From Antedon mediterranea (lineage: Eukaryota; Echinodermata; Crinoidea; Comatulida; Antedonidae): 64,000 bases of DNA. The notes under the pieces are model-generated. The model ran no database searches. It was not told where the DNA came from and worked only from the letters and a program-made list of their open reading frames with translations. Both the position numbers and the translations under genes were made by a program. Of the stretch, positions 1 through 64,000 are shown piece by piece. Location of the stretch: positions 31,483,795 through 31,547,794 of the forward strand of contig NC_092670.1 in the NCBI RefSeq assembly GCF_964355755.1, written 5' to 3'. Each line of letters starts with the position of its first letter. Within the stretch, counting starts at the first letter, position 1.

Positions 1-61
1 GTACTGTAGACATACACTGTAGAAAGAAAGTGATAGATAGAAATAACCAATATTTTTACAG

Positions 62-3000
62 GACGTTCAGGAAAAAAACCACAAGAAGACTGTTTGCCAC
101 AAAGCAAGAAAAAAGTGTCTGGATGACCAAATAAGGCAAGAATTTAAAGCTTTTTGTATTACAAGTTGCGCTGCCCACTTCTAAAACATGACCTAAAATC
201 AATTAACCTTTTTTCTGTCCAAATAAAAAAACAAGCGATAGATTTGATGGGGAAAGAAATATATTAAATTTATAATTTATTGACATCACAAACTGTCAAA
301 GATTAAGTGGTCAATCTATATTAAAATTGCTGACCACTGACTGACGGGAAATGGTCAGTGATCTATCAATTCTTAAATACAAGTACCTTTTATCATCCAC
401 TGACCATAGAGATATTATAGCGAATATTATCTCTTTGGTCTGACTATTAATAGAATAGCAAAGCCGATATGCTTACACAGTGATTGAAACCATTTGATGA
501 TGTATTATTTTTCCCAAGCTTAAATATGTATTATAAGACGAAAACATTTAACTAAATTGTTACATGTTTTTTACAGTGAAGAGCAGAAATTATTAGAAGA
601 AAATATTCAATTAAGGCAAATCAATATGGAGAGGCTATCTAGCAATCAGAGTTGGCAGAACATGCAGCAATTACTGGAAAGAAAGTAAGTTTCATTGAAA
701 TTCATTGTATGTATTCCCTATGTTGCCTTGATATGAAAGGTTTTCTGCATGAACCTTTACAATAAATAATTGGAGTGCTGCCATTTCGAATGGTTTAGGC
801 TTTGGCCTAGTCTCTTGCTAAAAGTATGTTATTAAACAAATAAGTGTTTATATTCATGCAATGGAATAAATAATTTCATTTTGTGAAAATAAAACATTTC
901 ATCTTTCGCCTCATGAAATCATTTGTACCATCGCACTTTTAAACATTCATTATTTGTATAGTAATTCCTCCATGATCATTATGTGTTTCTTGTTTGATGA
1001 GCCACCATCTTGTCAATATCATAATTCATGTTATATTTGTATACATTTTTAGGCAGAAAGAAGCTAAAAGGAAATTAAAAAATCAACAGACTCAAAAGCA
1101 GTACCAGAATGATTTGGATGATTGGCAGAAAGAGCTGAATAATTATGTTAATAGGGTAAAGATTCTGACAATCTCTCTCCTACTACCTTTACCTACTTGG
1201 ATAAATCCTGGTTTCTATAAAAGCATTGCCCTAGAACGCCCCTATTAAGGGGATACTTTCTTGTGAAACCATCCACAAGTAATATTTGAACATTATAGCC
1301 AACTCTATCAACATCCTTATTAAGGGGGAGACTTTCTTGTGAAACCATCCACAAGTAATATTTGAACATTATAGCCAACTCTATCAACATCCTTATTAAA
1401 TAGACACTTTCTTGTGAAACCATCCACAAGTAATATTTGAACATTATAGCCAACTCTATCAACATCCTTATTAAGGGGAGACTTTCTTGTGAAACCATCC
1501 ACAAGTAATATTTGAACATTATAGCCGACTCTATCAACATCCTTATTAAGGGGACACTTTCTTGTGAAACCATCCACAAGTAATATTTGAACATTATAGC
1601 CAACTCTATCAACATCCTTATTAAGGGGATACTTTCTTGTGAAACCATCCACAAGTAATATTTGAACATTATAGCCGACTCTATCAACATCCTTATTAAG
1701 GGGATACTTTCTTGTGAAACCATCCACAAGTAATATTTGAACATTATAGCCAACTCTATCAACATCCTTATTAAGGGGATACTTTCTTGTGAAACCATCC
1801 ACAAGTAATATTTGAACATTATAGCCAACTCTATCAACATCCTTATTAAGGGGATACTTTCTTGTGAAACCATCCACAAGTAATATTTGAACATTATAGC
1901 CGACTCTATCAACATCCTTATTAAGGGGATACTTTCTTGTGAAACCATCCACAAGTAATATTTGAACATTATAGCCGACTCTATCAACATCCTTGTTAAG
2001 GGGATACTTTCTTGTGAAACCATCCACAAGTAATATTTGAACATTATAGCCCACTCTATCAACATCCTTATTAAGGGGATACTTTCTTGTGAAACCATCC
2101 ACAAGTAATATTTGAACATTATAGCCAACTCTATCAACATCCTTATTAAGGGGATACTTTCTTGTGAAACCATCCACAAGTAATATTTGAACATTATAGC
2201 CGACTCTATCAACATCCTTATTAAGGGGATACTTTATTGTGAAACCATCCACAAGTAATATTTGAACATTATAGCCAACTCTATCAACATCCTTATTAAG
2301 GGGATACTTTATTGTGAAACCATCCACAAGTAATATTTGAACATTATAGCCAACTCTATCAACATCCTTATTAAGGGGGCACTTTCTTGTGAAACCATCC
2401 ACAAGTAATATTTGAACATTATAGCCAACTCTATCAACATCCTTATTAAGGGGAGACTTTCTTGTGAAACCATCCACAAGTAATATTTGAACATTATAGC
2501 CAACTCTATCAACATCCTTATTAAGGGGAGACTTTCTTGTGAAACCATCCACAAGTAATATTTGAACATTATAGCCAACTCTATCAACATCCTTATTAAG
2601 GGGACACTTTCTTGTGAAACCATCCACAAGTAATATTTGAACATTATAGCCAACTCTATCAACATCCTTATTAAGGGGATACTTTATTGTGAAACCATCC
2701 ACAAGTAATATTTGAACATTATAGCCGACTCTATCAACATCCTTATTAAGGGGATACTTTCTTGTGAAACCATCCACAAGTAATATTTGAACATTATAGC
2801 CGACTCTATCAACATCCTTATTAAAGGGATACTTTCTTGTGAAACCATCCACAAGTAATATTTGAACATTATAGCCGACTCTATCAACATCCTTATTAAG
2901 GGGATACTTTCTTGTGAAACCATCCACAAGTAATATTTGAACATTATAGCCAACTCTATCAACATCCTTATTAAGGGGAGACTTTCTTGTGAAACCATCC

Positions 3001-5957
3001 ACAAGTAATATTTGAACATTATAGCCAACTCTATCAACATCCTTATTAAGGGGAGACTTTCTTGTGAAACCATCCACAAGTAATATTTGAACATTATAGC
3101 CAACTCTATCAACATCCTTATTAAGGGGATACTTTCTTGTGAAACCATCCACAAGTAATATTTGAACATTATAGCCAACTCTATCAACATCCTTATTAAG
3201 GGGAGACTTTCTTGTGAAACCATCCACAAGTAATATTTGAACATTATAGCCGACTCTATCAACATCCTTATTAAGGGGAGACTTTCTTGTGAAACCATCC
3301 ACAAGTAATATTTTAACATTATAGCCAACTCTATCAACATCCTTATTAAGAGGAGACTTTCTTGTGAAACCATCCACAAGTAATATTTGAACATTATAGC
3401 CAACTCTATCAACATCCTTATTAAGGGGAGACTTTCTTGTGAAACCATCCACAAGTAATATTTGAACATTATAGCCAACTCTATCAACATCCTTATTAAG
3501 GGGATACTTTCTTGTGAAACCATCCACAAGTAATATTTGAACATTATAGCCAACTCTATCAACATCCTTATTAAGGAGAGACTTTCTTGTGAAACCATCC
3601 ACAAGTAATATTTGAACATTATAGCCGACTCTATCAACATCCTTATTAAGGGGAGACTTTCTTGTGAAACCATCCACAAGTAATATTTGAACATTATAGC
3701 CAACTCTATCAACATCCTTATTAAGGGGATACTTTCTTGTGAAACCATCCACAAGTAATATTTGAACATTATAGCCAACTCTATCAACATCCTTATTAAG
3801 GAGAGACTTTCTTGTGAAACCATCCACAAGTAATATTTGAACATTATAGCCGACTCTATCAACATCCTTATTAAGGGGAGACTTTCTTGTGAAACCATCC
3901 ACAAGTAATATTTGAACATTATAGCCAACTCTATCAACATCCTTATTAAGGGAATACTCTCTTGTGAAACCATCCACAAGTAATATTTGAACACTATAGC
4001 CAACTCTATCAACATCCTTATTAAAGGGATACTTTCTTGTGAAACCATCCACAAGTAATATTTGAACATTATAGCCAACTCTATCAACATCCTTATTAAG
4101 GGGATACTTTTTGGGTCCCAAAAGTGTCCTTTAATAGGTGTTCTATTATATTAGAATTTTGTAGTAAGAGATAGTTTTGATATAAGACTTATTATTTTTG
4201 TATTTAATATATGTTTCAATTGTAGGGCCAAGTGAGGGCATCAGTTAAAAGTCAGTGGACGGCAGAGCAGAAGGCTTTAAGAGCTCATGAAAAGAGAGTA
4301 GAGAGAGAAAAGACGCACCAACAGCTTATGAAAAGGTAACAAGTGTAATAATAATATAAAGTAGTAATAATAATGTTGGATTTATATAAAAGAAATATCT
4401 TTTAGGTGAGGTTATTTTTCACCTGCTTTTATGTGACTTAATGGCCAAGACATTGCTTATTATGTAACATGCAGTATAACTTTTCAGACAACCTACAAAC
4501 TACTATAATTGTGCAGTATTTCGAGTGCACACTATATCACATTTATTCCAAAAATAGGTAGCATACAATAAAATGTGAAAATGCAAAATTCATGCATGAA
4601 AATAGTAGAAAAATAGAAAATTAGAATTATAAGCATAATCATTATTCATATCATCATAATCATTATTCATATCATCATAATCATTATTCATATCATCATA
4701 CTCTGAACTTTTGTTCTGAATATCCAATTTTTGTATGTATTTTTATGTATTTTCATTAATCCTTAATTGGAACTGTTTAGGCTTATTAAAGATGATATTA
4801 AATTAATTAAACAATTTATAAGGTTAAACAATATCTTTTTTGTATTTATATACTTTCTTTATTTCGTATTGGTACATAGGCAGTTTGAGAGAATGACAAT
4901 AAAATTGTAAAAATTAAATAAATTCAAAATCTTTTACTGTTTAGGGTACAAGAAGAAGACAACCTCCACAGAGAGTATTTATGGCATCAGATCTCTGCAA
5001 AAGATGCCCGCAGTAAAGTTTTCAGTAAACAAAGAGAAGAGACTAAACAGATTCTGCGGAATGCCGCAAGGAGATCATCCTCAGGAGATCGTGGAATATC
5101 AAAGATTAATCAGTTAGTATTTGAATTTTATGGAAAGCATAACTGTGGTAGTTAATCATTTAAAAAAGTTAATTATTGTGTAAGGGAGTGTGGAACAGTG
5201 TGTTGAATTACTGATCAAGAGATCATGATTTGAATCCAACTCTCACTGCATTGCTTGTATCCTTAGGCAAGACGCTTTATTTACATTTGCCTCTATCCAC
5301 CCAGGTATATAAATGAATACCAATTAGATCAAGACACAACTTTGCGCTGGTTACTAGCTGCGTTATTGTGGGAGTATATTTCCATACGTATTTGATCCAC
5401 AAATGGTTGGGTAATTGAGAGCCTGCTTATGTCGCTTTATAAGAAATGAACTATTATTATTATTATTTGATCTGCTTTATCTAGAGGAAAAATTTACTCT
5501 ATAATATGTTATAAATGTTGATTGAAAAGAAACTTTACTGTCGAAATCTTTCAGATATGTTTTGTACCATAGTTTCTATCTTTCAAAGTTTTGATTTTAT
5601 AAATTGCATGCCATGTACAGTGTTGAGAATTTAAAACCTGATCGTCTAATAATAATGTCTGAATGTAATGGGTGGGATACGAGTCTTATAATATATACTG
5701 TAGTATAATTGACATAGACAATGCCAATACAGTAGACCCTTATTAAGGGTACCTAATTCCATGAAAAGAATAAGAAGCAATATATGTTTTAACACTACAG
5801 CCAACCTCTATTTCTTATATTATGTACACTTCTCTCTTTCTTTAAATGTACTTTCAGATCGTTTGATAGGATGGTGAAAGATGTAGAATTGAAAGCCAGT
5901 CTGTCATGTGGACCTCAACAAGCACGGAAGAACCACTCTAGTCTATGGCTTAACTAA
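62..5957 (+). CDS. Coiled-coil protein, C-terminal six exons (5' end outside window)
   Basis: Six exons join in one reading frame: 62-135, 577-684, 1053-1155, 4226-4335, 4945-5112 and 5858-5957 (stop TAA at 5955-5957). Each has an AG acceptor; donors are GCAAGA (136), GTAAGT (685), GTAAAG (1156), GTAACA (4336) and GTTAGT (5113), and every splice phase agrees, which is strong evidence for a real gene. The visible 187 or so residues are mostly charged, Gln/Glu/Lys/Arg-rich helix (for example LLEENIQLRQ, KEAKRKLKNQQ, EKRVEREKTHQQLMKR), then a Ser-rich turn (ARRSSSGDRG) and a polar tail ending NHSSLWLN. No signal peptide or membrane segment is seen in this part. I do not recognise the family; a cytoskeletal or ciliary coiled-coil protein is possible but unproven. 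Intron 3 (1156-4225) carries a large minisatellite. Confidence 0.75.
781..940 (+). repeat. Dispersed repeat, copy 1 (in intron)
   Basis: Starts near gctgccatttcgaatggttt and ends near catgaaatcatttgtacc. It aligns, with small gaps, to 6202-6335 in the same orientation. The two copies lie within and just downstream of the coiled-coil gene. Family unknown. Confidence 0.5.
1229..4148 (+). repeat. 75-bp minisatellite (about 38 copies) inside an inverted-repeat element
   Basis: The 75-bp unit recurs exactly every 75 bases from about 1240 to 4110. Variation concentrates at two places: A/G in gcc(a/g)actc and the bases after ttaaggg. The outer edges are inverted: tagaacgcccctattaagg at 1230 and, on the other strand, tagaacacctattaaagga ending at 4148. 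This fits a small terminal-inverted-repeat element whose middle has expanded in tandem. Single relatives of the unit lie at 5741-5815 and 7300-7393. Because 75 is divisible by 3, minus-strand frames stay open for up to 933 codons; see the rejected list. Confidence 0.9.
4634..4700 (+). repeat. 21-bp tandem repeat, three copies
   Basis: Three consecutive copies of a 21-bp unit containing aatcattattcatatcatc, in intron 4 of the coiled-coil gene. Confidence 0.85.
5182..5468 (+). mobile_element. tRNA-derived SINE
   Basis: Head resembles a decayed tRNA gene with a B-box-like gatttgaatcc at 5227-5237. The middle has a conserved core (ccttaggcaagacgcttt ... tatccacccaggtatataa) of the type I know from widespread marine-invertebrate SINEs. 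The tail is (TTA)n at about 5453-5468. It lies in intron 5 of the coiled-coil gene. The exact core family name cannot be fixed from memory. Confidence 0.65.
5741..5815 (+). repeat. Single-copy relative of the 75-bp unit
   Basis: Reads acccttattaagggtacc, then gaagcaatatatg and actacagccaacctctat, matching the 75-bp unit in order. It shows that the minisatellite unit is part of a dispersed element. Confidence 0.6.
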
Positions 5958-6041
5958 ATGTAGTTGCAGGACCCGAACATTATGATGTATTGTAACACAC
6001 CAAAGTCATTTGATTGGACGATTGCAGGTCACATGATATAA

Positions 6042-6047
6042 AATAAA
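6042..6047 (+). other. Polyadenylation signal AATAAA
   Basis: AATAAA lies 85 bases after the stop codon of the coiled-coil gene and is the first good polyadenylation hexamer downstream, so the 3' UTR is probably about 100 bases long. Confidence 0.5.
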
Positions 6048-6201
6048 TGTAGTTTTCGCTCTCTCGACTGCAGTTTCTTTAGCTCGTTTATCTTTCGTAC
6101 ACGTGAATTAAGCCAAGACAAGAGGCTGTTGACGAATCATGTTCGATCAACCTGTAGTGCGTGTCATCTGTAATTGTTCTACTCGGAGTCCAAAATTCAA
6201 G

Positions 6202-6335
6202 CGCTGCTTTTACAAATGGTTTAGCCTCTCGTTAAAAGTAGATGTGTTAAAAAATAAATAATTCTATGAGAAGGATAATTTGTTATTTTAATATAACCTT
6301 GCATCTCTTATGAAATTATTTGTATATTTTTTTCA
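6202..6335 (+). repeat. Dispersed repeat, copy 2
   Basis: Matches 781-940 (shared words include atggttta, ctcg/cttgttaaaagta, aataaataattt/c, atgaaatta/c-tttgta). No coding potential seen. The surrounding stretch 5958-7398 holds the 3' UTR, this repeat and a run of 13 G at about 6349-6361; I see no gene in it. Confidence 0.45.
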
Positions 6336-7299
6336 CAGCTCTACATATGAGGGGGGGGGGGGAGTCAATCATTTTATACGTTTTATGAACAACTAATTCA
6401 ATTCAACAAAAAATTGGTATTGAATGATGGCAGTCCAAACGAAATATGTATAAGTAACCAGTCAAACCTTTGCTGCCATGCAGAACTTTGATATCTTTTC
6501 CAAAATTATTTAATGTACATTGTATTTTTATATATTTACGCAATTTAATAATTCAAGAAACACAGTGGGTTTACTAATATTTTTATTTCCTTTTTCAGAA
6601 TAATTATGTGTTATTTATAATTATATATGCTTTCACCAATCTGGCTACAGTTCAATTTGTCGAGTCTGGTTTATCTATTGTTTTTAAGACATTTTCAAAT
6701 AAAATGTCTGCATCAAAACCAATGTATATGAGTTGTATAAAGTCTGCATTTAATATAAACAGTAACCGTAACTCAAGGCTCGTTTGTTATCGTTGGTATC
6801 GTAAATGGTGACAACAAAAACTTCTTGCTTATAGCATATGGTTTTTGTCTACATGAGATTACTTGTATTATGTGTTTTTTGTTACACAATCCAACATTGT
6901 CGTAGATCATCCATTTACAGACACCGTGCACCACAATTATTACAGTCCGTACCAACTTGACATAATGACGTCTCCGATGCTATACCACCGTCGTTGCACA
7001 CACCACTGTGTTTGTATGCACAGTTGTTTTTACAGACCACTGCAAATAAAAGTACATTTATTAAAAATTAAAAACAATTTGGATATATTATCAGCTGGAA
7101 TAGGGTTATAGCAAGAAAATTACCAGCAGGATGCTAAGCTCCGGAGACTAAAGGGTTTATCTGTCTCTGCGACACGGTCGCAGGGTTATTTACACACTAC
7201 AGACGGTATTTGTCGCAGCCAGAGCAAAGGACTGTTACGAGCTCAGTGTACTTTTGAATTAGATTGCCTTGGTTATAAAAACTTTCTCGGGAGATGAAT

Positions 7300-7393
7300 A
7301 AGAGGCTTTATATTATGTTTTAATACAACGACTAACGCTATTAAAGACACACTCTGTTGGTCCTCGGTGTCCCCTTTAATAGGTGTACTGTAA
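7300..7393 (+). repeat. Another relative of the 75-bp element with its terminal repeat
   Basis: Contains ttatattatgttttaatac and, at the right end, gtgtcccctttaataggtg then tactgtaa, matching the right terminus of the element at 4120-4148. It ends beside the donor site of the EGF exon. Confidence 0.5.
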
Positions 7394-7398
7394 CTTAC

Positions 7399-7981
7399 AT
7401 GTTGCCACTGGTTCACAGTCATCACAAGTAGGACCATGCCATTTCCCTTGACAGGCGCATCTAAACGAATTTGTTGGTTCATTTACACATACTCCCATAT
7501 TGTCACACGGGTTAGAGCTGTTTTAAAAAGCACACAATTACGAGGCATGAACATGTGTTATACTTAAACCTACTAAGATATAATTATAGATAAAAACAAA
7601 ATAGAGACAAAACAAGGTATAACGCTTTTGTTCTACAACTTATTTATGTTAAGACAAACATTCTGGCATAAAATGAAAAATCTCCTACGCCGTATAATGT
7701 TGACATTTAGGATATTACGGTAACCAATTTGGAACGGTTGGCGTCGTCCAAGCTATATAGTGATAATAATAGTGATACCATTGTGAATAGTGACGTTCTA
7801 CTCTAGGAATTCTTACACTAATTGTGTAGGCTACGTTACGTTACCTGCAGGGGCAATTCCTCATAGGAGGCATGGGAGGTTCCGTGAATTGGTAAGTAAA
7901 AAGAGCCGACAATCTTGGCTCCACACCAGACACCATCAGGCCTAGAACAAGGGAAATGCAGATACATTGTTTATGGTCCAT
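7399..7981 (-). CDS. Secreted EGF-domain protein, first two exons (3' part not found)
   Basis: Exon 1 is 7981-7845: ATG at 7981, then a hydrophobic signal-peptide-like stretch (CICISLVLGLMVSGV) at residues 6-20, ending in phase 2 at a GTAACG donor. Exon 2 is 7517-7399, after acceptor aaacag, with donor GTAAGT. Joined, AG plus C gives Ser and the frame continues into an EGF-like domain with the spacing NPC-(4)-GVC-(8)-C-x-C-(8)-C: NPCDNMGVC, then NSFRCACQGKWHGPTC. Two further Cys follow before the phase-1 donor. The protein is probably secreted or a type I membrane protein; the rest should lie below 7399, but no convincing exon was found there. Upstream, a CCAAT-like gattggct lies near 8071. 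Confidence 0.7.
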
Positions 7982-9140
7982 GTTGTAAACGGTAGCCAAA
8001 TTCAATATGAACGTAGGCTGGTCTGTGTAAATAAGTTTACAAAAAAATATAACGTTAATATTACAGTATTCTGATTGGCTATTGTCTACATAAGCTAATT
8101 TGCATATCGTTTGCATCAACGCAGGTGCATTAAGGTTACAACAGTATCAATTAATGTCGTATAGTAATAATAAAAAAGTGTTATCGACATAGGCCTATCT
8201 TAAAATGATTAATATATATTCCAATTTCAAATACAATAATCGCTCGTAGTTTTAACTTTAAAAAAGTCAATACAATCAGGTGTGTTCACAATTTAAATAT
8301 TCATTAAATTTGAAAGCAGGCATACCAAAAATGACGTCACTCTCTCTCTCCATATACTTAGTGTAGGACATAGACGGAAAGCGGATACAGTAGGTATATA
8401 ATGTTATATTCGTTGTAAATAAATAGATTATACAAGAGTTATGTATCTTAACTAAATCTTATAATAGACATTTTCTACGTTTAAATGTAAAAGTAAACTC
8501 CCATTTGTTACCATTAAATAACGCAATTCACCATACCGTCATCGTGTAGCAAAATTGGCTCGAAACGCGTGAAATGACTCAGACGGTCCGATGATAAAGA
8601 CGATAATATAAGCATCACATAATACCACCTAAACAAGCTAAACCATTGGGCCTACAACTAAATACTTTTATAATGTATTTTTATTTATACATGCATTACT
8701 ATGCGTTATTATGTTATAATGCATTACTTTTCAGGTGCACTAACAATTATGTGTACTACAGGTGTGGACACAGCTCACGGTTGTTCCATTGTTAACAAAT
8801 AACACTCAATCATTTAATTATTAATCATGAAATAAAAATTATATTGTACTTTACCGCTGCGTGTTCCGTGCTATATCTTGAAAAAGCAATAGGCTGGAAA
8901 TAAAGAAAAACTAATATTTATTATTATTTTTCATTGAATAATATTCACTATATCCTGTAGTATAGTTTCTATTTCTATTGTTGTTGTAATAAACTAATAA
9001 CATATAACAACTGTCTGTCTTTTTTAAACACTTACCATGCTTGGTAAGTATTAACTATTATCAATAACTTTATATTTTCTTTATATTATAGTCTAGTGCT
9101 CTCACGCGCTTTAAGGTGATACCATGAATCAAACGATTTG
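7982..9140. other. Intergenic, no gene seen
   Basis: AT-rich sequence upstream of the EGF-domain gene. No splice-flanked open frame or repeat family was recognised; one TAGGCCTA octamer is at 8190-8197. Confidence 0.4.
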
Positions 9141-9144
9141 ATGA

Positions 9145-9563
9145 GAAGGAGGAAGTGGAGGAAGACGAGGAGAAGGTGACGAAGAGAAAAAACAAAAAGG
9201 AGGAGAAAAATAAAAGAACGAGAATAAAAAGGAAAGAAAGAAAAAAAAGAAGGAAATGAAAGATGAGGAGAAGGAGGAAAAGAAAGAAAAAAAAAGAAAG
9301 AGAGAAAAGGCAGAAGAACATGGTAATTACTAATAATAATATTCTGACGTATTAATTTATTATAGATTTATTAACTTAATAAAGATGGAAATTACTATTT
9401 GTTTTAGAGAAGAAGGGGGAAGACATGGAAGATACGAAGGAAAAGAACAAACGAAAGAGGATAGGAAGGAAAAGAAAAAGGAAGAAACAAAGAGAAAGGA
9501 AGAAAAGAAAAGGGGAAAAAAGGAGAAGAAAATGAAGGAAAGAATAAAAAGAAAGAAATTAAG
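9145..9563 (+). repeat. Purine-rich tracts (GA-rich low complexity)
   Basis: Two long purine tracts, about 9145-9318 and 9403-9563, made of gaag, aaga and gagg words. A short purine remnant (agaaccagaaggaggataag) reappears at 13691-13730 after the LINE, so the LINE seems to have split one tract. Confidence 0.8.
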
Positions 9564-10137
9564 ACTCAACGAGACGGACCCAGGTAACGATCAAAGGCGG
9601 TGCCCAGTCTGGGCGGTGATTACATCCTGAGCCTAGCTCAACTTTTTGCTGTTTTTGAGCCCAAGTGCAATATTGATCACCTCGATCTGAGTATCAACGA
9701 CATCATTAACACTCTTTAAAGAAGTTTTATATAGATATGTACAGTTTTCCGGTGTATTTTGGTGTATTTTTATTCCGTTTTTACCCAGTTTTCATTTGAT
9801 TTGCTTCGTTGCGTTTGGCGGGAAGTTTTAATCAGCTGACCAACACCTGTTTACCTGTTTGATTGACATTGCTAAGCTCCTGGATGACATTCAACCACTG
9901 ATAAGGTAATTAAATCACTCTTAATAATGGCAGCGATTACTACAAATGTTCTTATTTTTTATGCCTTCTAGTGAGAATTAACTTTACATGCCGCCCAACG
10001 TTAAACTCGGACATTTTTTCTACGTTAAACCCCAGCATATATGATAGCTGGGCAATTCAACCGAAGATACATACGGATAACCTGAATATAATGTCTACCT
10101 TATGGACAATATACGGATCTTCTAAACCGTATCCAGT

Positions 10138-11403
10138 TTGCCGCTTAACCTTAAAAACCCAAGTTTCCTGATGGTACTTATTATTATCGCTGGAGACGTT
10201 TCTCCGAACCCAGGACCAATCAGAAACCCATGTTCATTTTGTAAAAAACCGATTGCGAAAACGCACAAGGCAATGAAATGCACTGAATGCAAATGTAACT
10301 ACCATATCAAGTGCGGAAGAATAACTAAAATTGTAGGCCTATATGATAAGCAACGGAACACGAAAGAAAATTGGTTATGTCAAGAATGCCTCTTCGATCA
10401 GCTTCCGAATGATGAATGCATCAGTGACATTAATATTCAGGACGAACTTATTGCCGACGCAAATAATGTGAATGAAACCCGACAAGATGGACATACATAT
10501 ACAGAAGACATTTACGAGCATTTAAGCGAGGAATTCAACGTGTTTAACAAAGGCCTACATTTTGTTCACCTCAATGCGCGGTCATTAGTTCATAAAATGT
10601 CTGAACTAAGGAACATCGCATCAAAGACCAAAGCTACTGTTATATCCATCAGTGAGTCGTGGCTGGACGAATCCATCACCGATAACGAGATCAAAATTGA
10701 TGGATATACAGCGCTCAGGAAGGACAGAAACCGGTCTGGTGGTGGAGTTTGTATCTACGTAAAAAATGATCGCGCCTTCACACGTAGAAATGATCTGGAA
10801 ATCGACGGTTTTGAAGCAATTTGGATAAATATATATCTGCCTCGTTCAAAGGAAATTGTGATTGGTACATGCTACCGCCCACCAAAACAGAATGTATCTT
10901 TATTTCTGAACAACTTTGAAGAATCTGTATCAAAAATCAAAGAGAGTAGTGAAATTTATGTTCTTGGTGACTTTAACATATGCACTTTAAATATCAATCC
11001 AGTATCGCAAAGATATAATGATTTTCTTATAAGAAATGGTTTTAGTAATGTTATTAAGGATATAACTAGAATAGGAAAAGAAAAAAGCTCATGTTTGGAC
11101 CACATTGTTACTAATATACAAAATAATGTGAAGCAATCTGGAGTAATTAATATTGGCCTTAGTGACCATTTTCTTATTTATTGCACTAGAAAAATACCTA
11201 AGTCTCATGTTCATAAAAATGAACACAAATCCGCTAAATTACCATCTTTAAAAAACTATAATGTAAATAACTATCTTGAAACACTTAATGATATCGATTG
11301 GTCTGTTGTCACTAATAATGACGATGTAAATATCGCGTGGTTAACTCTTAAAGATATCATCATTAAGGTGATCGACTCAATAGCGCCAATAAAAAAAAGT
11401 TAG
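10138..11403 (+). pseudogene. LINE endonuclease half: 2A-like motif, PHD finger, AP endonuclease
   Basis: The frame opens after a TAA at 10123; the first ATG is at 10171. A hydrophobic run followed by GDVSPNPGP ends at 10218. Then a C4HC3 zinc finger is visible: CSFC, MKCTEC, CNYHIKC, WLCQEC (residues 32-88 counting from 10138). The endonuclase follows with HLNARSL, SESWLDESI, GGGVCIYV, YRPPKQN, LGDFNI and SDHFLI, the usual landmarks of an apurinic-type LINE endonuclease that nicks target DNA. The frame ends at TAG 11401-11403 through a one-base slip in an A run; the other frame continues with IAPWFTSEIANEIKVRDTL before a second slip. The linker 11404-11980 stays readable in pieces (for example KLWKTLIQLG, RFNEFFTNVA). 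Confidence 0.85.
10177..10218 (+). other. 2A-like ribosome-skipping motif in the LINE
   Basis: Encodes a hydrophobic stretch then AGDVSPNPGP. The 2A consensus is D-V/I-E-x-N-P-G-P; here Ser replaces Glu. In related echinoderm and mollusc LINEs such N-terminal 2A motifs are known. In this copy it lies close to the N terminus, so it would release a short leader of about 15-30 residues. Confidence 0.7.
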
Positions 11404-11979
11404 ACTTAAACAAAACATAGCACCCTGGTTTACCTCCGAAATTGCTAATGAAATCAAAGTAAGAGACACACTTTAAAAAAATTCAAGAAAGATAAAACTA
11501 ATCTAGATATATACAAATATTATTGTGCCTCTAGGAACAAAGCTCAGCGGCTGATCAAAAAAGCTAAATCTAATTATTTTCTCAATAAGATTGATGAAAA
11601 TAAAGACAACCCTAAAAAATTATGGAAAACCCTCATACAGCTCGGATACGAGAAGAAATGTAAAACAAACACTAACATCGTTCTCGATGACAATGGTAAA
11701 CAAACTTTCTGTCCAAAAGGCGTTGCCTCTCGTTTTAATGAGTTTTTCACGAATGTTGCGTCAACACTCGTAAAAAAAACTCCCAAAATGCATAGGTTAT
11801 TTTCACCATGTCCAGTAACGATCTTCATAAATACTACGTTAAATTAAAAGGAAAAATGTTTAAGCTGGAGCCTGTTACCATAGAATTTGTTAAAACTCAA
11901 CTCGAAAGCCTAGATGTAAACAAAAGCGTCGGTCTAGATAATATTCCCTCAAGATTTTTACGTGACGGTGCGATAATTC

Positions 11980-13425
11980 TTGGCTGAACCGATAGCTCAT
12001 ATCATTAACCTTTCGTTTAAAACTAATTGTTTTCCTCATGATCTTAAAACTGCTAAAGTTACCCCACTATTTAAGAAAAATACTAGAACAAGTGTTGAGA
12101 ATTATCGGCCGATTAGTATTCTGCATACGGTATCTAAGATTCTTGAAAAATCTGTAGCTATACAAGTTGAAAGGTATCTTTCCAAAAATAATATACTTTA
12201 TGCCTATCAATCCGGTTTTCGGCAGGCCCATTCAACTGAAAGCAACCTCATAAATCTCATCGACGGTTTAAAAAACAATAAGTCCAAAGGCCTTCTTACT
12301 GGAATGGTTCTAATTGACTTACAAAAAGCTTTCGATACCGTCGACCATGTGATTTTAATTAACAAGCTAAAATGCATGGGTTTTAAGTGTACTGACTGGT
12401 TTCAATCTTATCTCGCTAACCGCACACAAGTTGTCAGTGTGAATGGTACCTGCTCTGAACCTCTTATAGTTACTCATGGTGTACCGCAAGGTAGCATCTT
12501 GGGCCCTATTCTTTTTCTATGTTATTTAAATGATATTGCTTCTTGTATTGATTCTGATGTTCAATTATTGCTTTATGCTGATGATTCTACGATTCTGTAT
12601 TCTCATCACGATGCCACCAAAATCGCTCATAAATTAAGTACTGTCCTAGCTAAGTGCCAGGACTGGTTAACTGAAAACAAATTATCTTTACATGTTGGCA
12701 AAACCGAAAGTATTATCTTTGGTAGCAGAGTGAAGCTTAACAAAGTTAAAGAGTTTTCTGTAGAATTAATGGGCCGTAGAATCAAAAGTACTAAGCAAGT
12801 TAAATATTTGGGTATTGATTTAGACCAATATGTATCATGTGATATTATTGCAACTAGTGTTATCAGTAAAGTTAAGTCAAGGTTGAAGTTTTTACATAGG
12901 CAAAGTTCGTGCTTGAATAAAAAATGTCGTAAACTATTAAGCACTGCTTTAATACAATGTACATTTGACTATTCTGCCTCGGCATGGTACGGCGGTGTCA
13001 ATAAGAATCTTAAACATAAATTACAAACTGCCCAAAACAAGATGGCACGTTTCATTTTAAATGTTGGTCCGAGGTCTCACATAGGTGCCAAAGAGCTTTC
13101 CGATCTTGGGTTTCTTAATGTCAGCCTCAGAAATAAGTTTTTAAGATTAAATTATGTTCACAAAATTCGTTATAACTTTAATACGCCTTTCCTTAAGGAT
13201 AACTTTTTGTTAATTTCTGATCATCATAACCATTTCACCAGGGGCACAACATTTAATTTTGTCACTCCTAAGGCTACTGGCGTTAATGATATGACTTTTT
13301 ATTTCTTAGGTATCCGTGACTGGAACAGGCTCCCCAATTCACTCAAATCAATACAAAATAATGCAACCTTCAAAATAAAACTAAAAAAATATTTTAATAA
13401 TGAACAGCTTGGAATTTCAGTTTAA
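11980..13425 (+). pseudogene. LINE reverse transcriptase half
   Basis: Continuous frame of 481 codons with the RT blocks in order: VTPLFKKN, NYRPISILHTVSKILEK, SGFRQAHSTES, VLIDLQKAFDTVDH, THGVPQGSILGPILFL, and the catalytic YADD at about 12572-12583, then a C-terminal thumb/connection region ending at TAA 13423-13425. It lacks its own start: the frame joins the linker through a one-base deletion near 11982 (just upstream the other frame reads NIPSRFLRDGAIIL). The 3' UTR 13426-13667 has no further gene. Confidence 0.85.
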
Positions 13426-14462
13426 TTAAGTTATTTTTAATATTGTTTTTTTGATGTTATCTTGTCTTGTATGTATTTTCTTGTTTTTTCATTTTTACTG
13501 AGTCATACTTAATGATAATTGTGCTAGGCCCAATCACTCACTTTTCAGTCATTACGGATTGGACCCCATTGTAAATAAGTTTACTTTTTTGTCGACTTAA
13601 TGGGTTATCCAGGTATTCTTTTAATACATTGTATATTTTAACTTTTTATGTATGAATATCGAATAAAATCAATCAATCAATCAATCAATCAAGAACCAGA
13701 AGGAGGATAAGAAAAATGAGGGAAAGGGTATTAATAATAACATTCATCTCTTAAATAAATTATCGTTATGGTTTTCTAGTGAATAAGCAATAATTAATGG
13801 AAATGACATGAATTACAACTAATTTCTAATAATAACTATACAATTATCTATGCTATTCAGATTCTAAACAAGAGTCAGATGAACAATCATCTTCCACTGG
13901 TGAAGGACTAGCTATCTGCGCATCTGGTGTTGAGAAGGAGATTGAATTTCCTAAAACTAGTTTCTTTGATGTACTAAAGGAAAACTAAGATTAAACAAGG
14001 CCATATAGATGGCTGCAGTCGCGTGCTTAGTGTTTACCGACCGACCGACCAACCTACCAACAGACCGAAATTACTGAACATGTTTAAAAATGTTGAAATG
14101 TTTAAAAACAGTTATATTTTTTTAATTTACACGTGCGTAGCCTGTCACTTTTGACGTGCTCATATAACGTAATTTCGAGTTGAAAAGTAAGTCAAGAAAA
14201 CAGAAATCGGGCAAAAAGAGTGCGCAATAACATTTAACGTGCAGTGCGCGCGCAAAAATCTGCGCACTCATGGCAATTTTGTAAACGCTTAAAATTGCCT
14301 GAAACGTACTCTTATTTCATCGAAAATAAATTTTTAAAATTTTAAACGCGCGTACGCATGCGTTACATGCGCTACGCACGTAATTGTATTGCCATATGAT
14401 GATTTATGCCCTGAAATTTATGAGTACCAAATTTTATTTAATTGTGATTCATATCAATATTT

Positions 14463-17077
14463 TTATCAATAATAAGTGTCATTATAAAATTAGAGATGAC
14501 TTAACTCCTTTAACCTATTTTTGTGAATCTCAGTTTATTGAAGTTAAAACCGGAACTATATAGACCTCATAAAATTTCTATTCCTTTCTTTACACAGAAC
14601 TTTGAACTCCTTATTAAAAACTTAACGAAAGAAAATAAAAAAATATTTCTCCTTGGTGATTTTAACATTGACTTACTCAAATTTGAATCTGATAACAATA
14701 TTAATGATTTTGTTCATTGTCTTTTCAACAATTCTCTCATTTCGCTTATTCATAGACCGACACGCATCACCGAACATTCCGCTACCCTAATTGACAACAT
14801 TTTCACTAATGATCTTGAATCGTCTGTTAGTGGTATCATTATTAATGATGCTACAGATCATCTTCCTGTTTTTAACATCAGTTCAAATAAACCGAGTAAG
14901 CGAGTAATCAATACCAATCTTAAATTTAGAAATACTAGTGAACACAATATCCTTAATTTTCGTAATGATTTATCAAATTTTCCATGGAATGATGTCGTGA
15001 GTACGCAAGACACAAATCTGGCATATGACACATTTATTAATAATTTTACAACCTTATATAATAAACACTTTCCTTTAATTGAACCATTCAAAGCTAAAGT
15101 TAAACTTAAACCATGGATGACCGATGGACTTTTGACTTCGATTTTGTACAAACAGAGACTTTATTCTAAAAGTCTACGCCATCCAACACTTTCTAATATA
15201 TCCAAATATAAGCGTTATCGAAATAAATTAAACAACCTTTTAAAAACTGCTAAATTGGATTACTTTTGTGAAACTTTTACTAAGCTTAAGTTCAATATCA
15301 AGGCCACCTGGCGTGTCATCAATTCTCTTCTTAAGTCAAATAAAAATGCACCTGCCGATATTGAACTTTTAGCTGATGGAAAATTAATAAAAGAACCTTT
15401 AATAGTAGCAAATATATTCAATGACCACTTCACAAATATTGGACCCAACCTTGCTGGAAAAATAAATAATGACTCTGATAAAACTTTTCATCACTTCTTA
15501 CATCCCCCTATTCCTAACTCAATTTTTCTTTCACCTGTAACCGAACAAGAAGTGCACAAAATCACAAATTCATTTAAAAGCAACAAGGCCTCTGGCATCG
15601 ATGACATTTGTGCTAAAGTTATCAAAAAATCCATTGACACTATTCTCTCTCCTCTCACTTACATTTTTAATTTATCTCTTACGTACATCTGGTGTTTTTC
15701 CCAACTCCCTAAAAATTGGTAAAGTTATTCCAATTTTCAAGAAAGGTAGCAAGTCCGATCCAAATAACTATCGTCCAATCTCCATCATTCCCTTTTTTTC
15801 AAAGATTCTTGAAAAGATTATTTATAACCGCGTCTATAATTTTATAAGCAAGCACAATATTCTTTATAATAAACAATTCGGATTTAGGAAAAAACTATTC
15901 TACGTCTTTTGCGCTAATTGATTTAACCAACAACATTATTGATGCAATTCAAAACAATTCTTTTCCCTCTGGCTTGTTTATTGACCTGTCGAAAGCTTTT
16001 GATACTATTGACCATCATATTCTGATTACTAAACTTTCAAATTATGGTATCCGTGGTGTTGCTCTTAAACTTTTAAACAATTACTTATCAAATAGATTTC
16101 AATGTACTTCTGTTAACAATCATACCTCTGATCTTAAGCCCATTACCTGTGGTGTTCCCCAAGGGTCCTTGCTTGGCCTTCTTTTATTTCTAATTTACAT
16201 CAATGATTTATCAAACGCCTCAGATATCCTTACCTTTTATCTTTATGCAGATGACACGACTTTATTTTATAAAATTGTTAACTTTCAATCAATTTTTCAT
16301 ACTTTTAACCAAGAATTAATTAATATTAATGATTATTTTAATGTGAATAAACTTTCAATAAACCTAAGTAAATGCAACTTTATGTTGTTTGGAATACGTC
16401 ATCAAAAACTAACCGACGAGTCTCATAAAATAATGATTGGTGATCAAGTAATTCCCCATGTTAAGCAAACCAAATTTTTAGGTGTTTTAATTGACCAAGA
16501 GCTAAATTTTAAAAATCATATAAAAGAAATTGAATTAAAAATTTCTAAAAACATTGGCATACTTTATCGTCTTTCTTCCTTTTTACCGTCTCAAATTTTA
16601 CGCAATATTTACTGTTCCCTTATTCTGCCTTTTATTAGTTACTGTAACATTGTATGGGCCAATAATTACCCTTCAAATCTAAATAAAATACATGTCCTTC
16701 AAAAGAAAGCTGTTCGTCTTATCTCGGGTAACTCACGTCTTGCTCATACTAATATCCTTTTTTATAACCTTAAACTCTTAACTGTGCACGATATTAATAA
16801 ACTCCAACAATGCATTTCCGTTTATGAACATATTAATTCCAAACTGCCTTCTAACTTTTCCTGTAATTTTTTAACTAACTCTGAAATCCATTCGTATAAC
16901 ACAAGAGCATCACGGGACCTTCATCTTCCTCAACCTAAACTAACTAAAATGAAACATAACATTCGCTATAGTGGTTCTAAACTATTCAATAATCTACCTC
17001 CCGAAATTTCATCATCGTCTTCTAGCAAAATGTTCTCTTTTAAACTTAAAGAATATCTTATTTCAAATTATAACTAA
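14463..17077 (+). pseudogene. LINE 2 endonuclease-reverse transcriptase, broken by frameshifts
   Basis: The first readable codons give CHYKIRDDLTP, then a one-base loss near 14560 (at the YRPHK block). The frame from 14523 to 15722 has FLLGDFNIDLL, RPTRITEHSATLIDNI and ATDHLPVF (endonuclease end), then a linker (KPWMTDGLL, YKRYRNKLNNLLK) and the start of RT (KSNKASGIDDICAKVIK). A slip near 15680 moves to the frame with VIPIFKKGSK and NYRPISIIPFFSKILEK (to 15921), and a slip in an A run near 15890 moves to 15905-17077 with IDLSKAFDTIDHHIL, GVPQGSLLG and YADD at 16244-16255. Stop at 17075-17077. Confidence 0.8.
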
Positions 17078-17484
17078 TTGTTTTCTCTATTTTGTAATAT
17101 TTTTTTAACTTTAGAAACTTTTTCGAAATTGCTTCCTTTTCTGTTGGTGTGTGTGTGTGTGTGTCTGTTGATCTTTATGTGTATGTGTAGTTATATGTTT
17201 ACATTTATATATATAAGTATATAATCTTCTTACATGGCTTCCCAACATACAAGTTTCAATTGGATTTTTGTTTCCAATTGATCGATACTTTCTTGGTTTT
17301 TTTTGCCTCTTTCATTTTGTATATAACTGAATCATCTTTTTATACATTATGATTTACTGTATTATATCTCTAAAAAAAAAAAGAAATATATATTTATTTA
17401 TAAAATATCAGAAATTATAATGTTTTTTTACTCAAATATGAATGAAAGAAATAAATGTTTATTTGAATTGAATTGAATTGAATT
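14463..17484 (+). mobile_element. Second LINE (Jockey/CR1-type), 5'-truncated, inactive
   Basis: Begins inside the endonuclease domain (no PHD or 2A part) and ends with a tandem ttgaa tail at 17462-17484. The mid-endonuclease start is typical of incomplete reverse transcription. It differs in sequence from the LINE at 9570-13692, so it is another family. A (GT)n microsatellite sits in its 3' UTR at 17143-17163. Confidence 0.85.
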
Positions 17485-17720
17485 GTGAAGATATGATCAC
17501 AAACGTGATTTCGTTAAATCGTGCGTAGACAGCGTAATTTTTTATTGCGCACCGTGAAAACATAACCACATCGATTCCTGGCCATAAGGAATATACTGTG
17601 AAAAATTGACTTAGCTAGATTAAACTGATATCAAGGTAAGGTCAGAAAGCGATAAAACGCATAGTGATACCGGACCGACAGACAGATCGACAGACCGACA
17701 GACCGACAGACCGACCGACC

Positions 17721-17824
17721 GACATAGTGAACTATAGAGTCGCTTCCACGCGACTAAAAACAATAGCAAACAGTATACAGTAAGTTTTTAGTCGCGTGGA
17801 CGCGACTCTATAGTTCACTATGTC
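17721..17824. repeat. Long hairpin between two head-to-head element ends
   Basis: gacatagtgaactatagag at 17721 is mirrored by ctctatagttcactatgtc ending at 17824; arms of about 40 bases, extended outward by accgacc/ggtcggt repeats, surround about 25 unpaired bases. Two copies of the same element meet here end to end. Confidence 0.85.
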
Positions 17825-17852
17825 GGTCGGTTGGTCGGTCTGTCTGTCTGTG

Positions 17853-18200
17853 TTTGTCGATAACTGGACATTAAGCCCATTGGCCTGCTCCATTTATTGC
17901 TTTGTTTCGCACCCCTACTAAACCAAGGTTTGTCGATAACTGGACATTAAGCCCATTGGCCTGCTCCATTCACTGCTTTGTTTCGCACCCCTACTAAACC
18001 AAGGTTTGTCGATAACTGGACATTAAGCCCATTGGCCTGCTCCATTCATTGTTTGTTCCGCACCCCTACTAAACCAAGGTTTGTCGATAATTGGCCATTA
18101 AGCCCATTGGCCTGCTCCATTCATTGCTTTGTTTCGCACCCCTACGAAACCAAGGTTTGTCGATAACTGGCCATTAAGTCCATCGGCCTACTCCATTCAT
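17853..18200 (+). repeat. 76-bp minisatellite, about 4.6 copies
   Basis: Unit begins tttgtcgataactgg and contains ttaagcccattggcctgctc; starts at 17853, 17929, 18005 and so on, with 1-4 changes per unit. It lies inside the forward GTCGCGTG element that begins at about 17785. Confidence 0.9.
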
Positions 18201-18705
18201 TTAATGTCATGTATGTGAATTTCATTTCCAAACTTCTTGTCTCGGATATAGTCGGAGGAAGATTAATCGATAATTTGTCGAGCTACAATGAAATGAGTTT
18301 TAAAACCCCACTTTACTTGCCGCCTTATTTATATATTTTTAAGCCACACGTCATTGAATAAATTATTATATTATACTATATTTGAAGTGTCCGTATTTCA
18401 TTAGTGTTAGGTGTACCACAGCCTACTATACTAACTAAGCTTTTGTTTGACATATGACAGAACTGTAGATTGACAGACAGACCAACCGACATAATTGCTA
18501 AGGGAGTAGACATAAACAATATACTGTACTCAAACAAAGGGCAATTATAGTTCCATCATACCGTAAATAGTACATGAATTATAAAGCGTTACACTAACAA
18601 ATAATAATAAAGCGGGTTATATTTATTTTTAAAATATGCACAAAATTTAAATATGGCGAAGTGCCACAATTACTCAAATTGAAAGTGAATTTGGATACTA
18701 TAACA

Positions 18706-18955
18706 CGAGCGATGTGTAACACCCGATTCTGCTACTGTCAATAGGTATGTATCTGTATAACTATCAGCAAGTGTATGCTGTCTGCATAAATGCTGTACTT
18801 TTAACACATACATATATTATAGAGTATTATAGAGGGTGCTATATAGAGTAAATACAAACACCGTTTGTAGCAACGTGGATAACTTTCTATAGTTATACAG
18901 ATATCACCTAGGGACAGTAGCAGAATCGGTTGTGTGTAAACTCAACTCGAGCGAT
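18706..18955. mobile_element. Foldback (MITE-like) element
   Basis: Left arm ccgattctgctactgtc then tatctgtataactat (18723-18765) is mirrored in the right arm at 18890-18935 (atagttatacagatat, gacagtagcagaatcgg). The 10-base word CGAGCGATGT flanks it on both sides (18706 and 18946), possibly a target duplication. Otherwise 18201-20106 shows no gene. Confidence 0.6.
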
Positions 18956-20106
18956 GTCTACTTAACATAATTATGTCTGTCCTGACGTGCCGTAGTTAAA
19001 CATCTTCCATATCAAGTCTACTAACGGCAACATATCGTACAATATCATCTGGTAGGCTATTAAATTATCATATGGGATAAAGGAAGTTGATACGCGATAC
19101 TGCAGGACGTTATGATGCTAAATAAATGTTGAATGGAACTTTTAATATTTGGTACATGGAAGATGATAGACAACGAAAAAATCAAAAACAATACGTAGAC
19201 ATTTAAATAAATCACCAAATCACATTTTTTTTTCAATTAAAACAAATTTACTTTAGGCCTATAATAAGCAAACATATGGCTAAAATGGTATACCGGTACA
19301 TTGAAAATGCATTCTGTGCATTTATATTTAAATATTATATATAGAAATTGACAAAATGTATTTTTAATTCTATAAGTGTAAAACTTTTGTTGCATTTATT
19401 GAATTTTCAAATAAAAAATACATAATCTATTTTGGATAACATTATTATCAAGTTATCCTATAGGAATCACAGCAACAACGAACATACATGACCAGTCCAA
19501 GAGGGTAAGTATTTATATTTGTTGACTCTTTAAATTTCTCTGTCATCAATTTTAATTTTTGGTTTGTTGAAATTGATCATAAATTTTTCCTTATGTAATT
19601 TTGTCTTCTTTTCCCTGCCGATGCAGAGGGCGCTTTACAGCTGTGGCCTTTCTCTGAATCTAGTGAGATTTCTTGAGTTAAATTCTTGATGTTGTTCTAA
19701 CTTTGTCTGGTCTATTCCGTTTTGTATGATTTCTGTGGATATTGTTGTACTGATTCTATTTCCGTTAGCCGTTTTGATGTTTGTTGCATATGGTATTTTT
19801 ATGGTTGAACTTTTGAACAAACTGTAACTTTTTTATTTATTTTTTGCTTGTATTATTTGAGGTAACTGCAGTCTAATTTATTCGTTTTTATATATGTATG
19901 TATTGTTGATAGTGATTTTAGTTTAAATAGTTTTTATAATGTAATACATATGCAATTCAGCCATGTGCTGCCATGTATGTAATTTGTATGTGAATTTTGA
20001 ATAAATATACCGATATATATGCGCGGTATGCAATAATAAAATGTCATAACAAGACGGATCACTGTAACAAGGCGGTAGCCGTTTGTATTAATACTCTTTG
20101 TAATAA

Positions 20107-22657
20107 TCTATATATAAATTTACGTAAGGGCAAAATTCGGTAAATCGCGCCTTACTTCTAGAATTTTCACTCGATGGTATGTAAAGTTGATTCGTACTTT
20201 CGGTACTTATTTTAACCGCCTGATGTAACCCTGTTTACTAATTAAATTGAGTTAGATAATTAGTTATTGACGATTAAAACGAATTTAGGTTCAAAGATTT
20301 GCCCCAAATAGGGGTGTTTTCCGATCGTTGTATACACTGTCTAATGGATGTCCATCTTGAAAAATACCCGCCAAAAAATGCGAGGAGGCTTCGCATTTTT
20401 CTATCTCCTCCTACGATAATTGTTTTTAATAGCTGAAAACCGGTTGAACAGCTAGAGTACACCATCATAATGTTGAAGACAGGCCGATTTTCTTTAAAAA
20501 ATACTATTTTGATAGATTTAATATACGATTATACAAATGTATTGATTTGCGATGAATGGAACATCCCAATCTCTCAGTCTGCCAGAGTTGGTTTAACACA
20601 AGTACTGTAGGTAAATTTATGAGCCCTTGGTTTAACACATACGGTAGGTAAATATATGGGCCCTTTGAGAATAAACTTGCAATACTTTGACAATACTGTA
20701 AATACCTATTAACTATTTTTCATTTGAATCGAACATTTCTTACTGTGAATGTTCGTACTGTTAGATGTAATATAAAAATATATACAAATAAACTTTATTA
20801 CTGAGACTGTGGATAGGCTCTACTGTTAGATATACAAATAAACTTTATACTGACAGTTCCTTCTCAACGTTTGTATTAATTAATAATTACCAAAAATATA
20901 AACGTCGTAGTGGTGTATCGTGACATGTACTTTAATATTTCAATCGATTATGACAGTGACAATTTTAACAAAGTATTAAATCGCAAATGTTTTAGGCCTA
21001 CTGTATTTAGAGGTATATTATTTATAGGCCTATAAAACACGAACAAAATATTTCGTTACTCAGTGGATAAAGAATATATTTAAAAATTGTTCCTCTTTGT
21101 ACCTATCCGCTTTCCCATCCCTCAACCCTAATGTTACATAGCGAGGAGGCTTCGCATTTTCCTATCTCCTCCTACGATAATTGTTTTTAATAGCTGAAAA
21201 CCGGTTGAACAGCTAGAGTACACCATCATAATGTTGAAGACAGGCCGATTTTCTTTAAAAAAATACTATTTTGATAGATTGCTAGAGTACACCATCATAA
21301 TGTTGAAGACAGGCCGATTTTCTTTAAAAAATACTATTTTGATAGATTTAATATACGATTATACAAATGTATTGATTTGCGATGAATGGAACATCCAGTA
21401 GTTTGGTTTAACACAAGTACTGTAGGTAAATTTATGAGCCCTTGGTTTAACACATACGGTAGGTAAATATATGGGCCCTTTGAGAATAAACTTGCAATAG
21501 GTTCGGAAAATGTTAAAAACCAATTTCTATTATTTGAATCGGTAAACAGTTTCCATTTATTATACATTGATAATGAAACATGAAATATTCCTATTTATGT
21601 CCCTCGAGGTTCATTACAATTTATATTTAGTAGTCCCACGGACTTCATCTTAGCCACTCCCCCGAGTGTGCTAAGGCCAAATTTATGATACCCTACTTTC
21701 TATGTAGTTACAGTTAGTTCTTGACGATAATAATAATACAACGAATTTAGGTTACACCCTTCGGCCGCGAAAACGTTTCTGTACAAATATGATACCGATT
21801 GGCTTTATTTCATTCAACAGCGACCATAATCTCGGCAATTACAGGATAGATAAACTATTTTATTATTGATGTGCTTATAAATTAAGACTCATGTAAACAG
21901 CTTGATTACATCATTTTACAGACAAACGAAACTTTTTTAAACCTACTGTTTCAATAACTGAGTATAATACTGTATACGTTTTCATAAGTAAGTGCATATA
22001 CATTTTCGTGTTTTCATTGACGAGATTGTAATAGTAACTTCAGTAACTATTACAGTACTTATTTATTATACGATACAAGACAATTGTATCTGACAGGTAC
22101 GTACATTATTCTAAAAAATAAGTCTAGATAGATCCCTTAGGCGTCATAAATCACAGGCCAACAAATCAGTACTCATGACAGAAATTCGACCCAGTTTGGT
22201 TCACACAAATGTTTACAGGAAGTTCAACACCACAACCGATGATTTGCCCTAAATATTTAGGTAGACTACAGTTTAATTTTTCACTGAATAGGAGCTTGAA
22301 TTTCCGATTTCCATTTCGCAGAATGTCTAGGTCTATTTATTTAGTTTGGTTCTTATAATATATAAATACAATCAACTTTATTACTGCGGTTCCATCACCA
22401 CCACCACGTGCTGCCGCCCAATTCCCGTACATACATTTCCATTTCTCCCTAATTTCTTTAATCCACATAAATTAATTGTCCTTTATGGAATCCAGTATTG
22501 GTTTTGTTGTCTCTATTTCTGAATACCCCAATTAGGGGGACACTTCCGTTTTTGTTTAGTGTCCCAAAAAAGTCCCCGTCCGTGGATTCTACTGTATTCG
22601 AGAACCATCTGTGAGCACCCCTAGATGGTACGCGAGCGAAGCGAGCGTGCCATCTAG
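20107..22657 (+). mobile_element. Helitron, copy 1 (non-autonomous)
   Basis: Starts with TCTATATATAAATTTACG directly after an A and ends with CTAG directly before a T, the A^T insertion rule of Helitrons. The last 37 bases (22621-22657) form a stem-loop (gatggtacgcgagc / gcgagcgtgccatc). The same termini and much of the interior occur inverted at 36054-37644. No Rep/helicase frame is present. The interior contains a duplicated block: about 20380-20690 recurs at 21140-21500, with an extra partial copy at 21280-21330. A fragment of the gtgtcccc-type inverted-repeat element is seen at about 22531-22590. Confidence 0.8.
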
Positions 22658-23095
22658 TTATATCAAATTCAGCTAAAACAAAATAATAAGACTATCATAA
22701 GTACAGTATACTGTAATTATCACTAAACTATTCAGGTACAATAACTTGCTCAATACAACAGTTGTAAGTAAACTTAATTAGGCTTATATTCTATACAAGC
22801 CTCAGTATCTCATTTAGTTAACTGGAGGGCAATCGGTAATATACCTATTGATCTTGCTGTTAAGTGCCCTCGCTATTTGGCTAAAAAACTAACAAATTAC
22901 CACCTTTCTGAACTTTAATCATAATTCCATGGATACAAGAAAAAAAAGGATAAAGAATAAAAGAAAGAAACCAAGAAAAATGGAAAAACGGGAGGGGGAT
23001 AGAGAAAGAAAAAAGTAGTGTTTGTAAAATACGCGCCCTCGTATATAAAAAAGGTACATGAAAACAAAACGGCGCCGTCTTAGGTTTCAGGAGTA
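22658..23095. other. Intergenic downstream of lectin 1
   Basis: AT-rich, with a purine-rich stretch at about 22935-23016. It probably holds the 3' end of the lectin 1 transcript; no other gene seen. Confidence 0.4.
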
Positions 23096-24597
23096 TTAAC
23101 GCACTTCCGGCATTTCACAGATATAAGATTGTGTCTCACTACAAGTTTGACCAGCCCAGAGTTTACTATACATATACATCTCACCACAACTGTTCCCTGA
23201 ATTGTTTTGTTCGTTCTCTGCAAAATCTGCAAATGAATATACAAAGCAAATCAGGTAATGTAGGCCTATTTTATATGACACTCTTATCTCCGCCATTATT
23301 ATATTCAGTCCGGTGTTCTATTGACACGTATGCTTTTAAAGCATAATTTATACCATAGCTAGACTAGATTTAAATTCGTAACTTTTACGAATTATAGATG
23401 ATCTTCTTATAGGTGATCATTTTCCCGACATTTAGGCCGCCTAAATTTTAAAATTTGGAAGTGACGAAACATGCACGTAGGCGGCACGTTAAAATACGAA
23501 CGCAAAAAGTATTACAATAGGTCCATCAGAGAATAACATACAGTATACTGTATATAGTGTAGCATAGGTGAAATTATGGGACCCATACAAAGTTGTTGGT
23601 ATGATGACGTCATCAAAATCTGATTTTATTAGGGGAAAGATGTTGTGAAAATTAAAAAACCAATGAGATTTTAAATTTTATTATATTATTTATCCAATTT
23701 TTATAAATTGTCACGATTGTTGTAATTCATTTTTTTAAACTGCAAGAACAATTTAAATAAGTAAACCTTGATTAAACCTTGATTAAAGATTGAATTTCTG
23801 CGAGATAATCGTACAGAAAGAAAGTAGAAGATAAGATGTTTGTAGCCTACAATAGGATCACCTAATTAGCAATCGGTTATTTCTTACACTTAAAAGGTGA
23901 GTATACATTATCGACCCAAACAAATGGAGTGGATGCACTTGTTTTTCTCATTCCAATCCATGCTTTCCCTGAAGTAGCAAGGTTACCGACGAAGTTATTT
24001 TCTGCATAATTATTGATCACAACAAGATCACCACGTTTATATCTTCTGCACAAAGGTCTAGCTTCATGCCAAGTAGATCGGGAGAAAAAGTAGCGATAAC
24101 ATTTAGTTCCAAACGGTCTCCAACCATGATAACACCCTAAAGTACAAACAAACAGTGTAACAGATTTTGGAAATATATTAAAAGATGATATGTATAAAAA
24201 AAATAAAAATGTTGGTAAATAATGATACTGGATAGAGAAATGATTACAACAACAAAATCATGTATGTAAACATATGATAACAAAAATACAATTTTACCAA
24301 AACTATGTATACATTATTATTAGTTCGAAAGTTATAGCCATAGTTTGTTGGACAGAATTATTGTGTCAGACGGCGCCCCGTAACAGCCGGATCAAATGGG
24401 ATGGGGCTTGGGGAAGAATACGCTCATTCCAACAAAAAGCTTCGTCAAATATTATTATTTCAAAAATTAAAGAGTGAATGATTAAGGACATTTTTAGTGT
24501 TAGTATTAGTTTAAAAAATAGTTATAATCTTACGTCCTTCAACCAGCGTTGCAGCGACTGTTAAACAGGCCAGCACCAACAAAGTAATTCGCGCCAT
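23096..24597 (-). CDS. Secreted C-type lectin 1 (divergent, three exons)
   Basis: Exons 24597-24534, 24136-23888 and 23226-23096, phases 1 and 1, total 147 residues. ATG at 24597 begins a classic signal peptide (MARITLLVLACLTVAATLVEG). The domain starts CYHGWRPFGTKCYRYF, the conserved opening of a C-type lectin domain, then TWHEARPLC, AWIGMRK, FVWVD, SCGEM, WAGQTC and a closing YICEM, followed by PEVR and stop (23096-23098). The acceptor cattttgcag at 23227 must be used: the next AG downstream would create a stop. At the Ca2+/sugar site it reads EQN instead of EPN or QPD, and the usual WND is WAG, so calcium-dependent sugar binding is doubtful. It shares its signal exon with the other lectins in the cluster, but is clearly older. 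Confidence 0.85.
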
Positions 24598-24739
24598 TCA
24601 GTATAGATGATGATTTGTTGTACAGCATCAATGAAAGAAGTGGTGACAATAAGGTGTGAAATCGTTTATGTACAAAGGAGGTTGGGCTTATTTTAGCAAA
24701 TGGGAGGAGCCTTGACACACAGCTATTTACTGTATAAAT

Positions 24740-25689
24740 ATACATATTTATCCAACTTTTTAGAAATATAATCTATACGTACGTACTACAAATGCATTGT
24801 TTGTATCCAACTATTAAAAGAAGCTCTAATGCAAAAGAAAACAAATCTGAACACTAAAATAAACTAAGTAAACTAATAATGTATAATAGGTCTATGGTTT
24901 TCATTTATCTTATCTATATTTGTTGCAACATAAAAAATCGTTTATAAAGGAAAACCGTTTTTGCACTTGATACCTGTTCTTTAGGCCTATACCTTTCGGG
25001 ATAAATTTCTTTTATTTTCTCAAAAACTAAAGTAGGCCTACACAACTTGAGCTAGAAAAGGGAAATTGATTTATTTTGAATGCATCTCTAGTTCAATTGA
25101 ACCCCACTTTGTTTAGGACTATCGTAAAGACAATGTTCTCTTTCATGGTAGGCTATGTATATAAATAGGCATAATTCCCGGTTATTTGTGCACTTTAAAC
25201 AATAAAAGGAAAAGGTCGGGTAAACCAAATTTCTAAGAAATAGTTTTTGGAATAATGTATTTCTTTGTTAACAGTGAAATCTAAACATATGTTATATATT
25301 GCAATACAGAAATCTATTGTCTTAAATGAATGGTAGGCCTAATGGTAATCCAAAAGTACAGATATGAAAATATGATTATTTTTGCCTATATTTGGTCAAA
25401 TCAATGTAAAGGTCATGTGACATTATATCATATTCAAAGATATTTTGAAAACATTGCACAACACGTGTGTAAAGTCGTATTTTGTAATACATGCAAAATG
25501 GCATATTGTAAGTCTTTAAAAAAAATTAATCTTCATCATTTTTATACTTTAACAATGGAATCCTCACCTTCTTTTTCAGTTACTCCGCCAAGGTTATTGA
25601 ATATCCTCTTGAGTGTCTTTCCAGTTTTAATATGTCGTTGCTCTATCACTTTCTGCTTGTCTTTCACCACTTTCATTTTATTTATTATA
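24740..25689. other. Intergenic, no gene seen
   Basis: Beyond the lectin 1 promoter (related block at 24640-24720: gacaataaggtgtg, aggttgggcttattttag). Three TAGGCCTA octamers at 24982, 25033 and 25334. No splice-supported frame. Confidence 0.4.
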
Positions 25690-25985
25690 CTCTAGTAGCT
25701 AGATCAACTTTCGTATGCACTTTGAGGTCCAGAGAATTTGATTTCAGAAATTTTTTAGCGTAGTTAAACAATCATTTTTGGCTTGGTTACACATTTTGAA
25801 AATGTGGTGAAAGGTTATAAGACCAAATATCAATAGGTCCTTAAATCTCGACAACCAATGTTCACAAATTGATCAGAAGGCATACTTATGTTCAGTCTAA
25901 TGGGAAATTTTAGTCAAAAATGACGGAAATGCAATTTCTGACTCACAACCCATGACATATCTCCGTAATAGACACTTGAATATAC
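25690..25985 (-). repeat. Dispersed repeat, inverted copy of 38160-38480
   Basis: Words such as ctagatcaactttcgtatgc, tcatttttggcttggttac and cacattttgaaaatgtggt are the reverse complement of sequence at 38340-38480. The two copies flank the older part of the lectin cluster in opposite orientation. Confidence 0.7.
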
Positions 25986-26194
25986 ATTTTGTTATTTGAA
26001 AACTTTCAAGAATTATCCCAAAATTCAAACTTAGATTTCAAGAAGTCGATCTCAAATCTCACGTGTCCAGCTACAAACCTCTTCTGATCCTCGTGAATTT
26101 CAAAGGCAAAATCGTTCAAGATCAAAGTCTTGCTATTGATGGAAATGTTATCAGCTTTATTGTTATTTTTAAAGTTCATCTTTTTTGTCTATCG

Positions 26195-26695
26195 TGTCGT
26201 TTTTTGTAACAACTGTCGTTTTTTGTATACATGTCGTTTTTTGTATACCTGTCGTATTTTGTAACACCTGTCGTATTGTGCATGCACCTGTCGTATTTCG
26301 TAACACTTGTCGTATTGTGTAACACTTGTCGTATTTTGTAACACTTGTCGTATTTTGTAACACTTGTCGTATTCTGTAACACTTGTCATATTTTGAAACA
26401 CTTGTCGTATTTTGAAACACTTGTCGTATTTGTTAACACTTGTCGTATTTTGTAACACCTGTCGTATTTTGTAACACCTGTCGTATTTTTGAACACCTGT
26501 CGTCGTATTTTTGAACACTTGTCGTATTTTGTAACACTTGTCGTATTTTGTAACACCTGTCGTATTTTGTAACACCTGTCGTATTTTGTAACACTTGTTG
26601 TATTTTTTAACACATGTCGTCGTATTTTGTAACAGCTGTCGTATTTTGTAACACCTATCGTATTTTGGAACACCTGTCGTATTTTGGAACATTTT
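26195..26695 (+). repeat. 19-bp minisatellite, array A1
   Basis: About 26 copies of a 19-bp unit (gtcgtattttgtaacacct/t). It sits inside a block of about 1 kb (26030-27035) that recurs five more times in the window, each time on the 3' side of a lectin gene. A pyrimidine-rich stretch follows (26690-26800). Minus-strand open frames here are only an effect of the repeat (3 x 19 = 57). Confidence 0.9.
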
Positions 26696-27076
26696 TTTGT
26701 TCTGTTAACTTTCTGTCTTTCTTTCTGTATTTTTCTGTTTTTCATTTTTCTCTGTTTCCTTTTTTTTCTTTGTTTTTTTTTTTTTCAATTTTTTACTCAT
26801 TAATTTATTTACGGTTTAATTCATTTATTTTAAGGAAGAATATATTATCAATAATGTTTCAGTATCTACAATACCTACACACTAAAATAAACACACAACT
26901 TTATTGCTATTTAAATAACGTGTATTTTATTTGGAAATAGTATTAAAACAAAAAAATATCCAAAACAATGATTGTTTCAAAAAATATTTGTTTGATTAAT
27001 CATAACATCTTTATACTCTTGTATTACTTCGTGTTCAAGGTCAAACTGGGCGACGCCATTTCACAGGAGCATGGAA

Positions 27077-27250
27077 GTCAATTACTCTACCCCCCTAGAG
27101 TATTAGCAGATCCCCTCTATGATTTTGACTTTCTAATTTGATGCGGGCGCCCTACTCCTCAGTCAATTACTCTATCCCCCCCTAGAGTATTAGCAGATCC
27201 CCTCTATGATTTTGACTTTCTAATTTGATGCGGGCGCCCTACTCCATGGC
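27077..27250 (+). repeat. 86-bp tandem duplication
   Basis: gtcaattactctaccccc to gcgggcgccctactcc occurs twice in a row (27077 and 27163). The corresponding sites in the later units (40108 and 49668) have only one copy. Near 27482 and 27535 a second short duplication (cctaag caaaatccccactatcccc) occurs. Confidence 0.85.
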
Positions 27251-27779
27251 TCACAATGGCGCTCTATTCTATCCCACAATGCCTTTCGAAATTGTTACGT
27301 GCTTCGGACGAACAGGAGATTCTTGTGTTATAAGTTCTTTGATGTAGTTTAAAACATTCCCAGTTTCGGTAATGGTGATAGGCCTACATCCCCACCCCAA
27401 AATCCCAGCTGTTTCCCAGTTATAATAAAATACTGTAACATTCTCCATCCACAATTCTGGTCAATTTGATAGCCTACTATTCCTAGTCTAAGCAAAATCC
27501 CCACTATCCCCTAAACCCAACACACTACTCCTAGCCTAAGCAAAATCCCCACTATCCCCCTGAACAATAGGCGTTTTTTTCTTGGAGGCATGGTGATGTA
27601 GTTGAACACAATAACAGTAAAGAACGTGTATATGTTTACACAGTAATGGATGTCTGTAATGAGACAATCCAAGAGACCGATACATAGCTGGATATGGGTA
27701 AAGTACTTTGATAAATGTGTAAATGAATAGGTGTCATATTGGTTAATGAATAAAATATGTATATCTATATCTATAATTA

Positions 27780-28251
27780 TTTCCCCAAACGCTTTGCTGA
27801 GGATAATTCAAATACTGTAAAACTTTTGTAGTATAATTTTACAATTCGATAGCCTACAATCCCGAGCCCTAGAAAAAATGACATCACAAACCACCACACC
27901 CGCCCCCCTCCCACAAAAACCCCAGGAGTCGGGGGAATTTTTAAAATGTAGTTTAAAACCTTCCGGGTACAATTGCCATCATTTTGATACCCCATATGTA
28001 TGGTTACGTGCACAAACAGAAATATGTATAACGAACAAACATCGAAAGTGGGGGTTTTGACCACATTTTGGTCCCTAACTTGGATCCTAGGTGGCAGATG
28101 ATGTTGAAATATAGCTTAGAACATTGCCGGTACAATTGCGGTCATTTTGATACCCCATATGTAAGATTACGTGCAGTAACAAAAATTTGTATAACGAACA
28201 AACAAACACACAGACAGACAGACGTACAAACTCTCTCACTTATAATATAGA
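27780..28251 (-). mobile_element. Helitron-like insertion in lectin pseudogene (5' end defined)
   Basis: Read on the minus strand it begins TCTATATTATAAGTGAGAG directly after an A at 28252, in the middle of a lectin exon. That is a Helitron-type 5' end and differs from the 20107 family. Inside, two related blocks of about 80 bases (28116-28205 and 27960-28041) share caattg, cattttgataccccatatg and gtataacgaac. The 3' terminus was not found; the lower boundary is a guess. The whole piece is missing from the later 9.56-kb units. Confidence 0.6.
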
Positions 28252-28953
28252 TGACAACAAGATCTGCGTTGAGAGTGCCTTGCAATTAGATTGAGCTTGC
28301 TCCCAAGTCAATGATTTGGCAAAGTATTTATAACACTTTGAACCATATTGACGCCAACCATAACCGCAACCTAAAATACACATTATAAAAGTGAGCATTT
28401 ATTCATTAATCTACAATGTTTAGGTGAATACATAGGCAGATTCACCTAATATTGAGCCATTGAACAGCTGAGCTCAACCACTCTGACAATTCTAGATTTC
28501 ATACTAATTGTTAAATGCCATGTAATGATGGTACATTTGTTTTGTTAATTTCATTCATTCGAAAGAAAAATGCCTTTGGATTCTTTTGTGTTTTTATTTT
28601 GATTTTTATCCTTTTTTATCATCATTTATGTTTAATATCGATGATGACTTTTTTCCAGCTGTCCTTACTGAAGATGTTAGTAATAGCGCAAGATGGTTTA
28701 CTCAACTAACGTTTTATAGGCCTATGTTTTTAAATGGTTTTTTGATAGACCCATGAACTATAGATACAGTAGTAGGCCTACTTACAAAAACGAAGAAATA
28801 GAAACGTAACGGTACAATAACAAGGTAAAGATTAAGTACAACCCAGATTCAAATACATGTCTACAATAATATTAAAAACTTACTACCTCCTCCTTCAACC
28901 AGAGTTGCACCGAACGTTAGGCAGGCCAGCACCAAAAAAATGAATCGCGCCAT
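28252..28953 (-). pseudogene. Lectin pseudogene 3A (signal exon plus broken exon 2)
   Basis: Exon 1 (28953-28887) encodes a signal peptide MARFIFLVLACLTFGATLVE and ends in phase 1 at GTAGTA. Exon 2 starts at 28370 after ttttag and reads CGYGWRQYGSKCYKYFAK, then TWEQAQSNCKAL. There it shifts frame (the intact genes read ALNSDLVVINN) and is cut at 28252 by the Helitron end. No exon 3 is found below. Nine codons of signal exon match the intact gene 2A exactly, so it arose by local duplication and then decayed. Confidence 0.85.
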
Positions 28954-29016
28954 TTTGTAGATATGATATTGTAATTCTGCAGCAAGGAAGAAGTGTTGAC
29001 AATAAGGCGTGTATTC

Positions 29017-29025
29017 GCTTATATA
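29017..29025 (-). promoter_or_regulatory. TATA box of lectin pseudogene 3A
   Basis: TATATAAGC on the minus strand, 64-72 bases upstream of the ATG, inside a block conserved before every duplicated lectin (about 28954-29210). Confidence 0.6.
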
Positions 29026-29595
29026 GACCTAAGTACAAAGAAGGTTGGGCCTATTTTACCCAATGAATAATTGATTCATACATAGCTAAAACAACTTGTA
29101 ATACAAGAACCAACAGGGAAAAAGCACGTGTCAACACCTTTTTTAAAAAGGGAAAGACAGCGGAAAAGAGATATTGAGGCACTCCCTCAGTTGGGTAGGT
29201 CTACGGTAAAGACAATTCACCGTGTATTGCTATTATTCTACATCCTATTAGTATTAACCATTTTAATTTCCTTTTATTAATATGTAGTTGAAATTTGATT
29301 TTGAAATGAATGAGGTAATAAAAAAAGAGAAAGAAAATTTACTGAGCACAAATTAGACCAATTAAAAATATTGTTTGGTAAAAATAAAATATTGTTTGGT
29401 AAAACTTTCAAGAATTATCCCGAAATTCAAACTTAGATTTCAAGAAGTCGATCTCAAATCTCACGTGTCCAGCTACAAACCTCTTCTGATCTTCGTGAAT
29501 TTCAAAGGCAAAATCGTTCAAGATCAAAGTCTTGCTATTGATGGAAAAGTTATCAGCTTTATTGTTATTTTTAAAGTTCATCTTTTTTGTCTATC

Positions 29596-30028
29596 GTGTC
29601 GTATTGTGCAACACCTGTCGTATTTCGTAACACTTGCCGTATTTTGTAACACTTGTCGTATTTTGTAACACCTGTCGTATTTTGTAACACCTGTCGTATG
29701 TTGTAACACCTGTCGTATTGTGTAACACCTGTCGTATTTTGTAACACCTGTCGTATTGTGTAACACCTGTCGTATTTTGTAACACCTATCGTATTTCGTA
29801 ACACCTATCGTATTTTGTAACACCTGTCGTATTTTGTAACACTTGTCGTATTTTGTAACACCTTTCGTATTTTGTATACCTGTCGTATTTCGTAACACCT
29901 GTCGTATTTCGTAACACATATCGTATTTCATAACACCTGTCCTATTTTGTAACACTTGTCGTATTTTGGAACACTTGTCGTATTTTGGAACACATGTCGT
30001 ATTTTGAAACACCTTTCGTATTTTGCCT
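29596..30028 (+). repeat. 19-bp minisatellite, array A2
   Basis: About 23 copies of the same 19-bp unit as A1, with the same flanks (29395-30450). It lies 3' of lectin 2A and is followed by a pyrimidine-rich stretch to about 30215. Confidence 0.9.
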
Positions 30029-30486
30029 ATTGCCTTTTTTCTTTTGTTTTTCTCCTTGTCTCTCTGATTTTATCTGTCTTTCTTTCATTATGTTTTCTGT
30101 CTTTTCTCGTTCTGTATTTTTTGGGTTTGTTTCCTTTCTGTCTGCTTTTTCTTTTTTTTCTTTCTTTCTTTTTCTGTTTTTCATTTTTTCTGTTTTCTAT
30201 TTTTTTGCTCATTATTTTATTTACGGTTTAATTCATTTATTTTAAGGAAGAATATATTATCAATAGTGTTTCAATCTCTACAATACCTACACACTAAAAT
30301 AAACACAAAACTTTATTGCTATCCAATTAACGTGTATTTTATTTGGAAATAGTATTAAAACAAAAAAATATCCAAAAACAATGATTTTTTCAACAAATAT
30401 TGGTTTGATTAATCATAACATCATTATACTCTTGTATTACTTCGTGTTCCTTCTTGTCACCAGTAAAAGAGCAATTACGGGTACGA

Positions 30487-32351
30487 CTCTGAAAATTAAA
30501 ATACAAACGAATAAACTATAAGCTTCCGTACATGAATCTTGAGACCGAATTTAACCGAATTGACGATTTTAAGATGAGTTTTGTCGTATGATTTATGTTG
30601 CTGTTTCCAACAAGCCTACACGTGTGTAACATTTCCAGTTCGTTGGTTGATTGTGTATCACGTGATGAAGTACACTATTATATTCTCCTCATTGTAATTC
30701 ATAAACTTTCGTTATTTGCATAACTGCATAATTGCATACAATTAAATCGATAACATAATAGGGAAGTAACAATATAACCTAAACGCGTGACAACCTGATT
30801 AGAATAGACGTTCGTAATTAGAAAACTTTTTAGAGAAAAACATATTTTTTTAGATTTCATAACGGAACGAAAATAACCGAATTGAAAGAAACTTTTGAAC
30901 AAATTGAAGAAATGAAAAGGTAGGAAACGAGTGATGGGATATTGTTCTATTTTTTAAAACTCTGTAAACTAAACTGATACAGTACTTACAATTTTGCCTT
31001 TTTTCACAGACATGACATAATCTTGTACTACATTCCCGATCAGTCCAGCATGAGCTGGATTTCAACATTTCAACACAATTTTGGTTACCACCATAATTGT
31101 TTGGTTGACCACTTTGAAAATCTAAAAATAAATTTATAATCTATATAAATAATAATAATTGGACCGTATTCGTTAGTGTACATTGAAGAGTATACAAAGT
31201 ATTAGCAATATGCAGGAAACGATTCCGGTATGAATATCGGTTAATTGATTGACTGATGTCTGAAATATTTGAGACGGCGCAATCAAATGAAATAGGAACA
31301 CTACAATATAATTATGGGAGATAATTTTATGAAAATCGTACCATCGTCTTCGTCTTAGACACCTCACAAAATTACCCACCACAGCCAGGGTAATGTTGCT
31401 CTGCCCTCTCACTGCATAATGACACAGTAAATTACATTATAAACTCATTTTATAGCATAGCTTCCATCACTTTTTTAAAAATAATTCAGTCAATGTACCA
31501 AATCACAAATTATATTTGTGTAATACAATCACAAAATAAGGAAATAGTACTTACACTCGTATGATGAACATGAATTAGGAACTCCGACCCAACTAAAATA
31601 ACTGTCTTTACTTAATTTTTTCATTCCAATCCACGCACTTTTTGCAACAATAAGTTTACGAACGAAACTGTTTTCTTGTTTATTATTGATGACAACAAGA
31701 TCTGAGTTGAGTGCATTGCAATGAGATTGAGCTTGTTCCCAAGTCAAAGATTTGGCAAAGTATTTATAACACTTTGAACCATATTGATGCCAACCATAAC
31801 CGCAACCTAAAATACAAACAATATAGAATTGAGCATTTATTCATTAATCTACAGTAGTTAGATGAATACATAGGCAGATTCACCCAATCCACTTCAGTTT
31901 GACAAACATAACTGTATGCCTATATTTTTACAAATATTGAGCCATTGAACAGCTTTAACCACACTGACAATTCATTTTCATACTAATTGTTAAAGTGCCA
32001 TGCGAAGATGGTACATTTGTTAATTTCATCCATTCGAAAGAAAAATGCTTTTTGATTCTTTCGTGTTTTTATTTTGATATAGTTTAATATGGATGATGAC
32101 TTTTTTGCCAGCTGTCCTTACTGGAGATGTTTAATAGTAATACCGCAACATGGTTCACTTAACTAACGTTTTATAGGCCTATGTTTTTAAATGGATACTC
32201 CTGTGGAATATAAAGGTAGCGGTACAATAACAACTTAAACAACACAGATTTAAATACATGTCTACAATAATATTAAAAATTGACTACCTCCTTCAACCAG
32301 AGTTGCACCGAACGTTAGGCAGGCCAACACCAACAAAATGAATCGTGCCAT
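30487..32351 (-). CDS. Secreted C-type lectin 2A
   Basis: Exons 32351-32288, 31806-31555, 31121-30990, then an acceptor at 30489. Splice phases are all 1. The stop appears to be split: exon 3 ends with T, exon 4 starts AG, giving TAG (30488-30487). Product 149 residues: signal peptide MARFILLVLACLTFGATLVEG, domain start CGYGWHQYGSKCYKYF, TWEQAQSHC, AWIGMKK, SWVG, the sugar-site motif GQPNNYGG, NCVEM, CWTDREC and LCHVCEK. QPN with a cis-proline and a WTD in place of WND keep most of the Ca2+/sugar-binding features of mannose/galactose-type domains; six Cys of the long-form fold are present. Upstream is a TATA box at 32415-32423. Probably an extracellular carbohydrate-binding protein. Confidence 0.85.
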
Positions 32352-32414
32352 GTTGTAGATATGATATTGTAATTCAGCAGCAAGGAAGAAGTGTTGACAA
32401 TAAGGCGTGTATTC

Positions 32415-32423
32415 GTTTATATA
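32415..32423 (-). promoter_or_regulatory. TATA box of lectin 2A
   Basis: TATATAAAC on the minus strand, 64-72 bases before the ATG. Conserved surroundings extend to about 32620 (gacagcggaaaagagatatt, gaggcactccctcagttgg). Confidence 0.65.
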
Positions 32424-33486
32424 GACCTAAGTACAAAGAAGGTTGGGCCTATTTTACCCAATGAATACTTGATTCATATATTCGTAGATGATAGTAGCTA
32501 GTTACTGAAAGAACCATAAAGGAAAAACAGCATGTGTCAACATTTTTTTTGAAAGGGAAAGACAGCGGAAAAGAGATATTGAGGCACTCCCTCAGTTGGG
32601 TAGATCTACGGTAAAGGCAATTCATCGTGTATGATTATAAAAACAATTATACATATTCAGGGTAATTGGGTAAAACGTAAAATGGAGTAAAATGTGTCTT
32701 CGCAGTGAAATTTAAACATACAGTATGTTATGAATTGCATTAAACAAGGTTGGACGGGGAGGCAAGCCATTAGCAATATAATAATGGTGAGGTAAATCTA
32801 ATATTCAAAGGATAATGTTGCGTTGGTATTAGACAGATGCACATTGGCTAGGTTGGCAATAATAAAAGACGAAGTGAAATATATAGTTAAGGAGAAAAAT
32901 TATGCAACAGATTTGCACGATTTTGTGTATTTTTAGGCCTAAATAGGCTTATGAAACGGCTTCTGCTGCCATTTTTATTAATGTATGTTTTTCAATACAA
33001 ATTAAAAACGATTAAAATACCATCTTTTAAACAAATTTTAATTGGAAAAAATACATAAAACAGTAAAGAAGGAACATGCACGGAAAATATAAACAAACAT
33101 TGTTTAATATAGTATAATATAAACAATGATGATAACTTATAATAATATTAATCTTATTTCTGTAGATAATCCACAAGTATGATTGCATCATAAAAAAGAG
33201 AGGTATACGCCAAACGAGGAGGAAATGTTCGAACTACCAATTTCGCTGGAGAAAACTCATCGAAAAGTTGATTTCCATTAGTTACTTTTTTGGCGGGAAT
33301 CGAACAATAAAAAAACTTTACACTACCCTTTTGTTTTTGTTAACAGTGAATAGTTGTGGTTTTTCGAACATGTGATTGCCATGCCAATCAAAAAGGAGCG
33401 ATACTTTATTTCCTCAATTATTGTAACACTAAAGGTGGGCCTACGTAATAGAAAGAGGGTTCGGCAAATGAATATGCAAAACCAAA

Positions 33487-34312
33487 CGTGTATACCCTAA
33501 ATACCCTACTGTACACGAACATAAACCAAGTGTGTATACCCTAAATATCCTACTGTGTATACCCTAAATATCCTACTGTGTATACCCTAAATATCCTACT
33601 GTGTATACCCTAAATATCCTACTGTGTATACCCTAAATATCCTACTGTGTATACCCTAAATATCCTACTGTGTATACCCTAAATATCCTACTGTGTATAC
33701 CCTAAATATCCTACTGTGTATACCCTAAATATCCTACTGTGTATACCCTAAATATCCTACTGTGTATACCCTAAATACCCTACTGTGTATACCCTAAATA
33801 TCCTACTGTGTATACCCTAAATATCCTACTGTGTATACCCTAAATATCCTGCTGTGTATACCCTAATATCCTACTGTGTATACCCTAAATACCCTACTGT
33901 GTATACCCTAAATATCCTACTGTGTATACCCTAAATATCCTACTGTGTATACCCTAAATATCCTGCTGTGTATACCCTAATATCCTACTGTGTATACCCT
34001 AAATATCCTACTGTGTAGGCCTATACCCTAAATACCCTACTGTGTATACCCTAAATATCCTACTGTACACGAACATAAACCAAGTGTGTATACCCTAAAT
34101 ATCCTACTGTGTATACCCTAAATATCCTACTGTGTATACCTTAAATACCCTACTGTGTATACCCTAAATATCCTACGTGTATACCCTAAATATCCTACTG
34201 TGTATACCCTAAATATCCTACTGTGTATACCCTAAATATCCTACTGTGTATACCCTAAATATCCTACTGTGTATACCCTAAATACCCTACTGTGTATACC
34301 CTAAATATCCTA
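33487..34312 (+). repeat. 23-bp minisatellite, array A
   Basis: About 35 copies of a 23-bp unit (tgtgtataccctaaatatcc plus tac). Breaks by cacgaacataaaccaag occur at the start and at 34066. One unit carries TAGGCCTA in place of TA (34016-34023). Confidence 0.9.
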
Positions 34313-34883
34313 TGCCATTTCTGAACTTAAATTTGGTATCAAATTGTTGGAAATATAGATATTTAAATTCATTCTAATAGAAAATTTGGTTAAAAGATGA
34401 CCAGAAATACTATTAATTACTACTGTAATGTTATTGTTTCAAACAAATAACATATCTCTACACAACTTATCCTTGGACAGTAATGTAATGTTAATGTTAT
34501 AACTTATGCTTTAAATTGTTTCATTATACGATTTAAAACAAATCCTTTACTGTTTGTAATTGTATTTTTGCTTATAATAATGCTAGAAAGTATTTTTGAC
34601 CCCCGAGGATGATCAAACATTTTGATAGAAACGTCGAGCCCAACAGAATTCTTTTCAGAATGCTAAAGTAACTTACCGAATTCATCCTAATAAACGCCCC
34701 GGGAATTTATTGTTCAGAAGGGTTTTTTCGTTTTTTATTGGCATAATATGGTATGTATAATCAAATAAATACTACCTACAGCAGAAAAAAAAAATACAGC
34801 ACAATTATTATCAAAAAGTGATACAAAAATACTTGGTAAATTGTAGATTATGGTAGTCATTGAAATGTGTTGTGATACAATTA

Positions 34884-35003
34884 TTAGTCGCGTGCAACGC
34901 AACTCTACAGCTCACTATGTCGGTCGGTTGGTCGGTAAACACTAACTAAAATTTGAGCACGCGACTGCAGCCATGTATATGGCCTTGTTGTGTATATGCA
35001 TGT
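34884..35003 (+). mobile_element. Short GTCGCGTG element, copy 1
   Basis: From ttagtcgcgtgcaacgc through ctcactatgtcggtcggttg to gcacgcgactgcagcc and atggccttgttg. It has both ends of the long element at 13994-17760 but almost no interior. Confidence 0.65.
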
Positions 35004-35646
35004 GGCGGGGCGTTTAAATCGAAGGGAGGGGTGAGCGTTTATTTAAAATGTTTCTGTCTTTTAGAATAAAAGTGACACTGTCACAGGTTCCATTTATCGA
35101 ATCCTCTCCAGGTTCCAGTATAATAAAACAATGACACATCATTATCCTGAGACACTATATGAGACACGATTACACAATTTGTCATCTGTTTGTTTGTAAC
35201 TACAATTTGTCAACAATCAACACTGTCTTTTGCATATATGCCAATACATAGTTTCAATATGTCCAGCTTTCCTGAAAACACCCTTGTGTACTGTAGTGTG
35301 TTGTAGTATGATTTTATAATGATTTTAAAATACACTTCTGATGCTTTTATTGTCAATGCATTTAGTACTTAAAAAATAAAAAAAAACCTAAGTTTCTAGT
35401 GGTATTGATAATAAATCTCCAGAAATATTGTTTTATTATGTACACTGGGAACAGACGTGTATAAATTATGTATAATTTGTCGGTGACATTCAAAAATATT
35501 ATACAACAGTGTTATATACAGAATGATGACAATGAATTGGTCTAATATAGTTGTCTCCGATACCTTTTCAATATCATGATTGTAGTTGCACCCGGATGAG
35601 GAGGTTTAATCCAGTTATTCTTATTACAATATTAATTGTCTTGTAC

Positions 35647-35760
35647 TTTTAGTCGTGTCGCGACTCTACAGCTCAATATGTCGGTCGGTTGGTCGGTCGG
35701 TAAACACTCACTTGAGCACGCGACTGCAGCCATCTATATGGCCTTGTTTTATATCTAGGA
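35647..35760 (+). mobile_element. Short GTCGCGTG element, copy 2
   Basis: ttttagtcgtgtcgcgactc ... gcacgcgactgcagccatc ... tatggccttg; same structure and direction as 34884-35003. The region between the two copies (35004-35646) has no gene. Confidence 0.65.
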
Positions 35761-36053
35761 CGGTGTATTTATTTGATATACCTATATTTTTACCATATTA
35801 CACCAAAAACAAACAAAAACGCCTCCACCGAATAAACATCCCTCCCCCTAAACACCCCTCTGAACAATAAATGTCCGGGGCGTTTATTAGGATAAATACG
35901 GTAAGTTACTTCTAGCATTCTGAAAAGAACTGTTGAGTTCGACGTTTCTATCAATGCTTGATCGTCCTCGGGAGGGGTCAACAATATTTTCTAGCATTAT
36001 TATAAGCAAAAGTACAATTACAAACAGTAAAGGATTTGTTGTAATTCCTATAA

Positions 36054-37644
36054 CTAGATGGCACGCTCGCTTCGCTCGCGTACCATCTAGGTCGTGCCCA
36101 CAGATGGTTCTCGAATACACAGTATTTCCAGCGAGAAAAAAAATGGAGATTTCAAATGTACGTACCGCAGGACTATAATACATTGTCGTTTACAGAAACG
36201 AATAAATATACACAATGATTTATGTAGTCAACCAAAATTAGCACCCTGGGAATTACTTCCGAGAGAGAAACAAAATGAGTCAAATTTTTTTATTTGGACT
36301 CATTTAAACAAACCCAATTTGTGTTTTGTATGTAACATTAAGGGTTGAGGGATGGGGGAAGAAGATAGGTACAAAGAGGAAACATTTTAAAATATATTCT
36401 TATCCACTCAGTAACGAAATATTGTTTTTAATGTTTTATAGGCCTATAAATAATATACCACTAAATACAGTAAAACATTTACGATTTAATACGGTACTTT
36501 GTTAAAACTCTCACTGTCATAGTCGATTGAAATAGTAAAGTACATGTAACGATACACCACTACGACGTTTATATATTTTTAAATTATTAATTAATACAAA
36601 CGTTGAGAAGCAACTGTCAGTAATAACGTTTATTTATTTGTATATTATATGTTTATAATCTAACAGTAGGGCCTACCCACACTCACAGTAATAAAGTTTA
36701 TTTGTATATATTTTTATATTACATCTAACAGTACCAACACTCACAGTAAGAAATTTGCGATTCAAATTGCGATCAAAAGTGGTTAATACCTTAACAGTAT
36801 TGTACAGCATTGCAATACTATTTATGTTTATTCTCCAAGGGGGCCCATAAATCTAAATCTATACCTCTATGGTTAAACCAAATAATTTGGAATGTTTATT
36901 TGTATATTATATGTTTATAATCTAACAGTAGGGCCTACCCACACTCACAGTAATAAAGTTTATTTGTATATATTTTTATATTACATCTAACAGTACCAAC
37001 ACTCACAGTAAGAAATTTGCGATTCAAATTGCGATCAAAAGTGGTTTTAACCATTAAAATACCTTAACAGTATTGTACAGCCAGGGAACTCCCTGGTACA
37101 GCATTGCAATACTATTTATGTTTATTCTCCAAGGGGGCCCATAAATCTAAATCTATACCTGTATGGTTAAACCAAATAATTTGAAATGTTCCATTCATCA
37201 CAAATCAATACATTTGTAAAAACGTATATTAAATGTATCAAAATAGTATTTTTTAAAGAAAATCGGCCTGTCTTCAACATTATGATGCTGTACTCGAACT
37301 GTTCAACCGGTTTTCAGCTATTAAAAACAATTATCGTAGGAGGAGATAGGAAAATGCGAAGCCTCCTCGCATTTTTGTGGCGGGTATTTTTCAAGATGGA
37401 CATCCATTAGACAGTGTATACCACGATCGGAAAACACCCCTATTTGGGGCAAATCGTTGAACCTAAATTCGTTTTAATCGTCAATAACTAATTATCTAAC
37501 TTAATTTAATTAGTAAACAGGGTTACATCAGGTGTTTAAAATCAGTACCGAAAGTACGAACCAACTTTACATACCATCGAGTAAAAATTCTAAAAGTAAG
37601 GCGCGATTTACCGAATTTTGCCCTTACGTAAATTTATATATAGA
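36054..37644 (-). mobile_element. Helitron, copy 2 (inverted relative to copy 1)
   Basis: On the minus strand it begins TCTATATATAAATTTACG at 37644 (preceded by A) and ends CTAG at 36054 (followed by T), with the same terminal stem-loop (36054-36090). It has its own internal tandem duplication: 36632-36790 recurs at 36896-37046. 1,591 bases against 2,551 in copy 1. Target site is confirmed by the empty site in the opposite arm at 34523/34524. Confidence 0.85.
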
Positions 37645-37830
37645 TGAAACCATTTAAAGCATCAGTTATTGCATACCATTCATATAAGAATAAGTTGTGT
37701 AGAGGTATGTTTTTTGTTTGAAACATTAGTAATTAATAGTATTTCTGATCATCTTTTCACCAAATTTTCTGTTAGAATGAATGTAAATATGTATATTTCC
37801 AACAATTTGATACCAAATTTAAGTTTCTAC

Positions 37831-38480
37831 GACCAGTACTTACAGAGATATTACGATGCCCTGGTATGTGGGTCAAAGGTCAGAAATGGCATTTCTGATC
37901 ATTTTTCACTAAAATGTCTCATTAAACTTAATATGAATACATGCCTTCTCAACATTTTGAGACTAAAATTGACTTGCTGCGACCAGTGGTTGCCAAGATA
38001 CAAGTGCCTATTTTTGTTTGTTCATTAAACCCTTGACCCTGACCCTTTGACCTTTTGTAACATTTTTCAAAATGTGCAACAAATAAATAAATGTATATTG
38101 CGAACATTTTAGGACCTAATTCAAGTGTCTACGACCAGTACTTACGGAGATACATACATGCCCTCTGTAGTGGGTCAAAGGTCAGAAATGGCATTTCCGG
38201 TCATTTTTGACTAAATTTTCCCATTAGACTGAATATAAATGTATACCTTCCGATCAATTTGAGACCAACATTACTTTGCTGTGACCAGTGGTTGTCGAGA
38301 TTTAAGGACCTATTGGTGTTTGGTATTATAACATTTCACCCTGACCTTTTGACCTTTCGCCACATTTTCAAAATGTGTAACCAAGCCAAAAATGATTGTT
38401 TGACCATCCTAAACCAATTTCTGAAGTCAAATTCTCTGGACCTCAAAGTGCATACGAAAGTTGATCTAGCTACTAGAGTA
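37831..38480 (+). repeat. Dispersed repeat with nuclear-receptor-like half-sites
   Basis: Two related sub-blocks (about 37830-38100 and 38110-38390) share tacgaccagtacttac, gggtcaaaggtcagaaatgg and catttc-ggtc/gatcattttt. Each has TGACC-type direct repeats: TGACCCTTTGACCT at 38040-38053 and TGACCTTTTGACCT at 38342-38355. The end is inverted at 25690-25985. No gene seen. Confidence 0.6.
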
Positions 38481-39184
38481 ATATAAATAATAGCATTTTC
38501 TTCTTTAATTTTTGTTTTAAACAATCAATACTAATGGTATATGTTGGTAGTAACAGAGAATCAGATGATTTCAACAAGCACCCGACCTAAACTTAGGCCT
38601 GATTGGATCTAAGTGCAGGGCGAAAGATCACTGTTCCTCCATCCTACAGATTAGGTTAAACATGCTAGCTCTCCCTTAATTAAGGCTCTAAACTTTATCT
38701 TCTGTTCCTGTAAGAATATAATTTTATATAAAATATGAATTGATAATTTGAATAGTTTTGTTAAAATTCTCCAGAAGACGATCAATGGAGCAATAATTCA
38801 ATCAAATGATAAGATTTATTTCTTTCTATTAAATCAATTCAATCTTTTTTTTTGACATAAAACAAACTGCTAGTCTTGTTATATTCAATATGGCGGAAGA
38901 CTCAACATTTAAACAATGGTATAATGTGTGTAATATTAAAAGCAGGAAAAAGCCTACATATCTAGTTTAGGTCAGGGCCTAGACACGATTAGCAATGCTA
39001 TTATATTACATCCTATTATTAGATTTCAAGAAGTCGATCTCAAATCTCACGTGTCCAGCTACAAACCTCTTCTGATCCTCGTGAATTTCAAAGGCAAAAT
39101 CGTTAAAGATCAAAGTCTTGCTATTGATGGAAATGTTATCAGCTGCTTTATTGTTATTTTTAAAGTTCATCTTTTTTGTCTATC

Positions 39185-39698
39185 GTGTCGTATTTTGTAA
39201 CAACTGTCGTTTTTTGTATACATGTCGTTTTTTGTATACCTGTCATGTTTTGTAACACCTGTCGTATTGTGCATGCACCTGTCGTATTTCGTAACACTTG
39301 TCGTATTTTGTAACACTTGTCGTATTTTGTAACACCTGTCGTATTTTGTAACACCTGTCGTATATTGTAACACCTGTCGCATTTTGTAACACTTGTCGTA
39401 TTCTGTAACACTTGTCATATTTTGAAACACTTGTCGTATTTTGAAACACTTGTCGTATTTTTGAACACTTGTCGTATTTTGTAACACCTGTCGTATTTTG
39501 TAACACCTGTCGTATGTTTGAACACCTGTCGTCGTATTTTGTAACAATTGTCGTATTTTGTAACACCTGTCGTATTTTGTAACACCTGTAGTATTTTGTA
39601 ACGCTTGTCGTATTTTTTAACACATGTCGTCGTATTTTGTAACAGCTGTCGTATTTTGTAACACCTATCGTATTTTGGAACACCTGTCGTATTTTGGA
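39185..39698 (+). repeat. 19-bp minisatellite, array B1
   Basis: Same unit as A1 and A2; identical to C1 (48745-49258). Confidence 0.9.
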
Positions 39699-40640
39699 AC
39701 ATTTTTTTGTTCTGTTTACTTTCTGTCTTTCTTTCTGTATTTTTCTGTTTTTTCATTTTTCTCTGTTTTCTTTTTTTTTCTTTGTTTTTCTTTTCAATTT
39801 TTTACTCAATAATTTATTTACGGTTTAATTCATTTATTTTAAGGAAGAATATATTATCAATAATGTGTCAGTATCTACAATACCTACACACTAAAATAAA
39901 CACACAACTTTATTGCTATCCAATTGACGTGTATTTTATTTGGAAATAGTATTAAAACAAAAAAATATCCAAAACAATGATTGTTTCAAAAAATATTTGT
40001 TTGATTAATCATAACATCTTTATACTCTTGTATTACTTCGTGTTCAAGGTCAAACTGGGCGACGCCATTTCACAGCATGGAGCAGCGCCCCCTCCAAACT
40101 AGGAAGTCAATTACTCTATCCCCCTAGAGTATTAGCAGATCCCCTCTATGATTTTGACTTTCTAATTTGATGCGGACGCCCTACTCCATGGCTCACAATG
40201 GCGCCACCCATTAGCTCTATTCTATCCCACAATGCCTTTCGAAATTGTTACGTGCTTCTGACGAACAGGAGATTCTTGTGTTATAAGTTCTTGGATGTAG
40301 TTTAAAATATGCTTTTGGATTCTTTCGTGTTTTTATTTTGATTTTTATCCTTTTTTATCATCATTTATGTTTAATATCGATGATGAATTTTTTCCAGCTG
40401 TCCTTACTGAAGATGTTAGTAATAGCGCAAGATGGTTTACTCAACTAACGTTTTATAGGCCTATGTTTTTAAATGGATACACCTGTGACGGTTTTTTGAT
40501 AGACCCATGAACTATAGATACAGTAGTAGGCCTACTTACAAAAACGAAGAAATAGAAACGTAACGGTACAATAACAAGGTAAAGATTAAGTACAACCCAG
40601 ATTCAAATACATGTCTACAATATTATTAAAAACTTACTAC

Positions 40641-40707
40641 CTCCTCCTTCAACCAGAGTTGCACCGAACGTTAGGCAGGCCAGCACCAAAAAAATGAATC
40701 GCGCCAT
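40641..40707 (-). pseudogene. Orphan lectin first exon 3B
   Basis: ATG at 40707 opens a 22-codon signal-peptide exon identical to that of pseudogene 3A, with an intact GTAGTA donor in phase 1. Its exon 2 is gone: at about 40310 the sequence jumps from gttcttggatgtagtttaaa to atgcttttggattctttcg, which lie 1.2 kb apart in the older unit. The TATA box and promoter block are intact, so the exon may still be transcribed. Confidence 0.75.
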
Positions 40708-40770
40708 TTTGTAGATATGATATTGTAATTCTGCAGCAAGGAAGAAGTGTTGACAATAAGGCGTGTATTC

Positions 40771-40779
40771 GCTTATATA
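40771..40779 (-). promoter_or_regulatory. TATA box of orphan exon 3B
   Basis: TATATAAGC on the minus strand, 64-72 bases before the ATG, in an otherwise intact copy of the lectin promoter block. Confidence 0.55.
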
Positions 40780-41350
40780 GACCTAAGTACAAAGAAGGTT
40801 GGGCCTATTTTACCCAATGAATAATTGATTCATACATAGCTAAAACAACTTGTAATACAAGAACCAACAGGGAAAAAGCACGTGTCAACACCTTTTTTAA
40901 AAAGGGAAAGACAGCGGAAAAGAGATATTGAGGCACTCCCTCAGTTGGGTAGGTCTACGGTAAAGACAATTCACCGTGTATTGCTATTATTCTACATCCT
41001 ATTAGTATTAACCATTTTAATTTCCTTTTATTAATATGTAGTTGAAATTTGATTTTGAAATGAATGAGGTAATAAAAAAAGAGAAAGAAAATTTACTGAG
41101 CACAAATTAGACCAATTAAAAATATTGTTTGGTAAAAATAAAATATTGTTTGGTAAAACTTTCAAGAATTATCCCGAAATTCAAACTTAGATTTCAAGAA
41201 GTCGATCTCAAATCTCACGTGTCCAGCTACAAACCTCTTCTGATCCTCGTGAATTTCAAAGGCAAAATCGTTCAAGATCAAAGTCTTGCTATTGATGGAA
41301 ATGTTATCAGCTTTATTGTTATTTTTAAAGTTCATCTTTTTTGTCTATCG

Positions 41351-41758
41351 TGTCGTATTTTGTAACAACTGTCGTTTTTTGTATACATGTCGTTTTTTGT
41401 ATACCTGTCATATTTTTTAACACTTGTCGTATTGTGCATGCACCTGTCGTATTTTGTAACACTTGTCGTATTTCGTAACACTTGTCGTATTTTGTAACAC
41501 TTGTCGTATTTTGTAACACCTGTCGTATGTTGTAACACCTTTCGTATTTTGTAACACCTGTCGTATTTTGTAACACTTGTCGTATTTTGTAACACCTTTC
41601 GTATTTTGTATACCTGTCGTATTTCGTAACACCTGTCGTATTTCGTAACACATATCGTATTTCATAACACCTGTCCTATTTTGTAACACTTGTCGTATTT
41701 TGGAACACATGTCGTATTTTGGAACACATGTCGTATTTTGAAACACCTTTCGTATTTT
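41351..41758 (+). repeat. 19-bp minisatellite, array B2
   Basis: Same unit; 3' of lectin 2B; identical to C2 (50911-51318). Confidence 0.9.
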
Positions 41759-42216
41759 GCCTATTGCCTTTTTTCTTTTTTTTTTCTCCTTGTCTCTCTG
41801 ATTTTATCTGTCTTTCTTTCATTATGTTTTCTGTCTTTTCTCGTTCTGTATTTTTTTGGTTTGTTTCCTTTCTGTCTGCTTTTTCTTTTTTTTCTTTCTT
41901 TCTTTTTCTGTTTTTCATTTTTTCTGTTTTCTATTTTTTTGCTCATTATTTTATTTACGGTTTAATTCATTTATTTTAAGGAAGAATATATTATCAATAG
42001 TGTTTCAATCTCTACAATACCTACACACTAAAATAAACACAAAACTTTATTGATATCCAATTAACGTGTATTTTATTTGGAAATAGTATTAAAAAAATAT
42101 CCAAAAACAATGATTTTTTTCAACAAATATTTGTTTGATTAATCATAACATCTTTATACTCTTGTATTACTTCGTGTTCCTTCTTGTCACCAGTAAAAGA
42201 GCAATTACGGGTACGA

Positions 42217-44064
42217 CTCTGAAAATTAAAATACAAACGAATAAACTATAAGCTTCCGTACATGAATCTTGAGACCGAATTTAACCGAATTGACGATTTT
42301 AAGATGAGTTTGTCGTATGATTTATGTTGCTGTTTCCAACAAGCCTACACGTGTGTAACATTTCCAGTTCGTTGGTTGATTGTGTATCACGTGATGAAGT
42401 ACACTATTATATTCTCCTCATTGTAATTCATAAACTTTCGTTATTTGCATAACTGCATAATTGCATACAATTAAATCGATAACATAATAGGGAAGTAACA
42501 ATATAACCTAAACGCGTGACAACCTGATTAGAATAGACGTTCGTAATTAGAAAACTTTTTAGAGAAAAACATATTTTTTTAGATTTCATAACGGAACGAA
42601 AATAACCGAATTGAAAGAAACTTTTGAACAAATTGAAGAAATGAAAAGGTAGGAAACGAGTGATGGGATATTGTTCTATTTTTTTAAACTCTGTAAACTA
42701 AACTGATACAGTACTTACAATTTTGCCTTTTTTCACAGACATGACATAATCTTGTACTACATTCCCGATCAGTCCAGCATGAGCTGGATTTCAACATTTC
42801 AACACAATTTTGGTTACCACCATAATTGTTTGGTTGACCACTTTGAAAATCTAAAAATAAATTTATAATCTATATAAATAATAATAATTGGACCGTATTC
42901 GTTAGTGTACATTGAAGAGTATACAAAGTATTAGCAATATGCAGGAAACGATTCCGGTATGAATATCGGTTAATTGATTGACTGAGATGTCTGAAATATT
43001 TGAGACGGCGCAATCAAATGAAATAGGAACACTACAATATAATTATGGGAGATAATTTTATGAAAATCGTACCATCGTCTTCGTCTTAGACACCTCACAA
43101 AATTACCCACCACAGCCAGGGTAATGTTGCTCTGCCCTCAGTAAATTACATTATAAACTCATTTATAGCATAGCTTCCATCACTTTTTTAAAAATAATTC
43201 AGTCAATGTACCAAATCACAAATTATATTTGTGTAATACAATCACAAAATAAGGAAATAGTACTTACACTCGTATGATGAACATGAATTAGGAACTCCGA
43301 CCCAACTAAAATAACTGTCTTTACTTAATTTTTTCATTCCAATCCACGCACTTTTTGCAACAATAAGTTTACGAACGAAGCTGTTTTCTTGTTTATTATT
43401 GATGACAACAAGATCTGAGTTGAGTGCATTGCAATCAGATTGAGCTTGTTCCCAAGTCAAAGATTTGGCAAAGTATTTATAACACTTTGAACCATATTGA
43501 TGCCAACCATAAACGCAACCTAAAATACAAACAATATAGAATTGAGCATTTATTCATTAATCTACAGTAGTTAGATGAATACATAGGCAGATTCACCCAA
43601 TCCACTTCAGTTCGACAAACATAACTGTATGCCTATATTTTTACAAATATTGAGCCATTGAACAGCTTTAACCACACTGACAATTCATTTTCATACTAAT
43701 TGTTAAAGTGCCATGCGAAGATGGTACATTTGTTAATTTCATCCATTCGAAAGAAAAATGCTTTTGGATTCTTTCGTGTTTTTATTTTGATATAGTTTAA
43801 TATGGATGATGACTTTTTTGCCAGCTGTCCTTACTGGAGATGTTTAATAGTAATACCGCAACATGGTTCACTTAACTAACGTTTTATAGGCCTATGTTTT
43901 TAAATGGATACACCTGTGGAATAGAAAGGTAGCGGTACAATAACAACTTAAACAACACAGATTTAAATACATGTCTACAATAATATTAAAAACTGACTAC
44001 CTCCTTCAACCAGAGTTGCACCGAACGTTAGGCAGGCCAACACCAACAAAATGAATCGTGCCAT
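42217..44064 (-). CDS. Secreted C-type lectin 2B
   Basis: Exons 44064-44001, 43519-43268 and 42850-42719, with exon 4 acceptor at 42219 giving the same split TAG stop (42218-42217) as 2A. Same signal peptide and same QPN and WTD motifs. Differences from 2A: Gly to Val in the domain start (CVYGWHQYG) and His to Asp (QAQSDCNAL). The four splice sites are intact, so the gene should be functional. It is the same protein as 2C as far as I can see. Confidence 0.85.
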
Positions 44065-44127
44065 GTTGTAGATATGATATTGTAATTCAGCAGCAAGGAA
44101 GAAGTGTTGACAATAAGGCGTGTATTC

Positions 44128-44136
44128 GTTTATATA
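44128..44136 (-). promoter_or_regulatory. TATA box of lectin 2B
   Basis: TATATAAAC on the minus strand. Further upstream (44231-44270) a patch matches the 3-type promoter rather than the 2-type one. Confidence 0.65.
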
Positions 44137-44510
44137 GACCTAAGTACAAAGAAGGTTGGGCCTATTTTACCCAATGAATACTTGATTCATATATTCGTAG
44201 ATAATAGTAGCTAGTTACTGAAAGAACCATAAGGAAAAAAAGCACGTGTCAACACCTTTTTTAAAAAGGGAAAGACAGCGGAAAAGAGATATTGAGGCAC
44301 TCCCTCAGTTGGGTAGATCTACGGTAAAGGCAATTCATCGTGTATGATTATAAAAACAATTATACATATTCAGGGTAATTGGGTAAAACGTAAAATGGAG
44401 TAAAATGTGTCTTCGCTGTGAAATTTAAACATACAGTATGTTATGAATTGCATTAAAAACAAGGTTGGACGGGGAGGCAAGCCATTAGCAATATAATAAT
44501 GGGGGTGTCA

Positions 44511-45583
44511 CGAAACCTAAGACCACGAAAGCTAAGACCCCCTAAGACCTAAGATCACGAAAGCTAAGACCCAAGACCTAAGATTACAAATATTTATCAT
44601 TCGCACCTGCCTTGTATTTTAACTCCCAACATTTATTCTGAATACCACACCTTAGAATTGGCACTTTTATGAAAAAGAATCACATAAAAAGTAACAAATA
44701 CATTTTTAAATTAATGATTTTACAGACGTTTTTCTCGCACACAAACTGTTTGCGAATTTCGCATGACTAGCCTACAGTACAGTAGCAGTTGTAGGCCTAC
44801 ATGTTCAATGTTTTTGTTTCTATGGAACGTCAAAAGAGCAACAATTATATAGAGGGCTGAAAACTCTATGGAGTCCATCTACAGTGTGGATGGAACAATG
44901 TAAAATTAAAATTGTAATGATAATAGTATAATCATGCAAGTACGAAGAAATAAATACTGGCAAATAAATTTTAATTTAAAAATCATGATTTTTTTCGTTT
45001 TATTTCTGTTTTTATACTTGTACTATTATTGTTGCTCTTTTGGCGCTCCATAGAAACAAAAACATTGAGCCAGGGGGGGGGGAACTCGAGGAGTTACAAT
45101 GTACAAAGAAACATGTCTGTAAAATCATCAATTTAAAGGATTTATTTATTTGTTTTTATGTGTTTCTCCGTCTGAAAGTACTTATAAATCCTAATTTTAA
45201 AGTGTGGTATTCAGGATAAAGTTAGTCAACAAATTTGGAGTCAAAATACAAGAAAGGCAGGTGCGTAAGAAAAACATGCTCTGAACCAACACATTGGAGT
45301 AAATATATACCCACAAACAACCCGTCAAGTTTGTTTGTTGTAAAGAAAAAATATACATTTACTCAACGGGCGAAAATAATGTGAGTTTATCTATGTTTTG
45401 CGGTAGTATTAAATTATATTTATGGTAATAAATGAAACCTGAAGGGTTTAAAATTATGTATGGATAAACAAGTATTGTTTTTAAGCTGTAGTATATCTTA
45501 GAATTTGTAATCTTAGGTCTTGGGTCTTAGCTTTCGTGATCTTAGGTCTTATGGGGTCTTAGCTTTCGTGGTCTTAGGTTTCG
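44511..45583. mobile_element. 1.07-kb foldback element, copy B
   Basis: The outer arms are about 85 bases: cgaaacctaagaccacgaaag at the left is mirrored by ctttcgtggtcttaggtttcg at the right. Further pairs follow inward in mirrored order: gcacctgccttgtattttaa / caaaatacaag..ggcaggtgc; gaataccaca / tgtggtattc; aatgattttacag / ctgtaaaatcatca; and tttgtttctatgg..agagcaacaat / attgttgctctt..ccatagaaacaaa. So almost the whole element is one imperfect palindrome. No coding capacity. It replaces about 190 bases that are still present in unit A (about 32793-32982). Confidence 0.8.
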
Positions 45584-46083
45584 TTTTTCAATACAAATTA
45601 AAAACGATTAAAATACCATCTTTTGAACAAATTTTATTTTGAAAAAATACATAAAACAGTAAAGAAGGAACATGCACGGAAAATATAAACAAACATTGTT
45701 TAATATAGTAAAATATAAACAATGATAATAACTTATAATAATATTAATCTTATTTCTGTAGATAATCCAAAAGTATGATTGCATAATAAAAAAGAGAGGT
45801 ATACGACTATTGTTTCGCCAAACGAGGAGGAAATGTTCGAACTACCAATTTCGCTGGCGAAAAGTTGATTTCCATTAGTTACCTTTTTTGGCGGGAATCG
45901 AACAATAAACAAACTTTACACTACCCTTTTGTTTTTGTTAACAGTGAATAGTTGTGGTTTTTCGAACATGTGATTGCCATGCCAATCAAAAAGGAGCGAT
46001 ACTTTATTTCCTCAATTATTGTAACACTAAAGGTGGGCCTACGTAATAGAAAGAGGGTTCGGCAAATGAATATGCAAAACCAA

Positions 46084-47774
46084 ACGTGTATACCCTAAAT
46101 ACCTCACGAACATAAACCAAGTGTGGACACCCTAAATACCCTACTGTGTATACCCTAAATACCCTACTGTGTATACCCTAAATATCCTACTGTGTATACC
46201 CTAAATACCCTACTGTGTATAACCTAAATATCCTACTGTGTATACTCTAAATACCCTACTGTGTATACCCTAAATACCCTACTGTGTATACCCTAAATAT
46301 CCTACTGTGTATACCCTAAATACCCTACCGTGTATACCCTAAATACCCTACCGTGTATACCCTAAATACCCTACTGTGTATACCCTAAATATCCTACTGT
46401 GTATACCCTAAATACCCTACTGTGTATACCCTAAATATCCTACTGTGTATACTCTAAATATCCTACTGTGTATACCCTAAATACCCTACTGTGTATACCC
46501 TAAATATCCTACTGTGTATACCCTAAATACCCTACTGTGTATACCCTAAATATCCTACTGTGTATACCCTAAATACCCTACTGTGTATACCCTAAATACC
46601 CTACTGTGTATACCCTAAATACCCTACAGTGTATACCCTAAATACCCTACTGTGTATACCCTAAATACCCTACTGTGTATACCCTAAATACCCTACAGTG
46701 TATACCCTAAATATCCTACTGTGTATACCCTAAATATCCTACCGTGTATACCCTAAATACCCTACTGTGTATACCCTAAATACCCTACTGTGTATACCCT
46801 AAATACCCTACTGTGTATACCCTAAATATCCTACTGTGTATACCCTAAATATTCTACTGTGTATACCCTAAATACCCTACTGTGTATACCCTAAATATCC
46901 TACTGTGTATACCCTAAATATCCTACAGTGTATACCCTAAATATCCTACTGTGTATACCCGAAATACCCTACTGTGTATACCCTAAATATCCTACTGTGT
47001 ATACCCTAAATATCCTACTGTGTATACCCTAAATACCCTACTGTGTATACCCTAAATACCCTACTGTGTATACCCTAAATATCCTACTGTGTATACCCTA
47101 AATACCCTACTGTGTATACCCTAAATATCCTACTGTGTATACCCTAAATACCCTACTGTGTATACCCTAAATACCCTACTGTGTATACCCTAAATATCCT
47201 ACTGTGTATACCCTAAATATCCTACTGTGTATACCCCAAATATCCTACTGTGTATACCCTAAATATCCTACTGTGCACGAACATAAACCAAGTGTGTATA
47301 CCCTAAATATTCAACTGTGTATACCCTAAATATCCTACTGTGTATACCCCAAATATCCTACTGTGTATACCCTAAATATCCTACTGTGTATACCCTAAAT
47401 ATCCTACTGTGCACGAACAACCAAGTGTGTATACCCTAAATATCCTACTGTGTATACCCTAAATATCCTACCGTGTATACCCTAAATATCCTACCGTGTA
47501 TACCCTAAATATCCTACTGTGTATACCCTAAATATCCTACTGTGTATACCCTAAATACCCTACTGTGTATACCCTAAATATCCTACTGTGTATACCCTAA
47601 ATATCCTACTGTGTATACCCTAAATATCCTACTGTGTATACCCTAAATATCCTACTGTGTATACCCTAAATATCCTACTGTGTATACCCTAAATATCCTA
47701 CTGTGTATACCCTAAATATCCTACTGTGTATACCCTAAATACCCTACTGTGTATACCCTAAATATCCTACTGTG
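46084..47774 (+). repeat. 23-bp minisatellite, array B
   Basis: About 72 copies of the 23-bp unit, roughly twice as long as array A, with two sub-types (taaatatcc and taaataccc) mixed throughout. Interrupted twice by cacgaac(ataa)accaag words. Confidence 0.9.
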
Positions 47775-48744
47775 CAAAAACATTGTAACAAATTGGTGGC
47801 AAGAAATAAGAACAATATCTTGTCAACCAGTTTTTAACAATTATATACATTTTTTTTAAAGAATTATATAATTATTAAAGGAATTATAGAATTAAAACAA
47901 AAATTTTTAATCAGTATAATAATCAAGCACATCTACACATGATTCATATCCTTTTTTTCTTACATATAAAAAGTTCTTTAAAATAATTAAATCTTTTATA
48001 AACTAGAACTTAAAAATCTTTTATATAAATAATAGCATTTTCTTCTTTAATTTTTGTTTTAAACAATCAATACTAATGGTATATGTTGGTAGTAACAGAG
48101 AATCAGATGATTTCAACAAGCACCCGACCTAAACTTAGGCCTACAGTAATTGTAGGCCTATATTGGATCAAAGCACAGGGCGAAAGATCATTGTTCCTCC
48201 ATCCAACAGATTAGGTTAAACATGCTAGCTCTCCCTTAATTAAGGCTCTCAACTTTATCTTCTGTTCCTGTAAGAATATAATTTTATATGAAATATGAAT
48301 TGATAATTTGAATAGTTTTGTTAAAATTCTCCAGAAGACGATCAATGGAGCAATAATTCAATCAAATGATAAGATTTATTTCTTTCTATTAAATCAATTC
48401 AATCTTTTTTTTTGACATAAAACAAACTGCTAGTCTTGTTATATTCAATATGGCGGAAGACTCAACATTTAAACAATGGTATAATGTGTGTAATATTAAA
48501 AGCAGGAAAAAGCCTACATATCTAGTTTAGGTCAGGGCCTAGACACGATTAGCAATGCTATTATATTACATCCTATTATTAGATTTCAAGAAGTCGATCT
48601 CAAATCTCACGTGTCCAGCTACAAACCTCTTCTGATCCTCGTGAATTTCAAAGGCAAAATCGTTAAAGATCAAAGTCTTGCTATTGATGGAAATGTTATC
48701 AGCTGCTTTATTGTTATTTTTAAAGTTCATCTTTTTTGTCTATC

Positions 48745-49258
48745 GTGTCGTATTTTGTAACAACTGTCGTTTTTTGTATACATGTCGTTTTTTGTATACC
48801 TGTCATGTTTTGTAACACCTGTCGTATTGTGCATGCACCTGTCGTATTTCGTAACACTTGTCGTATTTTGTAACACTTGTCGTATTTTGTAACACCTGTC
48901 GTATTTTGTAACACCTGTCGTATATTGTAACACCTGTCGCATTTTGTAACACTTGTCGTATTCTGTAACACTTGTCATATTTTGAAACACTTGTCGTATT
49001 TTGAAACACTTGTCGTATTTTTGAACACTTGTCGTATTTTGTAACACCTGTCGTATTTTGTAACACCTGTCGTATGTTTGAACACCTGTCGTCGTATTTT
49101 GTAACAATTGTCGTATTTTGTAACACCTGTCGTATTTTGTAACACCTGTAGTATTTTGTAACGCTTGTCGTATTTTTTAACACATGTCGTCGTATTTTGT
49201 AACAGCTGTCGTATTTTGTAACACCTATCGTATTTTGGAACACCTGTCGTATTTTGGA
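48745..49258 (+). repeat. 19-bp minisatellite, array C1
   Basis: Identical to B1. Confidence 0.9.
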
Positions 49259-50200
49259 ACATTTTTTTGTTCTGTTTACTTTCTGTCTTTCTTTCTGTAT
49301 TTTTCTGTTTTTTCATTTTTCTCTGTTTTCTTTTTTTTTCTTTGTTTTTCTTTTCAATTTTTTACTCATTAATTTATTTACGGTTTAATTCATTTATTTT
49401 AAGGAAGAATATATTATCAATAATGTGTCAGTATCTACAATACCTACACACTAAAATAAACACACAACTTTATTGCTATCCAATTGACGTGTATTTTATT
49501 TGGAAATAGTATTAAAACAAAAAAATATCCAAAACAATGATTGTTTCAAAAAATATTTGTTTGATTAATCATAACATCTTTATACTCTTGTATTACTTCG
49601 TGTTCAAGGTCAAACTGGGCGACGCCATTTCACAGCATGGAGCAGCGCCCCCTCCAAACTAGGAAGTCAATTACTCTATCCCCCTAGAGTATTAGCAGAT
49701 CCCCTCTATGATTTTGACTTTCTAATTTGATGCGGACGCCCTACTCCATGGCTCACAATGGCGCCACCCATTAGCTCTATTCTATCCCACAATGCCTTTC
49801 GAAATTGTTACGTGCTTCTGACGAACAGGAGATTCTTGTGTTATAAGTTCTTGGATGTAGTTTAAAAAATGCTTTTGGATTCTTTCGTGTTTTTATTTTG
49901 ATTTTTATCCTTTTTTATCATCATTTATGTTTAATATCGATGATGAATTTTTTCCAGCTGTCCTTACTGAAGATGTTAGTAATAGCGCAAGATGGTTTAC
50001 TCAACTAACGTTTTATAGGCCTATGTTTTTAAATGGATACACCTGTGACGGTTTTTTGATAGACCCATGAACTATAGATACAGTAGTAGGCCTACTTACA
50101 AAAACGAAGAAATAGAAACGTAACGGTACAATAACAAGGTAAAGATTAAGTACAACCCAGATTCAAATACATGTCTACAATATTATTAAAAACTTACTAC

Positions 50201-50267
50201 CTCCTCCTTCAACCAGAGTTGCACCGAACGTTAGGCAGGCCAGCACCAAAAAAATGAATCGCGCCAT
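50201..50267 (-). pseudogene. Orphan lectin first exon 3C
   Basis: Identical to 3B: ATG at 50267, 22 codons, phase-1 GTAGTA donor, no matching exon 2 nearby. The next exon 2 in the same direction is that of lectin 2B at 43519, 6.7 kb away and in the right phase. Confidence 0.75.
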
Positions 50268-50330
50268 TTTGTAGATATGATATTGTAATTCTGCAGCAAG
50301 GAAGAAGTGTTGACAATAAGGCGTGTATTC

Positions 50331-50339
50331 GCTTATATA
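50331..50339 (-). promoter_or_regulatory. TATA box of orphan exon 3C
   Basis: TATATAAGC, same position relative to the ATG as in 3A and 3B. Confidence 0.55.
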
Positions 50340-50910
50340 GACCTAAGTACAAAGAAGGTTGGGCCTATTTTACCCAATGAATAATTGATTCATACATAGC
50401 TAAAACAACTTGTAATACAAGAACCAACAGGGAAAAAGCACGTGTCAACACCTTTTTTAAAAAGGGAAAGACAGCGGAAAAGAGATATTGAGGCACTCCC
50501 TCAGTTGGGTAGGTCTACGGTAAAGACAATTCACCGTGTATTGCTATTATTCTACATCCTATTAGTATTAACCATTTTAATTTCCTTTTATTAATATGTA
50601 GTTGAAATTTGATTTTGAAATGAATGAGGTAATAAAAAAAGAGAAAGAAAATTTACTGAGCACAAATTAGACCAATTAAAAATATTGTTTGGTAAAAATA
50701 AAATATTGTTTGGTAAAACTTTCAAGAATTATCCCGAAATTCAAACTTAGATTTCAAGAAGTCGATCTCAAATCTCACGTGTCCAGCTACAAACCTCTTC
50801 TGATCCTCGTGAATTTCAAAGGCAAAATCGTTCAAGATCAAAGTCTTGCTATTGATGGAAATGTTATCAGCTTTATTGTTATTTTTAAAGTTCATCTTTT
50901 TTGTCTATCG

Positions 50911-51318
50911 TGTCGTATTTTGTAACAACTGTCGTTTTTTGTATACATGTCGTTTTTTGTATACCTGTCATATTTTTTAACACTTGTCGTATTGTGCATG
51001 CACCTGTCGTATTTTGTAACACTTGTCGTATTTCGTAACACTTGTCGTATTTTGTAACACTTGTCGTATTTTGTAACACCTGTCGTATGTTGTAACACCT
51101 TTCGTATTTTGTAACACCTGTCGTATTTTGTAACACTTGTCGTATTTTGTAACACCTTTCGTATTTTGTATACCTGTCGTATTTCGTAACACCTGTCGTA
51201 TTTCGTAACACATATCGTATTTCATAACACCTGTCCTATTTTGTAACACTTGTCGTATTTTGGAACACATGTCGTATTTTGGAACACATGTCGTATTTTG
51301 AAACACCTTTCGTATTTT
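50911..51318 (+). repeat. 19-bp minisatellite, array C2
   Basis: Identical to B2; lies 3' of lectin 2C. Confidence 0.9.
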
Positions 51319-51776
51319 GCCTATTGCCTTTTTTCTTTTTTTTTTCTCCTTGTCTCTCTGATTTTATCTGTCTTTCTTTCATTATGTTTTCTGTCTTTTC
51401 TCGTTCTGTATTTTTTTGGTTTGTTTCCTTTCTGTCTGCTTTTTCTTTTTTTTCTTTCTTTCTTTTTCTGTTTTTCATTTTTTCTGTTTTCTATTTTTTT
51501 GCTCATTATTTTATTTACGGTTTAATTCATTTATTTTAAGGAAGAATATATTATCAATAGTGTTTCAATCTCTACAATACCTACACACTAAAATAAACAC
51601 AAAACTTTATTGATATCCAATTAACGTGTATTTTATTTGGAAATAGTATTAAAAAAATATCCAAAAACAATGATTTTTTTCAACAAATATTTGTTTGATT
51701 AATCATAACATCTTTATACTCTTGTATTACTTCGTGTTCCTTCTTGTCACCAGTAAAAGAGCAATTACGGGTACGA

Positions 51777-53624
51777 CTCTGAAAATTAAAATACAAACGA
51801 ATAAACTATAAGCTTCCGTACATGAATCTTGAGACCGAATTTAACCGAATTGACGATTTTAAGATGAGTTTGTCGTATGATTTATGTTGCTGTTTCCAAC
51901 AAGCCTACACGTGTGTAACATTTCCAGTTCGTTGGTTGATTGTGTATCACGTGATGAAGTACACTATTATATTCTCCTCATTGTAATTCATAAACTTTCG
52001 TTATTTGCATAACTGCATAATTGCATACAATTAAATCGATAACATAATAGGGAAGTAACAATATAACCTAAACGCGTGACAACCTGATTAGAATAGACGT
52101 TCGTAATTAGAAAACTTTTTAGAGAAAAACATATTTTTTTAGATTTCATAACGGAACGAAAATAACCGAATTGAAAGAAACTTTTGAACAAATTGAAGAA
52201 ATGAAAAGGTAGGAAACGAGTGATGGGATATTGTTCTATTTTTTTAAACTCTGTAAACTAAACTGATACAGTACTTACAATTTTGCCTTTTTTCACAGAC
52301 ATGACATAATCTTGTACTACATTCCCGATCAGTCCAGCATGAGCTGGATTTCAACATTTCAACACAATTTTGGTTACCACCATAATTGTTTGGTTGACCA
52401 CTTTGAAAATCTAAAAATAAATTTATAATCTATATAAATAATAATAATTGGACCGTATTCGTTAGTGTACATTGAAGAGTATACAAAGTATTAGCAATAT
52501 GCAGGAAACGATTCCGGTATGAATATCGGTTAATTGATTGACTGAGATGTCTGAAATATTTGAGACGGCGCAATCAAATGAAATAGGAACACTACAATAT
52601 AATTATGGGAGATAATTTTATGAAAATCGTACCATCGTCTTCGTCTTAGACACCTCACAAAATTACCCACCACAGCCAGGGTAATGTTGCTCTGCCCTCA
52701 GTAAATTACATTATAAACTCATTTATAGCATAGCTTCCATCACTTTTTTAAAAATAATTCAGTCAATGTACCAAATCACAAATTATATTTGTGTAATACA
52801 ATCACAAAATAAGGAAATAGTACTTACACTCGTATGATGAACATGAATTAGGAACTCCGACCCAACTAAAATAACTGTCTTTACTTAATTTTTTCATTCC
52901 AATCCACGCACTTTTTGCAACAATAAGTTTACGAACGAAGCTGTTTTCTTGTTTATTATTGATGACAACAAGATCTGAGTTGAGTGCATTGCAATCAGAT
53001 TGAGCTTGTTCCCAAGTCAAAGATTTGGCAAAGTATTTATAACACTTTGAACCATATTGATGCCAACCATAAACGCAACCTAAAATACAAACAATATAGA
53101 ATTGAGCATTTATTCATTAATCTACAGTAGTTAGATGAATACATAGGCAGATTCACCCAATCCACTTCAGTTCGACAAACATAACTGTATGCCTATATTT
53201 TTACAAATATTGAGCCATTGAACAGCTTTAACCACACTGACAATTCATTTTCATACTAATTGTTAAAGTGCCATGCGAAGATGGTACATTTGTTAATTTC
53301 ATCCATTCGAAAGAAAAATGCTTTTGGATTCTTTCGTGTTTTTATTTTGATATAGTTTAATATGGATGATGACTTTTTTGCCAGCTGTCCTTACTGGAGA
53401 TGTTTAATAGTAATACCGCAACATGGTTCACTTAACTAACGTTTTATAGGCCTATGTTTTTAAATGGATACACCTGTGGAATAGAAAGGTAGCGGTACAA
53501 TAACAACTTAAACAACACAGATTTAAATACATGTCTACAATAATATTAAAAACTGACTACCTCCTTCAACCAGAGTTGCACCGAACGTTAGGCAGGCCAA
53601 CACCAACAAAATGAATCGTGCCAT
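51777..53624 (-). CDS. Secreted C-type lectin 2C
   Basis: Exons 53624-53561, 53079-52828 and 52410-52279, then acceptor at 51779 with the split TAG stop (51778-51777). Sequence as 2B, including CVYGWHQYG and QAQSDC, so 2B and 2C are products of the latest duplication. Signal peptide, QPN motif, WTD and the terminal LCHVCEK are all intact. Confidence 0.85.
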
Positions 53625-53687
53625 GTTGTAGATATGATATTGTAATTCAGCAGCAAGGAAGAAGTGTTGACAATAAGGCGTGTATTC

Positions 53688-53696
53688 GTTTATATA
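53688..53696 (-). promoter_or_regulatory. TATA box of lectin 2C
   Basis: TATATAAAC on the minus strand, 64-72 bases before the ATG. Confidence 0.65.
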
Positions 53697-54071
53697 GACC
53701 TAAGTACAAAGAAGGTTGGGCCTATTTTACCCAATGAATACTTGATTCATATATTCGTAGATAATAGTAGCTAGTTACTGAAAGAACCATAAGGAAAAAC
53801 AGCATGTGTCAACATTTTTTTTGAAAGAGGGAAAGACAGCGGAAAAGAGATATTGAGGCACTCCCTCAGTTGGGTAGATCTACGGTAAAGGCAATTCATC
53901 GTGTATGATTATAAAAACAATTATACATATTCAGGGTAATTGGGTAAAACGTAAAATGGAGTAAAATGTGTCTTCGCTGTGAAATTTAAACATACAGTAT
54001 GTTATGAATTGCATTAAAAACAAGGTTGGACGGGGAGGCAAGCCATTAGCAATATAATAATGGGGGTGTCA

Positions 54072-55147
54072 CGAAACCTAAGACCACGAAAGCTAAGACC
54101 CCCTAAGACCTAAGATCACGAAAGCTAAGACCCAAGACCTAAGATTACAAATATTTATCATTCGCACCTGCCTTGTATTTTAACTCCCAACATTTATTCT
54201 GAATACCACACCTTAGAATTGGCACTTTTATGAAAAAGAATCACATAAAAAGTAACAAATACATTTTTAAATTAATGATTTTACAGACGTTTTTCTCGCA
54301 CACAAACTGTTTGCGAATTTCGCATGACTAGCCTACAGTACAGTAGCAGTTGTAGGCCTACATGTTCAATGTTTTTGTTTCTATGGAACGTCAAAAGAGC
54401 AACAATTATATAGAGGGCTGAAAACTCTATGGAGTCCATCTACAGTGTGGATGGAACAATGTAAAATTAAAATTGTAATGATAATAGTATAATCATGCAA
54501 GTACGAAGAAATAAATACTGGCAAATAAATTTTAATTTAAAAATCATGATTTTTTTCGTTTTATTTCTGTTTTTATACTTGTACTATTATTGTTGCTCTT
54601 TTGGCGCTCCATAGAAACAAAAACATTGAGCCAGGGGGGGGGGGGGAACTCGAGGAGTTACAATGTACAAAGAAACATGTCTGTAAAATCATCAATTTAA
54701 AGGATTTATTTATTTGTTTTTATGTGTTTCTCCGTCTGAAAGTACTTATAAATCCTAATTTTAAAGTGTGGTATTCAGGATAAAGTTAGTCAACAAATTT
54801 GGAGTCAAAATACAAGAAAGGCAGGTGCGTAAGAAAAACATGCTCTGAACCAACACATTGGAGTAAATATATACCCACAAACAACCCGTCAAGTTTGTTT
54901 GTTGTAAAGAAAAAATATACATTTACTCAACGGGCGAAAATAATGTGAGTTTATCTATGTTTTGCGGTAGTATTAAATTATATTTATGGTAATAAATGAA
55001 ACCTGAAGGGTTTAAAATTATGTATGGATAAACAAGTATTGTTTTTAAGCTGTAGTATATCTTAGAATTTGTAATCTTAGGTCTTGGGTCTTAGCTTTCG
55101 TGATCTTAGGTCTTATGGGGTCTTAGCTTTCGTGGTCTTAGGTTTCG
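54072..55147. mobile_element. Foldback element, copy C
   Basis: Same as 44511-45583, with a longer G run near 54633. It was copied as part of the 9.56-kb unit, not by a new insertion. Confidence 0.8.
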
Positions 55148-55647
55148 TTTTTCAATACAAATTAAAAACGATTAAAATACCATCTTTTGAACAAATTTTA
55201 TTTTGAAAAAATACATAAAACAGTAAAGAAGGAACATGCACGGAAAATATAAACAAACATTGTTTAATATAGTATAATATAAACAATGATAATAACTTAT
55301 AATAATATTAATCTTATTTCTGTAGATAATCCAAAAGTATGATTGCATAATAAAAAAGAGAGGTATACGACTATTGTTTCGCCAAACGAGGAGGAAATGT
55401 TCGAACTACCAATTTCGCTGGCGAAAAGTTGATTTCCATTAGTTACCTTTTTTGGCGGGAATCGAACAATAAACAAACTTTACACTACCCTTTTGTTTTT
55501 GTTAACAGTGAATAGTTGTGGTTTTTCGAACATGTGATTGCCATGCCAATCAAAAAGGAGCGATACTTTATTTCCTCAATTATTGTAACACTAAAGGTGG
55601 GCCTACGTAATAGAAAGAGGGTTCGGCAAATGAATATGCAAAACCAA

Positions 55648-57334
55648 ACGTGTATACCCTAAATACCTCACGAACATAAACCAAGTGTGGACACCCTAAA
55701 TACCCTACTGTGTATACCCTAAATACCCTACTGTGTATACCCTAAATATCCTACTGTGTATACCCTAAATACCCTACTGTGTATAACCTAAATATCCTAC
55801 TGTGTATACTCTAAATACCCTACTGTGTATACCCTAAATACCCTACTGTGTATACCCTAAATATCCTACTGTGTATACCCTAAATACCCTACCGTGTATA
55901 CCCTAAATACCCTACCGTGTATACCCTAAATACCCTACTGTGTATACCCTAAATATCCTACTGTGTATACCCTAAATACCCTACTGTGTATACCCTAAAT
56001 ATCCTACTGTGTATACTCTAAATATCCTACTGTGTATACCCTAAATACCCTACTGTGTATACCCTAAATATCCTACTGTGTATACCCTAAATACCCTACT
56101 GTGTATACCCTAAATATCCTACTGTGTATACCCTAAATACCCTACTGTGTATACCCTAAATACCCTACTGTGTATACCCTAAATACCCTACAGTGTATAC
56201 CCTAAATACCCTACTGTGTATACCCTAAATACCCTACTGTGTATACCCTAAATACCCTACAGTGTATACCCTAAATATCCTACTGTGTATACCCTAAATA
56301 TCCTACCGTGTATACCCTAAATACCCTACTGTGTATACCCTAAATACCCTACTGTGTATACCCTAAATACCCTACTGTGTATACCCTAAATATCCTACTG
56401 TGTATACCCTAAATATTCTACTGTGTATACCCTAAATACCCTACTGTGTATACCCTAAATATCCTACTGTGTATACCCTAAATATCCTACAGTGTATACC
56501 CTAAATATCCTACTGTGTATACCCGAAATACCCTACTGTGTATACCCTAAATATCCTACTGTGTATACCCTAAATATCCTACTGTGTATACCCTAAATAC
56601 CCTACTGTGTATACCCTAAATACCCTACTGTGTATACCCTAAATATCCTACTGTGTATACCCTAAATACCCTACTGTGTATACCCTAAATATCCTACTGT
56701 GTATACCCTAAATACCCTACTGTGTATACCCTAAATACCCTACTGTGTATACCCTAAATATCCTACTGTGTATACCCTAAATATCCTACTGTGTATACCC
56801 CAAATATCCTACTGTGTATACCCTAAATATCCTACTGTGCACGAACATAAACCAAGTGTGTATACCCTAAATATTCAACTGTGTATACCCTAAATATCCT
56901 ACTGTGTATACCCCAAATATCCTACTGTGTATACCCTAAATATCCTACTGTGTATACCCTAAATATCCTACTGTGCACGAACAACCAAGTGTGTATACCC
57001 TAAATATCCTACTGTGTATACCCTAAATATCCTACCGTGTATACCCTAAATATCCTACCGTGTATACCCTAAATATCCTACTGTGTATACCCTAAATATC
57101 CTACTGTGTATACCCTAAATACCCTACTGTGTATACCCTAAATATCCTACTGTGTATACCCTAAATATCCTACTGTGTATACCCTAAATATCCTACTGTG
57201 TATACCCTAAATATCCTACTGTGTATACCCTAAATATCCTACTGTGTATACCCTAAATATCCTACTGTGTATACCCTAAATATCCTACTGTGTATACCCT
57301 AAATACCCTACTGTGTATACCCTAAATATCCTAC
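55648..57334 (+). repeat. 23-bp minisatellite, array C
   Basis: Same order of variant units as array B, so both arrays stem from one recent duplication without later slippage. Confidence 0.9.
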
Positions 57335-57586
57335 TGTGCAAAAACATTGTAACAAATTGGTGGCAAGAAATAAGAACAATATCTTGTCAACCAGTTTTTA
57401 ACAATTATATACATTTTTTTTAAAGAATTATATAATTATTAAAGGAATTATAGAATTAAAACAAAAATTTTTAATCAGTATAATAATCAAGCACATCTAC
57501 ACATGATTCATATCCTTTTTTTCTTACATATAAAAAGTTCTTTAAAATAATTAAATCTTTTATAAACTAGAACTTAAAAATCTTTT

Positions 57587-58235
57587 ATATAAATAATAGC
57601 ATTTTCTTCTTTAATTTTTGTTTTAAACAATCAATACTAATGGTATATGTTGGTAGTAACAGAGAATCAGATGATTTCAACAAGCACCCGACCTAAACTT
57701 AGGCCTACAGTAATTGTAGGCCTATATTGGATCAAAGCACAGGGCGAAAGATCATTGTTCCTCCATCCAACAGATTAGGTTAAACATGCTAGCTCTCCCT
57801 TAATTAAGGCTCTCAACTTTATCTTCTGTTCCTGTAAGAATATAATTTTATATGAAATATGAATTGATAATTTGAATAGTTTTGTTAAAATTCTCCAGAA
57901 GACGATCAATGGAGCAATAATTCAATCAAATGATAAGATTTTATTTCTTTCTATTAAATCAATTCAATCTTTTTTTTTTTTGACATAAAACAAACTGCTA
58001 GTCTTGTTATATTCAATATGGCGGAAGACTCAACATTTAAACAATGGTATAATGTGTGTAATATTAAAAGCAGGAAAAAACCTACATATCTAGTTTAGGT
58101 CAGGGCCTAGACACGATTAGCAATGCTATTATTCTACATCCTATTAGTATTAACCATTTAATTTCCTTTTATTAATATGTAGTTGAAATTTGATTTTGAA
58201 AGGAATGAGGTAATAAAAAGAGAAAAAAAGTTTAC
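57587..58235. repeat. Partial third unit (D) of the segmental duplication
   Basis: Follows unit C for about 540 bases, then at about 58120 (agcaatgctattattctaca) switches to sequence that in units B and C lies 2.4 kb further on (40985-41090). It ends near 58235, so unit D lacks the 19-bp array and lectin exons. Confidence 0.75.
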
Positions 58236-58485
58236 TGAGCACTCCCTCTACTAGTACTAAACAATAGCCTCCTTTAGCCTATAGCATGCTATTATAAATT
58301 TATATGAATCATACTAACAATGAAATATTTAAATTATTTTAATTATATATCATTTCGAAAATGCATTTAACAAAATATAAATTCTCTTATCTATATATAT
58401 GTACCTCCTCTTTTGTAAGTTTTTCTCCCTGTTTTCTTTTCATTCTAAGTCTCTCAATCTGTGTGAACATAACAATTCCAATACA

Positions 58486-58942
58486 TAAAGCTTTGTCTAC
58501 ACTACCAAATGTGATGTTCCTATATATGGACATGATAATGTCATATCACTACCATATTCGGCACATCACACTTTTTTGTCAAACTAGTTTGATAGTGTAG
58601 ACAGAGCTTTAGCACCTCAATCTGCATGAAGAAAAAAATTCCAATACATAAATCTCTGTCTACACTACCAAACTTGATGTGAAAAAAAAATGTGATGTGC
58701 CCATATTGACACAATGACGTCGTATTACTACCGTATTTGGCCACATCACACCTTTTTTATCAAACTAGTTTGATAGTGTAGATAGAGCTTTAGTTTCTCA
58801 ATCTGCATGATGACAACAATTCCAATACATAAATCTCTGTCTACACTACCAAACTTAACTACCGTATTTTGGCACATCACACCTTTTTGTCAAACTACAA
58901 CAACAACTTTGTTGTTGTTTGATAGTGTAGACAGAGCTTTAC
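58486..58942. mobile_element. Three tandem short inverted-repeat elements (MITE cluster)
   Basis: Copies at about 58486-58612, 58645-58792 and 58830-58942. Each begins with ct(c/t)tgtctacactacc and ends tttgatagtgtaga(c/t)agagcttt. The spacers share caatctg and aattccaatacataaa, so the elements plus spacers were duplicated in tandem. No coding capacity. Confidence 0.8.
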
Positions 58943-59009
58943 AATATCAATCATATTTTAGTAGACTTCTATTGAACTAAAGTAATATTTTATTTATCTA
59001 CCAACTTAC

Positions 59010-60656
59010 TGCGTTTAGTTTCTTGGTGAGTTTTCTGAACAGTTTCTTTTTAGCATCTTCTTTAGATTCCTTAAAAGGACAATATGGTTACTACATATAG
59101 AATTTAAGATCTACATAAACTTTCCATAAATAATGGAATTTAGTTTCTAAGCTTATCATGTTTGTCTACAAGAATGCAAGTTTCAACAATTTTTCAGATC
59201 TATATAATCCACCTATAAATAATAATAATAATATAATGTTGTATGGAATAACTCTATCAGCATCAAAAAGTTATAAACATAAATTTAAAAATAAAATTAG
59301 GCAAAGAAATAGTTAGTATTTAATTACTACATGAAACAATACTATTACTTACTTCTTGGTAGCATGCTTTATCTGGCATTTCACTTTTAACTGTCACTTG
59401 AGCTAAATAAACAGTAAAATTAATTAATTAGTAGAATTTAAGTATGAATATTTAAACGGGAAAAAAAACCTATTACTGTAATTTCAACATGTTTACCTAA
59501 ACAAATATCCAATGTTGAATCATTTTCTATTGATATTTTATCCAAGGATCCATTACTAGACTAACTGTTAATGTGATGTGTGGTCTATTGTGACGCACAC
59601 TGATTTGCATAATTGATCACCTGTGAAAATGTTTAAATAAGAAGGAATGTGTTTGTGAAGGTTAGGTCCTGCTTTGTCGTTGAATGCACAGACGAACATA
59701 GTACCAAATATAATGTGTCTAGATATTTATTGGCTAATCATAACACAATTGTCTCCCAATCATGTACCACTAATGGTAAATCCCTGTAATAATTCACCAC
59801 ATCATTTTTCTTCTCTGTCTGCATTATCAAACTATTTTGACGTGATGATGTGCTCAAGTATGGTAGTGATATGCCTAAATAGGGTAGTGATATGAAATCA
59901 TCATGTCCAATGGGCACATCACATTTGTTTGTCACAAAAAGTTTGATAGTGTAGACAGAGCTTAACACATTGTTAGAACCTCTGACTTGTGCACTTTGAC
60001 AAACAAGGCGTCCTGCAGGTGTTATCATCAGACTGCGTTCACGTTGCCTGGTTTGTGGATTTCCTCCTCTACCATAACCCACACATCTAGCCTGAAAATA
60101 AAGTTTACCACACTAGTAATGCACCCTAGTTTATCCTCAGTTCTACTTTAAATTGTATATTCAATTAAAATTCAATTGTATTCGCTACTGATGTCATCAA
60201 GGGTAAATATCTGCATTTAAGGACGAAACAATATAAATACATGAAAGAAAAAAAAATTACAATATTACTTGTTGTAATGTTTACAATTCATTGCAATTTG
60301 TTCATCCAGGAGGGCATAAAATGGTTTAATATTGACCTTATAGGTGAGATAGAATGGGGTATAGTCTGGTCAAAATATGAAGGGTGGAGTGAAAGAAGCG
60401 GGAGGTTTTAGCTTGGCTCTGACATTTTACCTACACCCAATCCAATAGCTTTGTTAAGAGCTGCAAATGGATCAATGCAAGTAAATCATATAATAATAGT
60501 ACAACACTTGAAATAGCATACTGTAATATGCATTTATTGAACCATAACATGTTAGTTTAGATACACTTACAGGAGGGCTTTTAGTAGGTTTTCTCTGTAC
60601 CTGGTCATGCTCAATACTGCTTTGAATAATGTCTGATTGTTTCTTGGGGCTAAAAC
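59010..60656 (-). CDS. Unrecognised gene, five internal exons
   Basis: Exons (minus strand): 60656-60571 (donor GTAAGT), 60091 to about 59980 (acceptor ttttcag; donor uncertain, GTTCTA), 59560-59497 (donor GTAAAC), 59402-59353 (donor GTAAGT) and 59069-59010 (donor GTAAGT). Four exons join without a stop and in phase: FSPKKQSDIIQSSIEHDQ..., ARCVGYGRGGNPQTRQRER, SSNGSLDKISIENDSTLDIC, then QVTVKSEMPDKACYQE and ESKEDAKKKLFRKLTKKLNA. The link from the second to the third exon does not fit with the GTTCTA donor (phase 1 against phase 0), so a different donor or a missing exon is needed. The product is polar and Lys-rich at the end; no family recognised. Start and end are outside the exons found. 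Confidence 0.5.
59803..59963. mobile_element. Fourth copy of the same inverted-repeat element
   Basis: tctgtctgcattatcaaac to tttgatagtgtagacagagc, with gcacatcacattt inside. It lies in an intron of the unrecognised gene, about 15 bases from the probable end of exon 60091. Confidence 0.75.
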
Positions 60657-60736
60657 CTTAAAAAATAAAATTAAAAAAATAGGTATTGTTTTTGAAAGAT
60701 AACATGGTCGCTGTTGAGAGAGTGTTTGTAATTAGT

Positions 60737-62657
60737 TATCCGCACTTGGCGGATAACTCCTTGTGATTGTATGGGATCATCATTTTTTTTTTTTTTTTCT
60801 GTATTATTAGTTATCCGCTTAGTAGCGGATAACTTCTTGTAATCGTCCTGTTACTTTTTTTTTTTTTTTTTTTTCTTATTTCTTTCTCCTCCATTTTTGT
60901 GCCTCACGTATCTCAAAAACTTGTAAACATAACATTTCATAACTTTGTCAACATATGGGCATTTACGTGAAGTTGTGCACCTCCTATTTTTGAATGACGT
61001 CAGAGTTGCGCAACGTGACTTACGTGCGATTTTATGATTTTTTATGATTGATCATAGACTAAAAACCAAGCATAAATTTGTTTTGACACTTTGTGAAAAT
61101 TTAAGTCATATCAAGGGCAAACTTTTTGTGGATTAAAAATGCCATGTTTTACAAGACGTTACGCGCGCACGCGCATTTCTCCTCTATTTTTGTATCTCGC
61201 GTATCTCAAAAACGTGTAAACATAACATTTCATAACTTTGTCAACATATGGGCATTCACGTGAAGTTGTGCACCTCCTATTGTGAATGACGTCAGAAATG
61301 CGCAACGTGACTTACGCACGATTTTATGAATTTCGCGTATTTAACATAGATTTTAAACCATATAACAATTTAAATTGAAACTTAGCAAAAGTTTAATTTA
61401 TTTCATGCGCTAACTTTCTGTGGAAAAAAAATTGCGTGTTTTACACAAAGTTACGCGCGCACGCGCATTTAAAATTCAAAATGCGCAAAATTAATTTTTA
61501 ATCAACTTTCTACGCTGATCATGACATTTTGACCATGTCAAAATTTCCCACGCGCGCAAACAATTTTATGCGCGTGGTGCGCACGTAGCGCTAAAAGATT
61601 TTTTTTTTATTGAATTATGTTTTTCCAGCCTTTTATAGTAATTTTACCAATTCTAAAACAATTTCACCTTACAATTACGTCATACGGGCACGTTGAATTG
61701 GATACTTTACGTGCGTTTTTGATGAAAAAGTTCAAAAATTTGTCAAAATTATGCCTTTTTTTAAACAGTCATAGATTCTAAACAACGAGGTGAACTTTTT
61801 TTTAATTACATATTCTGGAAGTTGATGAGTTGTAGAAATCGGATCATGAATCAATATGGCTAACCGGACATTGTGACGTCATGGTATGGCCACACGAATG
61901 TAAAATATAGGATTTTTGTCTCTTTCATTATTGCTCATCATATTCAATGGAGCGCATCACGCCTATCTGTATTCCTTTTTCTCTGAGATTTTAATATTGT
62001 CTAGGTCAATCAACTATCTTACGCATGAGTTAAAAATATTTTAATTTTTATGATGTCACCATGCCTAAAAATTTTAATTAACAGCGTCATTAATTTCATC
62101 TTTACAGTAAATTTTAATCTGTTATAGCTCGTAAGAATAAAATGTGATAATCACGATTAAAACGTTTTCAGGAAGCTATGGGATTGTAGATACGAAATCA
62201 TGTGAACTTTTCACCAATCAGATGTTGTGACGTCATCATATGGCCAGTTAAATAAACAAAGTCATGTTTTCATCTTTTGCGTCATAGTTCATTACATTTA
62301 AAAAAGCGCGCATTAATATTTCACGTATTCAAATTTCTTCTAAACGTTAATATGTTGTTGCTGAGATAATTTCCTTCCGAAATTACTACAGTACCTTCGC
62401 GTTTCCTTTTGAAAATTAAAATAAAATACGGGTCCCGTAATTTCACCTATTTTACACTGTTTGTGACATGTATACAGATTATACTGTGTATACTATATGA
62501 CAGAAAATATACAGCATTCAGTACTAACAACACATCATATTCTTCAGTTCAGGTCATAATGACATAATCTTTTTCGGTGTGCAATATTCCAACGTATGAC
62601 GTGCACGTGGCGTTTGTCGTGCGGATAACTAACTCGTCAAAGTGACGAGTTTCATGT
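60737..62657 (+). mobile_element. Long dispersed repeat with Helitron-like 3' end, copy 1
   Basis: Two small palindromes open it (agttatccgc..gcggataact at 60738 and 60812), each followed by T runs. It ends with gcggataactaactcg, then the stem-loop ctcgtcaaagtgacgag, seven bases and CTAG before T (62654-62657 approximately). The interior is rich in gcgcgcacgcgc. A block of about 300 bases is repeated inside (60880-61180 and 61180-61480: cataacatttcataactttg, catatgggcatt). No protein frame. Confidence 0.55.
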
Positions 62658-64000
62658 CTAGTTCTTATTTCTTTCCTTCCATTTTTGTGTAGAGCGTTTC
62701 TCTAACATGTGTAAACGTAACATTCCATAACTTTGACAACATGTGGGCATTTATGTGAAGTTGTGCACCTCCTATTTTTGAATGACGTCAGAGGTGCGCA
62801 ACGTGACTTACGCGCGATTTTATGAATTTCGCGTATTTAACATAGGTCAAAAACCAAATAACATTTTGAATTGAAACTTTGCAGAAGTTTAATTTATATC
62901 GTGCGCTAACTTTCTGTGGAAAAAAAATTGCGAGGTTTACACAAATTTACGCGCGCACGCGCATTTAAAATTTGAAAATGCGAAAAAACAATTTCTAATC
63001 GACTTTCTACGCGTTTCATGTCATTTTGAGCATGTCAAAAATTCCCACGCGCCCAATATTTTTTACGCGCGCGGTACGCACGTAGCGTTAAAAACATCGC
63101 TTTTTCGAGTGATTTATGTTTTTTCAGCCTTTTCTAGTAATTTTACAAACTTTTAAACAATTTTGACTTAAAATGACGTTATACGAGCACGTAGAATTTA
63201 ACAATTTGCACGGGTTTTTGATGAAAAAAATCAAAAATTCGTCAAAAATTAAGCCTTTTTTTAAACAGTCGTAGTTTCTATACCAAACAATGAAAGTTAT
63301 TTTTGTTACATATTCTGGAAGTTGATGAGTTGTAGATATCGGATCATGCATTAATATGGCTAACAGGACATTGTGATGTCATCGTAAGTCCACGCGAATA
63401 TAAAATTTAGGATTTTTGTATCTTTCTTCATAGCTCATCACATTTAATAGAGCGCATCTACACTTATCCGTTTTCCATTTTCACCCCGATTTTGATATTG
63501 TCTAGGTCAATCAACTATCTTTCGCATGAGTTAAAAATATTTTTATTTTTATGACGTCATCATGCCTAAAAATTTAAATTACGTGTGGCATAAATTTCAT
63601 ATTTACAGTAAAATTTAATCTGTTATAGCTCGTAAGAATGAAATGTGATAATCATGATTAAAACGTTTTCTCGAAGCTATTGAATTGTAGATACGAAATC
63701 ATGTGAGCATTTTGCTAATCAGACGTTGTGACGTCATCATATGGCCAGTTATATAAAAAAAGTCGTATTTTCATCTTTTGCGTTATAATTCATTACATTT
63801 AAAAGAGCGCGCATCAATATTTTACGTATTCAAATTTCTTGTACACGCTAATATGTTGTTGCTGAGATAATTTCCTTCCGAAATTGCTACCTTCGCGTTT
63901 CATTTTGAAACCGTCAGCATGTTAAAAATTGGAATAAATAGCGGGTCCCGTATTTTCCCCTATTCTACACTGTATGTGATTGTGATATGTATACAGATTT
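62658..64000 (+). mobile_element. Same repeat, copy 2 (runs off the window)
   Basis: Starts cttatttctttccttcc right after the CTAG of copy 1 and then follows copy 1 (61221 matches 62717) to the window end. Both copies share gttgtgcacctcctattttt, aatgacgtcagag, and gttgctgagataatttcctt. Confidence 0.65.

Follow-up and report, generated by a model that had tools for sequence, protein, structure and literature searches.

The octamer TAGGCCTA is scattered through the genome of Antedon mediterranea far beyond what base composition predicts, and it is probably a fixed footprint, left when a cut-and-paste transposon that targets TA was excised and its ends kept GGCC (or GG and CC) in place. The argument from scar to transposon runs by analogy with two further TA scars of this genome, TACAGTA and TACCGTA, because the source element was missing from the roughly 262 kb searched and the transposases found were not linked to GGCC ends.

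The window, that is, the whole 64-kb stretch of DNA analysed here (33% GC), contains 28 copies of TAGGCCTA, where dinucleotide shuffles average 0.5 and never exceed 2 and a second-order Markov model expects 0.9; no palindromic octamer is commoner in it. The sequence-only reading that called the octamer frequent was exact at every coordinate that it listed (Table 1), and the genome-wide count that it proposed returned a large excess: 128,871 copies in the whole assembly (354,431,138 bases, 18 contigs), or one per 2.75 kb, set beside 1,589 for the reversed word, a CpG-containing string that serves as a rough control only. TA occupies 9.8% of positions, so the octamer is carried by about 0.37% of all TA, or 1 TA in roughly 270. 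Nine random 10-kb loci held 21 copies versus 0.75 after shuffling; together with the assembly count, this makes the excess a genome-wide feature rather than one local to the window. In 161 kb of array-poor sequence there were 66 copies against 4.2 expected from a third-order Markov model. The strongest control is the flank test in the same 161 kb, where GGCC was found 66 times between TA and TA and 0–2 times for any of the 11 alternative palindromic dinucleotide flanks, showing that GGCC needs TA on either side. At the start of contig C1 (about 5–9 kb), a long inverted repeat (L005/L012), full of CTAGGCCTAG and related tandem words, is far denser in TAGGCCTA than the nine random loci.

Table 1. 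Octamers and related TA insertions in the window.
Feature	Position	Strand	Remark
TA -> TACTGTA, +5	20602..20608 (approximate to 1-2 bases)	.	repeat copy; Sleeping Beauty-type footprint word
TAGGCCTA	20993..21000	.	at TA of interspersed repeat; related copies read TTTTACTG, so +6
TAGGCCTA	21025..21032	.	same repeat as 20993; old: in most copies, missing from L041 subfamily
TAGGCCTA	23261..23268	.	single copy in sample
TAGGCCTA	24982..24989	.	single copy in sample
TAGGCCTA	25033..25040	.	single copy in sample
TAGGCCTA	25334..25341	.	single copy in sample
TAGGCCTA	27379..27386	.	single copy in sample
TAGGCCTA	28717..28724	.	common to six paralogous copies adjoining C-type lectin genes
other five paralogous copies of the 28717 octamer	32174, 40456, 43887, 50016, 53447		
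TAGGCCTA	28773..28780	.	also at 40527 and 50087
TAGGCCTA	32934..32941	.	single copy in sample
TAGGCCTA	34016..34023	.	one unit of 23-bp tandem array; other units read CTACTGTGTATACCC; exact +6 at TA
TAGGCCTA	36439..36446	.	21025 site, inverted copy
two octamers 17 bp apart, TAGGCCTACAGTAATTGTAGGCCTA	48136..48160	.	
TA -> TACAGTA, +5	62387..62393	.	repeat; other copies read TACTGTA or plain TA

The origin of the octamer was inferred by comparing octamer-bearing with plain-TA copies of the same repeat. In the 23-bp array at 33488–34312, the unit at 34016 reads CTACTGTG-TAGGCC-TATACCC and its partner units CTACTGTGTATACCC; at window position 20993 the repeat reads TTTTAGGCCTACTG, and L038, L035, L041 and window position 36577 have TTTTACTG there or a sequence close to it. 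At both sites the comparison of repeat copies bears out the earlier claim that the octamer replaces a plain TA in paralogues. At L064:950, a locus picked without regard to the octamer, TA has become TAGGCCTA, a gain of six bases. A genome search anchored in the interspersed repeat and seeking the octamer retrieved a single-copy +6 in AAATATATTC (L067), a second at the TA of CTTTATCC (L068) and three GGCCTA units, an 18-bp run, at one TA in TTTAGGCCTAGGCCTAGGCCTAG, where related copies read TTTAG (L069). The insertion is exact at TA and duplicates it, as in Tc1/mariner footprints, and it adds six bases or a multiple of six, with the exception of array unit L017:1501, which carries two extra bases. 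Its polarity is that of an insertion in the array, and likewise wherever a lone copy carries it and many others have plain TA. A common-repeat stretch with seven TA, searched in an unstated number of copies, contained no insertion.

These events weigh on two rival readings. An exact palindrome so far above composition could be a selected protein-binding or structural motif accumulated by mutation, but where the ancestral state is visible the octamer appears in a single +6 step at TA, and it does so in repeats and satellite units that give no sign of function; we regard such selection as extremely unlikely. Spread of the octamer as a short tandem repeat, with hitch-hiking in repeat families after few original insertions, would fit the relative surplus of triples and quadruples over doubles among the matches listed and the young repeat subfamilies that carry the octamer at high identity, such as the one with the 20993 site, of which many 571-bp copies are 99–100% identical. 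Yet about 97% of copies are non-tandem, most sites in the window have unrelated flanks and no repeat partner in the sample, and independent +6 events are seen, so that this process amplifies the octamer while leaving its origin unexplained, and as a full account it is quite improbable.

The octamer has company. In an indel scan of repeats, three loci show a change from TA to TACAGTA/TACTGTA and one a change from TA to TACCGTA, each of them +5; the rest of the TA-x-TA indels were AT-rich or isolated odd cases, few in number. Once AT-rich cases are set aside, TACAGTA, TACCGTA and TAGGCCTA are the only TA-x-TA insertions of the sampled repeats that either recur or correspond to an enriched word, and the ranking of TA-NNN-TA words is led by TACAGTA (116 versus 42) and TACCGTA (39 versus 15). 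The published footprint of Sleeping Beauty and Frog Prince, C(A/T)GTA, is identical to TACAGTA/TACTGTA (PMC3878927). TA-bounded inverted-repeat elements beginning with CCG lie at L037:4053-4733, whose ends match over 25 bp, L031:1983-2921 and L042:4457-4701; they are candidate sources of the enriched TACCGTA/TACGGTA and begin as TACCGTA predicts, so that matching element ends exist for one scar of this genome at least. CAG, CCG and GGCC, the inserts of the three scars, are self-complementary or close to it, a property expected if the identical overhangs of inverted ends anneal.

Target context points the same way for two of these scars. Outside tandem runs, 30 of 60 TAGGCCTA sites lie in an R-TA-Y context, compared with 26.5% of all TA (p ~9e-5), and the opposite context is avoided; this 50% share amounts to the bias around TA looked for in a Tc1/mariner footprint. 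TACAGTA/TACTGTA leans in the same direction (44 of 115). Octamers at both neighbouring TA of a TATA number 139, near the 98 that independent hits predict, which favours the footprint reading. Tandem TAGGCCTAGGCCTA occurs 3,605 times against 960 predicted, a 3.8-fold excess to which slippage, preferred re-use of a site or multi-unit addition must contribute.

A further possibility is a TA-directed process of insertion or break repair, unconnected with transposon excision, that appends GGCCTA as a fixed unit, at times more than once, for example by templated or telomerase-like addition to the ends of breaks in TA. The tandem excess, the repeat copy with three units at one TA and the enrichment of the 9-bp words TAGGGCCTA/TAGGCCCTA all favour it, as does the failure to find a source element with matching ends in about 262 kb. 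Against it stand the two other fixed TA scars, one a published footprint and one with matching elements, and the R-TA-Y preference shared with TACAGTA; moreover, addition of telomere type predicts a GGG/CCC form, and TAGGGCCCTA was counted 0 times in the 161 kb of array-poor sequence. On balance we consider this mechanism unlikely. More broadly, and tentatively, some TA-specific process acting across the whole lineage may have marked about 1 in 270 TA with the same 6 bp, be it a transposon family not yet recognised, whose GGCC ends are 4 nt long and self-complementary, or a way of inserting DNA that involves no transposon; the scar would thereby have become the genome's most over-represented octamer.

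The excision reading, which we prefer, would work as follows. A Tc1/mariner-like element would insert at TA and duplicate it; on excision, a few bases of its end would stay on each flank, and end joining would close the gap to give TA-GGCC-TA, a net gain of 6 bp. As first proposed, GG from one side may have been joined to CC from the other. A single self-complementary overhang fits better, since the usual Tc1/mariner outcome keeps one 2–3-nt overhang: 4-nt 3′ overhangs GGCC from both inverted ends would anneal perfectly, GGCC being self-complementary, and so yield a uniform scar, or a 3-nt GGC overhang could anneal through GC and be filled in to the same product. The transposase that we infer as the maker, the overhang and the element's ends all belong to this model.

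Experimental work has made the footprints of Tc1/mariner elements well known. That of Minos, a Tc1-like element of Drosophila hydei, is 6 bp long, TA plus four end bases, and in this resembles TAGGCCTA, although the Minos end sequence differs from GGCC and no Minos-like element was found here. In Tc1/mariner transposition the cut in the second strand falls a few bases within the element, and the 3′ overhangs so formed are converted by end joining to a footprint that lies between two TA (PMC8151067, PMC3878927). With the footprints of Sleeping Beauty and Frog Prince (TA-C(A/T)G-TA), TAGGCCTA shares the TA target, the duplicated TA and a few fixed, partly self-complementary bases between the two TA, and it lies in a genome in which the canonical words TACAGTA/TACTGTA are enriched. 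It differs in keeping four bases, fully self-complementary, in its roughly 129,000 copies and in a source element not found in ~262 kb. Because four bases exceed the described footprint length of 2–3 nt (PMC3878927), we class TAGGCCTA as working like a Tc1/mariner footprint and not as a proven member. The 4-nt self-complementary overhangs of piggyBac, which anneal directly, are like the proposed GGCC overhang, but piggyBac targets TTAA and leaves no footprint (PMC3878927), whereas here the target is TA and the scar +6. Full-text literature searches of partial coverage returned no description of TAGGCCTA as a footprint or an over-represented word.

The variant forms fared unevenly. TAGGCTA/TAGCCTA do occur in the window, but their excess is weaker than had been claimed (10 copies versus 5 in shuffles, shuffle maximum 12), and the GGC/GCC core is as frequent between AT and AT as between TA and TA. 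These words are thus not TA-specific, which leaves the idea of a base lost during repair unsupported; the same flank control led us to abandon them as a possible +5 scar left by a GGC element. The longer 9-bp form TAGGGCCTA/TAGGCCCTA is enriched though rare (2 versus 0.3 in the window, 6 versus 0.2 in random loci). The original footprint proposal is thus supported in part, by the exact 6-bp insertion at TA in independent repeat copies, by the genome-wide excess and by the scars of a known type in the same genome; the 3-base forms lend it no support.

Nor did the search that it called for, for TA-flanked elements with GG...CC termini, find any in ~262 kb (0.07% of the genome). The scans for inverted repeats, which required TA at the boundaries, covered GG, GGC and other starts. 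GGCC inverted-repeat candidates in L005, L024 and L035 were rejected, since each belonged to a larger hairpin or to a tandem array; the one at L024:1501-1679 is a segment of a longer foldback whose complementarity runs on outside the TA. Genome profile searches returned no match to the mariner transposase (PF01359), on which the control genomes were silent too, only 8 matches to DDE_3, 47 to DDE_1 and about 150 to DDE_Tnp_4 (PIF/Harbinger type), none of them linked to GGCC ends. Three DDE_3 copies (L044-L046) had no convincing GG ends, and one DDE_1 copy (L074) showed nothing clear at its ends.

Several of the DDE_Tnp_4 copies are nearly identical, a sequence pattern that suggests recent PIF/Harbinger activity and raises the question of whether the scars stem from PIF/Harbinger-type (PHIS) excision. 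Such excision is mostly precise, which counts against that origin, and five PIF/Harbinger copies (L062-L066) had no TA-GG ends, although both ends were not reached. PHIS elements abound in this genome and frequently have GG at their start, as the ends of ISL2EU and Nuwa do; their published target duplications, however, are TWA, AT, ANT, CWG or TNA (PMC4482050), and the scar duplicates TA, matching none of the AT, TWA, CWG or TNA duplications by which the group is recognized. We therefore think a PHIS origin very unlikely.

If the octamers are footprints, their word counts would form a fossil record of DNA-transposon departures that outlasts the elements, and +6 or +5 changes at TA would be a major, predictable source of small insertions. 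A uniform palindromic scar predicts the cut geometry of an element not named here, and the footprint idea is directly testable in resequenced individuals or sister species.

The window has further repeat structure. A tandem duplication of about 9.56 kb (38481-48578 / 48023-58146, 99.6% identity), with pieces of C-type lectin genes in its unit, is related to an older 4.2-kb copy at 28566-32787 (97%). C-type lectin exons (Pfam Lectin_C) on the minus strand at 23899-24160, 28230-28380 and 31600-31800 belong to a local cluster and encode short, secreted lectins with the signal peptide MAR(I/F)...LVLACLT. The 19-bp tandem repeat TGTCGTATTTTGTAACACC forms six separate arrays (26195-26691, 29597-30025, 39186-39701, 41351-41759, 48746-49261 and 50911-51319), and 1243-4110 is a clean satellite in which a 75-bp unit is repeated 38 times, the units being 97% alike. 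Outside the window, the tandem array at L040:1-1664 resembles, as judged by eye, 5S ribosomal RNA genes.
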